Shown here piece by piece: positions 1-64,000 of a stretch of 64,000 bases of DNA (the first letter of the stretch is position 1; every line of letters begins with the position of its first letter). The DNA is taken from contig NC_010571.1 of the NCBI RefSeq assembly GCF_000019965.1, positions 4,225,001 through 4,289,000 on the forward strand. Direction: 5' to 3'. The notes under the pieces are model-generated. The model had not been told where the DNA came from, ran no database searches, and saw nothing but the letters and a program-made list of their open reading frames with translations. The DNA comes from Opitutus terrae PB90-1. Lineage in GTDB: Bacteria; Verrucomicrobiota; Verrucomicrobiia; Opitutales; Opitutaceae. Both the position numbers and the translations under genes were made by a program.

Positions 1-657
1 CAGCGGGTTCCTTGGTTCGGCACCGACAGGCAGGGTGAGCGCCATCCCGTAACCGGCGAGGAGCAGAGCCCAGGTCCGAGCCGTGAGCACACCGGGCAAG
101 AACTGGCCGGAGACGGAAGGCAGCAACACGAAAACCAACGCCGTCGCGGCGGCGCTCGCGCGCCCATACCTCCACGCCATGAAGGCCACGGCGACGGCAA
201 ACGCCAGCATGTGCGCGACGATCGGCTCCCACAGCGCGGCTTGTTCGACGGCGATCGGCAGCGGTGATCCGTTCACCACGTGGACGCCCCAAGCCACCGC
301 GGCGAGCCACGTGGCATACAACTTCGGCAGCAGCTGCGGGCGTCCGCTGGGAACGGTGTCACCGTCGTAGGTGCGTGCGCCCAACGGTCCCGAAGCGATC
401 AGTTCCTGCGTCGCCGCGATCCAGCGATAGGTTTCTCCCCGTTCGTATTTTCCCAGGAAATGTCGCTCACCGAGCACGTATCCAGTGGCAGAACCGGAGT
501 CACGCGCCGGCGGAGGATTTCCTTGGGCCGACAGATCGGACACCCATCGGAGCTGCGCGAGATCCGCCCGGATCATCAATGCGAGCGCGCCGGCGATCGC
601 CGCGATCCAGAGCAGCGTTGGCCAGCGAGGCCAGGATGCGATCTTCGAGACGTTCAT
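1..657 (-). CDS. Integral membrane protein, N-terminal 219 residues (cut by window edge)
   Basis: An open frame runs from an ATG at 657 down to base 1 without a stop, so only the N-terminal part is present. Translation starts MNVSKIASWPRW and shows a first membrane helix (about residues 14-31), then a roughly 100-residue polar segment rich in Gly, Arg and Trp (GYVLGERHFLGKYERGETYR). At least three further hydrophobic helices follow from about residue 113 (ATWLAAVAWGVHVV, HMLAFAVAVAFMAW, LLLAGYGMAL). A long extracytoplasmic loop after helix 1 followed by many helices resembles GT-C-fold or oligosaccharyltransferase-like proteins, but I cannot confirm a family. It begins 37 bases after the stop of the UnbV protein gene on the same strand, so the two are probably co-transcribed. 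Confidence 0.72.
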   Translation of the reverse strand, partial: MNVSKIASWPRWPTLLWIAAIAGALALMIRADLAQLRWVSDLSAQGNPPPARDSGSATGYVLGERHFLGKYERGETYRWIAATQELIASGPLGARTYDGDTVPSGRPQLLPKLYATWLAAVAWGVHVVNGSPLPIAVEQAALWEPIVAHMLAFAVAVAFMAWRYGRASAAATALVFVLLPSVSGQFLPGVLTARTWALLLAGYGMALTLPVGAEPRNPL

Positions 658-694
658 CGGTCGTTGAGGTTGAAGCTGGCGCGGGAAACTCCGT

Positions 695-3600
695 TCATCG
701 CTGCAGGATCCAGGGCCCTTGTTCCGGCGGGGAGGAATGGCGCGAACGATGCCCATCCGGCCAGGTGACGATCGCCTCGACGAGCGAATCACCTGGAGGA
801 ATCGCCGCAAAGAGGCCGGGAGCGGATTGGCTGAACCAACCTCCGCCGACGGTGATCTGATAGTGGGCCGGCGGCAGGTGTGCATACACGAGCTCCACGC
901 GAGCGCCGACGGCGTCGGGATTGGCCTGGGATCCCTGGAGTCGCACGGTCAGCCACCGGGGCTGGACGGACTGGTTCGTCAGCAATTGCGTGGGGCCGCC
1001 ATGCCGGGTGATGAACAGGTCCGGCCGGCCGCTGCCGTGCGCATCCAGCAGCACCAGAGCGCGGGCATTGCCAGGCACCACCACGCCGGAGCGCGCGGGC
1101 GCCAGGGCCTCGAGGCGACCGTCGCCTTTGCCCTTCAGGAAAATGCCGAGTCCGCCGTCGAAGCGCGGCACCGCCGCGTCCGAATTTTGCACCGCGCAGA
1201 CATCCACAAGCCCGTCGCCATCCAAATCCGTGGCGACGATTCCCTGAATGGGGCCAAGCTGGGCGATTCGGGGCAACGGGCTGAACCGATACGTGCCGTC
1301 CGGCTGGCTAAGAAACGCACCGGAAGAAAAGTTGTCCGCGCGCCGGACTTCGGCGGCGGCCACGATCTGGTCTCCGAAAACCGCGGCCATCGTCGCCCGG
1401 GCGAAATCATCATTCTTCGGATACCGCCGCGGAATGAACGGCAGCCGGGCGGCGAGATCCGCCCGGGGGCGCAAGGGATAGAGTTCGTCGCCATCGTAGA
1501 CGGCCTCGGCGATGAGCTTGGTGCCGTTCTGGGCAAAGTCCCCGTAGAACAGCGTGGCCGGGTGTTTCGCCGAAGCCTCGTAGGTCGTGTTCAGGCCCAG
1601 ATTGCCGGCCACGAAATCCGGTCGTCCGTCGCCATTCAGGTCGGCGGTGACGATGCTGTTCCACCAGCCACGTCCGCCCGAGGCGAATCCCGCTTGCGCC
1701 GTCCGATCGGAGAAGTGGCCGCTCCCGTCGTTGTGAAAATAGCGCACGGTGTCCCATTCCAGCGCGAAGAGGAGATCCGGGCGGCCGTCCAGATCGACGT
1801 CGCAAAAGAGGGCGCTCTTGACCAGTCCGACCGCGCCGACACCGGCCGAGCCGCCGCTGATGTCCGTGAATCGCCCGCGGTCGTTGCGCAGCAGCACGCT
1901 TTGTGGTGTCTCCGGATAACGTCCGGGCACAGAGCGGCCGCCCAGGAACAGGTCCAGGTCTCCGTCTCCGTCAATGTCGGCCGCGGTCACGGCGCCGACG
2001 TTGAGCGAAAGCTCCGGGAGCCAGTCGGTCGGCGTGAAGTTGCCGGTGCCGTCGTTGGCGTAGATCACCGGACGAAAGGCATCGGGCCAGGCGACGGTGT
2101 TCGCGCTCGCCCGGGTGACGAGCAGATCGCGCGTGCCATTCTGATCGACATCGAGGAAGAGCGCCGGGCCCTCCTCGACGCCGCCCGCGGCCACGCCGCG
2201 TGCCGGTTCTTCGACCAACCGGTTCGCTGCGCGGCGAAGCACCCGGCCGGGGGAGCCCGGCGTGGCGGTGAGGTAAACGTCATCGTCGCCATCGCCGTCG
2301 AGATCCGAGACGACGACGCCCGGCCCGCGCCGGTCGGTGCGAAATGGAATGAACCACTGCTCCTTGTCGGGAATCGCCAGAGGGGACGCGTCGTTCAGCA
2401 CCAGTCCGGCGGTCTCGGCCCCCGGCTGGAACAACGGCGGTGGCGACACCGCGCCAGCGGGTGCGACGGTGCCCGCTTCCGTGATCAAATAGGCGTAGCC
2501 GGCCTCCAGATGGTCGAACACCTGCGTGATCCCCGAGGGCCAGTCGATGCGCAGCTGATCGACCCTGGTGTCCGAGCCCAAGCCGAAATGCGCCACGAGC
2601 TCGCTACCCGAGGCGTATCCGCGGGCCACGGTCATCGCCCGGATCTGGGGCCCGGAACCAGTTTCGATCCGCACGATGGCGCCCACGCCGTCGCGATTGG
2701 ACGTGGTGCCGCGCAGCCGGACCTGCAGCGCGTGCGGCCCGATGCTGTCGTTGCGGAAAACGCTCAGCCCGCCATCATAGTTCAAATACACGAGGTCAAG
2801 ATCGCCGTCGCCATCGAAGTCTGCGGTGGCGGAGCCAAAGCTTACGCCCACCTCGCCGAGGCCCCATTCGTCGGTGACCGGCTCAAACCCTTCGCCGTGC
2901 CGGTTGCGGAAAGCGAGATTCGGTTCGTTCAACGGCGGCGCCTTTTTCATCACGCTGATCCGCTGCATGTCGGAAAGCGCGCGCATCATGCCCGCGAGCA
3001 GATCGGTGTTGTTGGCCTCGCGCACCATGCCGTTGGTCACGTGCAGGTCTGTCCAACCGTCGTTGTCGAAATCCTCGAAGCGTGGCGACCAGGTCCAATC
3101 GGTCGCCTCGACGCCGGCCCAACACGCCACTTCCGCGAAGTTGCCGCGCCCGGAATTCAGCAGCAGCGCGCTGCGCATGTATTGGGGCGCCGTGCGCTCG
3201 GTGGTCACGGTCTGGAGCACGTCGTTGCGGGAGGCGGCCAGCCCGCGCCGGTCCTTCTCCCGGCTCGTCGTCGCCATGTCGGCGATCAGCAGGTCGAAGT
3301 GTCCGTCATTGTTGATGTCCGCCGTATCCGCGCCCATCGAGGAGTAGGGCGTGTGCGGCACCACCGCGTCGAGGACATTGGTAAAGGTGCCGTCGCCGTT
3401 GTTGTGATAGAACAGGTCGGCCCCGGAAAAGTCGTTGCTGAGGTAGAGATCGGGCCAGCGGTCGCCATCGTAGTCGAGCCAGGTGGCCGCATGTCCGAAA
3501 GTCTTCGCCCCGACGCCGGCGGTGGCCGTGGTTTCCACGAAGAAGCCCTTTCCGGTGTTGCGAAACAGCCGATCGGGCCGGCCCAAGGGCTCGGTGCCTT

Positions 3601-4264
3601 CCAGCAGATTGGTGAGGATCATCACGTCGAGCCAGCCGTCGCGGTCGTAGTCGGCAAACGCGCCGACCACGCTGCCATCGACGATCGCCAGCCCGCGCAG
3701 CTCCGCTTCCTCGCTGAACGTGCCGTCGCCGTGGTTGATGTAGAGCAGATTGGGAGCGCCCAACCGACAGACGAAGAGATCCAGCCAGCCGTCGTTGTTC
3801 ACGTCGGCAAACACCGCGCCCTGGTGCCAGGTGCTCTCGCGATCGGAGGAGAGGGCGCCCTTGAGCCAGTCCAGCGTGGACACCTGCTCGGCCACTCCGG
3901 CACGGTCGGTGACGTCCTCGAACTTCCACCCGCCCAGGTTGCGAAATAGACGGCCGGGCTGCGTCTTGGTGCTCACGTAGAGGTCGACCTTGCCGTCGCG
4001 ATCGAAGTCGCCGACGGCCACGCCCGAGCCCATCGCCCCGCCCATGAACGGCCGGTAGCGACTGCCCCACATCCGCGGGTCGTTGTAGCGGTTGTCGACT
4101 GCCAGCCCGGTGAGCGTCGGGCTGAGCGGAGCGAACAGCGACTGGCCGCTGCGCTGCGAGGGCGACGCGAAGGGCGTGCGCGTGAGATCAGCCGATGCGG
4201 CTCCATCGGCCGCGCTCAGCAACAGCAGCACGGCGATGAGGCAAACGAATCGAGGTGAGGGCAT
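695..4264 (-). CDS. Secreted FG-GAP/VCBS repeat protein with two ASPIC/UnbV domains
   Basis: The product is a predicted extracellular beta-propeller protein of about 1189 residues. The frame is open upstream to 4369, but the ATG at 4264 places a clean signal peptide (MPSPRFVCLIAVLLLL, cleavage after ASA) at the N-terminus, so I start there. Many calcium-binding DxDxDGxxD-type repeats are visible (DFDRDGKVDLY, DVNNDGWLDLF, DINNDGHFDLL, DFDGDGDLDLV, DLDGDGDDDVY). An ASPIC/UnbV module (RIDWPSGITQVFDHL) lies near residue 570 and a second one (EAIVTWPDGHRSRHS) at the C-terminus, so the protein looks like two VCBS-UnbV cassettes in tandem. Such proteins are common on the surface of Verrucomicrobia, Planctomycetes and Bacteroidetes, usually with unknown ligand. 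It precedes the membrane protein at 657 and is divergent from the TonB receptor gene. Confidence 0.9.
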   Translation of the reverse strand: MPSPRFVCLIAVLLLLSAADGAASADLTRTPFASPSQRSGQSLFAPLSPTLTGLAVDNRYNDPRMWGSRYRPFMGGAMGSGVAVGDFDRDGKVDLYVSTKTQPGRLFRNLGGWKFEDVTDRAGVAEQVSTLDWLKGALSSDRESTWHQGAVFADVNNDGWLDLFVCRLGAPNLLYINHGDGTFSEEAELRGLAIVDGSVVGAFADYDRDGWLDVMILTNLLEGTEPLGRPDRLFRNTGKGFFVETTATAGVGAKTFGHAATWLDYDGDRWPDLYLSNDFSGADLFYHNNGDGTFTNVLDAVVPHTPYSSMGADTADINNDGHFDLLIADMATTSREKDRRGLAASRNDVLQTVTTERTAPQYMRSALLLNSGRGNFAEVACWAGVEATDWTWSPRFEDFDNDGWTDLHVTNGMVREANNTDLLAGMMRALSDMQRISVMKKAPPLNEPNLAFRNRHGEGFEPVTDEWGLGEVGVSFGSATADFDGDGDLDLVYLNYDGGLSVFRNDSIGPHALQVRLRGTTSNRDGVGAIVRIETGSGPQIRAMTVARGYASGSELVAHFGLGSDTRVDQLRIDWPSGITQVFDHLEAGYAYLITEAGTVAPAGAVSPPPLFQPGAETAGLVLNDASPLAIPDKEQWFIPFRTDRRGPGVVVSDLDGDGDDDVYLTATPGSPGRVLRRAANRLVEEPARGVAAGGVEEGPALFLDVDQNGTRDLLVTRASANTVAWPDAFRPVIYANDGTGNFTPTDWLPELSLNVGAVTAADIDGDGDLDLFLGGRSVPGRYPETPQSVLLRNDRGRFTDISGGSAGVGAVGLVKSALFCDVDLDGRPDLLFALEWDTVRYFHNDGSGHFSDRTAQAGFASGGRGWWNSIVTADLNGDGRPDFVAGNLGLNTTYEASAKHPATLFYGDFAQNGTKLIAEAVYDGDELYPLRPRADLAARLPFIPRRYPKNDDFARATMAAVFGDQIVAAAEVRRADNFSSGAFLSQPDGTYRFSPLPRIAQLGPIQGIVATDLDGDGLVDVCAVQNSDAAVPRFDGGLGIFLKGKGDGRLEALAPARSGVVVPGNARALVLLDAHGSGRPDLFITRHGGPTQLLTNQSVQPRWLTVRLQGSQANPDAVGARVELVYAHLPPAHYQITVGGGWFSQSAPGLFAAIPPGDSLVEAIVTWPDGHRSRHSSPPEQGPWILQR

Positions 4265-4682
4265 GCGGGCGAAAGGCGTTTCCGGAGCCGGTGGGCGCAG
4301 GGCCGGTGACGGTACGGGCGAGGGGGCGAACGCGGCCGGGAAAACATAGGGGATCCACGGAAGCAGCAACCCGTCATTTGGTATAGGACCGCCTATTACT
4401 CGGGACAGTGGTTGCGTGCGTCGCTCTTGGGCGGAGGCCGCAAAACCGCACCTACGATTGTCGCAAACCGCCCGTAGACCCCTCCGCAGCGGCTTGTTAG
4501 TATCAATGAAACCAGGCCGCTCAGCAGCACGAGCGTCCGCGTGTCATATACCCAGGACACAAATACCCCATGATCATTTCGGCGCCGCACGCTCCGGCCG
4601 CTCGCGTTTTCCCACACCGGGAACTGCGCGGCGGTCTGGGCGTTACCCGGCGACAGAAAGCAACGACCTCAACACCGCACCC
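4265..4682. promoter_or_regulatory. Divergent intergenic region with a small palindrome
   Basis: These 418 bases separate the divergent UnbV-protein and TonB-receptor genes and must hold both promoters. The middle (about 4340-4600) is less GC-rich than the flanks. A short perfect inverted repeat, ATAGG-ACCG-CCTAT, sits at 4383-4396 and could be an operator, though it is short enough to occur by chance. No convincing -35/-10 pair or Shine-Dalgarno site was identified; the receptor ATG is preceded by a C-rich leader. Confidence 0.4.
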
Positions 4683-7600
4683 ATGACAAAACGAAGAGCG
4701 ATCTATCATCTCAGGGCCGCCGGCACATTGCTGGTGGCGGTCCTCGCCCCGGCGGGCGTCCTGGCGCAGACCACGACGACTCCGCCCGCCCCGCAAGACG
4801 AGGATGTCGTCCTCCTGTCCCCGTTCGAAGTCTCCGCCGAGCAACAAAGCAACGGCTACGCCACGGCGACGACCCTGGCCGGCAATCGCTTGAACACCGA
4901 CCTGCGGGACCTCGGCACGGCTCTCTCCGTCTACAACGCCGAGTTCATGACGGATATCGGAGCCACGGATCAGCGGTCCCTGCTCCAGTATACGCTGGGG
5001 ACGGAGGTCGGTGGCGTGCTGGGCAATTACTCGGGATCCGGCGGCGGCAACGCGCCGAATACCAACGCGAGCTTGAGCCCGCAGTCGACGAATCGTGTCC
5101 GGGGACTGGTGAACGCAGACAATACGCGCGATCTTTACCTGACCAGCATCCCGTGGGACGGCTACAACGTCGAGGCCGTGGACATCCAGCGCGGCCCGAA
5201 CGCCATCCTCTTCGGCCAAGGCAGTGCGGGCGGCGTCATCAACACGCGCACGAAGCAGGCGAGTTTCCGGAATCTGGCTGAAGCCGCTGTGCGCGTCGAC
5301 CAATACGGCAGTATCCGCGGCACGCTCGACATCAACCGCGTGCTCCTCCCGGAAGAGCTCTCGCTGCGCCTGGCACTCGTCCAGAACGAGGGCAAGTTTC
5401 AGCAGAAGCCCGCGTTTGAAAACTTCAACCGGCAGTTCGTCGCCTTCCGCTACGAGCCGAAGTTCCTGAAGAAGGCGGGGGCACGCACCATCATCAAGCT
5501 CGACGGCGAGCTCGGCTCCTCGACCAGCAACCGGCCGCGCAACATGCCGCCGCAGGATCGGATCACGCCGTGGTTCAGCATCGGCACGCCGGTCTACAAC
5601 CTGGCCTGGTTAAACGAGGGCAACTGGCAGATCCCCGGTCGCGGCGCTGCCGTGCGTCAGGATTTCGCCACGCCGGCCAATCCGAATCCCAACTTCCAGC
5701 CGTTGCTCGGCGGTCAGGGTGCGGGCTATTCGGGCAATTACTTCGGCGGTTCGGTCTTCCAGTATAACGGCGACTCGTCGACGCCGCTGTTCGCGATGGC
5801 CCTGAATCCGGTCACCTACTTGGGCCTGGGCGCGAACGGCCAACGCGACGGCAATATCGCGGGCCTGGCGCCGTCCGGACCGCGCGGCATGCCGGGATAT
5901 CGCGATTACGCCTTCGAAATGAAGCTGCCGTTCGCCTCGCTGGCCAAGAACAAGTTCATCACGGATACCAACGTGTTCGATTTCTACAACAACCTGCTCG
6001 ATGGTGACATCAAGCGCGAGTGGTACGACTTCAACACCTTCGACGCGTCGATCAGCCAGACCTTCTTCAACGACCAGCTGGGTTTCGACATCGGTTACCA
6101 CGACGAGACCTACAAGGATGGTGGCTATAATCCGGTGAGCGACACGATCTTCATCGACGTGCAGGCGCGCTGGACGGATGGCACGAACACGCCGGAGAAT
6201 GGCTGGTACTACGACGGCACGCCGAACGTGGGCACGGGCCGGCCGTTTGTTTCCGTTGGCAACGGCGAGGGCCGCGGCCGCATGGACCGGGAAAGCACGC
6301 GGGCGACGGCGTTTGCTACGCATGACTTCGCCAAGTCGGCCGACAGCCACTGGCTGCTCCGCATCCTTGGCCAGCACACCGTGACCGGTATGGTGTCCCA
6401 GGACGACACCTTCCGCACGACCGAAAATTGGGTGAAGAGCACCTTCGTCGGCGACTACTACAACCATCCGCAGTTTGCCGAGATCAAGGACAACAACGGC
6501 CGGTTCTGGGCCGATTTCGTGCCGCAGATGAACGTCTACGTCGGGCCCCAGCTGACCGGCAAGAGCCTCGGGCAGGACTTGGGCATCCGTGGCCCGTCGG
6601 CCACACCGATCATTCCCAGCACGGTAAACCTGCGCTACTTCGACTCCACGTGGACGGCGACCGGAGTCAACCCGGCCGATCCTTGGTACAATCAAGTCAC
6701 TGCCGGTCTGCCCCAAGGGCCTGCGCTCTCGACGCAATCGGAGAACCCGGCGAATTATCGTGGCTGGGGCACCCGGTCGGTGTCGCTGATGACGGATGCG
6801 GATCCCAACAACATTCCGGCGCTCATGTCGGAGCGGACGTGGGACTCGCGGTTCAACGATGCCACCGCGCTCGTCTGGCAGGGCAAGTTCTGGGATGATG
6901 CGATCGTCGCGACGGCGGGCATGCGTCGCGACAAGGTGGGTCAGACGTTCACCCGTTGGAATCGCGAGGAATCCACTGACGATCCCACGCAGATTCGCTC
7001 CACGGTGAGCGTGCTCGGCCCGGTCCAGGAGGATTCCCGGAGCTGGGGTGTGGTCGCCCATTTCGACCAGCTGCCTTGGGTGGGCCGGTGGATGAAACGA
7101 CTGCCGGTCAGCATCAGCGCCACGTATAACAAGTCCGAAAACTTCCAGACGGGCACGATCTATCAGGACTACTTCGGCCAGGAGCTGCCACTGCCGTCCG
7201 GTGAAACCAAGGACATGGGCGTCATTCTGGCGACGCGCGATGGCAAATACGCCTTCAAGGTCAACAAGTTCGAGTCGGCGGTGAAGAACAACCCGTCGTC
7301 CGGGCTGCAGTTCTGGAACTACGGCAACAACGTGGGCATCTACGCCCAAGCCTATCACCAGATCAAATACAACTACGTGAACCGCAGCCAGCCGAACAGC
7401 CAACGCTATGGCGCCAACATCATCAGCGATCTGCCGGTGCCAGGACCGGCGGATCCGCAGACGAAGTGGAACTTCGACTACCAGCCGCTGAACGGCCAGA
7501 CGCTGGAGCAGGCGCAACAGCTCGAAGTCGCGGTGATCAACGCGTGGGATCAGTGGCTCACGGAATTGGCTCCGCTCCCGCAGGTCATGGCGAAAGCCTG

Positions 7601-8348
7601 GAGCTTTGCGTGGGATGGCAGCGACTTCACGGAGACGGCGCTGGCCAACTTCCGCTACACGGAAGACCTGCTGGCCGAGGGCTACGAATTCGAGCTGCAC
7701 GCCCAGGTGACCGACAACTGGCGGATGACGCTCAATGCGTCGCGGATCAAATCGTATCGTGACAATCTGGGCAACACGCCGGTGCCGGGCGGCGGGATGA
7801 CGATGACCGACTATCTGGTCGATTTCGACCGCCGGCTGAACGAGACGGCCATGGGTGACCTCCGCATTTGGGGCCCGGGCGGCTCGGCGAACGCGCGCGA
7901 CAACTGGAATGGATACGCCAACGGTGACCTGAAGGCCCGGCTGGCGGAACAGGGCACCGTCGTTCCCGAGAATCGCCTCTGGCACTTCAACCTGATCACG
8001 AACTACGACTTCACCGAGGGCCGTTTGAAGGGGTGGAGCGTCGGTGGCGCGGTCAGGTATCAGTCGGCCATGACCCTGGCCTACAAGCCCATCCAGCAGC
8101 CGAAGTACATCGAGTACGATCTTAGCGCGCCGTACCGGGACAAGGCGCTCACCGACTTCGATGTGTGGATCGGTTATCATCGGAAGCTCTTCCACGAGAA
8201 GATCGATTGGCACGCCCAGTTGAACATCGCCAACGTCGGCGTGGGCAACGAACTGCTCCCGGTCACCGTGCAGCCCGACGGCTCGCCGGCGGCCTATCGT
8301 ATCCGACCCCCGCAGCAAATATTCCTGACGAACACCTTCAGGTTCTAG
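4683..8348 (+). CDS. TonB-dependent outer-membrane receptor (Verrucomicrobia type)
   Basis: This 1221-residue protein is a TonB-dependent receptor that would import a substrate across the outer membrane using energy from TonB-ExbBD. The ATG at 4683 gives a signal peptide (MTKRRAIYHLRAAGTLLVAV, cut near VLAQ); the frame is open upstream to 4416 but that part is not signal-like. After a Thr/Pro stretch comes LLSPFEVSAEQQ, which in Opitutaceae receptors occupies the TonB-box position. A plug domain follows (about residues 55-210, with VEAVDIQRGPNAILFGQGSAGGVI), then a long beta-barrel ending in TNTFRF with terminal Phe, the outer-membrane assembly signature. At over 1200 residues it is longer than most siderophore receptors, which fits polymer or oligosaccharide receptors. 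The substrate is not evident; downstream surface proteins and the xylan-type hydrolase suggest plant polysaccharide oligomers. Confidence 0.93.
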   Translation: MTKRRAIYHLRAAGTLLVAVLAPAGVLAQTTTTPPAPQDEDVVLLSPFEVSAEQQSNGYATATTLAGNRLNTDLRDLGTALSVYNAEFMTDIGATDQRSLLQYTLGTEVGGVLGNYSGSGGGNAPNTNASLSPQSTNRVRGLVNADNTRDLYLTSIPWDGYNVEAVDIQRGPNAILFGQGSAGGVINTRTKQASFRNLAEAAVRVDQYGSIRGTLDINRVLLPEELSLRLALVQNEGKFQQKPAFENFNRQFVAFRYEPKFLKKAGARTIIKLDGELGSSTSNRPRNMPPQDRITPWFSIGTPVYNLAWLNEGNWQIPGRGAAVRQDFATPANPNPNFQPLLGGQGAGYSGNYFGGSVFQYNGDSSTPLFAMALNPVTYLGLGANGQRDGNIAGLAPSGPRGMPGYRDYAFEMKLPFASLAKNKFITDTNVFDFYNNLLDGDIKREWYDFNTFDASISQTFFNDQLGFDIGYHDETYKDGGYNPVSDTIFIDVQARWTDGTNTPENGWYYDGTPNVGTGRPFVSVGNGEGRGRMDRESTRATAFATHDFAKSADSHWLLRILGQHTVTGMVSQDDTFRTTENWVKSTFVGDYYNHPQFAEIKDNNGRFWADFVPQMNVYVGPQLTGKSLGQDLGIRGPSATPIIPSTVNLRYFDSTWTATGVNPADPWYNQVTAGLPQGPALSTQSENPANYRGWGTRSVSLMTDADPNNIPALMSERTWDSRFNDATALVWQGKFWDDAIVATAGMRRDKVGQTFTRWNREESTDDPTQIRSTVSVLGPVQEDSRSWGVVAHFDQLPWVGRWMKRLPVSISATYNKSENFQTGTIYQDYFGQELPLPSGETKDMGVILATRDGKYAFKVNKFESAVKNNPSSGLQFWNYGNNVGIYAQAYHQIKYNYVNRSQPNSQRYGANIISDLPVPGPADPQTKWNFDYQPLNGQTLEQAQQLEVAVINAWDQWLTELAPLPQVMAKAWSFAWDGSDFTETALANFRYTEDLLAEGYEFELHAQVTDNWRMTLNASRIKSYRDNLGNTPVPGGGMTMTDYLVDFDRRLNETAMGDLRIWGPGGSANARDNWNGYANGDLKARLAEQGTVVPENRLWHFNLITNYDFTEGRLKGWSVGGAVRYQSAMTLAYKPIQQPKYIEYDLSAPYRDKALTDFDVWIGYHRKLFHEKIDWHAQLNIANVGVGNELLPVTVQPDGSPAAYRIRPPQQIFLTNTFRF

Positions 8349-8367
8349 TACAGGGTGGCTGCTTCAT

Positions 8368-8402
8368 GAGCCCTGCACGTAGGTGCAGGGCTCTTCCTTT
8401 TT
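8368..8402 (+). terminator. Rho-independent terminator after the TonB receptor gene
   Basis: A perfect 11-bp stem (GAGCCCTGCAC at 8368-8378, GTGCAGGGCTC at 8383-8393) with a 4-base loop is followed by a T-rich tract (TTCCTTTTT). It lies 20 bases after the receptor stop and just before the GTG of the next gene. It may therefore reduce, rather than abolish, read-through into the lipoprotein and TPR genes. Confidence 0.9.
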
Positions 8403-8407
8403 GCCCG

Positions 8408-9709
8408 GTGACTAAACTGCACTTGCGAGGGACCGACCTGCGATTGGCCGCGTGCTGGATCGGGTTGATCGGCGCCCTCCTCGGCGGCTGTCGTCGCGAA
8501 CGCGCCGATCGCGCGGTCTCGCCCGCGGAGGTGGGGCGCGCCGCGACCATGCGGCTGGAGTACACGCCGGTTCCCATCGGCGCGCCGGTCGCGGAGTTCG
8601 GCCGACCGATGGTGACGCATGTCAAGATCGTCGACTTGGACCGCGACGGCCTGTCCGACGTGCTCTACTGCGACGGACGCAAAAACACCGTTCGATGGAT
8701 ACGCCAGGCGCCGCGCGGCGTGTTCACCGAGCACCTGATCGGAGAAGCTCCCGGGCCCGCGCATGTCGATGTGGCCGACGTCAACGGCACGGGGCGGCTC
8801 GACGTGCTCGTGGCCAGCATGGGCCAGATCATGCCGACCAACGATCAGATCGGCGCCGTGATCGTATTCGAAAATCTCGACAATCAGCACTTTCGTCGCC
8901 GCGTGCTGCTCGAGCAGACGGCGCGCGTCACGGATCTCCGGGCGGCCAATCTGCAGGGGCACACCGATGGCCGGCTGGACCTCGTCGTCGGACAATTCGG
9001 CTATGCCCAGGGCGAGACCCGCTGGATGGAGAACCAGGGGAACTGGCAATTCCGCAGCGAGGTGGTGAACACGCTCTCCGGGTGCATTCACACACCGGTG
9101 GCGGATTTCGACGCGGATGGCCGGCCCGATTTCGTGGCGCTGATCTCGCAGGAGTGGGAGGAAATTCACTGGTTCCAGAATCTCGGCCACGGACAACTGC
9201 GGGACAATCTGGTCTGGGGTTCGACCAACGAAGACTATGGCAGCAGCGGGCTCGACGTGGCCGACGTCAACCGCGACGGGAAGCCGGATCTGATCTATAC
9301 CAACGGGGACGGCTTTGACTACGCGGTGCAGGTGCCGCGCCCGTGGCATGGCATCCAGTGGCTCGAGAACCGCGGTAACGGACTGTTCAAGCTCCGTCGC
9401 GTGGGCAAGATGGCCGGGGCGTACAGCCCCTGCGCCGCGGACTTGAACGGCGATGGTTGCGTCGACCTGCTCTCGGTGAGCACGCTCGCGTACTGGTCCG
9501 ATCCCAACGCCGTTTCGATGATGGCTTGGCTGAACGACGGCCGTGAAGGATTCACGCCGGTCGTCCTCGCGCATCGCCCGATCCAACTCGTCACCGCGGC
9601 TGTCGGCGACCTCGATGGCAACGGTGTTCCCGTCATCGTGACCGGCGGGTTCCACGCCTTGCCGCCGTTCGAGCACATGAGCAGCGTCACGTTGTGGCGG
9701 AAAAAGTGA
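8408..9709 (+). CDS. VCBS/FG-GAP repeat lipoprotein
   Basis: The protein of about 433 residues is predicted to be lipid-anchored and extracytoplasmic. The GTG at 8408 is chosen because it lies just past the terminator hairpin and yields a lipoprotein signal: a hydrophobic stretch (WIGLIGALLGGC) whose lipobox LGGC puts the lipidated Cys at residue 28. An upstream open frame crosses the terminator and the end of the receptor gene and is unlikely to be used. The mature part has repeated calcium-loop motifs (DLDRDGLSDVLY, DVNGTGRLDVLV, DFDADGRPDFVA, DVNRDGKPDLIY, DLNGDGCVDLLS), consistent with a beta-propeller. It overlaps the TPR gene by GTGA, so the two are co-translated. With the receptor upstream it may be a surface partner in binding, which is inference. 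Confidence 0.85.
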   Translation: MTKLHLRGTDLRLAACWIGLIGALLGGCRRERADRAVSPAEVGRAATMRLEYTPVPIGAPVAEFGRPMVTHVKIVDLDRDGLSDVLYCDGRKNTVRWIRQAPRGVFTEHLIGEAPGPAHVDVADVNGTGRLDVLVASMGQIMPTNDQIGAVIVFENLDNQHFRRRVLLEQTARVTDLRAANLQGHTDGRLDLVVGQFGYAQGETRWMENQGNWQFRSEVVNTLSGCIHTPVADFDADGRPDFVALISQEWEEIHWFQNLGHGQLRDNLVWGSTNEDYGSSGLDVADVNRDGKPDLIYTNGDGFDYAVQVPRPWHGIQWLENRGNGLFKLRRVGKMAGAYSPCAADLNGDGCVDLLSVSTLAYWSDPNAVSMMAWLNDGREGFTPVVLAHRPIQLVTAAVGDLDGNGVPVIVTGGFHALPPFEHMSSVTLWRKK

Positions 9710-11529
9710 CGAGTCGCGCGAACAATAACCGCCCGGAGACGGCGACGGACGAGAGCCGACGTCGGAGGTTGCGGAGACGTCGCCGGGCGTGGCTGTCGGT
9801 CCTCCTGGCTGGCGCGCTGGCGGCGGCCGGCGCCGGTTGGGCGTGGCAGCGGAATGCCTGGGCTCGGGAAGTGCGCGCGGCGCTTCCCGCACGCCCCGAT
9901 GTTCGGCACCATCCGGCGGTACTCGGCGAGCGGATCGCGGCCGCGGAAGCGCGGGCGAGGTCAGCACGCACACTGCTGCCAGCGGTGGAAGAGCTCGGGC
10001 GGCTGTACCATGCCAACGGCTACACGCCGGAGGCCGAGGCGTGCTGGCGGCTGCTCTGTGCGCGCCGACCGGATGAACCGCGCTGGTGGTACTACCGCGC
10101 GGTGCTCCGGTTGGCGGACAACGACTATGACGCGGCGACGACGCTGCTGCGGGAAACCCTGTCGCGTGCCCCCGACTATTCGCCCGCTTACCTGCAGCTG
10201 GCCAACCTGCAGCTCAAGACCGGCGAACTGGAAGGGGCGGAGCGCGACTACCAGCGTCGCCTGGCATTGGTGCCGCGAGACCCCTACGCCCGGCTCGGGC
10301 TGGTCCGGCTGGCGCTGCTCCGGCAGCGCACCGGCGAGGCCCGTGGTTTGCTGGAGGAACTGCTCAAAGACGCACCGAACTTTTCCACCGCGCACAGCCT
10401 CTATGCGGAGATTCTGGCCGGAGCCGGCGACGAAAAGCGGGCCAGCTGGCACCGGTGGCTCGGGGTGGAAACCATCCGTTACACCGAGCCGGAGGATTCC
10501 TGGCTGGAGGAGTTGGAGCCATGGTGCCACGACTACGACCGGCTCTGCGTGCTCGGCTCGGTTGAGTCGATGCGCGAACATCGTGACCGGGCGCGAGCGC
10601 TCTTCGAGCGGGCGATCCAGGTTAATCCCGCCGCGTTCGACGCCTATCAGCTCCTGAGTGCGTTGTACTTCAAACAGGAGCAGCCGGCGCAGGCGCGCGA
10701 CCTGCTGGAACAGGCCCGCCCGCGGCTCGCGCCGGCGAATCCCACGGCGTGGTTCACGTACCTTTGCCGCGCCTACCGGCTGTTGGGCCAGCCGGCTGAA
10801 GCCGAGCGGGTGGCCCGGGAGGGGCTCGCGTTGAAGAGCGACAGCCCGGAGTTGCTCGAGGCGCTGGGCCTCGCGCTCGCCGACCTGGGCCGGCACACCG
10901 ATGCGGTTCCGGCCTACGAAACGGCGCTCGGGCGCAATCCGAACGATGCCAGCATTAACTACAATCTCGCGGTTTCGCTCCTCGCGTTGCGCCGGTTGGA
11001 CGACGTGCTGGCGGCGCTCGACCGTTCGCTCACCTTGCAGCCGGCCTTTCCCCCCACGCTGCTTCTGCGGGCGCGAATCGAAATGGCCGCCGCGCATTGG
11101 CCGGAAGCCGAGACGTACCTGCGGCCGCTGATCGAGTCGCACCCCGACGACGCCGAGGCGCGCCGGCTGTTTGCGGAGTGGCACCAACACATGGGCGCAG
11201 CGGCGGAGAAACGCGGCGAACCCGCGGAGGCCGAGCGGTATTATCAGAGCGGACTCGCGCTTGATCCGAACGCGGCTGAGCTCCACGTCAGGCTCGGCGC
11301 CTTTTACCTCGTGCACCGCCGCTTCGCCGACGCGATCCAGCCACTGGAGGCGCATCACCGGCTGCAGCCGGAGAGCGCGCCGGGCTGCCTGTTTCTCGGC
11401 CAGGCGTACGCGGCCACTGGACGCCGCGACGAGGCACGCGAAGTCCTGAAGCAGGGGGAGGAACTGGCGGGCCGTGCGGGCAACGCCCGCACCGCGCGGG
11501 CGTGCCGGGAACTCCTGGAACGGCTGTGA
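9706..11529 (+). CDS. Membrane-anchored TPR protein
   Basis: This protein of about 607 residues consists of an Arg-rich cytoplasmic N-terminus (ESRRRRLRRRRRAW), one membrane helix (about residues 24-42, LSVLLAGALAAAGAGW) and a long series of tetratricopeptide repeats to the C-terminus (for example LLRETLSRAPDYSPAYLQLA and AVPAYETALGRNPNDASINY). The topology places the TPR array in the periplasm. I use the GTG at 9706, which overlaps the previous stop as GTGA; a GTG at 9694 is an alternative that adds four residues. TPR arrays usually act as protein-binding scaffolds. Its coupling to the VCBS lipoprotein, behind a TonB receptor, suggests assembly of a surface complex, but no partner is shown by sequence. 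Confidence 0.85.
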   Translation: MTSRANNNRPETATDESRRRRLRRRRRAWLSVLLAGALAAAGAGWAWQRNAWAREVRAALPARPDVRHHPAVLGERIAAAEARARSARTLLPAVEELGRLYHANGYTPEAEACWRLLCARRPDEPRWWYYRAVLRLADNDYDAATTLLRETLSRAPDYSPAYLQLANLQLKTGELEGAERDYQRRLALVPRDPYARLGLVRLALLRQRTGEARGLLEELLKDAPNFSTAHSLYAEILAGAGDEKRASWHRWLGVETIRYTEPEDSWLEELEPWCHDYDRLCVLGSVESMREHRDRARALFERAIQVNPAAFDAYQLLSALYFKQEQPAQARDLLEQARPRLAPANPTAWFTYLCRAYRLLGQPAEAERVAREGLALKSDSPELLEALGLALADLGRHTDAVPAYETALGRNPNDASINYNLAVSLLALRRLDDVLAALDRSLTLQPAFPPTLLLRARIEMAAAHWPEAETYLRPLIESHPDDAEARRLFAEWHQHMGAAAEKRGEPAEAERYYQSGLALDPNAAELHVRLGAFYLVHRRFADAIQPLEAHHRLQPESAPGCLFLGQAYAATGRRDEAREVLKQGEELAGRAGNARTARACRELLERL

Positions 11530-11601
11530 GGCAACGCGAATGGACCGGAATTTGGATACAGCGGCCGGCGGACGGCCGCATCGCGGGCAGCAGCCGGAGC
11601 C

Positions 11602-11617
11602 TATTTCCCGGGAAATA
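11602..11617. promoter_or_regulatory. Perfect 16-bp palindrome upstream of the GH43-GH62 gene
   Basis: TATTTCCCGGGAAATA is perfectly self-complementary over 16 bases with no spacer. It lies 74 bases before the ATG of the hydrolase gene, in the only sizeable gap (161 bp) between that gene and the TPR gene. Its position and symmetry fit the binding site of a dimeric regulator controlling the enzyme. No regulator gene is adjacent, so the protein that would bind it is unknown. Confidence 0.55.
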
Positions 11618-11690
11618 CCGATGGCTATGTCCTTTGCTTGATTGCCCCAACCGGATTTTCCCCGCGCACTGAATCGCCCCAATACTCCCG

Positions 11691-14600
11691 ATGTTCACGT
11701 CGCTTACCCGCGTCTTCAGCACTCTTGTGTTCGTCGGTATGGCCACGGCGTTTGCCTGGCAGTCCGACAATGGCGACGGCACGTTTACCAACCCGCCGCT
11801 CTACGCGGACTACCCCGATCCCGATATCATCCGGGTGGGGGAAGATTTCTATTTCGTCACGACGACGTTCGTAAACACCCCCGGGCTCAGAATCCTTCAT
11901 TCCCAGGACCTGGTGAATTGGGAAATCGTCGCCCACGTGGTCCCGCGGCTCGACGGACGCGAGCAGTACGACCTGACGAACGGGACCGCGTACCGCAATG
12001 GCGTGTTCGCTCCCAGCCTGCGATATCACAACGGCACGTTCTACCTCGCGGTGACACCGAACGGACAGAAAACCCGGATCTATCACGCGTCTGATGTGCG
12101 CGGTCCGTGGGAAGTGAACGAACTTGATCGCGCAGCCTTCGATCCTGCGCTCTTCATCGAATCCGACGGCACGGGCTACATCGTGACTTCGGGCGGCTGG
12201 GACGGCACGGGCACGTTGCTGACGCTGGATCCGACGTTTTCGCGCGTCGTCGCAGAGCAGCAGACCTTTTATATTCGCGGCGCCGAGGGTTCAAAGATCG
12301 TGAGACGCGGCGACTGGTATTACCTCTTCAACTCGATTCCATCCCGTCTTGGCCAGACAGTGTCGCGTTCGAAGAGCCTCTCCGGCCCGTGGGAAACCAG
12401 GAACCAACTCGACGATACGAAGGGCGGACATCAGGGCGCGATCGTCGATCTGCCGGACGGCCGATGGTTTGGCTTCATCATGCGCGACTCCGGCTCGATC
12501 GGACGGATGACGAACCTCAGCCCGATCTACTGGCAGGACGACTGGCCCGTCTGGGGTTCGCCGACTGGCCCGGATCAGGTCCCGGCAGTCGCCGAAAAGC
12601 CGGTGCAGGGCCAGCCGGTGCGGCAGCCCGCCACGAGCGACGAGTTCGACTCCGCGGAGCTTGGCCTCCAGTGGGCGTGGAATCACAACCCCGACAATTC
12701 CCGCTGGTCATTGTCCGAGCGGCCCGGCTTCCTGCGGCTGAAGCCAACCCAGGCAACGGAATTCTGGACAGCGCGAAACACGCTGACGCAGAAAGGGCAG
12801 GGGCCCTGGAGCAGGGGAGAAGTCAAACTGGATCTCTCGCAACTCAAGTCTGGCGTCGTGTGCGGTTTCGGAACGCTGGGCAAGATCAACGGACACATCA
12901 GCGTGAGTCGCGGCGAGGACGGCGGCGTGTATCTCAGTTCGCAAGTCTACAATGACGGTGTCGGTAACGAGACGCGCGTCGCGCGTCAGCCGGTGGAGGC
13001 GACGGAGATTTTCCTGCGCGCGGAGCTGGACTTCCAACGCGACCGGGCCGTGTGCTCCTACAGTCTCGACGGCGCCAGCTGGACCGCGCTCGGCGGCGAG
13101 TTCCCGCTCGCCTACGACTGGCGGACAGGAACCTTTCAAGGCGCGCAATTCGCGATCTTCTGCTACAGCCCGCAGGCGAGCGACGGCTTCGTCGACGTCG
13201 ACTGGTTTCGATTCACCGACACGCCGGCGCGCGCGGCAGAGTCGACGGCGGCGAGCATCGCCGCGCTGGCGCCTTTCGCCTGGACCTCCACCGGCCCGTT
13301 GATTTCGCCGGTTTCCGACACCACGCATTCGATCGTCGCCGTGAAGGATCCCACGATCGTGTACGGCAACGGCAAGTGGCACGTGTATGCCACGACGGCG
13401 GACACCAGAGGCAACTGGAGCATGGCGTATTTCAACTTCCGCACGTGGGCCGAAGCGGCGAATGCGAAACCTTACTACATCGATCAGAACCCGAACCTTC
13501 GCGGCTATCACTGTGCGCCCCAGGTCTTCTATTTTCGTCCGCACAAAAAGTGGTATCTCATCTACCAGTCTCAGCACCCGACCTATTCGACGGCCGACGA
13601 CCTGGAGAAGCCCGAAACCTGGACGGCGCCGCAGCCGTTCTTCAACGGCACCCCGAAATCCGTCGTCCAGGGCTGGATCGATTACTGGATCATTTGCGAC
13701 GAAACCCACGCCTACCTCTTCTTCTCTGACGATTGGGGGCGGTTCTACCGCAGTCGCACCAAGCTCGAGGATTTCCCGCGCGGGTTCGACGAACCGGTGG
13801 TCATCATGCAGGACGCGAATCGGTTCAACCTCTTCGAGGCCTCCTGCATTTACCGCGTCAAGGGGACCAACGAATATCTCTGTTTTATCGAGGCACTGGG
13901 TGGACCCAGCGGCAAACGCTACTTCCGCGGCTTCACCTCGAACCGATTGGATGGCGAATGGAAGCCGCTGGCGCAGGCCAACTCTTGGGAGACGCCGTTT
14001 GCTGGCCCGGTGAACGTCAATGCGGCCGACGGGGGCGCGCTCTGGTCAGTCGACATCAGCCACGGCGAGCTGCTGCGCGACGGCAATGACGAGACGATGA
14101 CGATCGATCCTGACCATCTTTATTTCCTTTACCAGGGGCGCGGGGACGCCCCGGCCGGAACCGAGTATTCGCAGCTGCCGTATCGGCTGGGGCTCCTGCA
14201 ATCCACCCGGGCGAAACACTCGCCCGACACGCCGCCCAGCCAGGTGCTGAATGTCACGCGGCCGCAGGGCGCGATCGTACCGGTGGGTGGGAGCGTGACG
14301 TTTTCGGTGACGGCGGAGAGTGCGGACGCGGCGACCTTCACCTATCAATGGCGGCGCAACGGCGCCGACCTGCAGGGCGCGACCAGCCCAGCGGTCACGA
14401 TCGAGAACGTCCAGCCGGAGAACGCCGGCTACTACACCGTCCTGGTGTCGCGTGGCAGCGCTTCCGTCCTCAGCGAGCCGGCGGTGCTTGAGCTGTCCTC
14501 GTCAGCCAAGGTTGCCGGCGGCGCATCCGAAGTTGACGCCGACGTTCACCATCAAAACGGCAATGTGTACGATCAGGTGCTGCTCAACGGTGCGTCGGCC

Positions 14601-15278
14601 GCGGCCATCGCCGATCCCGGGCAGATCCTCCGCATGTCCTACGTCGATCTCGATGACGACATCGTGCAGGTGGAGTTCTCGGGGGCAGGCACCGTGTCGC
14701 TCGTGCTCGACGGCTATTCGGCTTCCGCGCCTCCGGCCAAGTACAACCAGTCCGTCAGCTATGTGAAAGGCAACGCGGGCATCGTGATCACCGGCGCCGA
14801 TGATTCGTCGAACCTTTCCATCTTCAGCGTCGGTCGGATCACCGCGGTGAATCAGGCGCTCTTTCGCGACGAGGTCAGCTACGACGGCTTCGCTGATCTG
14901 GCGTATGTGGCGATCGCCAGCGCGAACGGACGGTTCGGCGGATTGCGCGCGGCGAATGCCGGGTTTCGCGCCACGGCCGGCCTGACCGGCGTCTATGCGC
15001 CCGGGGTCGAGTTCGCCGGACCCGTGTTTGTGAACGACATCACTGCGTTCGACGCGGCCACGCCGGTGTTGCTCCTTGGCGCGGCCACGGACGTGCGGAT
15101 TACCGGGGGAGCACTGGCTCAGGACAACGGCCGCGCCGTGGCCGTTAGCGGTTTCGACCGGCTGCAGTTCACCAACGGCAGTAACTCGCACGGAGCGATC
15201 GCCGCCGCGCAACCCTGTGGGGCACGTTTGGAACGCTACGGCCTCGATGTCACCGCTCGTCTGGTCTCGCAACAGTAG
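11691..15278 (+). CDS. Secreted GH43-GH62 fusion: predicted beta-xylosidase / alpha-L-arabinofuranosidase
   Basis: The 1195-residue protein carries two glycoside hydrolase units. After a signal peptide (about residues 1-22), a GH43 five-blade propeller spans roughly 30-290 with the expected acidic triad: D43 in YPDPDI, D151 in AFDPALF and E199 in GAEGSK. A beta-sandwich domain follows (about 310-515). A GH62 domain spans about 525-840 with VKDPTIVY (D553), GWIDYWIICD, DWGRFYRSR and FEASCIYRV (E716). An Ig-like domain (about 848-930, TYQWRRNGADLQGATS) and a roughly 255-residue C-terminal beta-rich region of unknown role complete it. GH62 enzymes remove arabinose side chains from arabinoxylan and GH43 enzymes cut xylose or arabinose linkages, so the fusion probably debranches and trims arabinoxylan outside the cell. 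No PEP-CTERM tail is present. Family calls are from motif recognition. Confidence 0.92.
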   Translation: MFTSLTRVFSTLVFVGMATAFAWQSDNGDGTFTNPPLYADYPDPDIIRVGEDFYFVTTTFVNTPGLRILHSQDLVNWEIVAHVVPRLDGREQYDLTNGTAYRNGVFAPSLRYHNGTFYLAVTPNGQKTRIYHASDVRGPWEVNELDRAAFDPALFIESDGTGYIVTSGGWDGTGTLLTLDPTFSRVVAEQQTFYIRGAEGSKIVRRGDWYYLFNSIPSRLGQTVSRSKSLSGPWETRNQLDDTKGGHQGAIVDLPDGRWFGFIMRDSGSIGRMTNLSPIYWQDDWPVWGSPTGPDQVPAVAEKPVQGQPVRQPATSDEFDSAELGLQWAWNHNPDNSRWSLSERPGFLRLKPTQATEFWTARNTLTQKGQGPWSRGEVKLDLSQLKSGVVCGFGTLGKINGHISVSRGEDGGVYLSSQVYNDGVGNETRVARQPVEATEIFLRAELDFQRDRAVCSYSLDGASWTALGGEFPLAYDWRTGTFQGAQFAIFCYSPQASDGFVDVDWFRFTDTPARAAESTAASIAALAPFAWTSTGPLISPVSDTTHSIVAVKDPTIVYGNGKWHVYATTADTRGNWSMAYFNFRTWAEAANAKPYYIDQNPNLRGYHCAPQVFYFRPHKKWYLIYQSQHPTYSTADDLEKPETWTAPQPFFNGTPKSVVQGWIDYWIICDETHAYLFFSDDWGRFYRSRTKLEDFPRGFDEPVVIMQDANRFNLFEASCIYRVKGTNEYLCFIEALGGPSGKRYFRGFTSNRLDGEWKPLAQANSWETPFAGPVNVNAADGGALWSVDISHGELLRDGNDETMTIDPDHLYFLYQGRGDAPAGTEYSQLPYRLGLLQSTRAKHSPDTPPSQVLNVTRPQGAIVPVGGSVTFSVTAESADAATFTYQWRRNGADLQGATSPAVTIENVQPENAGYYTVLVSRGSASVLSEPAVLELSSSAKVAGGASEVDADVHHQNGNVYDQVLLNGASAAAIADPGQILRMSYVDLDDDIVQVEFSGAGTVSLVLDGYSASAPPAKYNQSVSYVKGNAGIVITGADDSSNLSIFSVGRITAVNQALFRDEVSYDGFADLAYVAIASANGRFGGLRAANAGFRATAGLTGVYAPGVEFAGPVFVNDITAFDAATPVLLLGAATDVRITGGALAQDNGRAVAVSGFDRLQFTNGSNSHGAIAAAQPCGARLERYGLDVTARLVSQQ

Positions 15279-15622
15279 CGGTGCGGTGCGACCAATTCCG
15301 CCCAGCTAACCGAGCGGGCCGGCGTGCTCGATGAGCATGACTGCGCAGCGCATTGAGAAGCCCTGTCAATAGCCCGCTTATCCCGAGCCCATAGACGCAC
15401 AATGATGATTATGTTAATAATACACAGCGGCCGGTGATCTGCTATTTCGTGTCGGTTCTGACCTAGAGTTAATCAAGGCGCGGCATCATCGCCCGCCGCT
15501 GAGGTCTTCCGAACGGCTCGTGCTACCGCGTCGCAAACGCGGCGTTTAGGAGGGCCGGCTCGGCATCCCCTCCGCAGTCCACCGCCGCTTTGTCCGCGCG
15601 GCTTCCCACTTGGAGCTTCGAC
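15279..15622. other. Intergenic stretch, AT-richer than surroundings
   Basis: No convincing gene is seen. Bases 15380-15480 are clearly AT-richer than the rest of the window (for example AATGATGATTATGTTAATAA), and a small hairpin (CCGCGT-CGCAA-ACGCGG) lies near 15526-15542. The composition would fit decayed or acquired DNA next to the kinase remnant. Confidence 0.4.
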
Positions 15623-15827
15623 ATGCGATTTCACGACAAGATTTTCGAAATCTTCGCGCGGCTGCATGGCGAAGCTGAGTTCCCGGGCACCGGCGTGGGA
15701 CTAGCAATCGTGAAAAAAAGCCATGGAGCGGATGGGCGGCGCGGTCCGCGCTGAGAGTTCGCTCGGAAACGGTTCAACGTTCTACCTGCATTTGCCCAAT
15801 GAGTCGTCGCAGGACCTGCCCGGCTAG
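15623..15827 (+). pseudogene. Histidine kinase remnant (end of HATPase domain), frameshifted
   Basis: Only the end of a sensor histidine kinase catalytic domain is recognisable. From 15623 the frame reads [19 protein letters not shown] followed by VGLAIVKK, the F-box and G2-box of HATPase domains. It then goes out of frame. Reading one base further on, the expected continuation appears: [20 protein letters not shown] then YLHLP, with a stop at 15825-15827. The switch falls in a run of seven A (15713-15719), where six would keep the frame. No HisKA domain, N-box or upstream sensor region is found, so the gene is truncated as well as frameshifted. It is convergent with the response regulator at 16012-16836, which may be its former partner. 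Confidence 0.85.
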
Positions 15828-16011
15828 TCGGTCGAGTAGAAAGCTGGGCCAGTCCTGAAGATGAGGCTCACTGGCCGCGTACCCAACGAATGCGTTCGGC
15901 AGCCGAAGCTGCGCGAAGCGCACAAGAGGTGTTCCTAGAAAGAAGGAGCCCATCGGCCCAGCGCGGTGGCTGGGCTCAGCGGATTCGCCTGCCGGCGAAT
16001 TCCGCCACGAC

Positions 16012-16836
16012 TCAGCCGGCTTGCTGCAGCGCCGCCGGCGGCTCGGCGATCGCGCCCACTCCGGCCGCGGCCTTATTCTCTTCCACCCACCGGACGCAGA
16101 ACTGCACCAGCTGCGTGGCATTGGCCAGGTTCAGCTTCCGTTTGATATGCACGCGGTGCGTCTCGACGGTCTTGATGCTGAGGAAAAGTTTCGCCGCGAT
16201 TTCGCGCGTCGGCAGGCCCTCGCCAATCAGGTTGACGATCTCGAGCTCGCGATCGCTGAGACTGCTCACCGGCGAATCGGCCGCACCGTCCTCGGTGCCA
16301 TCGACAAACCGGTTCAGCATCTGCGTCGCCACCCGTTCACTGACGAATAGCTGGCCATTGCGCGCCCGTCGAATCGCATCCAATACCCGGGTCGTCACGT
16401 CCTGCTTCATCACGTACGCGCGCGCGCCCGCCTTGAGCACCCGCAACGCGTAGATCGATTCGTCGTACATCGAGACGACGACGACATCGATGCCGGGATC
16501 GAAGGCCTTGACGTTTTTGATCAATTCGATGCCCGAGTTGCCGCGCAGCGAAATGTCCGCGATCACCAGGTCGGGCCGCAGCTTCATGATCTCGGCGGTC
16601 GCGGTCGCGGAGTCCGCCGCTTCACCGATGACCTCCATGTCCGGTTCACCGTTGATCATCGCCCGCAGGCCCATCCGCATCAACGGATGGTCATCCACAA
16701 CATAGATACGAGTCTTCGTGGTGGCGGGAGGTTGTCCGACAGGTCCGTTCGAATAAACGCGAACGACCGAGGGGGATTTGACGCTCTTGGCGTTGGAAGT
16801 GGATGCGACTTTCACGAGTTGGAAGGAGCGGCGCAT
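16012..16836 (-). CDS. NarL/FixJ-family response regulator
   Basis: This 274-residue protein is a two-component DNA-binding regulator. The receiver domain (about 42-160) has the acidic pair D48/D49 (VVDDHP), the phospho-acceptor D94 (LVIADISLRG) and the conserved K144 (YVMKQD). The C-terminal LuxR-type helix-turn-helix (about 200-260) contains LSDRELEIVNLIGEGLPTRE and LSIKTVETHR. I start at the ATG at 16836, which leaves an unusual 40-residue Ser/Val/Lys-rich N-terminal extension; the frame is open further upstream but looks non-coding. No intact kinase is nearby, only the remnant on the opposite strand, so it may be an orphan. Its location beside the polysaccharide locus makes that locus a plausible target, which is inference. 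Confidence 0.92.
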   Translation of the reverse strand: MRRSFQLVKVASTSNAKSVKSPSVVRVYSNGPVGQPPATTKTRIYVVDDHPLMRMGLRAMINGEPDMEVIGEAADSATATAEIMKLRPDLVIADISLRGNSGIELIKNVKAFDPGIDVVVVSMYDESIYALRVLKAGARAYVMKQDVTTRVLDAIRRARNGQLFVSERVATQMLNRFVDGTEDGAADSPVSSLSDRELEIVNLIGEGLPTREIAAKLFLSIKTVETHRVHIKRKLNLANATQLVQFCVRWVEENKAAAGVGAIAEPPAALQQAG

Positions 16837-17088
16837 GGACCCCGGCAAGCGGCGTTGGTTCGCGACAAACCAGCGAAGTTGCCGGATTTCCCAGGGATCG
16901 GATTCCACTACTGCGATTTCGGTTGTTTTTTGGGAGCGGCGCACTTGCTTTCCCGCCGCTCGTTTCCTCGAAAACAGGTGAACTGTCTCACCCGTTGCGC
17001 GCGGTTCCGGCGCTCGGCGGCTGTTCCTCTGGCGACGGGCCGCGACGTGCTGCCACGCGGCGGCGGCCGCCAAAGGTGGATCTCTACG

Positions 17089-17108
17089 AAAATGCCGCGG
17101 CATTTTTT
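17089..17108. repeat. 18-bp palindrome followed by a T run
   Basis: AAAATGCCGCGGCATTTT (17089-17106) is perfectly self-complementary and runs into two further T. It could be a factor-independent terminator on either strand or an operator. It sits within the 596-bp gap between the response regulator and the sugar transferase (16837-17362), about 250 bases upstream of the regulator's ATG. The rest of the gap shows no gene. Confidence 0.55.
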
Positions 17109-17313
17109 CAGAGCAGCCGGCCAGGACGCCCTGTCGCACTGGCGCGTCCAGGGTTCAGGAACCGGCTTCGATCCCGAGTCCGATCGGCTGCTCGCACCAG
17201 TCAACGCCCTCGGAATCGGTCTCTGACGACGTGTTCAGGCCGTCCGAAATCCCAATTTTTCGACGAGGTTCGGGCAGGAGGCAGGGCGCACGGTCCCCGG
17301 CGAGCCGCGGGTT

Positions 17314-17336
17314 GGCGAGGATGCCTCGCCCTACCC
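17314..17336. repeat. REP-like hairpin with CCCTACC edge
   Basis: GGCGAGG (17314-17320) and CCTCGCC (17324-17330) form a perfect 7-bp stem with a 3-base loop, followed by CTACCC. The same design, a GGCGAG...CTCGCC stem next to CCCTACCC, recurs at 45690-45717, so this looks like a dispersed palindromic element. It lies just downstream of the sugar transferase stop and could also act in transcript termination or stability. Confidence 0.6.
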
Positions 17337-17362
17337 GCCCGTCAGTTCGGACCGCCTCTAGT

Positions 17363-18766
17363 CTAGTAGGCTGAGCGTGGCGGCTTGAATACCTGCCGTA
17401 CGGTCTCCACCAAGATCTGCAGGTCCAACAGCAACGACCAGCGGCGGATGTACATCATGTCGTAGCCAATTCGTTTGTGGAGCAACGACACCTCCGAAAT
17501 TTCGCCGCGGAATCCCTTGCTCTGCGCCAGCCCCGTGATGCCCGGCTTCACGAAATGCCGGGTGTAGTAAGAGTTCACGATCTTGGCGAACTGCTCATCA
17601 TGCTCGATCAGGTGGGGCCGCGGGCCGCTCACGCTCATATCACCCCACAACACATTGAGAAACTGCGGGATTTCATCGAGGCTCGAACGGCGCAAAAAGC
17701 GTCCGAACCGATAGACGCGGGAGTCTTCCCGCTGCGCCTGCTTCGCCATGCTTTGCGCCGTACCCTGCACGTGCATGGTGCGGAACTTGAAGATCAGAAA
17801 TTTGCGGCGGTTGAGGCCGGAGCGATACTGCCGATGAAAGACGGGGCCCGGCGACTGCAGCCGCTGCATCAAGGCCACCATCGCGACCAACGGCGGCAGC
17901 ACGAACAGCACGACCGGGAGCGACACCACGATGTCGAGCGTGCGCTTGATCGCGCGATTGGCGGGGTTTTCCAGCGGTTCCGCCGCCAGCATGACGAACG
18001 TGTAGTCCCCCTCGTGCTCGATGCTCACCGGCAGGCTGCCAAAGTAGCGCCGGCTGTTCGTGTAGAAGCGCACGCGGCAGCCCGCATCCTCCACGCAGCG
18101 CGCGATCTCGTGCGCCTGGCGCGGCTCATACGCCGATTGCGAGACGACCACCTGGCTGACATCGTGCTCGATCACCACCCGGCGCAGCTCGCTCAGCGGG
18201 CCCAACAGCGGGAGCGTCGTGGTCGTCGGATGGCCGGACCCCACCCAGCCGATGACCTGGATGCCGAGGTGTTCGCGCGATTTGATCCACTCGGCGAGAT
18301 CCTCGATGTCCGCGTCCGGCGCGACGAGCACCGTGCGCATGACCGCGCCATGAAAGAACCAGCGCACGATCAGCCGCGGAAAAATCCGGTTCGCCAGCAC
18401 GAGCGTGGGCGCCATCAACACGACGTATCCGCACAAAAAGACGCGGGAGACGCCGACGTCTTTGGTCGCAAACGCGATGGTAAACAGCACTGCGACGATG
18501 CACGTCAACTGATGGCGCGCGATCCGCGTTGCTTCCCACCAGCCGAGATTGCCGAGCCGGGCCTGGCACCCTTTCAGTCCTCGCGCTATCCAGAGCGTGG
18601 CGGCGAGGACGCCGAGCAGATAAGTGGATATCCGGGCGGGCTCGGCAAATTTGATCCAGCCGGTCCAAGAGACCAGCGCAGACCAGAAGACGTAGAGTCC
18701 AGCCGCGGTCAATACGATGGCGCATCCGTGTAAACAACGGAGTCCTTCCTGTCGGTGCTTCAGCAT
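17363..18766 (-). CDS. Exopolysaccharide polyprenyl-phosphate sugar phosphotransferase (WbaP/WcaJ type)
   Basis: The 467-residue enzyme should start repeat-unit synthesis by transferring a sugar-1-phosphate to undecaprenyl phosphate in the inner membrane. The N-terminal half has about four membrane helices followed by a Rossmann-like cytoplasmic segment. A further helix (LDIVVSLPVVLFVLPPL) opens the bacterial sugar transferase domain (about 270-467). That domain carries KFRTMHVQG, RRSSLDEIPQFLNVLWGDMS, GPRPH and KPGITGLAQ, which are the core motifs of the family. The ATG at 18766 is used; a GTG at 18820 would add 18 residues. It is the only gene of this large polysaccharide locus at this end on the minus strand and is divergent from the export genes at 19429. 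The sugar transferred is not predictable from sequence. Confidence 0.93.
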   Translation of the reverse strand: MLKHRQEGLRCLHGCAIVLTAAGLYVFWSALVSWTGWIKFAEPARISTYLLGVLAATLWIARGLKGCQARLGNLGWWEATRIARHQLTCIVAVLFTIAFATKDVGVSRVFLCGYVVLMAPTLVLANRIFPRLIVRWFFHGAVMRTVLVAPDADIEDLAEWIKSREHLGIQVIGWVGSGHPTTTTLPLLGPLSELRRVVIEHDVSQVVVSQSAYEPRQAHEIARCVEDAGCRVRFYTNSRRYFGSLPVSIEHEGDYTFVMLAAEPLENPANRAIKRTLDIVVSLPVVLFVLPPLVAMVALMQRLQSPGPVFHRQYRSGLNRRKFLIFKFRTMHVQGTAQSMAKQAQREDSRVYRFGRFLRRSSLDEIPQFLNVLWGDMSVSGPRPHLIEHDEQFAKIVNSYYTRHFVKPGITGLAQSKGFRGEISEVSLLHKRIGYDMMYIRRWSLLLDLQILVETVRQVFKPPRSAY

Positions 18767-18953
18767 GTATCGGTGTGTGGGTTGAAAGGCTGCGCGCCCT
18801 TCGACCCGGGAGAGTATCACCGGTCTCGAATTTTGGCTCCCGGGCTACCCCGGGTCTCCCCCTCCGTGCACTTCGGATGCAAGCCATAGGGCAATCCCTG
18901 AAGTGCAGTTTCTGCCGGAGAACACCCTTGTCATTGCGCGCATGGCTTCGAGC

Positions 18954-19002
18954 GTACTCAAAACGGCAATCCGGCCGCCGAAGATATCATGTCTTTGAGT
19001 AC
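18954..19002. promoter_or_regulatory. Spaced 9-bp inverted repeat in the divergent promoter region
   Basis: GTACTCAAA (18954-18962) and TTTGAGTAC (18994-19002) are exact inverted copies 31 bases apart. They lie between the divergent sugar transferase (start 18766) and the export operon (start 19429). Arms this long with a three-turn spacing fit two operator half-sites or a looped hairpin. Upstream at 18838-18853 there is also a CCCGGG-CTAC-CCCGGG hairpin. Confidence 0.5.
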
Positions 19003-19240
19003 AGACGACACGCCTGAACCACCGCGCCGGTCCGCCGACGAGCCCCCGGCGCCCCCGGCGGTCGGGTCGGGGGCTTCTGTCGCGACGCCCGCCTCTTCCG
19101 GCCTCACGGCGGGCCTGCTCCCGCCCCCCTCGCTCCCGCCCCGCTCCTATCTCACCCGGCTCCGCGCCGTTGCGCCGACGAGCCTTAGCCCCACCCATAG
19201 GACTCGGCTGCGCGGCAGCTGGGTTGTTTCCAAATCGTTG

Positions 19241-19373
19241 CTGGGTGCCGCAGAACCTCGGGCACCAGTTCGCGGATAAGAGGTCAGTGGGCCGGGTGAA
19301 ACTTCCCAGCCACGCGGGAATTTCGATCCCGCACCGGTTTTTTCGAAACCGGCGCGAGACCTAGCTTGGCACC
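19241..19373 (+). other. Hairpin-rich leader before the polysaccharide export genes (candidate structured RNA)
   Basis: Three hairpins are visible on the plus strand: CTGGGTGCC with GGCACCAG (19241-19268, one bulged G), GCGGGA with TCCCGC (19314-19332), and CCGGTTT with AAACCGG (19334-19352). GGTGCC at 19244-19249 can also pair with a second GGCACC at 19368-19373, which would exclude the first pairing. AGGTC (19281-19285) can pair with GACCT (19358-19362) around the two inner hairpins. The stretch ends 55 bases before the ATG at 19429. It does not match a c-di-GMP (GEMM) riboswitch or another motif I know. The structure is read by eye and not energy-tested. Confidence 0.4.
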
Positions 19374-19428
19374 TTCTGGCGAATCGGTGGGCGTCCAGCT
19401 CGCTTCGCCCAACTCCCAACACACCACG

Positions 19429-20712
19429 ATGAACATTCGACAATTCCTCCTGCTGGCCGGCGCCACGGGCGCCGCGCTGGGCACCGCCCCGGCGGTTTTT
19501 GGTTTCGCGGAAGTCGCCCGCGGCGAACTGCTCCTCTCGACGAGCGGCCGCGCCATGTATGACTCGCGCGTCTTCGGCGGCTATCGTTCCGGCGACGACT
19601 ACATCTTCAGCCTCGATCCGAAGCTGATCTACAAGCGCGAGGCCGGGCAGATCAAAATGGAGGCCGACCTCGGCGCGCGCATCAATCGCTACCTTGATTA
19701 TACCTCGTTCAATTCCGAGGACCTCGTCGCCTCGTTGACGCTGCGACTCCCCCCGGGCGGCACTTCCCTCGCCTCCGGCTCCTTCCTCGTCAGCTACGAT
19801 GAGCGCACGGACGTCAACTACGACGTGAACCGCCGGCTACGCGAAAAGAGCTTTCTCGCCGACCTGGAGACCAGCATACCCGTTAGCCTCAAGGTGGCGG
19901 TGCTGCTCGAGGGCATGTTTCGCAAGGACGAGCGCAACCAATTCAGCGACCGCGAAACCCGCTCGGGCTCCGTGGGCGTGCGCTACCAGAACTTTCTGGG
20001 CGGCAGCCGGCTCGACCTGCGCTACCGCCGGCTGGAGGTGGAGACCAGCGGCGGCAATGAGTTCGGCATCCCGCTGGACCAGAGCAGCGACATTTACAGC
20101 GCCACATTTTCCCGGCCGCTTTACGAGGAAATCGTGCGCGGCTTCGTGAGCTACGGCTATCGCGTGCTGCATCGTTCGCGCGCGGAGGTGTTCGGCGGCG
20201 ACGCGAGCGAGGGCGGATCGATCTTCTCGATCGGAATCCAGGGGCCATTTCTGCCGCCGAGCCGGTTCCCGAAACTCGATAGTTCGCTTTCGTTCAGCTA
20301 CATGAAGGCGGAGACCCCGGGTCTCAACGACTCCACCGGCGAACGGTTCCACGGCAACCTGAGCCTCGCGTGGCAGGCGCGCGAGCGCACGAAGCTGACC
20401 TTCAATGCGCGGCGCTCATTGGATCTCTCGGTCGAGGACCGCACCGTCGAGACGACCTCGGTGTTTTTTGGCGTGGACCAAGCTATCGGCAATTTCATGA
20501 CGGGGAATCTGTCGGCCGGCTACGAAGCGCGCGACTATCGCGCGCCGACACGCGAAGATGACGCCTTCATCTTCCGCAGCTCGCTGCATTACCGGATCAC
20601 CCGTTCGTGGTCCGCCACCGGGGAATACCGGTTGCGCGCCACCGACTCGACCTCGCGCGTCGCCGATTACGCCCGGCACGTCGTGGTGCTCTCAGGCAAC
20701 TACACGTTCTGA
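19429..20712 (+). CDS. Outer-membrane beta-barrel protein of the exopolysaccharide operon (EpsL-like)
   Basis: This 427-residue protein is a predicted outer-membrane barrel. The ATG at 19429 gives a signal peptide (MNIRQFLLLAGATGAAL, ending near VFGFA). The rest alternates polar and hydrophobic residues with many aromatic strand ends (YIFSLDPKLIYKREAG, IVRGFVSYGYRVLHRS) and ends in LSGNYTF, the C-terminal aromatic signature of barrels. Size and position resemble EpsL-like barrel proteins of exosortase-associated operons, whose role in export or surface attachment is not settled. It heads the plus-strand operon with the Wza-like gene 12 bases downstream. Confidence 0.8.
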   Translation: MNIRQFLLLAGATGAALGTAPAVFGFAEVARGELLLSTSGRAMYDSRVFGGYRSGDDYIFSLDPKLIYKREAGQIKMEADLGARINRYLDYTSFNSEDLVASLTLRLPPGGTSLASGSFLVSYDERTDVNYDVNRRLREKSFLADLETSIPVSLKVAVLLEGMFRKDERNQFSDRETRSGSVGVRYQNFLGGSRLDLRYRRLEVETSGGNEFGIPLDQSSDIYSATFSRPLYEEIVRGFVSYGYRVLHRSRAEVFGGDASEGGSIFSIGIQGPFLPPSRFPKLDSSLSFSYMKAETPGLNDSTGERFHGNLSLAWQARERTKLTFNARRSLDLSVEDRTVETTSVFFGVDQAIGNFMTGNLSAGYEARDYRAPTREDDAFIFRSSLHYRITRSWSATGEYRLRATDSTSRVADYARHVVVLSGNYTF

Positions 20713-20724
20713 TTTCGTTTCGCT

Positions 20725-21363
20725 ATGCGCTGCTTCCGTCTGCTTGCTCCCGCCCTGCTTCTGTTCGCCACCGCATCGGCCCAGCTCGAGCCGCCTCCCG
20801 GGCCCGCGGCCCCGATGCCCGCGGCGAACGACACCGACCCTTCCTACCGCCTGGCGGCCGGCGACTCCCTTTCCGTCAACCTCTACGGCGAACCCGACAT
20901 GTCGGCGTCACAGCGGCTCGACAATAATGGCGTGCTGCGTCTGCCGATGATCGGCGAGGTGAAGCTCGGCGGGCTGACCGTGCGCGAGGCGGAGGCGACC
21001 CTCGAGAAGCTCTACCAGTCGCGCGAATTGCTGAAGAAGCCGCTCGTGACGATCAACGTGAGCAATTACGCGCTGCGCGAGGTGTCCGTCCTCGGGGCGG
21101 TGCGTTCTCCGGGCAACTTCCAATTCCCGAAGGAAACCACGAGCCTCGACATCGCCGATCTGATTACCCGGCTCGGCGGGTTCACTCCGACCGCGAAGTC
21201 GGACGCCGTGAGCGTGATTCGGCGGAAACCGGACGGCACGGAAGAAGTCACCACGGTCGATGTGGAACGCATGATCTCAGGACGACGTCGGGGCGACTCG
21301 ACCCGGCGCGAGTTTGCCGTCTTCCCTGGCGACCGCATCTGGGTACCCGAGCGTCTCTTCTAA
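20725..21363 (+). CDS. Polysaccharide export protein, Wza/EpsA-like (Poly_export + SLBB)
   Basis: The 212-residue secreted protein has a signal peptide (MRCFRLLAPALLLFATASA), a Pro-rich linker and a polysaccharide-export domain (YRLAAGDSLSVNLYGEPDMS, about 43-125). An SLBB fold follows (REVSVLGAVRSPGNFQF, about 118-200), and the protein ends at FPGDRIWVPERLF. It would form the outer-membrane or periplasmic end of the export channel. It is shorter than Wza (about 380 residues), lacks a lipobox Cys and has one SLBB unit, as in other exosortase-linked export proteins. The barrel protein encoded just upstream may supply the pore, which is inference. Confidence 0.92.
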   Translation: MRCFRLLAPALLLFATASAQLEPPPGPAAPMPAANDTDPSYRLAAGDSLSVNLYGEPDMSASQRLDNNGVLRLPMIGEVKLGGLTVREAEATLEKLYQSRELLKKPLVTINVSNYALREVSVLGAVRSPGNFQFPKETTSLDIADLITRLGGFTPTAKSDAVSVIRRKPDGTEEVTTVDVERMISGRRRGDSTRREFAVFPGDRIWVPERLF

Positions 21364-21399
21364 TCCGCGTCGCGTCAGCATTCCTCCCTTTCCCTGCCC

Positions 21400-23568
21400 A
21401 TGCCCACTTCGAAAAAACCGGCGGCCGACCGCCGCAATCCTCAGGCGAACACTGGATTTCGTATCACGCCGCGCGATCTGCTGCAGATGTTTCAGGAGCG
21501 GTGGCTGCTCGGCCTGTTCCTCGGCGCGATCGCCGCGGGTGTGTTCGTCTATTTTCAGCCGGAGAAGGTGCCGCTCTACTACAGCGAGGTCAGCCTGCTC
21601 TTCGAGACCCGCAAGGATCGCGTGCTCAACATCCAGGACGTGGTCGACACAGGGGTGCGCAGCACCACGGAGCTCAACGTCCACGCCGAACAACTGCGGA
21701 GCCAGACGTTTTTTGAATACGTGCTCACGTCCTTCAACAAGGAGGAAGCGGAGCGGATTCAGCGGCCGTATCGCGATCCGACCCAGCCCGACAAGCCGGT
21801 GCCGTCGCTCGCGGAGATCATCCGACCGAACCTCACCATCTTCGCGCGACGTAACACCACGATCCTCGTAGTCGGCGTCACCAACCGCAACCCGGAGAAC
21901 GCCGCGCTGATCGCGAATCGCTTCGCGCGACGCTACATCGATTACAACCTCGACCGCGCCAACAGCGGCACCAACTCCGCGATCATCTTCCTGCGCAACC
22001 AGGCGGAGGAACTTCGCGCGCAGGTCGAAGCCGTCGAGTCCTCGCTGCAGGAATTCCGCGCGCGGAACAACATCGCGGCCTTGGGCGAAAACCAGAACGT
22101 CGTGCTGCAGAAGGTCGGCACCGTCGGCACCGCCCTGGTGCGGGCGCAGATGGAACAGGTCGAGATGCGCTCGGTGCTGGATAAGATCGACGAGTACCGC
22201 AAGGAGGGCAAAGACCTCTTCGAGATCCCGGCCATCCTCGGCTACGGCCAGGTCAGCGCGTTGCGCACGCGCTACGCCGAACTGCAGGCGCAGCGAAAGC
22301 TGCTGGGCGAGAAATATCTTCGGCTGCATCCGAAGATGACCCAAAACGAGCTCGAGACCACCGAGACCAAGCGGCTGCTCGACGAAGCGGCCGCGCAGGC
22401 CATCGCGAACCTCGAGACGCGCAACCGCATCGCTGCGCAACACGAGATCCGGCTGCGCGCCGAGCTCGAGCAGGCCGAACGCAGCGCGCACGAGTTGGAC
22501 AAGACCTCCGTCGACTACAAGTTCCTCGAACAGGATGCCGCCACCAAGCGCGCCACCTACTCGCGCATCGTCGACCGGCTCAACGAAGCCAGCGTCGCGA
22601 GCCAGATGGAGAACACCAACATCAAGATTTTCGATCCGGCCTACGTGCCGGGTGGACCGATCGGCGACGCGCTGGCGATCCTGATCGCGAAGGCGAGCTT
22701 CATCGGCGTCGGCTTGTTCGTGCTCATCCCGCTCGGGATGGGATTGATGGATACCCGCATCAAAACGGTCTCGCATGTCGAGGACGCGCTGGGCGAAGTC
22801 CTGCTGGGCGCGGTGAAAACGATCGACGGCTTGGGCGAGATCGAGCGCGCGCACGTCTACCGCCTGCACAAGGACGACGGGCTCACGGAGAGCTACCGCG
22901 GCATCTACAGCGCCATCGACATCCACTCGACGGAGCCTTTCCCCAAAGCGATCATCAGCACCAGCAGTATGCCCGGTGATGGCAAGAGTCTCACCGCGAG
23001 CAACCTCGCCGCGGCCTTCGCCGCGCATGGCCGGCGCACCCTGCTCGTCGATTGCGATCTCCGGCGGCCCGTACTGCACCGTTATTTCGGCGTCGATTTG
23101 AGCAACGGCTGGATTCGCGCGCTCGCGACCAGCGCCGCCGGCGGGCAGCCGCCGCCGCTCCCGACCACGATCGCGTTTTCCGAAAATCTGGATCTGCTCC
23201 CGTCCGGCGGGGTCGCGAAGAACCCGACCGAAACGCTCGAGCGTTTCGTCACGTCCGGCATGCTCAAGCGGCTGCTCGAGCGTTACGATCTCGTGATCCT
23301 CGACACGCCGCCCGTGGCCGTCTTCCCGGACGCGCTGTTGCTCAGCCGCTACTGCAAGGAGCTCATCTTCGTCTGCAAATACGGCTCGGTCCGTCTCAAC
23401 AGCGTCCGCAAGACGCTGGCTCGCGTGCACGAGACCGGCATCAAGGTGCTGGGCCTGGTGATCAACCAAATGCCGGAGTCACGCTTCCGTGCCTCGGGCT
23501 ACGAGGGCTACGGCGCCTACGGTCAGGACTACTATCAGGCCTACGCGAAGACCTCCGCCGCGCAGTAA
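21400..23568 (+). CDS. Polysaccharide co-polymerase / BY-type tyrosine kinase (Wzc-like)
   Basis: The 722-residue inner-membrane protein should control chain length and couple synthesis to export. It has a first membrane helix (about 38-56), a Wzz domain, a long coiled-coil periplasmic part (about 190-410) and a second helix (about 424-447). A cytoplasmic kinase of the CpsD/CapB type follows: Walker A SSMPGDGKS near 525, Walker A' LLVDCDLRRPV near 550, and Walker B LVILDTPPVAVFPD near 635. The C-terminus is Tyr-rich (GYEGYGAYGQDYYQAYAK), the usual autophosphorylation cluster. Fusion of co-polymerase and kinase in one chain is the proteobacterial arrangement. It lies 36 bases after the Wza-like gene. 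Confidence 0.95.
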   Translation: MPTSKKPAADRRNPQANTGFRITPRDLLQMFQERWLLGLFLGAIAAGVFVYFQPEKVPLYYSEVSLLFETRKDRVLNIQDVVDTGVRSTTELNVHAEQLRSQTFFEYVLTSFNKEEAERIQRPYRDPTQPDKPVPSLAEIIRPNLTIFARRNTTILVVGVTNRNPENAALIANRFARRYIDYNLDRANSGTNSAIIFLRNQAEELRAQVEAVESSLQEFRARNNIAALGENQNVVLQKVGTVGTALVRAQMEQVEMRSVLDKIDEYRKEGKDLFEIPAILGYGQVSALRTRYAELQAQRKLLGEKYLRLHPKMTQNELETTETKRLLDEAAAQAIANLETRNRIAAQHEIRLRAELEQAERSAHELDKTSVDYKFLEQDAATKRATYSRIVDRLNEASVASQMENTNIKIFDPAYVPGGPIGDALAILIAKASFIGVGLFVLIPLGMGLMDTRIKTVSHVEDALGEVLLGAVKTIDGLGEIERAHVYRLHKDDGLTESYRGIYSAIDIHSTEPFPKAIISTSSMPGDGKSLTASNLAAAFAAHGRRTLLVDCDLRRPVLHRYFGVDLSNGWIRALATSAAGGQPPPLPTTIAFSENLDLLPSGGVAKNPTETLERFVTSGMLKRLLERYDLVILDTPPVAVFPDALLLSRYCKELIFVCKYGSVRLNSVRKTLARVHETGIKVLGLVINQMPESRFRASGYEGYGAYGQDYYQAYAKTSAAQ

Positions 23569-23586
23569 CCGCGCTGCGCGCGCCGC

Positions 23587-25092
23587 GTGAAGACGCTCAA
23601 CCAGACTCGCGCTGCGTTGCTGGCCGACGCGTTGCGCGCGGTCAGTGCGGTCGTGCTGCTCACCACGCTTTTCCTCGCTCCCTTGAACTACGGCTCCACC
23701 CGCCCGCTGCCTTTCGAAACCCTGATCGCGCTCTGCGCGATCGGCGGCGGCGCCTGGCTTCTCGCCGGCGCCTTCGTGGGGGCGTGGTCCCTGCCGCCCT
23801 GGCCGGCGCAACTCGGGATCGGATTAATTATGCTCGCCGGCGCGGCTTGGCTGTTGGTGCTGGCGCCGCCGGACGTGCCGGCGTTCACGCACGCCCATTG
23901 GGGCCGGATCGCGCGGCGGTGGCCGCACAGCGTCGTGCCGCGCGAATTCGGCTTGCTGCTCGCATGGGCCGCGGCCGGCGCGCTTGGCTTTCTGGCGTTT
24001 TGCGATCTCGCCCGCGACTTCATTTGGCGGCGGGCCATCGCGGCGGTCATTCTGGTCGCGGGTGTCGCCGTGGCGACGCTGGGGTTGCTGCAGAACGCGA
24101 CCGGCGCCCGTGGAATCTTCTGGGAACACGTGGCCCGGATGCCGGGCACATTCTTCGGACCGTTCTACCACCACACGTCTGCCGGCGCCTACCTCAACCT
24201 GGTATGGCCGATGGGGCTGGCGCTCGCGCTGACCGGTCTGCAGCGGCCGCACGGCAGCGCCCGGCTGCGCGCGGTGATCTATGGCTCCCTCGCCGGCGTC
24301 ACCCTCGTGCTGGTGGCCCACGTCGCGCACGTTTCGCGCTTTCCCCAGGTGATCGCGCTCGGCGCGCTTGTGGGCTTCGCGGTCTGGAGCGGAGCATGGA
24401 CCCTGCTGGGCCGGATTCGGCATCTGCGCTGGGCGCTCGGCGCGCTCCTCGTGGCGCTGGTGCTGGGCCTCACGATGTTTGGCGGCGGCCGCGCCCACCG
24501 GATCGCGGAACGCTGGCAGCTCCTGCGCGTTGAGGGTCTCATGGGGGGACGGCCCGCGGTCGCCCCCGCCCCGCCCGCCGACTGGCCGCGGCTGATGCGG
24601 GACGATTTGTTCGTGCCTTCGGATCACCGCCAGTACCCGCTCGGCGATCGCGGCGCGGCTTATGCCACCGCGCTCGCGGCCGTGGCGGATCGGCCCTGGT
24701 TCGGCTGGGGGCCCGGCGGCTGGACCGCGGCGGCGGCGGCGCACTCGGTCGATCCGTTCATCCGCACCTTCTTCCTCTACCTTCAGTTCACGCACAGCGA
24801 TTACCTGCAAACCGTCGTGGAATGGGGCCTCATCGGCGCCACCGGCTGGCTGTTGGTGCTGCCCGCCGCCGCGCTGCACGCCTTCGTCCGCCTGAGCCGC
24901 CAACCCGCGCGGGATGTGCTGGGCGCCGGCGCCGCCGTCGCCCTGAGTACCGTGCTCGTGCAGGCGACCATCGATTTTCCCCTGCAGATTCCGGCGCTTC
25001 TGTTCACCGCGCTCGCCCTCGCGGCGGTGGCTTGGACGGTTCCCGGCGCACGAATTGCCCAGATTGCTGTCTCTCCAACTTCTCTGACATGA
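23587..25092 (+). CDS. O-antigen ligase / Wzy-like polymerase membrane protein (first copy)
   Basis: This polytopic protein of about 501 residues has ten or more hydrophobic helices. The features near residues 365-430 (PWFGWGPGGW, then FTHSDYLQTVVEWGLIGATG) are typical of the large loop and following helix of the Wzy_C/O-antigen ligase family. It starts at a GTG 18 bases after the kinase gene and overlaps the ABC permease gene by ATGA. Members either polymerise repeat units or ligate glycans to an acceptor; sequence does not decide which. A second, more divergent relative is encoded at 38501-39871. Confidence 0.85.
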   Translation: MKTLNQTRAALLADALRAVSAVVLLTTLFLAPLNYGSTRPLPFETLIALCAIGGGAWLLAGAFVGAWSLPPWPAQLGIGLIMLAGAAWLLVLAPPDVPAFTHAHWGRIARRWPHSVVPREFGLLLAWAAAGALGFLAFCDLARDFIWRRAIAAVILVAGVAVATLGLLQNATGARGIFWEHVARMPGTFFGPFYHHTSAGAYLNLVWPMGLALALTGLQRPHGSARLRAVIYGSLAGVTLVLVAHVAHVSRFPQVIALGALVGFAVWSGAWTLLGRIRHLRWALGALLVALVLGLTMFGGGRAHRIAERWQLLRVEGLMGGRPAVAPAPPADWPRLMRDDLFVPSDHRQYPLGDRGAAYATALAAVADRPWFGWGPGGWTAAAAAHSVDPFIRTFFLYLQFTHSDYLQTVVEWGLIGATGWLLVLPAAALHAFVRLSRQPARDVLGAGAAVALSTVLVQATIDFPLQIPALLFTALALAAVAWTVPGARIAQIAVSPTSLT

Positions 25093-25961
25093 GCGTATTC
25101 AATCCGACCGACGAAATCGTCATCCGCCCCAACCAGTCCTGGCTGCGCATCGACTGGCGCGGGCTCCTGAAATATCGCGATCTCGTGATGCTGATGGTTC
25201 GGCGCGACTTCATCGCGCGCTACAAGCAGACCATCCTGGGGCCGGCGTGGTTTGTCATCAACCCGGTGCTTACCTCGCTCACCTTCACGCTCGTCTTCAG
25301 CCGCGTGCTGGGCGTTTCGACCAGCGGCGTGCCGCCGGTGCTCTTCTATCTCTCGGGCATGCTCGGCTGGTCCTATTTCTCGAATCTCATGCACACGACG
25401 AGCTCGGCGTTGCTCACGAACGCGAGCCTCTTTGGCAAGGTGTACTTTCCGCGGCTGATCGTGCCGATCTCGATGTCGATTTCCAGCTGCATCGCGTTCG
25501 CAATCCAGCTCTGCACCCTGCTGGCGGTCGTGGCGTTTCACTCCCTCACCGGTCGCTACGATGCGGATTGGGGCCGCATCGGGCTCGCGCTCCTCATCCT
25601 CCCGACGGTCGTGCTCCACACCGCCATGCTCGCGCTCGGCGTGGGCCTGTCGCTGGCGTCGATCACCGTCAAGTATCGCGATTTTCAGCACCTCGTCACC
25701 TTCCTGCTGCAGATCTGGATGTATCTCACGCCGGTGATCTTCCCCTTTAGTCGGATCCAGGCGCGGTTTCCGGATCATGCGTGGCTGGCGGCGCTCAATC
25801 CGATGTCCGCCATCGTCGAGAACATCCGGTCGCTGTTTTTCGGCCTGCCCGGCATGCCCTCGTCCTACATGGCGCTCTCGATCGGCGTCGCCGTCACCTT
25901 GTTCACTTTCGGCGTACTGATGTATCAGCGCACCGCGCGTACGTTCATCGACACCGTGTAG
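25089..25961 (+). CDS. ABC transporter permease for polysaccharide export (Wzm-like)
   Basis: This 290-residue inner-membrane protein belongs to the ABC-2 polysaccharide/polyol phosphate exporter family. After a polar N-terminus it has the conserved LVRRDF-like segment (MLMVRRDFIARYKQTILGPA) and about six membrane helices, with a late conserved stretch at LAALNPMSAIVENIRSLFFG. The ATG at 25089 overlaps the upstream stop as ATGA. It forms a transporter with the ATPase encoded 42 bases downstream. Such transporters move a completed lipid-linked glycan across the inner membrane, so their presence beside Wzy-like polymerases is notable. Confidence 0.93.
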   Translation: MSVFNPTDEIVIRPNQSWLRIDWRGLLKYRDLVMLMVRRDFIARYKQTILGPAWFVINPVLTSLTFTLVFSRVLGVSTSGVPPVLFYLSGMLGWSYFSNLMHTTSSALLTNASLFGKVYFPRLIVPISMSISSCIAFAIQLCTLLAVVAFHSLTGRYDADWGRIGLALLILPTVVLHTAMLALGVGLSLASITVKYRDFQHLVTFLLQIWMYLTPVIFPFSRIQARFPDHAWLAALNPMSAIVENIRSLFFGLPGMPSSYMALSIGVAVTLFTFGVLMYQRTARTFIDTV

Positions 25962-26003
25962 CCCGCACTGCGCCCGCTTCCCATTTCCTTCTTTCCCTGA
26001 TCC

Positions 26004-27311
26004 ATGTCCCACCCGGCCATTTCCATCCGCAACATCTCAAAAAAGTACCGTCTCGGTCTCATCGGCATGACCACGCTGCGCGACGAGCTGCAGCGGCGCT
26101 GGGCTCGGCTGCGTCGCGACGATCTCGCGCTGGGCGTAAAGAACAACGTCCGCAATCGCGGCGCCGAATTCTGGGCCTTGCGCGACATCTCCTTCGACGT
26201 CCAGCCCGGCGAGGTCGTGGGCCTCATCGGCCGCAACGGCGCCGGCAAGAGTACCCTGCTCAAGGTACTCAGCCGGATTACCGAGCCCACGCTCGGCGAA
26301 ATCCGCTTGCGCGGCCGCGTCGCCAGCCTGCTCGAGGTCGGCACCGGCTTCCACCCGGAGCTCAGCGGCCGCGAAAACATTTTCCTCAACGGCGCCGTGC
26401 TCGGCATGACGCGCGCCGAGACCCGGCGGAAGTTCGACGAGATCGTGGAGTTCTCCGAAATCGGCAAGTTCCTCGATACGCCCGTCAAGCGTTACTCGAG
26501 CGGCATGTATGTCCGGCTCGCCTTCGCCGTCGCCGCGCATCTCGATCCCGAGATCCTGATTGTCGACGAGGTGCTCGCGGTGGGCGACGTCGCCTTCCAG
26601 CGCAAGTGCCTCGGCAAGGTGAAGGAGATTTCGCAGGGCCAGCACCGCACGGTGATCTTCGTCAGCCACAACATGAACGCGGTGGAGAACATCTGCACCC
26701 ACGGCGTCATGCTGCGCAACGGCCAACTCGTGCGCGAGGGCAGCGACGTCCGCGACATCATCCGGCAGTATCTCGCCGACGGGCTCAATCCCGACCAGGA
26801 GCCGGTCTGGCAGAACGACACGCACCAACTGAAGAACGACTACTGTCGGATCGATCGCTTCCTGCTCGCCGATCCGCAGGGCGACCCGCTGCGCGAAACG
26901 GTGCGCAACGACACCTCCGTGAGCGTGATCATCGAGGGCGAAATCCTGAAGCCGAATCCGAACCTCCAGTGCGGCTACGGGCTTTTTAGCGATGAGATGG
27001 ACCTGCTCTACATCAGCACGCATCTCGACCAGCCGGAATCGGAATGGGTCGAGCTGCCGCGCGGCTCCTTCCGGCTCACCACGAAAATCCCTCGCCGTTT
27101 TCTGAACGAGGGCCGCTATCACGTCGGCTTGTTCTTCGCGTTGAATCGCCGCGAAAAACTCTGCGAGCCCGGCGGCAAGGGCTCGCCGATGCTCACGTTC
27201 GAGATCCGGGGCGGGCTCAGCGATTCGCCGGCGTTCATGTCGCGGCGCTCGGGTTTCCTCAGTCCGATCTTGGAATGGGAGACGCGCACCGGCGTCGAGC
27301 TGCTGGCCTGA
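26004..27311 (+). CDS. ABC transporter ATP-binding protein with glycan-binding C-terminal domain (Wzt-like)
   Basis: The 435-residue ATPase partners the permease upstream. Walker A (GRNGAGKST, about 76-84), the signature (YSSGMYVRLAFA, about 163-174) and Walker B (ILIVDEVLAVGD, about 184-195) are intact, with an H-switch in FVSHNMNAVE. Beyond residue 255 there is a beta-rich extension of about 180 residues, as in Wzt proteins whose C-terminal domain recognises the terminal modification of the polymer before export. This suggests the exported chain carries a specific end group. Confidence 0.94.
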   Translation: MSHPAISIRNISKKYRLGLIGMTTLRDELQRRWARLRRDDLALGVKNNVRNRGAEFWALRDISFDVQPGEVVGLIGRNGAGKSTLLKVLSRITEPTLGEIRLRGRVASLLEVGTGFHPELSGRENIFLNGAVLGMTRAETRRKFDEIVEFSEIGKFLDTPVKRYSSGMYVRLAFAVAAHLDPEILIVDEVLAVGDVAFQRKCLGKVKEISQGQHRTVIFVSHNMNAVENICTHGVMLRNGQLVREGSDVRDIIRQYLADGLNPDQEPVWQNDTHQLKNDYCRIDRFLLADPQGDPLRETVRNDTSVSVIIEGEILKPNPNLQCGYGLFSDEMDLLYISTHLDQPESEWVELPRGSFRLTTKIPRRFLNEGRYHVGLFFALNRREKLCEPGGKGSPMLTFEIRGGLSDSPAFMSRRSGFLSPILEWETRTGVELLA

Positions 27312-27502
27312 ACCTCGCTCCGTGACACCGCCCACGCTGCCGCACCCATGCTCCGTCCCGCCTCCCTTCGTCCGCCGGTGTCGGCCGGCTCTCGCGCCGG
27401 CGCGATCGTGACGTTCGGGCGCGAACGGCGCTGCGACGGTTCATCTCCTTCGCGCCGACGAGGCACTCCCGCCGCCGCGGCGTGACCAAGCGGTGTTTCG
27501 TC

Positions 27503-28600
27503 ATGGCGGCGCCCTCTCCTCTCCGCGTTATTCTCGTCGGCTGCGGAGCCGTCGCGCGGCAATTCTACGTACCGGCCTTGCGCGGGCTGCAAAACATCGG
27601 GTGGCTGCGCGTCGTGGCGATCGTGGATCCGGCGGTCGCCGCGCGCGAGATCGTCGCCCGCGCTTTTCCCAAGGCGAGTCAGGCCGCGGCGCTCGAGCAT
27701 ACCACCTCGCCCGCGGGCACGCTCGCGATCATCGTCTCGCCGCCCGCGTTTCACGCGGCGCAAGCCATCGCCGCGCTGGAACGCGGCTGGCATGTGCTGG
27801 TTGAGAAACCCCTCGCCGCCTCCGTGGCTGAATGCGAGCAGATGATCGACACCGCCCGGCGCCAGGAGCGATTGCTCGCCGCCGGGCTGCACCACCGCTT
27901 CTTCCCGGCCAGCCGCTATCTTCGGGCGTTGTGCCGCGATTGGCTGCTGGGGCCGCTGATCTCGTTCAGGATCCGCGAAGGCGGGCCTTTCCGCTCACCG
28001 GTCGGGCCGTCGTTCTTCGATCGCACCCAGACGCCTGGCGGCGTGCTGTTCGATCTCGGCATCCCGGTGTTCGACCTGCTCGGCTGGTGGCTCGGCGAAC
28101 CTGACAATGTGCGCTATGCGGACGACAGCATGGGCGGCTTCGAGGCGAACGCGTTCGCCGAGCTGCACTACCCCGGCGGCGCCGTGGGCCGCGTGCACTT
28201 GAGCCGCGACTGGCCGACGGCGCAGGAATATCGCTTCGTGTTCGAACGCGGCGTCGTGGGCTGGCCGGCGAACGACGCCAGCGCGCTCAGCGTGCAGCTG
28301 GCCGGCGCACCCGCCGCGGTGCAGGGCGCCCTCGTTCCTCCGCTGTCCGAGTTGCCGCCCGCCGCGCCCATGCGGCCGCTCGAGGGCGCGGCGCAGTGTT
28401 TTGTCCTGCAACTGGCCAACGTGCTCCGCGCGGTCGCCGGCGAAGAGCCGCTGGCCGTGCCGGCCACGGAAGGCGTCGCCGCGCTGCGACTGTTGGAACA
28501 CTGCTACGCCACGCGCACGCTCGTCGCCCAACCCTGGCTCTCCCGCGAAGAGGCCCAGCCCGCGCTCGACCACCGCGCGTCATTGCGCGTCCTGCCATGA
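27503..28600 (+). CDS. Gfo/Idh/MocA-family NAD(P)-dependent oxidoreductase
   Basis: The 365-residue protein has an N-terminal Rossmann motif (VILVGCGAVARQFY) and the family motif with the catalytic-region Lys (HVLVEKPLAASVAECEQM, about residue 98). A C-terminal alpha/beta domain includes the expected histidine region (AAGLHHRFFPASRY). Such enzymes oxidise or reduce sugars or sugar nucleotides. I use the ATG at 27503; a GTG at 27482 would add seven residues. It follows a 191-bp gap that may hold an internal promoter and overlaps the next gene by ATGA. Its substrate is probably an activated sugar for the polysaccharide, which is inference from context. Confidence 0.9.
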   Translation: MAAPSPLRVILVGCGAVARQFYVPALRGLQNIGWLRVVAIVDPAVAAREIVARAFPKASQAAALEHTTSPAGTLAIIVSPPAFHAAQAIAALERGWHVLVEKPLAASVAECEQMIDTARRQERLLAAGLHHRFFPASRYLRALCRDWLLGPLISFRIREGGPFRSPVGPSFFDRTQTPGGVLFDLGIPVFDLLGWWLGEPDNVRYADDSMGGFEANAFAELHYPGGAVGRVHLSRDWPTAQEYRFVFERGVVGWPANDASALSVQLAGAPAAVQGALVPPLSELPPAAPMRPLEGAAQCFVLQLANVLRAVAGEEPLAVPATEGVAALRLLEHCYATRTLVAQPWLSREEAQPALDHRASLRVLP

Positions 28601-29685
28601 AGCTCGCGATTGTTGGAGCCAGCAGCGCCGTGGGCGCCCGCGCGACCGAGCGCTTCCATTTGGTCGACGGCCACGAGGTGCTCGCACTCGTGCGCGCCCC
28701 GGCCGGCCTCGCGCTGCCGTCGCGGTTCAATCTTGAAACGCGGCTCGCCGACCCGCTCGATACCGATGCGATGGCGCGCGCATTCAGTGGCTGCGCGGCG
28801 GTGCTCCACACCGCAAATGGCGATCCCGCCCAGCTCGAGCGCATGCCCGCGGCGCTCTGCCTCGCCGCGCGCGCCGCCGGTGTGCACCGGTTGATTTATC
28901 TGAGCAGCGCGTTGGTCCACGGGCCGACGCCGCCGGCCGGCGCCGACGAAACGTCGCCGCTCGCTCCGCATCAGCCGCTCGAGCTGGGCCGCGCCCGCGT
29001 TCGCGCCGAGCAGAAGTTCTTCGCGGAGTGTCAGCGCCAGGGCTTGGTCGGCTTCGCGTTGCGCCCCGGCTGGATCTACGGCCCGCGCTCGCCCTGGTTC
29101 GGCGAGATCGCCGCGGATCTGATCGCCGGTCGGGCCTGGCTCTACGAAGGCGGACGCAATCACTGCAACGCCACTTACGTCGACAACGTGGTGCACGCGA
29201 TCACGTGTTGCCTGCAAGCACCCGACAACGCCGCGGGGCCCTATCTTATCGGCGATGGCGAGCCTTTGCTCTGGGAACGACTCTATCGCGAACTCGCCGC
29301 ACAGCTCGACGTGCCGTGGTCGACCGTGCAGCAGATTTCCCAATTGCCCGCCTTCAAGCGCAGCTGGCGCGATCGCGCCGGGCAGGCGGCGGCCCACCCA
29401 TTCCTGCAGCGTTTGCTGCCGCTCGTGCCGCATCGGTTGAAGCGAGGCGCCAAGGCCGTGATCGATGCCGGTGCGCCCCGGTCGGATTCGTGGTCGCTGC
29501 CGAACGGCCCGCGGCCGCACATCACCCAGGAAATGGCCCTGGCTCAGCAGTGCACCTGGTCGCTTTCGCATCGCCGCGCCACCGAGCAGCTCGATTACCA
29601 CCCGATCGTCACCTACCCCGAAGGCTTGGAGCGAAGCGTGGCGTGGTGGCGCTTCGCCCAGGGCGAATTCTCCCTCGCCGCATGA
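28597..29685 (+). CDS. NAD-dependent epimerase/dehydratase family protein
   Basis: This 362-residue protein belongs to the short-chain-type nucleotide-sugar enzymes. The N-terminal LAIVGASSAVGARATERF is a slightly altered dinucleotide-binding motif. LIYLSSALVHGP corresponds to the Ser/Thr segment, and GWIYGPRSPWF is the usual family motif after the catalytic region. The canonical YxxxK is not clear: the expected place reads LELGRARVRAEQKF without an obvious Tyr. It may therefore not be a standard epimerase. It overlaps the oxidoreductase gene by ATGA and likely acts on the same sugar pathway. Confidence 0.85.
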   Translation: MKLAIVGASSAVGARATERFHLVDGHEVLALVRAPAGLALPSRFNLETRLADPLDTDAMARAFSGCAAVLHTANGDPAQLERMPAALCLAARAAGVHRLIYLSSALVHGPTPPAGADETSPLAPHQPLELGRARVRAEQKFFAECQRQGLVGFALRPGWIYGPRSPWFGEIAADLIAGRAWLYEGGRNHCNATYVDNVVHAITCCLQAPDNAAGPYLIGDGEPLLWERLYRELAAQLDVPWSTVQQISQLPAFKRSWRDRAGQAAAHPFLQRLLPLVPHRLKRGAKAVIDAGAPRSDSWSLPNGPRPHITQEMALAQQCTWSLSHRRATEQLDYHPIVTYPEGLERSVAWWRFAQGEFSLAA

Positions 29686-29731
29686 ATCCACGCGCCGCGT
29701 CGGCCCGTCGGCGCGGCAACCCCCTCCTCCC

Positions 29732-30661
29732 ATGTCGCTGGCCCTGCTCATCCTCGCCCACAAAAACCCGCACCAAGTCGCGCGGCTGTTCCGCGCCGTC
29801 TACCGGCCCGTCGACGTCGTCGTGCTCCACTTCGACCGTCGGTCCAGCCGTGAGCTGCACCAACTCGGGGCCAACTTGGCGCGGGCGCATCCCAACGTCG
29901 TCGTGCTGCCATCCCGCACCGTGCTTTGGGGCGGCTACGAAATGGCTGCGGCGCAAATCGACGCCATGGCCGCCGCGCTGCGGGTGCGCTCCGACTGGCA
30001 TCACTTCATCAACCTCACCGGCCAGGATTTTCCGCTGCAGTCCACCGACGCGATCGACGCGCGGCTCGCCGCCGAACCGGAGGCGAACTACGTGAGCTGG
30101 TTCGATCCGATGACGAGCACGTTTTGGAGCAATGCCCGCCAGCGGATCCTGCGCTACCACCTCGAATGGCCGTGGCTCGACCGGTTGCTTCGCGTGCCGG
30201 GGTTCGGCCGCCGGCTGCGGGCCTTGCTGGGCTGGAGGAACCGGTTGCCGCACCTTCCCGGCTTCGAGCGCAAGTGGCCCGACTTTCATTACTACGGTGG
30301 TTCGAATCACGTTATCCTGAGCCGCGCCGCGTGCCAGCATGTCGTCAGCGATCCGCAGGCGTTGCGCATCCGCCGCTGGCTCAAGCACGCCGGCCACGCC
30401 AACGAAATCGTCTTCCCGTCCGTGATGCTCAACAGCCCGCTGGCACACACGGTCGTCAACACCGACCTGCGCGAGATCGATTTTCCGCTGCATGCGCCTC
30501 ACCCGCGAACGTTTACCTCGCGCGACTGGGATCGGCTCAACGCGAGCCCCATGCTGATCGCGCGCAAATTCGACGAGGCGGTCGACGGCGCGATCCTGGA
30601 TCGGCTCGCGGCCCGCCTGCCGGGTATCACGCGTTCGCAACCTGAACCGGCGCACTCGTAG
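29732..30661 (+). CDS. Core-2/I-branching (GT14-like) glycosyltransferase
   Basis: The 309-residue protein resembles beta-1,6-N-acetylglucosaminyltransferases of the branching-enzyme family. Recognisable features are LALLILAHKNPHQVARLF at the start, HHFINLTGQDFPLQS near residue 90, and FHYYGGSNHVILSR in the second half. In bacteria such enzymes attach a side-branch sugar, often xylose or GlcNAc, during polysaccharide synthesis. The ATG at 29732 is selected because the family start begins there; the longer open frame is unrelated sequence. It is a cytoplasmic member of the operon. Confidence 0.88.
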   Translation: MSLALLILAHKNPHQVARLFRAVYRPVDVVVLHFDRRSSRELHQLGANLARAHPNVVVLPSRTVLWGGYEMAAAQIDAMAAALRVRSDWHHFINLTGQDFPLQSTDAIDARLAAEPEANYVSWFDPMTSTFWSNARQRILRYHLEWPWLDRLLRVPGFGRRLRALLGWRNRLPHLPGFERKWPDFHYYGGSNHVILSRAACQHVVSDPQALRIRRWLKHAGHANEIVFPSVMLNSPLAHTVVNTDLREIDFPLHAPHPRTFTSRDWDRLNASPMLIARKFDEAVDGAILDRLAARLPGITRSQPEPAHS

Positions 30662-30806
30662 CCCAATTCGCTGTCCATCCGGCTCCCTCCTCTTCCGGAG
30701 GGCCGCTGTCCATGCGCTCTTTCCTGCTCGATTCCATGCTCCGTCACACCCGCTTCGCTCCCCCTCCCACGGGCGGGGCCGACGCCAACCTCCGCTGGGC
30801 TCACCG

Positions 30807-31715
30807 ATGAAGTCTCCGTTCATCAGCATCTGCATTCCCGCCTATCGCGCCGAGCGGTACCTGCCGGCGACGCTCGAATCGGTGCGGGCGCAGAGCTTCA
30901 CCGACTGGGAACTGATCGTCACCGAGGACGGCTCGCGCGATTCGACCGAGGACATCGTGCGCGAGTTTGCCCGCACGGTGGAACAGCCGGTGCGCTACGA
31001 CCGGCACGCCCACAATCTCGGCCTGCCGGCCACGCGCAACACCGGCATCGCCGCCGCGCGCGGCGAATGGATCGCGCTGCTCGATTCGGATGACGTGTGG
31101 ACCACCGCGCACCTGGAAACCGCGGCGACGTTCACCACCGATGCCTCGATCGAGTTCATCCACTCCGGTTCGGTGCTGTTCGACAGCGACAGCGGCCGCG
31201 AACTCGAGGTCCGCGCGCCGACGCCCCAGATGATCGGAGACTTTCCGTGCAGCTTGTTCAACGGTATCTACACGATCCAGCCCTCGTCCGTCGTGATGCG
31301 GCGGCGGCTCTGGGAAGATGTCGGCGGCTTTGATCCGACGTTCCGCTACGTCGAAGACCGTGAGATGTGGATCCGCTGCGCCCGCACCGGCGCGCGTTTC
31401 ATCTACACGGGACTCAACACCTGTCTTTATCGCCGGCATGCATCGGCACTGTCGCGTCACGGCGTCGCCATGGCGCTCGCGAGCGCCCGCGTCTACGAGA
31501 AGAATCTCGACTGGGAAGCAGTGCCGCGCCGGCTCCGTGAAACCCGCGCGGCCGATGCCTGGCTGGCCGCCGGCCGCATCGCGCTGCGCAGCGATCCGGC
31601 GTCGGCCCGGAGTTTCTTCAGCCGCTCGCTGCGGCACCGCGCCCTCAAACCGGCCGTGTGCGCCTACTGGCTCGCCGCCGCGGTCATGAATTTCACCCGC
31701 GTCAAGGCCGCATGA
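30807..31715 (+). CDS. Glycosyltransferase family 2
   Basis: This 302-residue GT-A enzyme begins ISICIPAYRAERYLPATLES, the family nucleotide-sugar site. TEDGSRDST is the first acidic motif and LLDSDDVW the metal-binding DxD at about residue 92. FRYVEDREMW at about 175 corresponds to the catalytic-base ED motif. It lies after a 145-bp gap and overlaps the next glycosyltransferase by ATGA. It adds one residue to the lipid-linked repeat unit; donor and acceptor cannot be read from sequence. Confidence 0.93.
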   Translation: MKSPFISICIPAYRAERYLPATLESVRAQSFTDWELIVTEDGSRDSTEDIVREFARTVEQPVRYDRHAHNLGLPATRNTGIAAARGEWIALLDSDDVWTTAHLETAATFTTDASIEFIHSGSVLFDSDSGRELEVRAPTPQMIGDFPCSLFNGIYTIQPSSVVMRRRLWEDVGGFDPTFRYVEDREMWIRCARTGARFIYTGLNTCLYRRHASALSRHGVAMALASARVYEKNLDWEAVPRRLRETRAADAWLAAGRIALRSDPASARSFFSRSLRHRALKPAVCAYWLAAAVMNFTRVKAA

Positions 31716-32614
31716 GTCACGCGATCTGTACCCTGTTCGAAGGCCACTACCATCTCGGCGTCGGCGCCTTGATCAATTCGCTGCACGCGAGCGGATTTCG
31801 CGGGCTGGTGATCTGCGGCCACCGCGGGCCCGAGCCCGCCTGGGCCACCGCGGCGCGCACGTTGCCGGACGGCATCGACGTGCGGTTCGTGCCCGTCGCG
31901 CCTTCCGTCCACTTCACCTATTACAAGCCCGCGTTCATGCTCGAGTGCTGGGCCGCGCACTGTCCCGACGCGCAGCAGCTCTACTATTTCGACCCCGACA
32001 TCGTGGTGAAAGCCCGCTGGCCCGTGCTCGCCCGTTGGGCGGCCGACGGCGTGGCGCTCTGTGAGGATGTCAACGGCTACCTGCCCGCGCGACACCCTTA
32101 CCGGCTCGCGTGGACTGATTTTCTGCAAACCCACGGGCTCGCGACGGCGCGACCGCTCGATCGCTACTACAACGCCGGGTTCGTCGGCCTGCCGCGCAGC
32201 CAGCGCGCGTTCCTGGAGGTTTGGACGCGGATCATCGGTTACGCGGAGCAGCAGTTGGGCGCGCTTCATCAGATAAAGTTCAACGACCCCAACGCGCTGC
32301 TCCACACGCCCGATCAGGACGCCCTGAACATGGCGCTGATGGTCTCCGACGTGCCGATCAACGGTACCGGGCCCGAGGGCATGGATTTCGCCGCGGGCGG
32401 ACACCTGCTCTCGCATGCGATCGGGAAACGCAAACCGTGGCGTGGCGGCTTTTTCGCCGACGCGTTGCGCGGACATCCACCCGGCACCGCGCAGAAATCG
32501 TTCTTCCGCTTCGCGCAATCGCCGCTGCGGCTTTTTCCCGCCGGACAACTCGCGCGGCTCCGGCTCTCGCTGCAGACGAGCGCGCTGCTCGGCCGCATGT
32601 ATCGCCGCGCCTGA
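31712..32614 (+). CDS. GT-A-fold glycosyltransferase, GT8-like
   Basis: The 300-residue protein has a DxD-like metal site in YYFDPDIVVKARW (about residue 92), an ordered RYYNAGFVGLPRSQ segment (about 150) and DQDALNMAL (about 205). HAIGKRKPW (about 238) matches the HxxGxxKPW motif of GT8 enzymes. These features place it in the nucleotide-diphospho-sugar transferase superfamily near GT8. It is joined to the upstream GT2 gene by an ATGA overlap. Confidence 0.82.
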   Translation: MSHAICTLFEGHYHLGVGALINSLHASGFRGLVICGHRGPEPAWATAARTLPDGIDVRFVPVAPSVHFTYYKPAFMLECWAAHCPDAQQLYYFDPDIVVKARWPVLARWAADGVALCEDVNGYLPARHPYRLAWTDFLQTHGLATARPLDRYYNAGFVGLPRSQRAFLEVWTRIIGYAEQQLGALHQIKFNDPNALLHTPDQDALNMALMVSDVPINGTGPEGMDFAAGGHLLSHAIGKRKPWRGGFFADALRGHPPGTAQKSFFRFAQSPLRLFPAGQLARLRLSLQTSALLGRMYRRA

Positions 32615-32628
32615 ACGCACCTCCCGGC

Positions 32629-33795
32629 GTGAAACTCGTCTTCCTTTGCACTTCCCTGGCTCCGGGCCGCGACGGCGTCGGCGACTACGTCCGCCAGCTG
32701 GCCGGCGCGTGCGCCCAGTTGGGACACGTCTGCCTGCTCGTGGCGCTGCACGATCGCGCGCTGCCCGCGGCCACCGGTCTTCAGCAGCGCGCCGGCGAGG
32801 TGCGGTTTTCGAGCGCGCTGAGCTGGTCGCGCCGCGCCGCGTTGCTCGGCAGCCTGCTGCGCGAATTCGATCCGCATTGGATCAGCTGGCAGATCGTGCC
32901 GTTCGGCTTTCACCCCAAGGGCCTCATGCCCGACGGCGCCCGCGCGCTCGCCGCGATCGCACGACCGTGGCGGAACCACGTGCTGCTGCACGAACTCTGG
33001 GTCGGCCTCGCCGAGGGCGAACGTTTCCAGCTCCGGCTGCTGGGCGCGCTGCAACGCCGCAAGCTGCTCGCCTTCCTGACGCAGCTCGCTCCGGCCTGCA
33101 TGCACACGACCAACCCGACGTATCAGCTCGCGCTCGCGCACCACGGCTGGCCGGTCGCCGTACTCCCGCTTTTCGGCAACATGCCCGTGCTTCCGGTCGA
33201 GCCGTCGCTTGCCACCACGGAGCTCGCCACGGTCGCGGCCGGAAAGCTCCCGCCGGGTCCGCGCTGGACTGGCGTGATTTTCGGCACGATTCACCCGCAG
33301 TGGAAACCGGAGCCCACGCTCGCGTGGCTGCACCGCGCCGCCGCGCGCGCTCAGCGCCGCCTCACGCTGCTCGCGGTCGGCCGGATCGGCGTGCATGGCG
33401 CGCGGATGTTGGAGCACCTCCACGCCACGCACCCCGAGGTCGCGGTGATCGACGCCGGTCCGCAACCGTCCGAGCGCGTCTCGCACCTGCTGCAGGCGGC
33501 AGATTTCGGAATCGCCACGCACCCTTGGGCGCTGATCGGCAAGAGCGGCTCCGCCGCCACGATGCTCGAGCACGGGCTGCCCGTGCTCGTGCCGCGCGAC
33601 GACTGGCGCCTGCGCTGGGGTGAACTCGAATCTCCCGCCGACCCGCTGCTCCGGCGACTGCGGGATCTGGAACCCGCGGACTTTCCCGCCTGGCTCGAAC
33701 AGCGCCGTCGCCCCGAGTCGCGGCTGCCGGGCATCGCCGCCGCGTTCCTGGAGGAACTTGATCACGCGCTGCCGGGCGGCGCGCTCGTGGCATGA
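32629..33795 (+). CDS. GT-B-fold glycosyltransferase (divergent)
   Basis: The 388-residue protein starts at the GTG at 32629 (VKLVFLCTSLAPGRDGVGDY), 14 bases after the previous stop. The longer open frame reads through the previous gene. The N-terminal glycine-rich start, the RWTGVIFGTIHPQWKP start of the second domain, and ATHPWALIGKSGSAATMLEH near the donor-binding region fit a GT-B enzyme. The typical EX7E motif of GT4 is not evident, so the family is uncertain. It overlaps the next glycosyltransferase by ATGA. Confidence 0.78.
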   Translation: MKLVFLCTSLAPGRDGVGDYVRQLAGACAQLGHVCLLVALHDRALPAATGLQQRAGEVRFSSALSWSRRAALLGSLLREFDPHWISWQIVPFGFHPKGLMPDGARALAAIARPWRNHVLLHELWVGLAEGERFQLRLLGALQRRKLLAFLTQLAPACMHTTNPTYQLALAHHGWPVAVLPLFGNMPVLPVEPSLATTELATVAAGKLPPGPRWTGVIFGTIHPQWKPEPTLAWLHRAAARAQRRLTLLAVGRIGVHGARMLEHLHATHPEVAVIDAGPQPSERVSHLLQAADFGIATHPWALIGKSGSAATMLEHGLPVLVPRDDWRLRWGELESPADPLLRRLRDLEPADFPAWLEQRRRPESRLPGIAAAFLEELDHALPGGALVA

Positions 33796-34901
33796 ACGTC
33801 CTCGCCTACGCCCCTCAGATGGCCGCATTCGGCGGCATGGAACGACACGTGTGCGATCTCGCCTGTGTGCTCGCCCGTCGCGAACACCATGTCGTGCTGC
33901 TCACAACCAGCAACTCACTCGCGCCGCGGCTGCGTGAAAAGCTGCGCGAAAACGGCGTCGCGCTGCGCGAACTCGCGCGGGCCCGCGGCGAGGCCCGCGG
34001 CTGGCTCAAGGGCCTGTGGCTGCTGCGCGAAGCGCTGCGCCACGATCGCACGCCGTGGGATCTGATCTACACGAACGGCCAGAGCGCGCTCGCGCGGCTG
34101 CCCTGGCTCGCAGCGCGACCGCACACGCGGATCGTGCACCATCACCACACCGCCGCCGACGCAGGTGAGCAGGCGACATGGTCCGGCGGGTTTCGCCGCG
34201 TGCTGCAGCGCGCGCCCGAGCTCGTTGGCTGCAGCCGCTCGACGCAGGCCGCACTGGCGCAGGCGCTCGGCCGCGATGACGTTCGCTATTTGCCCTACTT
34301 GACCTGCCCGCCCGTCGACGCCGGCGCCGTGCGCGACCGCACCTACTCGCCGAACAGCCGGTTGCATTTCGGCTTCGCCGGCCGGCTGGTCGCCGAGAAA
34401 GGCATCGACCGGATCTGCGAACTCAGCCGCGAGCCGAGTCTCGCGGACATCACGTGGCACATCCATGGCGCCGGCCCGACGTACCCACCGACGTTCTTCC
34501 GCCCGTTTCCCAATGTGGTCTATCACGGCCCCTACGCCGGCGAAGTGCAGCAAGGCCAGATCCTGCAGGCGCTTGATGCCCTGGTGTTGTTCTCCACTCA
34601 CAACGAAGGCATGCCGCTGAGCCTGATCGAGGCGACTTCCGCCGGCCTGCCGTGGATCGCGACCGATCGAGGCGGCACGCGGGAACTCGCGGTCAGTCCG
34701 GAGAACGCGCTCGTGGTCGCGCACCCGGCCACGCTCCCCGATCTGCGCGCCGCCGTGCGCGCGATGGCCGATCGCATCCGCCAGGGGCAAACGTCGCGCA
34801 TCGCCCAGCGGCTGGTTTATGACGGGCTCTTCTCGCCTCCGGTGGTGTCGGAGGCGTGGTGCGATTTCCTGGAAGCCCGGCAACCGCAACCTGTCCCATG
34901 A
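33792..34901 (+). CDS. Glycosyltransferase family 4
   Basis: This 369-residue GT-B enzyme opens with VLAYAPQMAAFGGMERHV, the glycine-rich acceptor-side loop of GT4 proteins. Its second domain begins LHFGFAGRLVAEKGIDRI, and the donor-binding stretch reads FSTHNEGMPLSLIEATSAGL with the E...E pair (about 268-276). The next gene's ATG overlaps its stop. Confidence 0.93.
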   Translation: MNVLAYAPQMAAFGGMERHVCDLACVLARREHHVVLLTTSNSLAPRLREKLRENGVALRELARARGEARGWLKGLWLLREALRHDRTPWDLIYTNGQSALARLPWLAARPHTRIVHHHHTAADAGEQATWSGGFRRVLQRAPELVGCSRSTQAALAQALGRDDVRYLPYLTCPPVDAGAVRDRTYSPNSRLHFGFAGRLVAEKGIDRICELSREPSLADITWHIHGAGPTYPPTFFRPFPNVVYHGPYAGEVQQGQILQALDALVLFSTHNEGMPLSLIEATSAGLPWIATDRGGTRELAVSPENALVVAHPATLPDLRAAVRAMADRIRQGQTSRIAQRLVYDGLFSPPVVSEAWCDFLEARQPQPVP

Positions 34902-35977
34902 GCCAGTCTCACGCCTTCCCCTCGTGGATCCTTCCCGATTGGCGCTGTCCGGCGCAGCATGCCGCCGGCTCGGCCGATGCCGCCTCCCGCGACGCGTCTA
35001 GCCGGGCCGGCCCGCCGGCCGCCGAGTTTCACTCGTCCCGCGAGTGGGGCCGCGCGGATTCGTCGCTCGATCTCAGTTCGGCGCTGGCGTCCACGGACGG
35101 TCGGCGGATTCGCACCAGCGTGCTGGTCAACACGCACAACCACGCCCGGTTCATCGAGGAATGCATCGACTCGCTCCTCGTACAAACGGTGCAGCCCGAC
35201 GAGATCATCGTTTACGACGACGCGAGCACCGACGACACGCCCGAACGGCTCCGGCGCTACGGCAACCGGATCGTGCTCATCCAAGGCCAGGCCGGCGAAG
35301 GCCCGGGCTACGTGCGTCAGGCCCATGCCATCTTCACCGCGTTCCGTCATTCGACCGGCCAGCTCATCTTCCTCCTCGACGGTGACGATCGCTTCAAACG
35401 CACCAAGATCGAGCACTATGTGAACGCGTATGCGGTAAACCCCGACGCCGTGCTCGTCCAATCCCCGATGGATAAGATCGACGAGCATGGCCGGATCATT
35501 GGCAGCAACCGCGAACCGCGGAAACACGTCGTCGAGCACCTGAAGGCCATCTATCGCGAACAGGACGTCGACTTCTACTATCCAACGAGCTCGCTCGCGT
35601 TTGCCCGCTCCTTCCTGCTTTCCACCCTGCCGGTGGACCTGTCCGACGGGCTCGCACTCTGGACCGACACGCGGCTGAGCGTGATTGCCCCCTACTTTGG
35701 CCGCGTGCTGACGCTGCCCGAGGCGTGGGCCGAATGGCGCCGCCACGGCGGTTCGGATTCACTGCGCGTGCGTTCGCGCCGGCTGCAACTGCAACAAACG
35801 TGGATGCGCACCGAGGTGTTCAACCGCTTCTGCCGCCGGCACGGACTGCGCACAATCTCCACCTGGCGCAACGGCCGCTTCTACCTGCAACTCCTCCGGT
35901 TCTCGTTGCCGGAAGGCGCGTATCACCTCTTCCAGCGGCGGCTGCGGCGCCGGCTCACGCGGGCCTGGCAGGTCTGA
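34898..35977 (+). CDS. Glycosyltransferase family 2 with N-terminal extension
   Basis: The 359-residue protein has a low-complexity extension of about 65 residues (Ala/Ser/Gly/Asp) before the GT2 domain. The domain begins RTSVLVNTHNHARFIEEC and continues with VYDDASTDDT and a metal site in FLLDGDDRF. The extension is not signal-like and has no recognised domain. Both junctions are overlapping (ATGA upstream, TGATG downstream), so it is inside the operon. The acceptor side is unknown. Confidence 0.9.
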   Translation: MSQSHAFPSWILPDWRCPAQHAAGSADAASRDASSRAGPPAAEFHSSREWGRADSSLDLSSALASTDGRRIRTSVLVNTHNHARFIEECIDSLLVQTVQPDEIIVYDDASTDDTPERLRRYGNRIVLIQGQAGEGPGYVRQAHAIFTAFRHSTGQLIFLLDGDDRFKRTKIEHYVNAYAVNPDAVLVQSPMDKIDEHGRIIGSNREPRKHVVEHLKAIYREQDVDFYYPTSSLAFARSFLLSTLPVDLSDGLALWTDTRLSVIAPYFGRVLTLPEAWAEWRRHGGSDSLRVRSRRLQLQQTWMRTEVFNRFCRRHGLRTISTWRNGRFYLQLLRFSLPEGAYHLFQRRLRRRLTRAWQV

Positions 35978-37200
35978 TGGCGCGTATGTGGTCTCCGCGC
36001 AAAACCGCCCAGTCGCTCCGGTTCCATGCGCGGCGACTGCGGACGCGCGCGCTCGCGGCGCCGCGCGCCGTGCCGTGGCTCCGCCAAGCGCTGCGGCTGC
36101 CGCGCAACGAGGTGTTCGATCCGCTGGCGGGCGAGTCCGTCGCCGGTGTGCATGTGATTCCACTCGATCCCGCCGCAAGCTTCCACCGACCGCTGCCGCG
36201 TTTTGTTGAACCGCATCCCATGGCGGAACGGTTTTTTGCCCAGCGCACCCACGAGGTCACCGCACCAACTTACGTCGTGGACCTAGCCGACGCGATCGCC
36301 TGGGGCCATCCGACCGGCGGCGTGTTCACGCCGGACGGCCGGTTCGTGCCCGCGTTCACGCATGATCCCTCCGGTGCCGCCCTGCACACCGCGTGGACCC
36401 GGCTCCGACTGCCGCGACCGAAGCCGCTGCCCGGACGCACGCTCTATCTCGTCACGCCGGAGGCCACCGACAATTTCCACCACTGGATGATCGATCTGCT
36501 GCCGCGGCTCGGGCTGGTGGAGCGCGCCGGATTTCGCGTGCCCGATTTCGATCACGTCATCGTCAATCATGCGCACCGGCGCTATCAAACCGAGACGCTT
36601 GCGCGGCTGGGAATTCCGCTGGACCGCGTGATCACCGCAGATGCGGCGTTGTTCGTGCGCGCCGAGCACCTCGTGGTGCCCGCGTTGAAACAGCATCACC
36701 AGTCGCTGCCCGCGGCCGACGTGACCTTCCTGCGTCGCGCCCTCCTCGGCCACTCGACGAGTTCGTCCCCGGCGTCGCGCCGGCTCTTCCTAAGTCGCGC
36801 CGACGCTTCCTATCGTCGGTTGCGGCACGAAGCCGACCGGCATGACTGGCTGCGGGCCCATGACTTCGAAATCGTTCGTCCCGGAGATCTGACCGTGGCG
36901 GAACAGGCGCGATTATTCGCCGAAGCGGACGTGATCGCCGGCCCCGCCGGCGCCGCCTTCGCGAACCTCGTGTTCGCGCGGCCAGGCACCCAGGTCATCG
37001 AGATCGTGCCCCCGCAATGGATCGCGGCGTTTCACTGGATGATTTCGGCGCGTTGCGGACTCCATCACACCGTCGTGCTCGGCGAGGGTCCGGTCATGCG
37101 CGAGCCGCCGGGCGCCGGCGCCCGGCAGCACGACATCGTGTTGAGCGCCCAGAAGTTCACTCGCGCGCTGTCGCTCGCCGGTGCCCCTGCCGCCGCGTAA
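35977..37200 (+). CDS. Glycosyltransferase family 61 (DUF563-like)
   Basis: The 407-residue protein shows the GT61 hallmarks: NFHHWMIDLLPRLGLV (about 165), RRLFLSRADASYRR (about 268) and EQARLFAEADVIAGPAGAAF followed by NLVFARPGTQVIEI (about 308-345). GT61 contains plant xylosyl- and arabinosyltransferases and many bacterial capsule enzymes. An Arg-rich N-terminus of about 50 residues precedes the domain. The start at 35977 shares its first base with the previous stop (TGATG). Confidence 0.9.
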   Translation: MARMWSPRKTAQSLRFHARRLRTRALAAPRAVPWLRQALRLPRNEVFDPLAGESVAGVHVIPLDPAASFHRPLPRFVEPHPMAERFFAQRTHEVTAPTYVVDLADAIAWGHPTGGVFTPDGRFVPAFTHDPSGAALHTAWTRLRLPRPKPLPGRTLYLVTPEATDNFHHWMIDLLPRLGLVERAGFRVPDFDHVIVNHAHRRYQTETLARLGIPLDRVITADAALFVRAEHLVVPALKQHHQSLPAADVTFLRRALLGHSTSSSPASRRLFLSRADASYRRLRHEADRHDWLRAHDFEIVRPGDLTVAEQARLFAEADVIAGPAGAAFANLVFARPGTQVIEIVPPQWIAAFHWMISARCGLHHTVVLGEGPVMREPPGAGARQHDIVLSAQKFTRALSLAGAPAAA

Positions 37201-37253
37201 GCCGCGTGCAACCGATTGCGCCCGCGCCTGTCCGTCGTCGGCCAGCCTTCACG

Positions 37254-38498
37254 ATGATTTTGTTTTCGCATCCCACCGGCAACGCGAACGTGCGTCACGC
37301 GGCGCTCGGCCTGCACCGCGCCGGATTGCTCGGCGAGTTCTGGACCTGCGTGCACTACCGCGAAACGCCGCTGCTGCGCCGCGTTCTGCCCCGATCGCTC
37401 CGCCGGCAGCTGCAGCGCCGCGCGTTTCCCGCGGAACTAAACCACAAGATCCATTCGGCCCCGCTGCGCGAACTGGGGCGGATGCTGGCGCCGCGCGCCG
37501 GGCTGCGCTCGCTCGTCCGCCACGAACACGGACCGCTGAGCGTCGATGCCGTGTATCGTTCGCTCGACCAGCGCGTGAGCCAGCGGCTCGCCGCAGGGGC
37601 GTTCTCCGGCGTCTACGCCTACGAGGACGGCGCGCAGGCGAGTTTTCGCGTCGCCACCGAGCGGGGATTGTTGCGCGTTTACGATCTGCCGATCGGCTAC
37701 TGGCGCGCCGCCCGCGCGATTCTTCAGGAGGAAGCCGAGTTGCAGCCCGCGTGGGCCGGCACGTTGACCGGCAATCGCGACAGCGCCGAAAAGACCGCGC
37801 GCAAGGACGCCGAGCTGCAGCAGGCGGACGTCGTTTTGGTCGCGAGCACGTTCACCCAGCAGTCGCTGCAACTCGCACCCGATTTTCGTGGAACCGTCGC
37901 GCGAATTCCCTACGGCGCACCCGCGGTGGATCCGCTCCTCGTCGCCGCGCGCGAGCCGGCGGTGCCCCGCCAACGATTGCGCGTGCTGTTCGTCGGCTCG
38001 CTCGGACAGCGCAAGGGCCTCAGCTATCTGTTCGCCGCCGTCCGGATGCTCCGGCCGGCCGTCGAGCTGACCGTGATCGGCGCTCCCCCACTCGCCCGCT
38101 GCGCCGCGCTCGAATCCGAGTTGGCACAGGTTCGGTGGATCCCGTCGTGTCCGCACCGCGAGGTGCTCGCGGAAATGGCGCGGCACGATGTGTTCGTGTT
38201 CCCCTCCCTGTTCGAAGGCTTCGGACTGGTGCTGCTCGAGGCGATGGCGATGGGACTGCCGATCATCACCACCGCGCACACCGCCGGCCCGGATCTCATC
38301 ACCGACGGTGAAGAGGGCTTCATCGTGCCGATCCGTTCGGCCGCCGCCATCGCGGAGAAACTCGACCTGCTGCGGCGCGATCCGGCGCGGCGCGCCCACC
38401 TGAGCGAACGCGCGCGGGCTCGCGCCGGCACGTTCAGCTGGGAGCAGTATGGTGCCGCCGTCGCCCAGGCCGTGACCCGCAGCCCGGTGCCCGCGTGA
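37254..38498 (+). CDS. Glycosyltransferase family 4
   Basis: The 414-residue GT-B enzyme begins MILFSHPTGNANVRHAALGL. Its middle has an RVYDLPIGYWRAARAILQEE segment, and the donor domain starts LRVLFVGSLGQRKGLSYL. It contains FPSLFEGFGLVLLEAMAMGL with the EX7E glutamates (about 324-332). The ATG at 37254 is used because the upstream open frame overlaps the GT61 gene. The next gene follows after 2 bases, or overlaps by GTGA if its GTG is used. Confidence 0.93.
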   Translation: MILFSHPTGNANVRHAALGLHRAGLLGEFWTCVHYRETPLLRRVLPRSLRRQLQRRAFPAELNHKIHSAPLRELGRMLAPRAGLRSLVRHEHGPLSVDAVYRSLDQRVSQRLAAGAFSGVYAYEDGAQASFRVATERGLLRVYDLPIGYWRAARAILQEEAELQPAWAGTLTGNRDSAEKTARKDAELQQADVVLVASTFTQQSLQLAPDFRGTVARIPYGAPAVDPLLVAAREPAVPRQRLRVLFVGSLGQRKGLSYLFAAVRMLRPAVELTVIGAPPLARCAALESELAQVRWIPSCPHREVLAEMARHDVFVFPSLFEGFGLVLLEAMAMGLPIITTAHTAGPDLITDGEEGFIVPIRSAAAIAEKLDLLRRDPARRAHLSERARARAGTFSWEQYGAAVAQAVTRSPVPA

Positions 38499-38500
38499 GC

Positions 38501-39871
38501 ATGGAGAAGACGATCAAGTTCCTGCTTTGGACCTATCTCGTGCTGCTCATCTTCGAGGGCGCGCTGCGCAAGTGGGTGCTGCCCTCGCTGGCCGACCCGT
38601 TGCTGATCGTCCGCGATCCCGTGGCGATCGCGATTTATTGCGCGGCGCTCTTCAGCGGCCGGCTGCCGATGAACGGCTTCGTGATCACGATCATCGGGCT
38701 CGCGCTCGCGTCGATCGCGGCGAGCTTCGCCGCCGGCCAGACCAACCTCCTCGTGCTCGGCTACGGGTTGCGCATCAACTATGGCCACCTGCCGCTCATC
38801 TGGATCATGGCGCAAACGCTCACCCGCAAGGACGTCGAGCGCATGGGCTGCTTCCTCCTGCTCGTGGCGATTCCGATGACGCTCCTGATGGTGTGGCAGT
38901 TTCGCTCACCGATGAGCGCGTGGATCAACAAAGGTGTCGGCGGCGACGAGGGCGGACAGATTTTTGGCGCACTGGGCCGCATCCGGCCGCCGGGCTTTTT
39001 CTCGTTCATCACGGGGCCGCAGGCGTTTTTCCCGCTCGCGGCCGCGTTCTTCCTGTATCAGGCGAGCGGTAACCGGCGGCTGTGGTGGCCAATTCTGGTC
39101 GCCAGCGGACTGGCCGTGCTCATCGCGTTGCCGGTGTCGATCAGCCGCACCGCGATGATTGCGACCGGGATCGTCGTCGCCGCCTTTGTCGCGAGCATGC
39201 CGCGCGCGGGCATCGGGTTCGGGCCCGGTTTCAAGGCGCTGATCACGCTGGCTGCGGTCGGCGTGGTCGTGTCGTTTCTGCCGATTTTCAGCGAGGGCCG
39301 CGAGGCCTTCATGTCGCGCTGGGAGACCGCGGCCTCCACGACGGCCACCGGCGACGCGTGGTCGAGCATCGTGGGCCGGATCCTCGGCGGTTTCACCCAG
39401 CCGTTTCAATGGGCCGCGAACGCCCCGTTCTTCGGCAACGGCATTGGCGTCGGCTCCAACGTGGGCGCCCGCCTGCTCGCCGGCCGGGTGGGCTTCCTGC
39501 TCGCCGAGGACGAATGGAGCAAGGTCTTCCTCGAGCTCGGCCCCGTGCTCGGCGCCGCGTTTCTGGGCTTCCGCGTTTTCTTGACGATCCACTTGGGCCT
39601 GCGCGCGCTGCGCGCGCTGTTCTTCGATCGCGATAACCTGCCCATTCTCATTTTCGCCGCCGCCGCGGTGCCGATCGCGTTGAACCAATGGGCGCCGCCC
39701 ACGGTCCTCGGTTTCGCCGTGGTCGGTGGCGGACTGCTGCTTGCCTCGCTGAACCCCGTCATCGAGGAAGAAGAAGAGGAGCAGGAAGAGGTCGCCGAAG
39801 GCACCGAGAGTGCGGCTGACGAGGAGCCGGCCGAGGCGCCGCCGACGCAGCCGATCCGCGAACGCTACTAG
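38501..39871 (+). CDS. Polytopic Wzy/O-antigen-ligase-like protein (second copy) with acidic tail
   Basis: This protein of about 456 residues has about ten membrane helices. A large loop (about 245-330) contains TAASTTATGDAWSSIVGRIL, FFGNGIGVGSNVGARLLAG and EDEWSKVFLELGPVLGA. The layout and the loop resemble EPS polymerase/O-antigen ligase proteins, though it differs strongly from the first copy at 23587. It ends in an unusual highly acidic cytoplasmic tail: EEEEEEQEEVAEGTESAADE, then a Pro-rich end. A GTG at 38495 overlapping the previous stop is an alternative start. It is a candidate polymerase, with the first copy possibly a ligase; this is inference. Confidence 0.78.
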   Translation: MEKTIKFLLWTYLVLLIFEGALRKWVLPSLADPLLIVRDPVAIAIYCAALFSGRLPMNGFVITIIGLALASIAASFAAGQTNLLVLGYGLRINYGHLPLIWIMAQTLTRKDVERMGCFLLLVAIPMTLLMVWQFRSPMSAWINKGVGGDEGGQIFGALGRIRPPGFFSFITGPQAFFPLAAAFFLYQASGNRRLWWPILVASGLAVLIALPVSISRTAMIATGIVVAAFVASMPRAGIGFGPGFKALITLAAVGVVVSFLPIFSEGREAFMSRWETAASTTATGDAWSSIVGRILGGFTQPFQWAANAPFFGNGIGVGSNVGARLLAGRVGFLLAEDEWSKVFLELGPVLGAAFLGFRVFLTIHLGLRALRALFFDRDNLPILIFAAAAVPIALNQWAPPTVLGFAVVGGGLLLASLNPVIEEEEEEQEEVAEGTESAADEEPAEAPPTQPIRERY

Positions 39872-39891
39872 CCGCGAGGCCGCTTTCCGCC

Positions 39892-41067
39892 ATGCACGTT
39901 CTGCTCATCGGCAATTTCGCCCCCGACCATCAGGAGAGCATGCTGCGCTTCAGCCGGCAGCTCACGGCTGGATTGCAGGCGCTAAACCATGAGGTGAGCA
40001 CGTGGGCGCCGCAGCCGCGGCTGGTGCGTCTGTTGCCGCGCTATCGCTACGGTGGTTTCGCCAAATACATCGGTTACCTCGACAAGTTCGTGCTTTTCCC
40101 GCGGCAGGTGCGCTCCCAGCTCGCGCGCCAGCGGCCCGTCGACGTCGTCCACATCATCGATCACGCGAATGCGGTTTACGCGCCGCTGTTCACCGCGCGC
40201 CCGGTGCTCGCCACCTGCCACGACCTGCTGCAAATCCGCGCGGCGCGCGGCGAGTTTCCCCAGCATCGCGTCGCCGGGCTCGGCCGTCGTTATCAGGAAT
40301 GGATTTTGTCCGCGATCGCGCGGCTGCCTCATGCGGTCACCCCGTCGGCGCAGACGGCGCGGGACTTGCACCGGCTCGCCGGCCTGCCGCTCGAGCACAC
40401 GACGGTGATTCCGATGGGGTTGAACTATCCGTATCGTCGTTCGTCCGCCGGCGCGGCCCGGACCGCCCTCGCGCAGATGCTGCAGGCTCGCGAGCTGCCC
40501 GCCGACTTGCTGCAACGCCCCGGCGGCTTCCTCCTCAACGTCGGCGGCGGCCAATGGTACAAAAACCGCAGCGGACTGCTTGAGCTGTACGCCGTGCTTC
40601 GCCGGCTGCTCACGCCCGCTCCGCAGCTGATCCTGGTCGGCAAACCGCTCTCGGCCGAACACGGCGGGCTTACCCACGCGCTGGGGATCGAGCGCGAGGT
40701 CACGCATCTCGCCCGCGTTTCCGAACTCGAACTGCAGGCGCTCTACTCGACCGCCGAGGGACTGCTGTTTCCCTCGTGGCACGAGGGTTTCGGCTGGCCC
40801 GTCGCCGAGGCGCAGGCTTGCGGCTGTGCGGTTTTCACCTCCGAGCGCGCCCCGATGACCGAGGTCGGTGGTGAAGCCGCAGTCTACTTCGATCCCGCCG
40901 ACGTTTCCGCGGCGGCGCGCACGATCGCGGACGCGTGGCCGCAACGCGATGCGCTGGGCCAAAAGGGACTGACGCGCGCCGGCGAGTGGAGCCCGAGCCG
41001 GATGATCGAACGCTACGTCGACACCTACCTGCGGCTCGGGGCCGCCGCGCAACCGGTCGCCGCATGA
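39892..41067 (+). CDS. Glycosyltransferase family 4
   Basis: The 391-residue enzyme starts HVLLIGNFAPDHQESMLRFS, has VVHIIDHANAVYAPLF and ATCHDLLQIRAARGEF in the acceptor half, and FLLNVGGGQWYKNRSGLLEL at the start of the donor half. FPSWHEGFGWPVAEAQACGC gives the EX7E pair (about 293-301). Its stop overlaps the next gene by ATGA. Confidence 0.93.
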   Translation: MHVLLIGNFAPDHQESMLRFSRQLTAGLQALNHEVSTWAPQPRLVRLLPRYRYGGFAKYIGYLDKFVLFPRQVRSQLARQRPVDVVHIIDHANAVYAPLFTARPVLATCHDLLQIRAARGEFPQHRVAGLGRRYQEWILSAIARLPHAVTPSAQTARDLHRLAGLPLEHTTVIPMGLNYPYRRSSAGAARTALAQMLQARELPADLLQRPGGFLLNVGGGQWYKNRSGLLELYAVLRRLLTPAPQLILVGKPLSAEHGGLTHALGIEREVTHLARVSELELQALYSTAEGLLFPSWHEGFGWPVAEAQACGCAVFTSERAPMTEVGGEAAVYFDPADVSAAARTIADAWPQRDALGQKGLTRAGEWSPSRMIERYVDTYLRLGAAAQPVAA

Positions 41068-42251
41068 AACTGCTTCGTGTCATCGCCACGCTCGATCCGC
41101 GCCATGGCGGGCCTGCCGCCGGGCTGCGCGCGATCACGCCCGAGCTGGCCGCGCTCGGCCACGTGAGCGAGTTCGTGTGCCTCGACGCGCCCGGACAGGT
41201 GCGCGAGTTCCCCGGCGCCGCGGCGATTCACGCGCTCGGCCCGGCTCGCGGCGGCTACGCGTACGCGCGCGCCCTTGAGCCGTGGCTGCGGGCGCACGCC
41301 GGCGCCTACGACGCGGTGTTCGTGCACGGGCTGTGGCAGCATCACGGGCGCGCGGTGCATCGCGCGCTGCGCCGGCGGCGTCCGCCGTATTTTGTTTTCC
41401 CGCACGGCATGCTCGATCCCTGGTTCCGGCGCGCCTATCCGCTGAAGCATGCGAAGAAGTGGGCCTACTGGCAGCTCTGTGAACGCCACGTGCTGCGCGA
41501 CGCCGCCGCCGTGCTGTTCACCTGCGAGGAGGAACGACGCCTCGCCCGCGAATCGTTCCGCCCCTACGCGTGCCGCGAACGCGTGGTCGCCTACGGCACG
41601 GCGGCGCCGCCCGCCGACGCCGCTGCGCAGGTGCGTGCCTGGCGCGAGATGCAGCCGGCGCTCGCGGCGCGTCCGTTCTGGCTTTTCCTCGGCCGGATTC
41701 ATCCGAAAAAAGGCGTCGATCTGCTCCTGCGTAGCTATGGCGAGTTGGCGCGCATCGCCGGCGCCGAGCTGCCCGCGCTCGTGATCGCGGGTCCGTGCTT
41801 CGATCCGATTTACCTGACGAACCTGCGGAACCTCGCCGCGGCGCTGCCCGCCCCCGCGCGGGTGTTTTGGCCGGGCATGCTCGAGGGTGCGACCAAATGG
41901 GGCGCGCTGCGCACCGCCGAGGCGTTTGTGCTGCCGTCGCACCAGGAGAATTTTGGTATCGCCGTCGTCGAAGCGCTCGCCGCCGGCACGCCCGTGCTGA
42001 TCTCCCGCGAGGTGAACATCTGGCGCGAGATCGAGTCCGCCGGCGCCGGCTTCGCGGACACCGACGACGCGGCCGGCACCCGGCGGCTGCTGGCACGCTG
42101 GCATGAGCTACCCCGGGCCGCCCGCGGGCCGATGCGTTCGGCCGCGGTCGAACTGTTCACCACCCGCTACGAGATCGGCCGCGCCGCGCGCAGTCTTGTG
42201 GAAACCATCACGCCTTTCGTTCGCCCCGTCCCCACGATTTCACTGACATGA
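41064..42251 (+). CDS. Glycosyltransferase family 4
   Basis: The 395-residue enzyme begins LLRVIATLDPRHGGPAAGLR, contains VFVHGLWQHHGRAVHRAL and PHGMLDPWFRRAYPLKHAKK (a segment common in WcaI/ExoL-like GT4 proteins), and FWLFLGRIHPKKGVDLLL at the donor domain. LPSHQENFGIAVVEALAAGT carries the EX7E motif. It overlaps the PP-loop gene by ATGA. Confidence 0.93.
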   Translation: MKLLRVIATLDPRHGGPAAGLRAITPELAALGHVSEFVCLDAPGQVREFPGAAAIHALGPARGGYAYARALEPWLRAHAGAYDAVFVHGLWQHHGRAVHRALRRRRPPYFVFPHGMLDPWFRRAYPLKHAKKWAYWQLCERHVLRDAAAVLFTCEEERRLARESFRPYACRERVVAYGTAAPPADAAAQVRAWREMQPALAARPFWLFLGRIHPKKGVDLLLRSYGELARIAGAELPALVIAGPCFDPIYLTNLRNLAAALPAPARVFWPGMLEGATKWGALRTAEAFVLPSHQENFGIAVVEALAAGTPVLISREVNIWREIESAGAGFADTDDAAGTRRLLARWHELPRAARGPMRSAAVELFTTRYEIGRAARSLVETITPFVRPVPTISLT

Positions 42252-43543
42252 GTGCCGCTCCCCTTCTGCCGACCGCCGATCTGTTCATCGAGCCGCCCGC
42301 CCGTAGCGGCGACGACGTGGAATACGTCTGCCGGCTCGCCGAGCCGCGCGGGACCACACACCGGATCTGGTTTCGCTTTCCCGCCAGCTGCGAGCCGCTG
42401 CTGACGCGGCGGGCCGATCCGTTCGTGCTCGCCACGCTGATCTATAGCCTCGGCCGGATTGGCCGGCTCGAGATTCATGGCGCCGTCTCGCAGGGGCTGC
42501 TCGCCAACGTCGCCGATTTTCAATCCGCCTACGCGGCGTTTCATCGCGTGGCCGCTGCACCGGTGCGGCTCGTGGCCCGCGAGGTCGTCAGCGCCGCGAC
42601 GGCGAACCGGACGGATGGAGGAATCACCGCGTTCTCCGGCGGCGTGGACAGCTGCTTCAGCGTTTTCCGGCACACGTCGCTCTCCGAGCTGGAGCCCAAG
42701 CGGCCGCTGCGCGCGGCGCTGATGATGCACGGCTTCGACATTCCGTTGGCCGAACCGGCGATGTTCGCCCGCGCCGCGACGCGCGCGCGCACGCTCACCG
42801 AGTCGGCGGGCGTCCGGCTCTTTACCGGCGCCACGAACCTGCGCACGCTGCCGGGGCATTGGGAGGACACATTCGGTACCGCGGTGGCCGCTGTGCTCAC
42901 GTTTTTCCAACCCGCGTTTGTTTTCGGCCTCGTTCCCTCGGCTCAGCTTTGGCAACAGGTTCATTTCGATCACGGCTCGAATCCGCTGACCGACCCGCTG
43001 CTCTCGAGCGGGGCGTTCGCGATCGTGCACGACGGCACGAGCTTCGGTCGGATCGACAAGCTCCGCGCGCTGGCCGCGTGGCCCGAGGCGCTGCGGCTGA
43101 TGCGGGTGTGCTGGGAAGGACGTCACCTCGACGCCAATTGCGGCCGCTGCGAAAAATGCCTGCGCACGATGCTGATGCTCCGGATCTGCGGCGTCGACGC
43201 GCCCGCCGCATTTCCGCCGCTCGACCTCGCCGCGCTCGACCGGCTGGTCATCCGCACGCGCGGCGGCTTGGATGAGTTTGCCTACCTGATCAGCGAAGCG
43301 CGGCGCCGTAACATCACCGAGCCGTGGGTGGCTGCCGCCGAAGGCGCGGTGCGGCGCAGCCGGCGTGCTGCCTGGCTCAAGGCACGCGCGCGTCGCGCCG
43401 CGGGCTGGCTGCCTGCCGCGTGGCGCAATCGGCTGCAACGTGTCCGCCACCCGGCAGTCGCGACGGCGAGTGCGCCACCGCTCGCGGAGGCTTCAACCCA
43501 ACCGGCGCCCGTCGCCACGGAAGAGATGCTCTCACGGCCATGA
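42248..43543 (+). CDS. PP-loop ATPase-fold protein with CxxCxxC motif (QueC/ExsB-like), function unknown
   Basis: The 431-residue protein has an N-type PP-loop, ITAFSGGVDSCFSVFRH (about residues 127-143), the ATP pyrophosphatase signature of QueC, NadE and AsnB-type enzymes. Near residue 298 it has NCGRCEKCLRTML, a cysteine cluster like the zinc site of 7-cyano-7-deazaguanine synthase. The protein is about twice the length of QueC: some 120 N-terminal residues before the PP-loop and an Arg/Ala-rich tail of about 90 residues are extra. It sits between two GT4 genes with ATGA overlaps on both sides, so it should act in polysaccharide synthesis rather than queuosine synthesis. PP-loop enzymes activate a carboxylate or similar group by adenylation, so amidation of a uronic acid is one possible role; this is inference. 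Confidence 0.75.
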   Translation: MSAAPLLPTADLFIEPPARSGDDVEYVCRLAEPRGTTHRIWFRFPASCEPLLTRRADPFVLATLIYSLGRIGRLEIHGAVSQGLLANVADFQSAYAAFHRVAAAPVRLVAREVVSAATANRTDGGITAFSGGVDSCFSVFRHTSLSELEPKRPLRAALMMHGFDIPLAEPAMFARAATRARTLTESAGVRLFTGATNLRTLPGHWEDTFGTAVAAVLTFFQPAFVFGLVPSAQLWQQVHFDHGSNPLTDPLLSSGAFAIVHDGTSFGRIDKLRALAAWPEALRLMRVCWEGRHLDANCGRCEKCLRTMLMLRICGVDAPAAFPPLDLAALDRLVIRTRGGLDEFAYLISEARRRNITEPWVAAAEGAVRRSRRAAWLKARARRAAGWLPAAWRNRLQRVRHPAVATASAPPLAEASTQPAPVATEEMLSRP

Positions 43544-44724
43544 CTGCGCGCATGCGTCCGTTGAACATTACGATCGTCCAGGGCGCGTTTCTGCCCGTTC
43601 CGCCGCTGCTCGGCGGCGCGGTGGAAAAAGCGTGGCACGCGCTGGGGCTCGAATTTGCCCGACAGGGGCACCGCGTCGTGCACGTCAGCCGCGCACATCC
43701 CGCTCTGCCGGCAACGAACGTCGAGCACGGCGTCGAACATCGTCGTGTGCGCGGCCATGCCACGCCGTCGTCGCTGCTGTGGCTGAAGTTTCTCGACCTG
43801 CTCTACTCGCGGCGCGTTCGTCGCGTGCTGCCGGCGGCCGACGTGCTCGTGACGAACACCTTCTGGCTGCCGTTGCTGGAACGGCGCGCGTCGCGGGGCG
43901 TGCCCTACGTGCACGTCGGCCGCTATCCGAAGGGGCAGCTGCGCTACTATCCGCGGCGCGTGGTGCTTCAGACGGTCTCGGCACCGATCCGCGACGCGAT
44001 CCTGCGCGAGTTGCCCGACGCCGCCGCGCGGATACGCGTGCTGCCCTACCCGCTCTCGCCGGCGTACCTCGTCGAGCAACGAGCCCCCGCCCGCGTGATC
44101 CTCTACGCGGGCCGGCTGCATCCGGAGAAAGGCGTGCACTTGCTGATCGAGGCATTTGCCCAGCGGGCGGCGACGAGCCTGCACGGCTGGACGCTGCGGA
44201 TCATCGGACCGTGGCAGACCGCGCAGGGCGGCGGCGGCGAGAGCTATCGGGCGAAGCTCGCAGCGTTGGCAGCGCCCGCCGGCGCGAGCATCGACGTGCG
44301 CGAGCCGATCTTCGACGCGGACCAGCTCGTCGCGCATTACCAGCAGGCCGCGATCTTCGCCTACCCGTCGCTGGCGGAATTCGGCGAGACGTTCGGCCTC
44401 GCGGTGCTGGAAGCCATGGCCGCAGGGTGCGCGCCCGTGGTCTCGTCGCTCGCCTGTTTCGGGGATTTTCTTAAGTCCGGAGAAAACGGACTCGTCTTCG
44501 ACCATCGCGAACGCGATCCCGTGGCGGCGCTGGGGCGCGCGTTGCAGGAGGTCGCGAATTCCCAAGCGCTTTGCGACCGGCTCCGCGCCGCCGCGTGGCC
44601 CACGGCACGGGCTTACGCGCTGCCGGAGATTGCCCTGAGATTTCTACGGGATTTTCACGCCATCACGGAACGACCGGCGGAAATTGGGTCACATGTAACA
44701 CCATGTCTACCGGACCAAACATGA
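43540..44724 (+). CDS. Glycosyltransferase family 4
   Basis: The 394-residue enzyme begins NITIVQGAFLPVPPLLGGAV with the acceptor-side glycine loop, has ARVILYAGRLHPEKGVHLLI at the donor domain and YPSLAEFGETFGLAVLEAMA with the conserved glutamates. The ATG at 43540 overlaps the PP-loop stop as ATGA; an ATG four codons later is an alternative. Its own stop overlaps the next gene. Confidence 0.93.
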   Translation: MTARMRPLNITIVQGAFLPVPPLLGGAVEKAWHALGLEFARQGHRVVHVSRAHPALPATNVEHGVEHRRVRGHATPSSLLWLKFLDLLYSRRVRRVLPAADVLVTNTFWLPLLERRASRGVPYVHVGRYPKGQLRYYPRRVVLQTVSAPIRDAILRELPDAAARIRVLPYPLSPAYLVEQRAPARVILYAGRLHPEKGVHLLIEAFAQRAATSLHGWTLRIIGPWQTAQGGGGESYRAKLAALAAPAGASIDVREPIFDADQLVAHYQQAAIFAYPSLAEFGETFGLAVLEAMAAGCAPVVSSLACFGDFLKSGENGLVFDHRERDPVAALGRALQEVANSQALCDRLRAAAWPTARAYALPEIALRFLRDFHAITERPAEIGSHVTPCLPDQT

Positions 44725-45602
44725 ATGGCGCGCTGACCAAGCTCCTCTCCGAACTGCGAGGCCGCGAGGTCGTGGCCCTGCTCAATCGCGGCAATCGCGG
44801 CGACGGCTTGATCCACATGGGCGGCCGGCGCTTGCTCGCTGAGGTCGGGCTCGAGCACCGCGAAGTTTACGAAACCGGCGACCTGCAGAATCTCGGCGGC
44901 GATGTGCTGCTCGTCTACGGCGCGGGCGCGATGTCCCGCGGCACCAACACCCTTCCGAAACTGCTCAAGAAGCTCGGCCGGCGATTCGCGGAGGTGATCA
45001 TCCTGCCGTCGTCCTTCGACCTCAGCGAGTCGCGGGTGCGTTCGTTCGCCGAAACCTGGGACCGTCACTATACGGTGTTCTGCCGTGAAATGGTGAGTTT
45101 CGTGGCGCTCAAGGAGCAGAAAGTGACGCCGAAAGCGCTGCTGCTGGGACACGATCTCGCGTTTCACGCCGACCTGAGCGAGTGGGCCGCGCGACCGCAC
45201 CAGGGCGCGGCGGGGCTGTTCCGTCAGGATAACGAAGCCACCTACAGTTCCCTGCCACCGGACCTCGACGAATATCGCGACGCTTCGTACGGCTCAGACC
45301 GCGAGCCGGAGGGCTTGTTGGATTTCGTGGCGAAGTTCGACGAGATCCACACCGACCGCTGCCACGGCGCGATCTCCGCGGCCATGATGGGCCGCCGCGT
45401 CGTGTTTTACCGGAACAACTATTTCAAGAACCGCGCAATCTACGATCACAGCCTCGCGAGCATGACGAACGTGCGGTTCGTCGAGAAGATGCCGTTCTCG
45501 TTCCGGCAGTTCCTGCGCTCGCTTTACTGGGTGCGGATGCGTCCCGTCGAGATGAAGGCCCGCCGCGTCGTCCAGGGCCGCGCCGCCACCTCCAGCGCGT
45601 AG
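44721..45602 (+). CDS. Polysaccharide pyruvyl transferase family protein
   Basis: The 293-residue protein resembles pyruvyl transferases, which transfer pyruvate from phosphoenolpyruvate to form ketals on capsule or EPS sugars. Visible features are NRGNRGDGLIHMGGRRLL at the N-terminus, VYGAGAMSRGTNTLPKLL, VIILPSSFDLSESRVRSF, CREMVSFVALKE and the late EIHTDRCHGAISAAMMGRRV with the family His. The ATG at 44721 makes an ATGA overlap with the upstream stop; one at 44703 would add six residues. It is the last gene of the tight operon, and pyruvate would add negative charge to the polymer. Confidence 0.88.
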   Translation: MNGALTKLLSELRGREVVALLNRGNRGDGLIHMGGRRLLAEVGLEHREVYETGDLQNLGGDVLLVYGAGAMSRGTNTLPKLLKKLGRRFAEVIILPSSFDLSESRVRSFAETWDRHYTVFCREMVSFVALKEQKVTPKALLLGHDLAFHADLSEWAARPHQGAAGLFRQDNEATYSSLPPDLDEYRDASYGSDREPEGLLDFVAKFDEIHTDRCHGAISAAMMGRRVVFYRNNYFKNRAIYDHSLASMTNVRFVEKMPFSFRQFLRSLYWVRMRPVEMKARRVVQGRAATSSA

Positions 45603-45638
45603 CGTACTGAGGGATGCGGAAAGAAATTGCGGCGGTCA

Positions 45639-45717
45639 GGTAGGGTGCGGACCGGCCCCCTCTGCGCCGGAAACATTTGTGGTCGTCGCGGCGGCGAGGG
45701 GACTCGCCGCCCTACCC
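45639..45717. repeat. REP-like inverted repeat element
   Basis: GGTAGGG (45639-45645) and CCCTACC (45710-45716) bracket an element whose core is a perfect 9-bp hairpin, GGCGGCGAG (45690-45698) with CTCGCCGCC (45703-45711). The core and the CCCTACC edge match the element at 17314-17336. It fills the gap between convergent genes, so it may also terminate both transcripts. Confidence 0.65.
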
Positions 45718-45763
45718 GGCGTCACTTGTTCGGAGGAGGAACCGCGGCGCCGTGGAAACGCGG

Positions 45764-48313
45764 CTACGGCGCGGTGGAGCGCTCGGGCCACGCGCCGGGG
45801 CGGCCGTGGACGTCTTCCGCCACGACGACGTAGCTCGCTCCGCTCGGCGCCGACGGATCGATGAACGGCGGCGCGGGCGTCGGTGGGACGGGGTTCTCGA
45901 CGTGCGGCGAATTGAGCCAACGGTAAGGGCCGCCCGCGCGCTCGGCGCGATACACCCGGTAGCCCGCCGCGCCGCGCGTCGGAGTCCACGTCACTGTCGC
46001 GGTGGATCCATCGTGACGGACAGTGATGCCGTCCACCGCCGCCGGCACCTCCACCCGCGCCGTCCATAACCGGGGCTCACGCACCAAGAGATCGGCGAGC
46101 ACGTAGTGTGTGAGGTCCGGCCAGTTTTTCCAGCGGCCACGCTGGGCGCGCGTGTAGTAGATCGCCTCCGTCAGCCCGGGCTCATTCGGTTGCGCCGGGT
46201 TCTGCAGCAGCCGGAGGTACGGTGCGCAGGACCAGCCAAGCCACCGATGCGTGTGCGTCTGGCCGCGGTAAAAATTCGCCCGCACCAACGGCTCCTGCGC
46301 CTTCGGTCGCGCCGCCACGCCGTGATACCGGTCTGCCATCACGTCGATGCAATCGGTGTAGCGCCCGTAGGCCAGCGGATGCAGGCCCAGGTTCTCGCCC
46401 GTCAGCAGCTCGCTCGTGCGCAGCCAAAAATCACAAATGGACTGGTAGAGGAAATCGGTTTGGTCGCCGTTTTTCGCGGACGCGCCGGTGTAAGGCCGCT
46501 GCCCGCGACCAAACACGCCCAGCACCGGCGGCGCTGTCGCCAGGTCGCGATAGAATCGTACCAGCGCCACATGCCCTGCCCGCGCGCCCGCGGTGAGTCC
46601 GAACAGCGTCGGGCCCATCTGCATGTTCAACGTCCGCGCGAAGCAATCGATGTAGGGATAGCCCTGCGCATCGGCGCGTCCGCCGATTTCGCGCACGGCG
46701 CTCGCCATCGCCAGGTTGACGCGCGACACGTCCGGCACGTCGGTCAACGCCGCGAGCAGCGCGGCCGCGCTCTGCGTGTACGTGATGTGATACGGATCCA
46801 GGGGACCGTAGGCGCGCCCCTTCTCGTCTTCGCGCAGCTTGCGCGCACCGTTGCCGGTCAACTTCGCGGCGGCGTTGCGCGCGGACGCGGCGAGTTTCTC
46901 CGCGTTCGCTTCGCGCGCCACGGGACGGTGTTTCAGAATGCGCGTCGCGGCTTCCGGGCCTTCGAGCACCAGTGCGCGAGCGGCTTCCTGCCGCCAGCCG
47001 ACCGGTTTCATCTCGCGCACGACTTCGCGCAGCGCCCCGTGCAACTCCGCCACCGTGGCGCCGGGCTCGTCGACAACCGCCACGAGCGGCTGCGCGTGCG
47101 CGACGTACGCGCCCCACAACTCGCCGTCGGTCCCCGCGGTGGTCGGCACCAGCCTCACCTCCGTCCAGTAGGCAGTGAGCGTGCGCTTTTCGTTTTCGGT
47201 TTCGCGCTTCAGTCCGCGCATTCCCTCCAGCGTCACGTCGCCGTCCTGCATGGTCCAGCGGCCGTTGCTGCCGCCGATCACCAACGGCACGGCCAGCAGC
47301 GATTCACCCGACGACCGGGTGAGTGCGGTGATCGTGTAACCATGCTCGGCGCGCAACGCGGAGCGAATTCCCGCCGGAATCTCGCGCACGACCGCGGTAC
47401 CGCCCACCAGCTTTCCGCGCAAGAGCCGATTCTCCCTCAGCGCGCCGCTGCCCGCACCCGGAAACACCGCCACGCTCAGCACGAGTTCGCGACCATCGCG
47501 TGGAATCCGATACTCCAGTTCGAGCGCGACGCCTTCGCTCGCCTCGATCCGCACATGGACTTTCGCGAACAACGGTCCGCTGGCCCACGTGACTTCACGG
47601 CGAGACGCGGACTGGTCCAGCGAGAACACCTCCGCTGGCTTTCCCTTCGACGCCGATCCAGCGACGCGCACCCGTGGAAATGCGCCCGCGTCCTCAAACC
47701 GCCATTGCGCCGCTCCGGAACGGATCGCCTGAAGCCCACCCTCGGCGGTGAACTCCACCTCGCCGGTGGCGGTGCGCACGCGCAAACCTTCCGGGCCGGC
47801 CTCGACCGGCATCGGCTCGTCGGCCGCGGGCGCCGCGGTGGTTCGGTGCTCGAGCTGAAACGCCTGCGTTGCTCCAGGCGCGAGCTCTACCGGAAACCAG
47901 AGATGCGCCCGGCTGATTCCACCGTCCGCCGCGCGCCGCACATCGTCCGCCTGCATCACCACCGACGCGCCACCACCGGCCGGCACGATCACGAGCTCCT
48001 CAAGTGAGCGACATTCACCCGGTCCGAAGAACACAGGGACGCGGACCAAGTCCCCGTCGCGCCGCACGCCCGCGCGCTCTTCGACCGAGAGGGTCCGGCG
48101 AATTACCTCATCCGAACGACCGATCAATTCCGCATAGTCAGCTGGCGGACCGGCGAATGTAGCGTGCGTGGGCGAGCGTTCTGCCGCGGTGCCGGTCGCG
48201 GCGACGAGCGCGAGCAGCCCCGCGCAGGCTAGCAGGCGACGGCTGACACCGCGCCGGCCCCCGCTCGGACGTAACGCAACCCCACAAAAAATCAGGAAGT
48301 TCGGGAACATCAT
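45764..48313 (-). CDS. Large secreted protein with C-terminal fibronectin-III domain, function unknown
   Basis: This 849-residue protein has an N-terminal signal region (Arg-rich segment then LLACAGLLALVAATGTA, cleavage near AAE). Its first half is beta-rich with no recognised motif. The middle (about 430-740) appears helical and is rich in Trp, Tyr and His (DPYHITYTQSAAALLAAL, YPYIDCFARTLNMQMGPT, HTHRWLGWSCAPYLRLLQ), as in alpha/alpha-barrel polysaccharide lyases or hydrolases. The end (about 755-849) is a fibronectin-III-like domain (ATVTWTPTRGAAGYRVYRAE). A role in degrading or trimming a polysaccharide outside the cell is plausible but unproven. It is divergent from the PEP-CTERM gene and convergent with the EPS operon. 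Confidence 0.8.
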   Translation of the reverse strand: MMFPNFLIFCGVALRPSGGRRGVSRRLLACAGLLALVAATGTAAERSPTHATFAGPPADYAELIGRSDEVIRRTLSVEERAGVRRDGDLVRVPVFFGPGECRSLEELVIVPAGGGASVVMQADDVRRAADGGISRAHLWFPVELAPGATQAFQLEHRTTAAPAADEPMPVEAGPEGLRVRTATGEVEFTAEGGLQAIRSGAAQWRFEDAGAFPRVRVAGSASKGKPAEVFSLDQSASRREVTWASGPLFAKVHVRIEASEGVALELEYRIPRDGRELVLSVAVFPGAGSGALRENRLLRGKLVGGTAVVREIPAGIRSALRAEHGYTITALTRSSGESLLAVPLVIGGSNGRWTMQDGDVTLEGMRGLKRETENEKRTLTAYWTEVRLVPTTAGTDGELWGAYVAHAQPLVAVVDEPGATVAELHGALREVVREMKPVGWRQEAARALVLEGPEAATRILKHRPVAREANAEKLAASARNAAAKLTGNGARKLREDEKGRAYGPLDPYHITYTQSAAALLAALTDVPDVSRVNLAMASAVREIGGRADAQGYPYIDCFARTLNMQMGPTLFGLTAGARAGHVALVRFYRDLATAPPVLGVFGRGQRPYTGASAKNGDQTDFLYQSICDFWLRTSELLTGENLGLHPLAYGRYTDCIDVMADRYHGVAARPKAQEPLVRANFYRGQTHTHRWLGWSCAPYLRLLQNPAQPNEPGLTEAIYYTRAQRGRWKNWPDLTHYVLADLLVREPRLWTARVEVPAAVDGITVRHDGSTATVTWTPTRGAAGYRVYRAERAGGPYRWLNSPHVENPVPPTPAPPFIDPSAPSGASYVVVAEDVHGRPGAWPERSTAP

Positions 48314-48373
48314 GCATACAGTCGCGACCGATGGCCGCGCCCGAGGTTCCGCAGGGGGCTCGTTAGTCGTTTC

Positions 48374-48504
48374 CCCGATGGAGTGATCGGGTCGCTAGGC
48401 GCGCCAATCGACTTGTGGTCAACGACCTGTGCAACAGGTTACGGGCGCCTCCGATGGCGGAGGCATCGATCAGAGTGATGATTCATCGACAAAACAACTA
48501 AGGA
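48374..48504 (+). promoter_or_regulatory. Leader with tandem small hairpins and a clear ribosome binding site for the PEP-CTERM gene
   Basis: Four perfect short stems follow each other: CCCGAT/ATCGGG (48374-48391), ACCTGT/ACAGGT (48425-48439), GCCTCC/GGAGGC (48447-48464) and GATG/CATC (48477-48487). AAGGA at 48500-48504, five bases before the ATG at 48510, is one of the few good Shine-Dalgarno sites in the window and helps choose the start. The promoter shared with the divergent gene at 48313 must lie in this 196-bp gap. Confidence 0.55.
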
Positions 48505-48509
48505 CCACA

Positions 48510-49202
48510 ATGCACAGTCGGATTCGTTCAATGTTCGCGGCGGCCCTCGGGCTGGCGCTCACGTGCTCACTGGCGCACGCTCAGCTCTTATTGAGCGGCT
48601 ACACCACGGGCTCGTTCGTCGACCTGTCGGAGCCCAACACCACTGTCTCGAATGCGGGCGATGGTAGCTGGGCGACCTTCCACACGGGCATCGCGGCAAC
48701 CGGTTCAACTCAGTCCAAGATCGAGTTTTCGAATACCACGTTCACCGACGTGGCATCCGGCGATCCGATTCAGGTCGGCCTGTTCGAAATCACGAACGGC
48801 ATGACCCTGATCGGTTCGGGCGCACCTACCGCCCAATTCAATCTCGGCCTCGAGCTAACCTCGCCGGTGATGCAGTCGGTCGCGTTGACGCAGATTACGT
48901 TCCACGTCGACCACACGCCGAATCTGCCGGGAGCGATTCCCGACACGTTCAGCGCTTCCTTCACGCAGCCGACGGCGATGAAAATCGGCGACTATCTCGT
49001 GCAGTTCCACGTGAACTTCGACCCGGCCGAATTCCAGGTCGCGGAGAACACGATGGTGCAGCGCGGTGATATCACCGTGAGTTTCACGCCGGTACCGGAG
49101 CCCGCCACGTATGCCGCGTGGGGCGCCGCGCTGCTGGTCGGATTGGTCGGCTACCGGCGCCTGCGCGCACGGTCGGCCGCCAGCCTGCCTGCGGCTGCCT
49201 GA
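48510..49202 (+). CDS. PEP-CTERM sorting-domain protein (choice-of-anchor K-like)
   Basis: The 230-residue secreted protein has a signal peptide (MHSRIRSMFAAALGLALTCS, cleavage after AHA), a beta-rich body similar to choice-of-anchor K domains, and a C-terminal PEP-CTERM signal. That signal consists of VPEPATYAAWGAALLVGLVG, starting near residue 194, then YRRLRARS. Exosortases recognise the PEP motif, cut the tail and release the protein into or onto the extracellular matrix. An exosortase is encoded at 57813-59441, so this is its likely substrate. The start is supported by the AAGGA site. It is flanked by a hairpin-rich leader and a structured 3' element. Confidence 0.95.
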   Translation: MHSRIRSMFAAALGLALTCSLAHAQLLLSGYTTGSFVDLSEPNTTVSNAGDGSWATFHTGIAATGSTQSKIEFSNTTFTDVASGDPIQVGLFEITNGMTLIGSGAPTAQFNLGLELTSPVMQSVALTQITFHVDHTPNLPGAIPDTFSASFTQPTAMKIGDYLVQFHVNFDPAEFQVAENTMVQRGDITVSFTPVPEPATYAAWGAALLVGLVGYRRLRARSAASLPAAA

Positions 49203-49207
49203 GCCCA

Positions 49208-49319
49208 AGGCGTGTCTCAAGTTCAACCCGCTCCTCGCGGAGCGGAGCCCTCCGATTCCCGATGGCCCTGCGCGTGCGCGCAGGGCTTGTCTGCGGTAAG
49301 AGGGCTTTGAAACACGCCT
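49208..49319 (+). ncRNA. 112-nt nested inverted-repeat element after the PEP-CTERM gene (candidate structured RNA)
   Basis: The element starts 5 bases after the stop codon. Outer arms 49208-49220 and 49307-49319 pair over 13 positions with one mismatch. Immediately inside, AGCCCTC (49246-49252) pairs with GAGGGCT (49300-49306), continuing the stem. A 7-bp hairpin CCGCTCC/GGAGCGG (49228-49245) occupies one side of the junction. The apical hairpin is GCCCTGCGCG/CGCGCAGGGC (49265-49286). Together they give a branched fold with four helices. It could be a 3'-UTR stability element, a small RNA or a palindromic mobile element; only structure by eye supports it. Confidence 0.5.
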
Positions 49320-49337
49320 GGCCTTATTCCTCCAACT

Positions 49338-49375
49338 CCGGCGGCGCCCGCCTCTCGCGGGACCGCCGGGGTTTT
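49338..49375 (+). terminator. Rho-independent terminator
   Basis: CCGGCGG (49338-49344) pairs with CCGCCGG (49363-49369), with an inner CCCGC/GCGGG stem, and is followed by GGTTTT. It ends the PEP-CTERM transcript just before the gene at 49421. Confidence 0.85.
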
Positions 49376-49420
49376 GCCGTGTCGAAAGCCTGACACGTTT
49401 CCAACTCCACTCCTGTCCCG

Positions 49421-51211
49421 ATGGCCAACTTCCTTCTCGTCCACGATCCGGATACCGTCCGGCGGCAGTTCGCCGTCCTCCAAGCCCGCGATCGCGTTGG
49501 TTTCCTGCCGCAGATGCGCGGCGAGCTGACGCTGGCGTCGCACTACGCGCTCGCCTGGGCCGCGGCGCCGCTGGCGCCGGTGGAACACCACCGCGCGACC
49601 GAGCCTGACGCGCCCGACTGCATGCTGTTCGGCGCCCCCCATGATCACGAGGGCGTGACCTTGAAGGCCGCGGATTTTTGCCGGCGGCACGATATCGTCT
49701 GGGACGCGCCCAACGAGCTCAACGGCTACTACGCCGCGTTGTTGGTGCACCCGCGGCTGGGCGTTCGCATCGAGGGGGACGTGCTCGGACTTTTCCCACT
49801 TTATTATTGGCAGCACCGTGACGTGCTCCTCGTCGGTACGAGTCCGGAGCTGTTTCGCAGCCATCCGAGTTTCCAAAGCGAGCTCGACCTGCACGGTGCG
49901 GCGGCGCTGTTGTTGACGAGCGGGCTCGTCGGCGGCCGAACCCTCTGGCGTGGCGTGCGCCGGCTGGCCGCGGACCATCGCCTCATCTGGCTGCCCGGCG
50001 CGGCTCCGCGCGAGCTGCCACCGCCACTTCGCGCCGCCGGCGACATGATCGAATCGCGGGACGAGGCCGTCGAGCAGGCGGCGGAGCTGCACGCGTCGTT
50101 TCTGCGGGCGGCGCTGCGGGACGCGCAGCGCCCGGGCATGCTGCTGTCGGGCGGATTGGACTCGCGCTTACTGGCGGGATTCGCGGCGGAACAGACCCGC
50201 CAGCCCGAATGCCTCACCTTCGGCCGGCCCGAGGATCTCGATGCGGCGTGCGCCACGGCGGTCGCCCGCGAACTCGGGTTGAAACAATCGCTTTACGACG
50301 TCACGCCGGAGGACTACGCGCAGTATGCGCAGTCGAGCGTGACCTGGGAACAGTTGAGCGGCGGGCTCTACGCGCTGCCGATGGGATGGAATCTTTCGCT
50401 CCGTCCGCCCACGGTCGAGATCGACCGGCTCATCTGCGGATTGACGCTCGACGCCGTGATCGGCGGGCCGAAGTACGTCGCGCGCACGAGCGGTGCGCTT
50501 TCATTCGAGCGCCTGCGCATCGGCCGGCTGGGTTTCGGCCGCGATGAGCTTGCCCGGCTCATCGGCGCCCCGGACCTCGCCCGCGCCTGCGAGGACGTCC
50601 GCGGCGAGCTGCTCGACGAATATGTCGCTTCCGCCGCTAGCGACCACTTGCGGGAATGGCGGATGAACCTCGCGCACCGGCATCGCTTTGCCGTTGGGAT
50701 GTGTGCGTGGCGTTACTCGCTGTTCGCCTGGCCCGTGCTGCCGGCGCTCGACCGCCGGCTGATCGCGCTCGCCCACCGGCTGCCCTACTCGGTCATCAAG
50801 GACCGGCAGATCCAAACGCGGCTTCTTGTCACGCGTTTTCCCCGGCTCGCGCGGTTGGACCTCGACCGGAACTATTTCGATACGGTGCCGCTGCTCGGCT
50901 CGAAAACTTCCGCTTGGCGTGATCTGCGCCGGCGTGCGACCAAGCTGCGTCGCCGTTGCCAGACCTGGCTCGGACGCGACCCGCGGTTCTACGTGCGCAC
51001 GATGGAGTTCAACAGCCCCGGCTGGCGCGTGGTGCGCTCGCTCGCCGAAGAGGCGCGCGGCGCCGGCGCCGCGCTGTTTCGCACCGACGCGCTCGAGCGG
51101 CTGCTGCCGCGCGCCGACGTCCGCGTGCGTCATATCGAGGATCCCATCGTCCACTCCACCCCGCTGAAAAACACCCTCGGGTTGATGCTCTGGCTGAGAC
51201 AACACGCCTGA
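49421..51211 (+). CDS. Asparagine-synthase-like amidotransferase homologue, glutaminase Cys missing
   Basis: The 596-residue protein resembles AsnB-type enzymes found in exosortase/EPS loci. The N-terminal part (about 1-200) has class II amidotransferase-like features (NELNGYYAALLVHPRLGVRI, RIEGDVLGLFPLYYW), but the protein begins MANFLLVHD and lacks the Cys at position 2 needed for glutamine hydrolysis. The synthetase part has an intact PP-loop, LLSGGLDSRLLAGF (about 240-253), and a typical late region (WRYSLFAWPVLPALDRRLIA, about 428). It may use free ammonia or another nucleophile, or modify a sugar carboxylate. It lies after a terminator and is followed 20 bases later by a glycosyltransferase. 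Confidence 0.85.
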   Translation: MANFLLVHDPDTVRRQFAVLQARDRVGFLPQMRGELTLASHYALAWAAAPLAPVEHHRATEPDAPDCMLFGAPHDHEGVTLKAADFCRRHDIVWDAPNELNGYYAALLVHPRLGVRIEGDVLGLFPLYYWQHRDVLLVGTSPELFRSHPSFQSELDLHGAAALLLTSGLVGGRTLWRGVRRLAADHRLIWLPGAAPRELPPPLRAAGDMIESRDEAVEQAAELHASFLRAALRDAQRPGMLLSGGLDSRLLAGFAAEQTRQPECLTFGRPEDLDAACATAVARELGLKQSLYDVTPEDYAQYAQSSVTWEQLSGGLYALPMGWNLSLRPPTVEIDRLICGLTLDAVIGGPKYVARTSGALSFERLRIGRLGFGRDELARLIGAPDLARACEDVRGELLDEYVASAASDHLREWRMNLAHRHRFAVGMCAWRYSLFAWPVLPALDRRLIALAHRLPYSVIKDRQIQTRLLVTRFPRLARLDLDRNYFDTVPLLGSKTSAWRDLRRRATKLRRRCQTWLGRDPRFYVRTMEFNSPGWRVVRSLAEEARGAGAALFRTDALERLLPRADVRVRHIEDPIVHSTPLKNTLGLMLWLRQHA

Positions 51212-51231
51212 GCTGCTGTCCGTTTTCTGCC

Positions 51232-52137
51232 ATGCCGAAAGTCCCAGTCTCCGTTCTCATTCCCATCCGCAACGAGCAGGCCAACCTGCCGCGCTGCCTC
51301 GAGTCGGTCCGCTGGGCCGACGAGGTGGTAGTCGTCGATTCGCAGAGCACCGACGGCTCGATCGACATCGCCCGCCGTTACGGAGCCGAGGTCGTGCAGT
51401 TCGCCTTCAACGGCGTCTGGCCGAAGAAAAAAAACTGGGCGCTGGAGAATCTGCCTTTCCGTCACGAATGGGTGCTGATTCTGGACGCGGATGAGGTGAT
51501 GCCGCCCGACGCCGCCGACGAGATCGCCCGAATCGTCGCGGCCGACGGCGACGGACACGCGGGTTTCTGGATCAATCGCCGGTTCATGTTCATGGGGCGC
51601 TGGCTCCGGCACGCCTACTATCCGAACTGGAATCTGCGGTTGTTCAAACACCGGCTCGGCCGCTACGAACGCTTGGTGCAGGGGCCGACGCAGAGCGGCG
51701 ACAACGAGGTCCACGAGCACATCATCGTCGACGGTTCGACGGGCCGGCTCCGCTGCGAAATGGACCATTACGCCTTCGCGTCGATCGACGTGTTCGTCGA
51801 AAAGCACAATCGCTACTCGAACTGGGAGGCGCGGCTCGAGGTGGAGGACGGACTTGCACGCCCGCACTCGACCGCACCGCAGACGATGCCGGTGCGGATT
51901 CGGCGCACGCTGAAGCGTATTGCGCGCCGGCTGCCGTTCCGACCGTTGCTGCGTTTTCTCTACGTGTACGTGTTCCAGGCGGGGTTTCTCGACGGACGCG
52001 AGGGCTACATCTTCGCGCGACTCCACGCGGTGTATGAATTTCTTGCCGTCGCGAAGGCGGCCGAACTGCGGAAGCTGCGCGCGGCCGAAGCGGCGGCCGC
52101 GGAGAACGTGCATGCCCAGCGGGCCGAGTCAGTTTGA
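51232..52137 (+). CDS. Glycosyltransferase family 2 (WaaE/KdtX-like)
   Basis: The 301-residue enzyme begins VPVSVLIPIRNEQANLPRCL, followed by ADEVVVVDSQSTDGS, WPKKKNWALENLPF and a DAD-type metal site in WVLILDADEVMPPDA (about residue 85). These match the WaaE/KdtX group of GT2, which adds glucose to glycan cores in some bacteria. A membrane-associated C-terminal segment (LPFRPLLRFLYVYVFQAGFL) is typical. It forms a two-gene unit with the asparagine-synthase-like gene. Confidence 0.93.
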   Translation: MPKVPVSVLIPIRNEQANLPRCLESVRWADEVVVVDSQSTDGSIDIARRYGAEVVQFAFNGVWPKKKNWALENLPFRHEWVLILDADEVMPPDAADEIARIVAADGDGHAGFWINRRFMFMGRWLRHAYYPNWNLRLFKHRLGRYERLVQGPTQSGDNEVHEHIIVDGSTGRLRCEMDHYAFASIDVFVEKHNRYSNWEARLEVEDGLARPHSTAPQTMPVRIRRTLKRIARRLPFRPLLRFLYVYVFQAGFLDGREGYIFARLHAVYEFLAVAKAAELRKLRAAEAAAAENVHAQRAESV

Positions 52138-52190
52138 ACAGCGGAAAATCTCCCGAGAGGGAGATCCAACGCGAGGCGGCCGTGATTGAT

Positions 52191-52236
52191 GTAGCCGGGT
52201 CGTCGACCCCGGTCCGGGCTCGGCGAGCCCGGCTAC
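52191..52236. repeat. REP-like cruciform element (GTAGCCGGG type)
   Basis: Outer arms GTAGCCGGG (52191-52199) and CCCGGCTAC (52228-52236) are exact inverted copies. Between them are GGGTCG/CGACCC and CGGGCTC/GAGCCCG stems. It lies in the 247-bp gap between convergent genes. No gene is seen in that gap. Confidence 0.65.
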
Positions 52237-52307
52237 AACGAAAGCGAACGGCTGGGAGAGTCGCCTCGGTCACGACACCGGCTCCGTTTCACGCTCCCCG
52301 TAGATGG

Positions 52308-52349
52308 AGCCCGGCGTCCCCGCCGGGCTGAACCCACCGGGACGGCGGG
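52308..52349. repeat. REP-like double hairpin (AGCCCGGCG type)
   Basis: AGCCCGGCG (52308-52316) pairs perfectly with CGCCGGGCT (52321-52329) around a 4-base loop. A second, imperfect hairpin follows (AACCCACC with GGCGGGTT, one mismatch). It is about 70 bases from the neighbouring element, showing that two families are stacked in one gap. Confidence 0.6.
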
Positions 52350-52384
52350 TTCCAGCTGAGTTCAGCGCTCGACGGGCGAGCCGC

Positions 52385-53089
52385 TCACGCTGCGGTCACT
52401 GTCAGCGCGGGTTCCGCGGCAGCGACCGGCAGTCGCAGTCGGTCCCACGTGATTCCGGTCTTCACCGGTTTCGCGGGAATGCCCGCGACGATGGTGTGCG
52501 CAGGAACATCGCGGATCACCACCGAGCCGGCGGCGACGATGCTGTGCTCGCCGATGCGCACGCCTTTTAGAATCTGCGCTTTGAGCCCGATCCACACGTG
52601 ATCGCCCAGCACCACGTCGGCCGCGGGATTGATCCGCCGGCCGGTCAGCTGGTCCAGCACGGAATGCCCATCGGTGTTCCGCACATCCGCGTCGGCCGAC
52701 ATCATGCAATCCCGCCCGACCTGCACCAAGCCGCCCTCGCACACCACGACGCTGCAGCCCGTGCCCGAACTTTCGTTGCCAACGAGCAACCGGCTGCCGT
52801 CATCTTCCACGGTGTAGCGCACGTGCCGCAGCTTGCAGTAGGCGCCGATCACGCAGCGTAGATTGTTACCACGCAGCTTGATCGCGGCGCCCCACAACCG
52901 CGCACCCGGCCCGATGGTCAGCTCGTTGCCGCGACCGCTGATCTCAATCGTCACGCCATGCAGCATCGCCCGGCTGATCTCCACGCGGTTCCCCTGTCCC
53001 CGTACTTTCACGCGGGTGCCGGTGCGCAGTCGCACCGCCAGACACTTCGCTCGGCGCAACCAGTCGCGTACAGCGGAGTCGTTGCTCAT
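52385..53089 (-). CDS. Hexapeptide-repeat (left-handed beta-helix) acyltransferase
   Basis: The 234-residue protein shows isoleucine/valine-spaced hexapeptide repeats along its length. The C-terminal acetyltransferase core reads VVLGDHVWIGLKAQILKGVR, IGEHSIVAAGSVVIRDVP and AHTIVAGIPAKPVK, as in WcaF/CatB-like O-acetyltransferases. An unusual N-terminal half (about 20-110) also looks beta-helical. It would acetylate a sugar of the polymer using acetyl-CoA. A 6-bp hairpin (GGTCGT/ACGACC) ends directly at its ATG on the coding strand, which could limit ribosome access. Confidence 0.9.
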   Translation of the reverse strand: MSNDSAVRDWLRRAKCLAVRLRTGTRVKVRGQGNRVEISRAMLHGVTIEISGRGNELTIGPGARLWGAAIKLRGNNLRCVIGAYCKLRHVRYTVEDDGSRLLVGNESSGTGCSVVVCEGGLVQVGRDCMMSADADVRNTDGHSVLDQLTGRRINPAADVVLGDHVWIGLKAQILKGVRIGEHSIVAAGSVVIRDVPAHTIVAGIPAKPVKTGITWDRLRLPVAAAEPALTVTAA

Positions 53090-53317
53090 GGTCGTGAAAA
53101 AAGGAGACGACCGCGGGCCAGCGCGTCACCGAAAGCCGGACGTGGACTCGAGTGCATCTCCCCATAGTGGGCTGCCTCACCAGCTGGTTCCGTAGGTGCC
53201 ACGGTCGTGCGGGCCAGGCGTTCTTCGCGCCGCCGGGGACACCCGCAAACCGTCGGCGACGCTCGCGGCCACGACAGCGGCGGGTCCGCGACTCCGACCC
53301 CGCCCGGTAAATGGAAG

Positions 53318-54838
53318 CTACCCTTCGGCGGTCTGACCCACGCGCGCTGGCGGTTCCGAATGCTCCACGATCGGCAGGACGCGCTGGGACGGCGGCGCGG
53401 GCGCTGGTGTCGGCTTCGCCTTCAGCGTGCGACCCTTGAACGTGATTGCGGACGCGACCGCCGGCGGAGGCGGCTCTGCGAGCGGCACCACCGTCGCCGG
53501 ATCAACGAGTGCCGCGACGGAGGCAACCCCGAAGTCCCATTCGCTGGCGATGTTGTTGTAGACGCTGCGTTCGAAGGTCAGCGGTAGGGCCACGCCGCGT
53601 GCGATCAGGTAGCCGCGCAGGGTTTCCTGCGTGGTCGGATCCGACGGCTTGCTGGCCATCGGCGCCGCACCATTCAATCGCGTGGTGTAGGCTGCGAGGT
53701 CGGTGCCCGCGACGCGGCGCGCCAGCGGAGCAGTCGTCAGCGCGGAGGGAGACGAGTGCAGCACATAGTCGAGCTGCCCCGGGTAGTCGCCGAAATTCTG
53801 GTGGTAGTCGAACGCCGCTAATGGCTCGCCGAGCCCGAGGGCGGCGATGTCCTTTTTGAGCGCGTTCTTGTGCACGATCACCGTGTCGATGCCGCGATTG
53901 CGGGACGGGATCGTCTCACTCGTGTGCCAGTTCCGATTTGTGTCCTTCGTCGGCTGGTAAGCCGTGCCGCGCCAGAGTCCGGCGAGTTCGCCCGTCGGAT
54001 TGACGAACGGATAGACCAGGGTCACGTAAGTCGCGCGATACGCCTGCGCTTCGGCGCTGGGCGAGTTCAAGATCCAGTCGACCGCGGCCTGCAGCGCGAC
54101 CTTGTTTTGCCCTTCGTAGGGATGCTGGCCGCTGACGAGCATCACCAGCTTCTTCGGCTGCGCGAGCGGATCGCGAATCACAAAACCGAACAGCGGCATG
54201 TCCGGCACAGGGCGACTGCAGGCGGCCGACGCGGCGGCACCGGACTGGTAGCCGATCACGAACGTACCTGGCGTCGTTTCACTCGGCGTGGGCCGCACCA
54301 GCGGGTGCAGCAGCACCTCGGTCTCGATCCACTCGTAAAAGCCCGCGACCGGGAAGTGCTCGTTGATCGAGACATAGACCACGTCCTGCGTGAACGCGGT
54401 TTCGTTCTTCGCCTCGACGGTCCACTCCGCCGACGTGCGCCCGGTCCGTGCGTAGTGCTCGAACGTGTTCCATTGCACGGAGTCTGGGTCGTAACTCCAC
54501 ACCAGCTTCACGTTTTCGTACGAAACGAGATCGCCCGCGAGAATCGTCTTTCCGGTCACGGGCGAACGCAGCGGCAGGCGGAAGGCCGGCGCGCGTCCGG
54601 CGACACCGCGGACTGCGAACAGAACATTCCGCCAGCGCGTCGAGCCGTTCAGCGCCTCACTGGCATGCGCCCGCGGCACGATCAGCACCGTGTTGCCATC
54701 AAAGCTCGAGCGGCTGATGTCGAGATTCCCCCCGTCCCGTGGTTCGGCGAAGCTGCCGACAAACACCTCTTCGGCCTGCGTCGCCGCGGCGAGGAAGAGG
54801 AAGAGTGCGACGCACAGGGCGCCGATGCGGGTGAACAT
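53318..54838 (-). CDS. Secreted M14-type zinc carboxypeptidase-like protein
   Basis: The 506-residue protein has a signal peptide (MFTRIGALCVALFLFLAAAT). A beta-sandwich-like N-terminal domain precedes a peptidase domain with the M14 ligand set: H239 and E242 in SGQHPYEGQNK, and H346 in DYHQNFGDYP. An NR-type motif lies in DTNRNWHTSE, and a catalytic Glu, E423, in LTFERSVYNN. VYPFVNPTGELAGLWRGT also matches the family. The end is Pro/Ala-rich. M14 enzymes trim C-terminal residues or peptidoglycan and some act as deacylases. Its place among exosortase genes raises the possibility that it processes matrix or sorted proteins, which is inference. Confidence 0.82.
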   Translation of the reverse strand: MFTRIGALCVALFLFLAAATQAEEVFVGSFAEPRDGGNLDISRSSFDGNTVLIVPRAHASEALNGSTRWRNVLFAVRGVAGRAPAFRLPLRSPVTGKTILAGDLVSYENVKLVWSYDPDSVQWNTFEHYARTGRTSAEWTVEAKNETAFTQDVVYVSINEHFPVAGFYEWIETEVLLHPLVRPTPSETTPGTFVIGYQSGAAASAACSRPVPDMPLFGFVIRDPLAQPKKLVMLVSGQHPYEGQNKVALQAAVDWILNSPSAEAQAYRATYVTLVYPFVNPTGELAGLWRGTAYQPTKDTNRNWHTSETIPSRNRGIDTVIVHKNALKKDIAALGLGEPLAAFDYHQNFGDYPGQLDYVLHSSPSALTTAPLARRVAGTDLAAYTTRLNGAAPMASKPSDPTTQETLRGYLIARGVALPLTFERSVYNNIASEWDFGVASVAALVDPATVVPLAEPPPPAVASAITFKGRTLKAKPTPAPAPPSQRVLPIVEHSEPPARVGQTAEG

Positions 54839-55086
54839 TGCGGTGGATCAGGTGGTTGGAAGCCGTGAGGCTTCACCACGCACCGCCGCCGGGCTGCCGG
54901 ACGAGCGAACAAACGGGACGTGGCGCTGTTTTTTTCGGAACAGCCGCCCTCCAGTTCAACGAGCATCCTAGTCCCGACCCCGATTCACATTCGCTTAGCA
55001 ACACCGATGGCGCACCCGGTAGTTTTCCCGATGCCTACGCGCACGCCCTCTTCGCCCAATTGTCTGCCCCTCGCCCCCAACGACCG

Positions 55087-55139
55087 ATTTGATGTTACAC
55101 CTGTAACCCGAAATTGGTCGTCGCCGCCGACCATCAAAT
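55087..55139. promoter_or_regulatory. 14-bp palindrome inside a three-stem inverted-repeat region
   Basis: GTTACA-CC-TGTAAC (55094-55107) is a perfect inverted repeat of operator type. It is enclosed by ATTTGATG (55087-55094) and CATCAAAT (55132-55139), with a further TGGTCG/CGACCA stem (55115-55133). The site is in the 374-bp gap 54839-55212, upstream of the M14-like gene and downstream of the TPR gene. A related sequence, GTCACATGTAAC, occurs at 44690-44701 near the pyruvyl transferase start. The rest of the gap shows no gene. Confidence 0.5.
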
Positions 55140-55212
55140 GCGCACCCACGCGTGCTTGGCGCGGATCGGGAGAGCCACGCGACGCGATCCGGAATACGAG
55201 CGCGGCCAGCCG

Positions 55213-57816
55213 TTAATAGTTCATCCCCGAAACGCGCGAATCCGATTTCAGCTTGCTCTCCACCATCAGGGCGAGCTTCGCCTCTTCGGGAAGGGCCTTG
55301 GCCGTGTCGAACTCTTTCAGGAAACGCGCCGCATCGTCGCGCCGATCCATGTCCGCCAAGACCGCGGCCCGAATCAACGCGGCTGGCGCGAGTTGCAGCT
55401 CATCGCCGTTGAGCGATTCGAGCACCTCCCAGGCTTCCTGCGGCCGCCCCTGCTTCCACAGCGAGAACGCGTACACCAAACGGCTCTGCGGATCCGTCGG
55501 CGCGGCCTGGTAGGCCTCCTGCGCCGCGACGTAGGCCCGCGCGATGTTCAACCCGCTCAGCAGGCTATAGTAGGCGAAGCCGCATCGCTGCGCCTGATCG
55601 CCCGGGTGCGCCGAAAGATAGGCCGTGAGCACCGACACCAACTCCGGCGTGCGACCTGCACTGCGGTTGTAATCCATCAACTCGGCGAACACGGCGCGAT
55701 TGCCGGGATCGATGTCGAAAATCCGCGCCAGCGCGTCGACCTTCTCACCCTGCCAACCCCACGACGCCGCGAGTTTTTCCAGGTGACGAAGTTTATCCAC
55801 GTCGCCGGATGCGGCGCCCAGCGCCGTCCGCCAGTAGGAACGCGCCGAGCTCGCATCGCCGCGCTGGCGCGCGGCATAAGCGGTCACGGCCATCCGCAGG
55901 TGCTCGAAGTCGCCCCACGCACCCTTGCGCAGCTGCACCGCCAGCCCGCTGAGATCGCCCATCGCCATCAGCGAATCCGTCGTCTGCATGTCCATGGTCG
56001 CGCTGGTCTGCACCAGCTCCGGCAGCAGGTGCAGCCACCCTTTCGTCCGATCGATCTCGCCCCGAGTGTTCAGCGCCACGAGCCGCTGATCCTGGCCGCG
56101 CTGGCCGTTGAGGCGGGCGATCTCCGACGTGGTCTCGGCCAGGAGCTTGCGCTCCTCGGGCAGGAAGCCCGCCGAGCGCAATCCGCTCAGCAGATCCGTG
56201 GCGCCCGTGACGTCGCCTGTCGACGCGTGAAACAACGCGCGGAACAACAGCCGCTCGGGCGTCGTCAGCGCCGCGGGTCGCAGCGATTCGAGCAACGCGA
56301 GCGCATCGGCCGGCTTGTTCTGCTTGTAGAGCGCAAACGCCTGGGTCGTGACGTAGAACGGGTTCTCCGGCTCGGCGAGATAGTTGAGCCGCGCGTACTC
56401 GTAGGCTTTCGAGAGGTTGGCGTTGAGCAGCAGGCTCGTGTAGGCGAAGTTGTTCCGCACCATCGGGTCCTCGTTGGAGAACTCGGAAAGCCGCGCGAAG
56501 ATGCGATTCAGGTTCGCGGTGTGGCCTTGGGCGCGTTCCCACGCGATGAGCTGGCGGCTGATCGATTCGTTGCGCGGCAGCAGCGCGAACAGCTTCCAGA
56601 CGAGGTCATATTGCTCCGACTGCCAGCCCCATCGGCCGACGAGTGCGAGCAGCTCGGAGGTGCTCCGAACATTGTCCCCGGCCTGGATCACCGCGAGTCG
56701 CCAGGCATTGCCCGCGTCGGCCAGCCGGCCGTTCTTGCGCGCGGAATAGGCGATCATCGCCTGGCGCATGAACTCGCGTTCCTTCCACTGCGTGCCCGAA
56801 ATCGCCTGATCCAGCCGCGCCCATTCGCGCCATTCGAGGAAGGCGGCGGCGATCGCCTCCTGCACGCCGGTGTCTTCCCGCACCTCGCGCGGCAGCGAAT
56901 CGAACCAGCGCCGCGCTTCCAGCGGCGAACCTGAGCGGCGATAGTAATTGGCGAGCGCCACCACGGCGCGCGGATCGCCGGCGAACTCGTCCTGGACTTT
57001 CTGCCGGTACGCGGCTGCGCGGTCCGGCGCACCGACGTCCAGTCCCGAAAGCACCAGCACGCGTTGCTCAGCGCTGAGATTCGGCTCCGCGTTGAGCTGA
57101 TCGGCGAGCGCCGCCGCTTGCGATCGGTCCTCGCGCTGCACCGCGTCCTGCAACAACAGCGCCAGGGCTCGCAGCCGCAATTCCGGCACCCGGCTCAGCT
57201 CGGTGATCGTTTGGCGCACCCCGGAGTTCTTCCCTTCCGTGTCCTCGGCCAGCTCGATCTCCGCGAGGTTGAGCCGCGCGGCATGGTCGTCCGGCCGCAG
57301 GCTCAGGAGCGAGTACAGGTTCAGCTTGGCGGCGATCGGCCGGCCGAGCGCGAGATACGTGCGTGCCGCCAGCGCGTGAAATTCGGGATTCTGCTTGGCG
57401 GCAGGGTCGATGTGCTCGATCACGTCGAGCGCGTCCCGATAGGCGCCGAACTGCAATGCCCAGCGCAGCAACTGGAGCTGGTTTTCCAGCGTCGGCTGCA
57501 ATTGCACCACGTTGCGCTGATAATAGATGACCTCCGGCACGTTCTTGGCGTGCGCCGCCTCGGCCGCCAGCCGCCAATGCGTGAGACTGCGCTGGTTCCG
57601 CCGCAGCGCCTGACGCGCCGTCAGCAGCGCGTTGTCGTAGTCGCCCTTCGCCATGAACTCTTCGGTCATGCGCGTGAGCTTCGATTCGCGCCATTGCCGA
57701 TAGGCCGGCAGCGCAAATTCACGCGCCGCGAAGTAGCCGACCGGCAACATCACCGCCAGCGCCAGCAGGGCGACAATCCAGCGGCGCAACCGGGCTTTGG
57801 ATCCGAAGAACTTCAT
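55213..57816 (-). CDS. Large TPR protein coupled to the exosortase
   Basis: The 867-residue protein has a short cytoplasmic Arg/Lys start, a membrane helix (about 13-31, WIVALLALAVMLPVGYFAA) and then tetratricopeptide-like helices almost to the end (for example DALLTARQ-type segment DYDNALLTARQALRRNQRSL and AFALYKQNKPADALALLESL). Topology is periplasmic. Its ATG overlaps the exosortase stop as ATGA, so the two are made together. TPR proteins are standard partners in exosortase-EPS loci, where they are thought to scaffold the synthesis or sorting machinery. Confidence 0.9.
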   Translation of the reverse strand: MKFFGSKARLRRWIVALLALAVMLPVGYFAAREFALPAYRQWRESKLTRMTEEFMAKGDYDNALLTARQALRRNQRSLTHWRLAAEAAHAKNVPEVIYYQRNVVQLQPTLENQLQLLRWALQFGAYRDALDVIEHIDPAAKQNPEFHALAARTYLALGRPIAAKLNLYSLLSLRPDDHAARLNLAEIELAEDTEGKNSGVRQTITELSRVPELRLRALALLLQDAVQREDRSQAAALADQLNAEPNLSAEQRVLVLSGLDVGAPDRAAAYRQKVQDEFAGDPRAVVALANYYRRSGSPLEARRWFDSLPREVREDTGVQEAIAAAFLEWREWARLDQAISGTQWKEREFMRQAMIAYSARKNGRLADAGNAWRLAVIQAGDNVRSTSELLALVGRWGWQSEQYDLVWKLFALLPRNESISRQLIAWERAQGHTANLNRIFARLSEFSNEDPMVRNNFAYTSLLLNANLSKAYEYARLNYLAEPENPFYVTTQAFALYKQNKPADALALLESLRPAALTTPERLLFRALFHASTGDVTGATDLLSGLRSAGFLPEERKLLAETTSEIARLNGQRGQDQRLVALNTRGEIDRTKGWLHLLPELVQTSATMDMQTTDSLMAMGDLSGLAVQLRKGAWGDFEHLRMAVTAYAARQRGDASSARSYWRTALGAASGDVDKLRHLEKLAASWGWQGEKVDALARIFDIDPGNRAVFAELMDYNRSAGRTPELVSVLTAYLSAHPGDQAQRCGFAYYSLLSGLNIARAYVAAQEAYQAAPTDPQSRLVYAFSLWKQGRPQEAWEVLESLNGDELQLAPAALIRAAVLADMDRRDDAARFLKEFDTAKALPEEAKLALMVESKLKSDSRVSGMNY

Positions 57817-59441
57817 GGGTGGGGAAGACTGGCGAGAGCGTCGGACGTCGGGGACGTGACCACGATGTCCTGCAGCGTGGCCTGCAACGTCTGCTGCGCT
57901 TCGGCGGCGTCGAGCGGACCGGTGATCGCCACGCCGATGACCCGCTGGCCGAGATTGCGTTCACCGCGCAGCACCGAATTCAACCGCTCGGTGGAATTCG
58001 CCTGCCGGTACACGATGCGCTGTTCGTAGCTGTCAGCATTGTCCTCGAGAATCGCGTGAAACACATACACATCGCGGCCGTTGTCATCGAAAAGATAGGT
58101 GCGGAACGGGATGGCGAGGGCGCCGACCTGACACGTGAACGTGCCGGTTTCCGAAACGAGCCGCAGTCCGCTGGCCGGCAGGCACACCGTCGGATAATGG
58201 CCGCCCGCGAGGAATTTCGACACGCGGCCGGGCAGCCAGCGCAGGTAATACATCTGCCAGCGGTAGCCGTTCTCGGTGCGCCACGACGCGATCGTGCCCT
58301 CGTTGTATTTGAGCAGCGCCTGCGAACGTTCCCCCAGCGTATCCTCGCGATAACTTGGGGAGTTCTTGGGCCAGTCCACGTTCCACGCGACCGGCGGCTC
58401 CGCCCCGCGTTCGTGATAACGATACCACCCGAGCGTGCTCGCTTCCGCGACCGCGAACCACAGCACGCCCGCCAGCGCGAACCACGCGGGAAAAGGCGCA
58501 TGCGCGGGCGGCACCGGCGGCAGCGCTCCCACGGCGACCGGACGCCGGCGCCAGCGCTGGAAGGCTTCCGCCAAGAGCCAGAGCGCGAGCAGGCACAGCC
58601 CCATCACGACGTTGCCCACCGTGTCGTGCCATTTTTCCGAAAGCTCGTTGCCCCCGACGCCGCCCAGGAACGTCAGCGTCACGGTCCGCCCGAAATTCAG
58701 CAGGAACGCGATGGCGAACGAACCTAGCATCAGCGCGCCACGCGCGAGCCAGCCCAGCCGGTGAAACTCACCGAAAAACAGCGACACCATGAACGCCGTT
58801 TGCAGCGACCGGATGCCGCTGCACGCCTCCTCGACGTTCACCCAGGACGAGCCGATGAGGATCATGTTGCCCTTGGTGAGCGCGGGGTAGCCGGCGAGGG
58901 TCAGCACCTCGGCCGCCGCCGACGCGTTCAGGTGCATCAGCGATTTCGTCAGCGTGTCCTCGATCCACACCGGCCAGGGCAGCGCCGTCATCATGAACAG
59001 AATCGGGAACGCGCAATAGAGCATGGCGCGCCAGCCGCTGAGCGAAAACACCGCGCTGAGCGACATGCCGATCATCAATCCGGCCATGATCCAGTTGACC
59101 TTCACCCAGTCGGGATTCGCCTCCTGCACCACGCGGACGGGCAGATATGCCAGCAGCAGCAGCGCCGGCACGATGAGCCAGGCGCGCCGCTCGCCCCGGC
59201 TATGCGTGCGCGGACGCGAGCGCCAGCGTTCGTAAAACAAATACCCCGCGAGCAGCGGCACCGCCCAGCCATAGGCGTAGGTCGGGTTCACCGTCCATTC
59301 GAGCCGCTGCTGGTTCAAAACCAGCAGCCAGCCCACGGCCAGCAAGCCGAGGCTGAGCCACCAACCGAGGCTGAGGCGGGTGAGCGGAATGCTCGCGTTC
59401 ACGAGCCCTACGCGGGAGGTCGGGAGGCCGGATAATGCCAT
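57813..59441 (-). CDS. Exosortase fused to an EpsI-type domain
   Basis: The 542-residue inner-membrane protein has about nine helices in its first 310 residues. The exosortase catalytic set is visible: C207 in VNVEEACSGIRSLQTAFM, R252 in LLNFGRTVTLTFLGG and H272 in EKWHDTVGN. The C-terminal periplasmic part (about 340-520, including KFLAGGHYPTVCLPASGL and VYVFHAILEDNADSYEQR) matches EpsI (DUF3485-like), which in many bacteria is a separate protein. Exosortases cut PEP-CTERM tails; the protein at 48510-49202 is a likely substrate. It is transcribed with the TPR gene, into which it overlaps by 4 bases. Confidence 0.93.
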   Translation of the reverse strand: MALSGLPTSRVGLVNASIPLTRLSLGWWLSLGLLAVGWLLVLNQQRLEWTVNPTYAYGWAVPLLAGYLFYERWRSRPRTHSRGERRAWLIVPALLLLAYLPVRVVQEANPDWVKVNWIMAGLMIGMSLSAVFSLSGWRAMLYCAFPILFMMTALPWPVWIEDTLTKSLMHLNASAAAEVLTLAGYPALTKGNMILIGSSWVNVEEACSGIRSLQTAFMVSLFFGEFHRLGWLARGALMLGSFAIAFLLNFGRTVTLTFLGGVGGNELSEKWHDTVGNVVMGLCLLALWLLAEAFQRWRRRPVAVGALPPVPPAHAPFPAWFALAGVLWFAVAEASTLGWYRYHERGAEPPVAWNVDWPKNSPSYREDTLGERSQALLKYNEGTIASWRTENGYRWQMYYLRWLPGRVSKFLAGGHYPTVCLPASGLRLVSETGTFTCQVGALAIPFRTYLFDDNGRDVYVFHAILEDNADSYEQRIVYRQANSTERLNSVLRGERNLGQRVIGVAITGPLDAAEAQQTLQATLQDIVVTSPTSDALASLPHP

Positions 59442-59462
59442 AGAGGGGCCAGCATAGACGCG

Positions 59463-60746
59463 CTAAAGTCGCGAAGGTTCATGTTGCCCCACCAAGGCCG
59501 GTGTGGGTTCACGCCCTGTCACGATCTGCTCGAGATTGTGCGCGAACTGAGGCAGCACGCGCGCCGCGTCGAATCGTCGCACCCAGACCGTACGTTCACG
59601 CAAACGTTCCAACGCGCCGCGATCCGCCGCCAGCCGGCCCAGCACGCTCGCGAGTTCCGCGGGCTGGCCCGGCAGGACGTTGATCCCGAAGCCGCCCTCC
59701 TCCACCGCGCGCGCGAGCTCGCTGTCGGCGTCCGCCACCGTCGCCACCGGCAGGCCCGCTTGCAGCAACGACAGCAGCTTGCTCGGAAAGAAATACCGCC
59801 CGGTGCCCGGTGCCTGCGTGATCAGCCCTAGATCCGCCGTCTGCAACATGGCCGCGTAATCTTCGTCGCTCAGCAACGGCAGCAGCCGCAGTTGCGGCAG
59901 GTTGAGCGCGTTCACGCGCGCTTCGAGCGCCGCGCGTTCCGCGCCAGCGCCCGCGATCACCACGGTGACAGGCCGCGCCGCGGTGGCAGGATCGCGCGCC
60001 AGTCGTTCCGCGGCGCTGAGCAGGATCTCGATGCCCTGCTTGCGGCCGAGATTGCCGGAGTAGACCGCAAGCAGATGATCCGCGGGCAGGCCGAACCGCG
60101 CGCGAAAATCGTTCGCCTCGGCCGCGCCACTCGGTCCGCCGCGCAGCCAGTTGGGAAAATAGATCCGCCGCCGTGCCGGCACGCCTTTGCGTCGGAATTC
60201 GTCCATCATGCCGTCGGAGATCCCCGACACCGCGGCCGCGTGCCGGTAGGCGAAGCGCTCGAGCGCGTAGAGCAGCCGGATGAATCCGCGGCTCTTGACC
60301 ATCCCGAGTCCGACCGCGGCGCCGGGCTGCAGATCCTGCACGTGAAAAATGAATCGGCTGCGCTTCAGCCGCGTCGCGATCCAGGCGAAAAAGCCCAGGC
60401 AGAGTGGCGGGCTGACGACGAGGTAGAGATCGGCGCGCGGCAGCAGCAGCACGCGCAGCAGCGAGGTGAGCCCAAAGCTCAACTCGTGGAGGATGCGCGT
60501 CACGGTGGACACGCGCGCCGGCACAAACTGGCCGCAGCGATGTACCTCGACGCCATTGATCTGCTCGCGACGAAACAACCGCCAGCGATCACCCGGCGCC
60601 TTGCGCCAGAGCGGATAGTACGCAAAGCCGGTGACGACGGAAATCTCCGCATCGCGGCGCGCGAAATACTCCGCGAGCTCGGCATTGAACGGCGCGATGC
60701 CGGTGGATTCAGGGCGGTAGTTGATACCCCAGAGGAGGATTTTCAT
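59463..60746 (-). CDS. Glycosyltransferase family 4 (WcaI-like)
   Basis: The 427-residue enzyme begins MKILLWGINYRPESTGIAPF, the characteristic start of WcaI-type enzymes of colanic acid and related EPS pathways. It contains FIFHVQDLQPGAAVGLGM, LLAVYSGNLGRKQGIEILL at the donor domain and FFPSKLLSLLQAGLPVATV in the nucleotide-binding part. The ATG at 60746 is chosen because the protein family begins there; the frame stays open 555 bases further but that stretch contains hairpin elements. It is 21 bases upstream of the exosortase gene and probably in one operon with it. Confidence 0.93.
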   Translation of the reverse strand: MKILLWGINYRPESTGIAPFNAELAEYFARRDAEISVVTGFAYYPLWRKAPGDRWRLFRREQINGVEVHRCGQFVPARVSTVTRILHELSFGLTSLLRVLLLPRADLYLVVSPPLCLGFFAWIATRLKRSRFIFHVQDLQPGAAVGLGMVKSRGFIRLLYALERFAYRHAAAVSGISDGMMDEFRRKGVPARRRIYFPNWLRGGPSGAAEANDFRARFGLPADHLLAVYSGNLGRKQGIEILLSAAERLARDPATAARPVTVVIAGAGAERAALEARVNALNLPQLRLLPLLSDEDYAAMLQTADLGLITQAPGTGRYFFPSKLLSLLQAGLPVATVADADSELARAVEEGGFGINVLPGQPAELASVLGRLAADRGALERLRERTVWVRRFDAARVLPQFAHNLEQIVTGREPTPALVGQHEPSRL

Positions 60747-60907
60747 GAACGAGAGCTGGTATGGAATCCCTCGCCCGGCGCCGCCTCGTTCGGGGCGAAA
60801 CGGGAGCAGTGGGCCGGCGACGGCTTGGCTGATCGATGGTCGCCCCAACCTACAGCCGATGTCCGTCCGCCGAAATCGGGTCACTTCCGCGCCGAAAATT
60901 CGTTTCG

Positions 60908-61040
60908 CCCCGAGTGGAACCCGGTGGATCCCCGCTGGAACCACTCGGGGAAATTCCGACCCATGGTCGGGCATTGTCCTCGACCCGCGTGCCTCGCGCG
61001 TGGATCGCGTTGCCCTCGTGGCACGGGCGTCTCGCCCGTG
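60908..61040. repeat. Cluster of three perfect hairpins (REP-like)
   Basis: The 424-bp gap 60747-61170 between divergent genes holds CCCCGAGTGG/CCACTCGGGG (60908-60917 and 60941-60950), CCGACC/GGTCGG (60956-60970) and CACGGGCG/CGCCCGTG (61022-61040). The phrase GCGTTGCCCTC before the last one also occurs in the element at 62799. Promoters for both flanking genes should lie in this gap, but none was identified. Confidence 0.6.
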
Positions 61041-61170
61041 AATTGAAAGGTGCAGCGTTGCCTCACCACGCTTCGTAGCAGAACCCGTCACGCATTCGCG
61101 CTCCGACTCGCCGCGTTGGAGCGCGCAACTCGCGGAACCGGACCTCCGTCGCGCTGACAGTGCACGAACT

Positions 61171-62772
61171 GTGTCAGCTTCGTTCGGTGCTTCCCTCGCG
61201 TGCCGCTTCGGATCCGTCCTCTTGTGCGCCGCGCTCGGCGCCGGCAATGCCGCGTCCGCTGCCGACCTCACACCGGCGACAACTCGCGAAGTCACACTCA
61301 ACGTGCGGGACTTCGGCGCGATCGGCGACGGTCAGCTCCATCGCGTCGGCGAGTGGATCGAGTCGCGCCGCTTCTCGTCGCTGCGCGCGCTGCAGAGGGA
61401 GTTCCCCTTCGTCGATTCGCCGCAGTGGTCGATCGACGAAGTGGCGTTCGAAGCCGCGAAGCGCGCGCTGCCCGAGGACGGCGGCACGATTCACTTTCCG
61501 GTCGGACACTACGTGACCGGTCGTTTCCCCTGGCGGATCTGGCGCGACAACGTGCGCATCACCGGCGACGGCGCGGAACGCACGATTCTCGCGACCGCGG
61601 CAGACATTCCTGATGGCTTGTCGGTGGCCCCGTATCGCCACGTCGGCTGGCTGGAAGGCGCCGGCCGTGAGTTTGCCTACGCGGCCGAGGCCGGCGCGCG
61701 CGGCAGCGACACGGTCGCGCTGGTTCAGCCGGAGCTCAGCCGCGAGTTCCGTGCGGGCGAGCTCGTCTTCATCCGCAACGGAGCCAACCGCTACGACCAG
61801 GATTACGGCGAATTCAACGAGATCGCGCGCGTCGAGCCCGCCGGGCGGCTGGTGTTCCGCTTTCCGTTCGCGCGCGACTACACCCTCGAGCGTTTCAACT
61901 GGGCCGGCGAGGTCGCGGAGGAACTCGAGATGCCGAAGCCCGGTCGCGAGGCGAAGGTGAGTCTGCGCACCGGGCCGGGGTTCTTTGTGCCGGACGCGCG
62001 CGCAACGGTCAGCATCGGGGAAAACCTTTTCCGCGTCACCCGCGTGCAGGCGGGGCGGAACGGCCGGCCCGCCGTGGTGCGGTTGGAGAATCCCGGCCGC
62101 AGCAACGCGCCGCCGGGCACGCGGATCGCGGCGGGAGCGAAGGTCGGCAAGGCGCGCTCGATCGTGAAGCTCACGCGCACGGTGCGAAATTTCCGTTGCG
62201 AAAACCTGCAGATCGTCGGCCGGCGGAAGGCGCTCGTCGTTTCCAACAGCTACGAGGTCGCGTTCGCCGACTGCACGTTCCTGCGTGATCTGCGCGACGG
62301 CGGCTTCAAGGGCGGGCTCACCATCGACGGCGACGGTGGCCGGTTCGCGCGCTTCGACCGCTGCCGGATCGTGGCGCGCCCCGCCGCGGGGATGCAGTTC
62401 GCGCGGTCCTTCGGCGGCGTCGTGTTCGCCGGCTGCAGCTTCGTCGACGCAAACGTCGCCTTCACCGAATTCAATTTCGACTGCGAGGTCACGCGCTGCA
62501 CGTTCGAGATCACCGGCGGACGCGAACTCGCGAACGTCATCATCGCCGGCAAATCCTGCGGCGACCTGCGATTCCTGGAGAACCGGATCCGCGCGCGCGG
62601 CGTCGCGGTCGTGCTCGACACGCACTCGGACATCCAGTCGCAGAAGCACGGAAGCGAGGGCGAGATCGTCGTTCGCGGCAACGTGATCGAGACGGAAAAC
62701 GTGCCGGACGTGTTCACGCGGCCGCGCTTCGACCGGCTCGCGCTCGACGACAATCGCATCACCGCACGTTGA
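61171..62772 (+). CDS. Secreted right-handed beta-helix (pectate-lyase-fold) protein
   Basis: The 533-residue protein starts at a GTG and has a signal peptide (ACRFGSVLLCAALGAGNA, cleavage near SAA). VRDFGAIGDGQLHRVGEWIE and GGTIHFPVGHYVTGRFPW are the N-terminal motifs of the pectate lyase 3 / GH28-type superfamily. The second half (about 350-530) has regular beta-helix turns (FRCENLQIVGRRKALVVSNS, EVTRCTFEITGGRELANVII). About 170 residues between the two parts are an unusual insertion. Such proteins cut or bind acidic polysaccharides. In this position it could trim the locus's own polymer or attack plant pectin; sequence alone does not decide. Confidence 0.83.
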   Translation: MSASFGASLACRFGSVLLCAALGAGNAASAADLTPATTREVTLNVRDFGAIGDGQLHRVGEWIESRRFSSLRALQREFPFVDSPQWSIDEVAFEAAKRALPEDGGTIHFPVGHYVTGRFPWRIWRDNVRITGDGAERTILATAADIPDGLSVAPYRHVGWLEGAGREFAYAAEAGARGSDTVALVQPELSREFRAGELVFIRNGANRYDQDYGEFNEIARVEPAGRLVFRFPFARDYTLERFNWAGEVAEELEMPKPGREAKVSLRTGPGFFVPDARATVSIGENLFRVTRVQAGRNGRPAVVRLENPGRSNAPPGTRIAAGAKVGKARSIVKLTRTVRNFRCENLQIVGRRKALVVSNSYEVAFADCTFLRDLRDGGFKGGLTIDGDGGRFARFDRCRIVARPAAGMQFARSFGGVVFAGCSFVDANVAFTEFNFDCEVTRCTFEITGGRELANVIIAGKSCGDLRFLENRIRARGVAVVLDTHSDIQSQKHGSEGEIVVRGNVIETENVPDVFTRPRFDRLALDDNRITAR

Positions 62773-62798
62773 TCTGCCGCGGACGTGCCGCGTGGGGC

Positions 62799-62896
62799 GC
62801 GTTGCCCTCAACGCGCGCTTGCTGCGATCAGTAACGGCAGGCGTCCCTGCCTGCCTAAGGAACGGCCCGCCGGCAGGCACAGAGGCCTGCCGCTAC
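62799..62896. repeat. REP-like element (GTAGCGGCAGGC type) with preceding hairpin
   Basis: GCGTT/AACGC (62799-62814) is followed by a larger element. Its outer arms at 62831-62842 and 62885-62896 are inverted copies with one mismatch, enclosing GGCAGG/CCTGCC (62836-62851) and GGCAGGC/GCCTGCC (62872-62891) hairpins. It lies between convergent genes. The GCGTTGCCCTC phrase is shared with the cluster at 60997-61011. Confidence 0.65.
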
Positions 62897-62920
62897 ATCG
62901 CGCACGTCCGAGTGCACGCT

Positions 62921-63883
62921 TTACCGATCCGCCGCATCGGAGCGCCCTCGCAGCGGCCGCCCCGCCGCATCGACGCGGTAATCCGGCGTCGCGCCGTCGC
63001 AGCCCGCCACAAACTCCCCCACCCGCGCAGCCGTCGCCAAGGCGCGTTCGGGCGACGCGCCGCGCCCGAGCCATGCGCCGAGAAACCCGCCGAGAAACGC
63101 GTCGCCCGCGCCGACCGTGTCGCGCACCTGCACCGGCCGCGCGTCCTCCCAGAACCAGGCGCCTTCCCACCAGAGCCCCGCGCCGCGACTGCCCGCGGTC
63201 ACGCAGACTCGCGGGATCTCGTGGTGCTCCGCGAATGCGCGCGCGCGCCGTGCCAGCGCGGCCGGGTCGTGCCCGCGCCCCGGCGTCAGCCGCACGAGCT
63301 CTTCGTCGTTGAGCTTCACGAATTGCGCGTGCCGTAATGCAAACGCGCTCAGGGCCGCGGTATCGAACGGCGACCGGAAGTTCAGATCCACCACCCGCCA
63401 CGCGTCAGGCCACGTCCGCCACAGCGTCGCGAGCGCGAGCCGGTTCGGCGGCTCCCGCAGCGCGAGCGTGCCATGCACGATCGCGGCCGGCGCGGGCGAC
63501 ACGCGCCGCAGCCGGCCCGAGGCCTCGATCCGGTCCCACGCGACGTGACGCGCGATCTCGTAGTGCGCCTGGCCCGCGGCATCGAGCACCGCGCTCACCG
63601 TGCCGGTCGGCCGCTGGCGGTCCACGCCCACGAAAGTCACATCCAGGCCCCACGCAGCGATGCGCCGCCGCGCTTCCTCGCCGAGGAAATCGTTGCCGAC
63701 GGTGGTCACCGGCAATGCCCGGAGCCCCTGGCGCGAGAGGTGATACGCCGCGTTGATCGGCGCCCCGCCGAGAAACAACCCGCGCGGCAGGCAGTCCCAC
63801 AGCACCTCGCCGAAGCAGACCACCGCGGGTGCCTTGCTCGCGGCGCCGGGGCGAGCGGCGCTTTTTTTGCGTGCGTCAGTCAT
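62921..63883 (-). CDS. PfkB-family carbohydrate kinase (fructokinase-like)
   Basis: The 320-residue cytoplasmic kinase phosphorylates a sugar with ATP. VVCFGEVLWDCLPRGLFLGG followed by APINAAYHLSRQG is the N-terminal sugar-binding signature. RDTVGAGDAFLGGFLGA near the end holds the anion hole and catalytic Asp of the second PfkB signature, and QFVKLNDEELVRL is the usual middle motif. The pattern is closest to fructokinases. Its ATG overlaps the end of the upstream gene by 8 bases, so the pair is likely coupled. Confidence 0.9.
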   Translation of the reverse strand: MTDARKKSAARPGAASKAPAVVCFGEVLWDCLPRGLFLGGAPINAAYHLSRQGLRALPVTTVGNDFLGEEARRRIAAWGLDVTFVGVDRQRPTGTVSAVLDAAGQAHYEIARHVAWDRIEASGRLRRVSPAPAAIVHGTLALREPPNRLALATLWRTWPDAWRVVDLNFRSPFDTAALSAFALRHAQFVKLNDEELVRLTPGRGHDPAALARRARAFAEHHEIPRVCVTAGSRGAGLWWEGAWFWEDARPVQVRDTVGAGDAFLGGFLGAWLGRGASPERALATAARVGEFVAGCDGATPDYRVDAAGRPLRGRSDAADR

Positions 63884-64000
63884 CGGTCAAAGCCCCGGCG
63901 CCGAGGTGCAGCTCCTGGCACGCGCGCAGATAGGCCGCCGCCGACCACGCTTGATAGGCCTTGCCCATCGGCCGGCCGGTCGTGCCGTGCACCCATTCGT
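63876..64000 (-). CDS. C-terminal end of a probable glycosidase (cut by window edge)
   Basis: The last 41 codons of a gene enter from the right edge and stop at 63876-63878. The translation reads EWVHGTTGRPMGKAYQAWSA followed by AAYLRACQELHLGAGALTDD. The GTTGRP...QAWSAAAYL pattern resembles the end of (alpha/alpha)6-barrel glycosidases such as glycogen-debranching or neutral invertase-like enzymes. With a fructokinase-like gene coupled downstream, a sucrose-cleaving enzyme is possible, but the fragment is too short to be sure. Confidence 0.6.
   Translation of the reverse strand, partial: EWVHGTTGRPMGKAYQAWSAAAYLRACQELHLGAGALTDD

Follow-up and report, generated by a model that had tools for sequence, protein, structure and literature searches.

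The 431-residue protein Q, encoded in the window analysed here (a stretch of 64,000 nucleotides of Opitutus terrae PB90-1), represents a broad branch of the QueC/QatC ATP-pyrophosphatase fold that has yet to be characterised. The fold, the active-site signature, the loss of the QueC substrate motifs, the linkage of its gene to pyruvyltransferase genes and the fusions of the two were all computed. On these grounds we tentatively favour a reading in which Q activates carboxyl groups at the expense of ATP, with a pyruvylated or otherwise acidic glycan as its substrate, and would take part in glycan decoration in many loci. The QueC-like enzymes known so far serve the synthesis of tRNA and DNA bases and, as recently recognised, anti-phage protein modification. 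With a widespread branch tied, and in places fused, to pyruvyltransferases, the reach of the fold would come to include glycans of the cell surface; one would then expect bacterial polysaccharides to bear a carboxyl modification not yet described, and many hypothetical proteins would gain an annotation lead. The features of the window on which the argument draws are as follows.

26004..27311, + strand: ATPase of an ABC transporter, marking the upstream end of the polysaccharide region
33792..41067, + strand: further glycan genes (GT4, GT2, GT61, GT4, an unassigned 458-aa protein, GT4)
40935..42251, + strand: GT4 glycosyltransferase upstream of Q, ATGA-coupled (ORF limits; the true start is probably further in)
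42248..43543, + strand: Q (P0001), QueC-like protein, 431 aa (translation; AlphaFold model, pLDDT 91.2; best fold match QatC)
42248..42601, + strand: N-terminal domain of Q, residues 1-118, not in canonical QueC, with an RNase-H-like arrangement at best
42635..42652, + strand: PP-loop SGGVDS of Q, residues 130-135 (translation; alignment of 74 members)
43109..43159, + strand: C288-x9-C298-x2-C301-x2-C304 of Q, presumed structural zinc site (translation; alignment)
43540..44724, + strand: GT4 glycosyltransferase downstream of Q, ATGA-coupled (Pfam)
44571..45602, + strand: PF04230 protein (35.8 bits) of the polysaccharide pyruvyltransferase family (limits are those of the ORF, which starts with TTG and overlaps the GT4 gene)
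49421..51211, + strand: AsnB-like PP-loop protein that lacks the catalytic Cys, starting MANF, Q-linked
50956..52137, + strand: GT2 glycosyltransferase following the AsnB-like gene (limits are those of the ORF)

The gene, its family and its fold

The initial annotation had described an N-type PP-loop and a CGRCEKC cluster in a 431-residue protein coupled by ATGA overlaps to GT4 genes on both sides, and this description was borne out. SGGVDS occupies residues 130-135, while CGRCEKC spans residues 298-304 and forms with C288 a C-x9-C-x2-C-x2-C arrangement, presumed by analogy with QueC and QatC to be a structural zinc site (PMC13329287, PMC13279940). The overlaps lie at 42248-42251 and 43540-43543, and both flanking proteins match Glycos_transf_1 of Pfam (E 1.9e-21 and 2e-26). 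The reading frame is no chance one: its G+C content by codon position (0.71/0.56/0.82) agrees with that of the coding frames around it, 231 genome stretches encode relatives, and several residues are kept invariant among 74 members.

Those 231 stretches were collected by a search that included peptide patterns, one of them NCGRCEKC, and these exact letters are therefore overrepresented in the set; relatives found without this pattern mostly read CGxCxKC or CSxCxKC. Within the host phylum, relatives occur in 28 of 288 genomes. From 121 homologous ORFs, 109 (340-560 aa) were aligned and 88 retained at 75% identity, and the alignment used here consists of Q and 73 of these 88, with L111, a paralogue from the same genome as Q, left out. 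G132, D134, C288, N297, C301, K303 and C304 are invariant among the 74, K303 not family-wide since L111 reads CGVCFTC. The last serine of the PP-loop (S135) is Ser in 46 members, Ala in 20 and Gly in 8, so that Ala or Gly is found in 28 of the 74. No curated family reaches its cut-off on Q. DUF6395 (PF19932) overlaps the C-terminal half and is matched at E 0.01 by 26 of the 74 members; Q itself scores 17 bits against a curated cut-off of 25, none of 276 genomes of the host phylum has a match over the cut-off, and a literature search on DUF6395 found no paper.

The structure prediction proposed in the initial annotation gave a confident AlphaFold model, which shows a QueC-like ATP-pyrophosphatase fold. 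QatC was the sole Foldseek match under E 0.001 (1.6e-6), and residues 6-371 of the model superpose on QatC 9y01_B with a VIA Z of 15.5 (rmsd 4.8 over 300 residues), followed by Cap9 with a Z of 11.6. The N-terminal domain alone had no Foldseek match under E 0.001 and reached a VIA Z of about 6 with RNase-H-like chains. At the level of profiles the family matches QueC (E 7e-9; 23 proteins picked by YPDC) and QatC-like proteins (E 2.3e-7; 11 proteins, 6 of them over the curated cut-off). Among PDB sequences, phmmer and profile searches returned no full-length match, the best profile rows being PP-loop enzymes, with QatC at E 0.18. Q alone matched neither the Pfam and NCBIfam QueC models (PF06508/TIGR00364) nor the NCBIfam and PADLOC QatC models at E 1, while among the 74 members 11 match PF06508 at E 0.01 and two match the QatC model NF041925 (best E 0.023). 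Assignment of Q to QatC proper was rejected for want of a QatC model match at E 1. Assignment to the WbpG-type sugar amidotransferases (TIGR03573) was likewise rejected, Q having no NCBIfam match at E 1 and no CxxC(x)6CxC motif.

Neighbourhoods and the pyruvyltransferase partner

Neighbours were counted at the 57 or 58 of 80 loci that were left after dereplication. With the profiles used here, a glycan-type gene was found within five genes of Q at 37 of 58 loci and none at the other 21, so the expectation that homologues would always lie in exopolysaccharide loci did not hold. At 20 of these 21 glycan-poor loci, a scan of 119 of the 129 neighbours between 180 and 1300 aa long found them to be diverse, and the two Q paralogues of the same genome lie outside glycosyltransferase loci. 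The earlier suggestion of a sugar-modifying enzyme is kept in its general part, the link to glycan synthesis; nothing points in particular to the uronic acids it gave as an example. The strongest clue, the tie of Q to a pyruvyltransferase and to a Cys-less AsnB-like protein, was no part of that suggestion. Neither PADLOC nor a phage collection supported a role in defence or in phages. No tie between known polymer structures of Psychrobacter and strains carrying Q was established from the abstract and passages of PMC7281560.

The most specific partner is a pyruvyltransferase, the commonest immediate neighbour (15 of 110, followed by the AsnB family with 12, GT2 with 9 and GT4 with 3). One lies within 5 kb at 16 of 41 places, against 0.47 expected, and none at 25 of 41 in a count that ignores contig ends. 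Of 13 plasmid records, 11 have a pyruvyltransferase no more than two genes away from Q, and on Azospirillum plasmids it adjoins Q in 7 of 7, with no glycosyltransferase in the stretches examined; Azospirillum brasilense Sp7 carries an isolated pair (AMK58_RS27455/27450). Two fusions have the domains in opposite order, the 1134-aa ORF G228 reading GT2-pyruvyltransferase-Q and the 622-aa ORF L079 Q-pyruvyltransferase.

The Q-linked pyruvyltransferases are also related to one another. In a FastTree phylogeny for which 53 of 54 stretches gave a row (two small fragments were not fetched separately), one clade holds 34 of 41 Q-linked and 10 of 72 unlinked rows, or 10 of 14 Q-linked rows against the same 10 of 72 in the Pfam-gathered subset. 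The association of clade with Q in the tree with 72 unlinked rows has a Fisher p of 3e-5, several of the genomes being close kin, and it is not exclusive, as 10 of the clade's 20 Pfam-gathered rows lie away from Q. The pyruvyltransferase of the window (row L197) falls within this clade. In a smaller tree, for which 33 of 35 stretches gave a row, 10 Psychrobacter loci were omitted because they are near-copies; its 19 unlinked rows came from 20 hand-picked places, a choice that under-represents weak pyruvyltransferases, and 2 of them fall among the 36 clade rows. All 36, the window's protein included, contain RxH followed by Lys 19-24 residues on, a pattern present also in 35 of 72 unlinked rows and known as the PEP-site pattern of CsaB (PMC10435577). 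Median Pfam scores are 50 bits for Q-linked pyruvyltransferases (n = 15) and 88 for the comparison set (n = 75). We infer that the partner of Q is an active pyruvyltransferase. Linkage by itself does not specify the group acted on by Q.

A second partner is the AsnB-like protein without a catalytic Cys, found in 3 of 276 genomes and in all three near Q; its gene lies beside Q also in Cyanobacteria, Acidobacteria and others. The Q-linked rows lack Cys2 (the start of L035 is uncertain) and many begin with MAN, the window's with MANF, while separate AsnB genes in L035, L037, L040, L062 and L065 start with MCGI. The window's protein has an Asn_synthase domain (E 2.2e-10), with asn_synth_AEB and macrolactam-cyclase models matching below cut-off; lacking Cys2, it presumably has no glutaminase.

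Proposed role and competing explanations

As a carboxyl-activating enzyme, Q would probably bind ATP at the SGGVDS loop, adenylate a carboxylate and form an amide by handing the acyl group on to ammonia or to some other amine. Since Q has a ketal pyruvyltransferase as its most specific partner and is sometimes fused to it, the carboxylate would most likely belong to a pyruvyl ketal (or to the same acidic residue) of a glycan that is lipid-linked or polymerised. Adenylation, the amide product and the pyruvyl carboxylate as substrate are what we infer from these data, and Q acting in this way would mask or extend the charge added by the pyruvyltransferase. A second amide-forming step of this pathway, independent of glutamine, may fall to the Cys-less AsnB-like protein of the window. 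A literature search for amidated pyruvate ketals found no paper on the amidated form. The fuller version of this proposal, a two-enzyme unit new to glycobiology in which an EPS-type pyruvyltransferase adds the ketal and Q, at times on the same chain, amidates its carboxylate or joins an amine to it, with the Cys-less AsnB-like protein adding an amide step in some lineages, we regard as rather doubtful. Were it true, the ketal would be masked or substituted in part of the polysaccharide now annotated as pyruvylated.

It is somewhat less probable still, and in our view unlikely, that Q amidates a uronic acid or other acidic sugar, or converts it to a nitrile, and that the link to pyruvyltransferases reflects no more than shared polymers. 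QueC chemistry does turn a carboxylate into an amide and a nitrile, and WbpG-like sugar amidotransferases serve O-antigen synthesis (PMC13329287); the position of Q in a glycosyltransferase operon would suit such a function. The greater frequency of pyruvyltransferases than of GT2 or GT4 among the immediate neighbours, and the existence of fusions, speak against it, and no sugar-acid dehydrogenase family was present among the 25 of 92 neighbour families listed. Lower again in probability is protein modification of the kind carried out by Cap9 and proposed for QatC: Q would place a small acid on the N-terminus of a partner, the pyruvyltransferase or the AsnB-like protein for instance. Among solved structures the closest is that of QatC bound to QatB, Q shares the three-part build of QatC, which has likewise lost the substrate-recognition residues of QueC (PMC13279940), and the short MAN start is common to many AsnB-like partners. 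This is countered by the fusions, which put both enzymes on one chain and leave the pyruvyltransferase part of L079 without a free N-terminus, and by a supply of deazaguanine that looks absent in some hosts.

The least credible explanation makes Q a second QueC, an enzyme of 7-deazaguanine synthesis that lies here by chance. Fold, PP-loop and Cys motif are those of QueC, and one paralogue in the genome of Q (G000 2617887) lies about 1.4 kb from queA. However, the substrate motifs YPDC and VPxRN are found in 0 of 74 members and YxQxHxxE in 1 of 74, a member other than Q. The genome holds a separate queC-queE, which the initial annotation had wished to see checked, and full-length QueC is missing from 14 of 72 host genomes (11 of 44, representing 46 of the 80 loci, and 3 of 28). 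Of these 14, 11 gave no QueE match at E 1e-6 with a model that found 8 of 14 control genomes (QueC found 12), and 3 gave weak QueE-model matches no worse than one positive control. When queA, queC and queE of the same genome were used as queries at the Q loci, the one queA near the paralogue was the only hit, apart from a weak radical-SAM match (24% identity) to the QueE query at L020. An unrelated reading frame, judged by eye, separates this queA from the paralogue and queA occurs at no other searched locus, so a queuosine locus was rejected there too. Q as a second QueC was rejected on the missing motifs, the true QueC and the hosts without it; with queA, queC and queE as the genes looked for, the loci show no clustering with queuosine synthesis, in line with the earlier judgement on the setting. 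With YPDC and VPxRN absent throughout and 14 of 72 hosts lacking full-length QueC, the substrate is probably not a deazaguanine.

Comparison with known systems

QueC and Q share the SGGxDS PP-loop, and the QueC zinc motif C(x)8CxxCxxC is matched with a spacer one residue longer (x9). Q differs in lacking YPDC and VPxRN, in some 120 additional N-terminal residues, in its want of linkage to queA, queC or queE and in its presence in genomes without full-length QueC. QatC (NF041925, of the anti-phage system qatABCD) has the same N-terminal domain, QueC core and helical C-terminal extension and has also lost YPDC; its TTHP may tentatively be paired with the GS-[NH]-P stretch of the Q family. The QatC zinc motif is C-x19-CGxC where Q has C-x9-CGRCEKC, and Q lies instead among glycan genes, with no Qat partner gene recognised beside it in the window. 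Cap9 of type IV CBASS shares the QueC-like core and shows that this fold is able to ligate a carboxylate to an amine (PMC13279940; compare PMC11996544). Cap9 has about 185 residues, keeps the QueC substrate motifs and belongs to a CBASS operon (PMC13329287), whereas Q lacks YPDC and in the window has glycan genes as neighbours rather than a CD-NTase gene.

WbpG, a PP-loop sugar amidotransferase of O-antigen synthesis with a different cysteine motif (PMC13329287), represents enzymes acting on N-acetyl sugars that are annotated as amide-forming and found in polysaccharide loci; Q is alike in PP-loop and locus and differs in the CxxC(x)6CxC motif. The window's AsnB-like protein shares the Asn_synthase domain with AsnB and with lasso and macrolactam cyclases, which have no glutaminase, and departs from AsnB in having no Cys at position 2, no named family and a link to Q. 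The partner of Q, finally, shares the PEP-site RxH...K of CsaB-type ketal pyruvyltransferases (PF04230; PMC10435577), and most Q-linked members form one clade with weaker Pfam scores, a clade that holds unlinked members as well.

Locus and protein family

Q, the QueC-like PP-loop protein of the window (sequence P0001), is encoded in a single-contig genome, within a polysaccharide region between about 26 and 52 kb. Other genes of this region code for an ABC transporter ATPase, glycosyltransferases of the GT2, GT4 and GT61 families, a pyruvyltransferase family protein (PF04230) and an AsnB-like protein. The ATGA coupling of Q to a GT4 gene on both sides, noted in the initial annotation, was confirmed for both the overlaps and the GT4 assignment.

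42248-43543: Q, 431 residues, SGGVDS at 130-135, C288-x9-C298GRC301EKC304
44571-45602: pyruvyltransferase family protein
49421-51211 (+): AsnB-like protein, no N-terminal Cys, no named family
45764-48313 (-): 849-aa ORF, oriented against the glycan genes, with a good codon-position bias
38495-39871 (+): 458-aa protein with a hydrophobic start and no family match

Neither Pfam (E 0.001) nor NCBIfam (E 0.01) gave a match for the 849-aa ORF; the 458-aa protein may be the polymerase or ligase that serves this locus.

Relatives of Q were encoded in 231 stretches in one scan of a genome collection, 80 of which were kept, and a separate search of 288 genomes of the phylum gave matches in 28; the window's own genome has three such places. 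They also occur, annotated as hypothetical proteins, on 13 plasmid records. No curated family of Pfam, NCBIfam or PADLOC names Q, which falls below the cut-off of Pfam DUF6395 (17 versus 25 bits) and has nothing in NCBIfam or PADLOC at E 1. At E 0.01, DUF6395 was matched by 26 and the QueC model by 11 of 74 aligned members, across which G132, D134, C288, N297, C301, K303 and C304 are invariant. The paralogue L111, outside this set, carries CGVCFTC. Some loci hold two or three copies, mostly side by side (L208 3224-5828 on a Priestia aryabhattai plasmid, L030, L034, L036, L037, L048, L055, L060, L068 and L071). In the tiny circular record of Priestia megaterium pS3 (L212, 2633 bases), possibly an assembly product, the Q relative is the main gene.

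Gene partners of the family

Of 41 Q places in the 28 genomes scanned with the Pfam model, 16 (from 15 genomes) have a pyruvyltransferase no more than 5 kb away, where 0.47 would be expected by chance. All 13 plasmid records were opened, and 11 have one within two genes of Q, the exceptions being Nostoc sp. UHCC 0302 and a 2,633-base Priestia record with two genes. In the seven Azospirillum records, all closely related, it directly precedes Q. These show no annotated glycosyltransferase within 9 kb either side in one case and 4 kb in the other six, on a plasmid gene table that is incomplete. On the Gloeothece plasmids (L202, L204) the pyruvyltransferase-Q pair adjoins three glycosyltransferases and large NRPS genes. 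The two partners are also found fused.

L215 2824-6228 (G228, a single-contig genome of the window's phylum): one ORF, 1134 residues; GT2 3-301, pyruvyltransferase 333-640, Q 649-1021
L079 (Planctomycetaceae): one ORF, 622 residues; Q 34-358, pyruvyltransferase 362-620

The opposite domain orders suggest that these fusions arose independently. Weaker signs of fusion were seen at L066 (20.8 bits) and L059 (10.6 bits).

Among 110 immediate neighbours at 57 loci, PS_pyruv_trans was the commonest family (15), followed by Asn_synthase (12) and GT2 (9). With profiles made for this analysis and dereplicated loci, a glycosyltransferase, flippase, pyruvyltransferase or AsnB-type gene was found within five genes of Q in 37 of 58 loci and in none of the remaining 21. 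Around 20 of these 21, no glycosyltransferase or pyruvyltransferase family was among the best 25 of 194 Pfam families matched by 119 neighbours. The idea that homologues always lie in EPS loci is therefore not upheld. As for the paralogues in the window's genome, the one in L115 8337-10669 (near 1361364), a 554-aa ORF, has a 4-base overlap with the ORF of an AhpC/TSA-redoxin gene. The one in L116 6725-10671 (near 2617887) is separated from queA by about 1.4 kb, where an unrelated reading frame ends in a PEP-CTERM-like tail.

The AsnB-like protein has an Asn_synthase domain (E 2.2e-10) and begins MANF instead of MCG, so that the glutaminase nucleophile is absent. This Cys is likewise missing from the relatives adjoining Q in Cyanobacteria, Acidobacteria, Omnitrophota and Desulfobulbaceae; separate AsnB genes in five loci begin MCGI. 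A search of 276 genomes of the phylum at E 1e-15 gave the protein in three, always within 7 kb of Q. One of the three, from the same family as the window, has within 9 kb the AsnB-like gene, Q, GT4 and a pyruvyltransferase that matches weakly, in this order.

In a tree of 60 pyruvyltransferase rows, one clade (support 100/92) took in 34 of the 41 Q-linked rows and, from the same genomes, 2 of the 19 unlinked ones. Since some linked rows came from a profile seeded with such proteins and the unlinked rows were hand-picked, the remaining unlinked rows were added; with 72 of them the clade held 34 linked and 10 unlinked rows. Within the Pfam-gathered subset it held 10 of 14 linked versus 10 of 72 unlinked (Fisher p 3e-5, several genomes being close kin). 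Q-linked pyruvyltransferases also score lower with Pfam (median 50 bits, n=15, versus 88, n=75; p 0.001). In each of the 36 rows of the first clade, RxH precedes a Lys by 19-24 residues, which is the PEP-site pattern of CsaB by the residues given in PMC10435577. Among six plasmid pyruvyltransferases, which represent four genera, five share it and the Gemmobacter one does not. It is present in 35 of the 72 unlinked rows as well, and thus marks pyruvyltransferases rather than the link to Q.

Probable separation from queuosine synthesis

Q is probably not a deazaguanine enzyme. Canonical QueC conserves YxQxHxxE, VPxRN and YPDC, according to a survey (PMC13329287), and these occur in one, none and none of the 74 members, respectively. 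A separate QueC, whose presence the initial annotation had proposed to check, was found in the window's genome as queC followed by queE. Of the 44 host genomes that represent 46 of the 80 loci, 33 encode full-length QueC, as do 25 of the 28 hosts within the phylum. Of 14 hosts lacking it, 11 had no QueE at E 1e-6 and three had weak partial matches indistinguishable from a positive control at 1.4e-9. All five positive controls of this search were detected, with a model that is not fully sensitive (8 of 14 named control genomes, versus 12 of 14 by the QueC model). Isolates among the 11 include Kaistia granuli, Parafrankia colletiae and Rhodococcus tibetensis; most of the remaining ones are metagenome assemblies, which makes single absences soft.

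Proposed activity and relation to known PP-loop enzymes

QueC activates a carboxylate by adenylation, and a pyruvyl ketal is a carboxylate. Given the pyruvyltransferase pairs and fusions, the plainest reading is that Q would activate a carboxylate, either on the pyruvylated residue or on another acid of that glycan, and then form an amide from it. In QueC a carboxylate and ammonia yield an amide and then a nitrile, and Cap9 ligates a carboxylate to a protein amine, as described in PMC13329287 and PMC13279940. Rivals to this reading are protein modification, as in Cap9, and action on a uronic acid, the substrate considered in the initial annotation. Among the matches listed in the open literature, most subscription papers being outside its coverage, no paper dealt with the Q family or with DUF6395, and none brought together a deazaguanine synthase, a glycosyltransferase and a pyruvyl transferase, or a PP-loop protein and EPS. 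By term search, the main text of the QueC survey has no word starting "polysaccharide", "glycosyl" or "DUF6395", and it mentions WbpG with lipopolysaccharide (PMC13329287).

The AlphaFold model of Q (mean pLDDT 91.2) had QatC with ATP as its sole Foldseek match below E 0.001 (E 1.6e-6). VIA-align superposed residues 6-371 on QatC (Z 15.5, rmsd 4.8, 300 residues) and the model on Cap9 (Z 11.6, rmsd 3.1, 168 residues), followed by other PP-loop enzymes including the nitrile synthetase ArtA (Z 8.9). In profile alignments the family matched 23 QueC at E 7e-9 and 11 QatC-like proteins, six of which exceed the curated cut-off, at E 2.3e-7. Its GS-[NH]-P stretch aligns there on TTHP of the QatC-like proteins, which would be the place of the two threonines that replace QueC's base-recognising residues in P. 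aeruginosa QatC. These are required for defence, and the authors suggest a different substrate (PMC13279940). Of the QueC features, the PP-loop and zinc motif are retained in Q and the base-recognition motifs are not. We place Q in neither QueC nor QatC and regard it as a new branch of the QueC/QatC fold that has a new partner.
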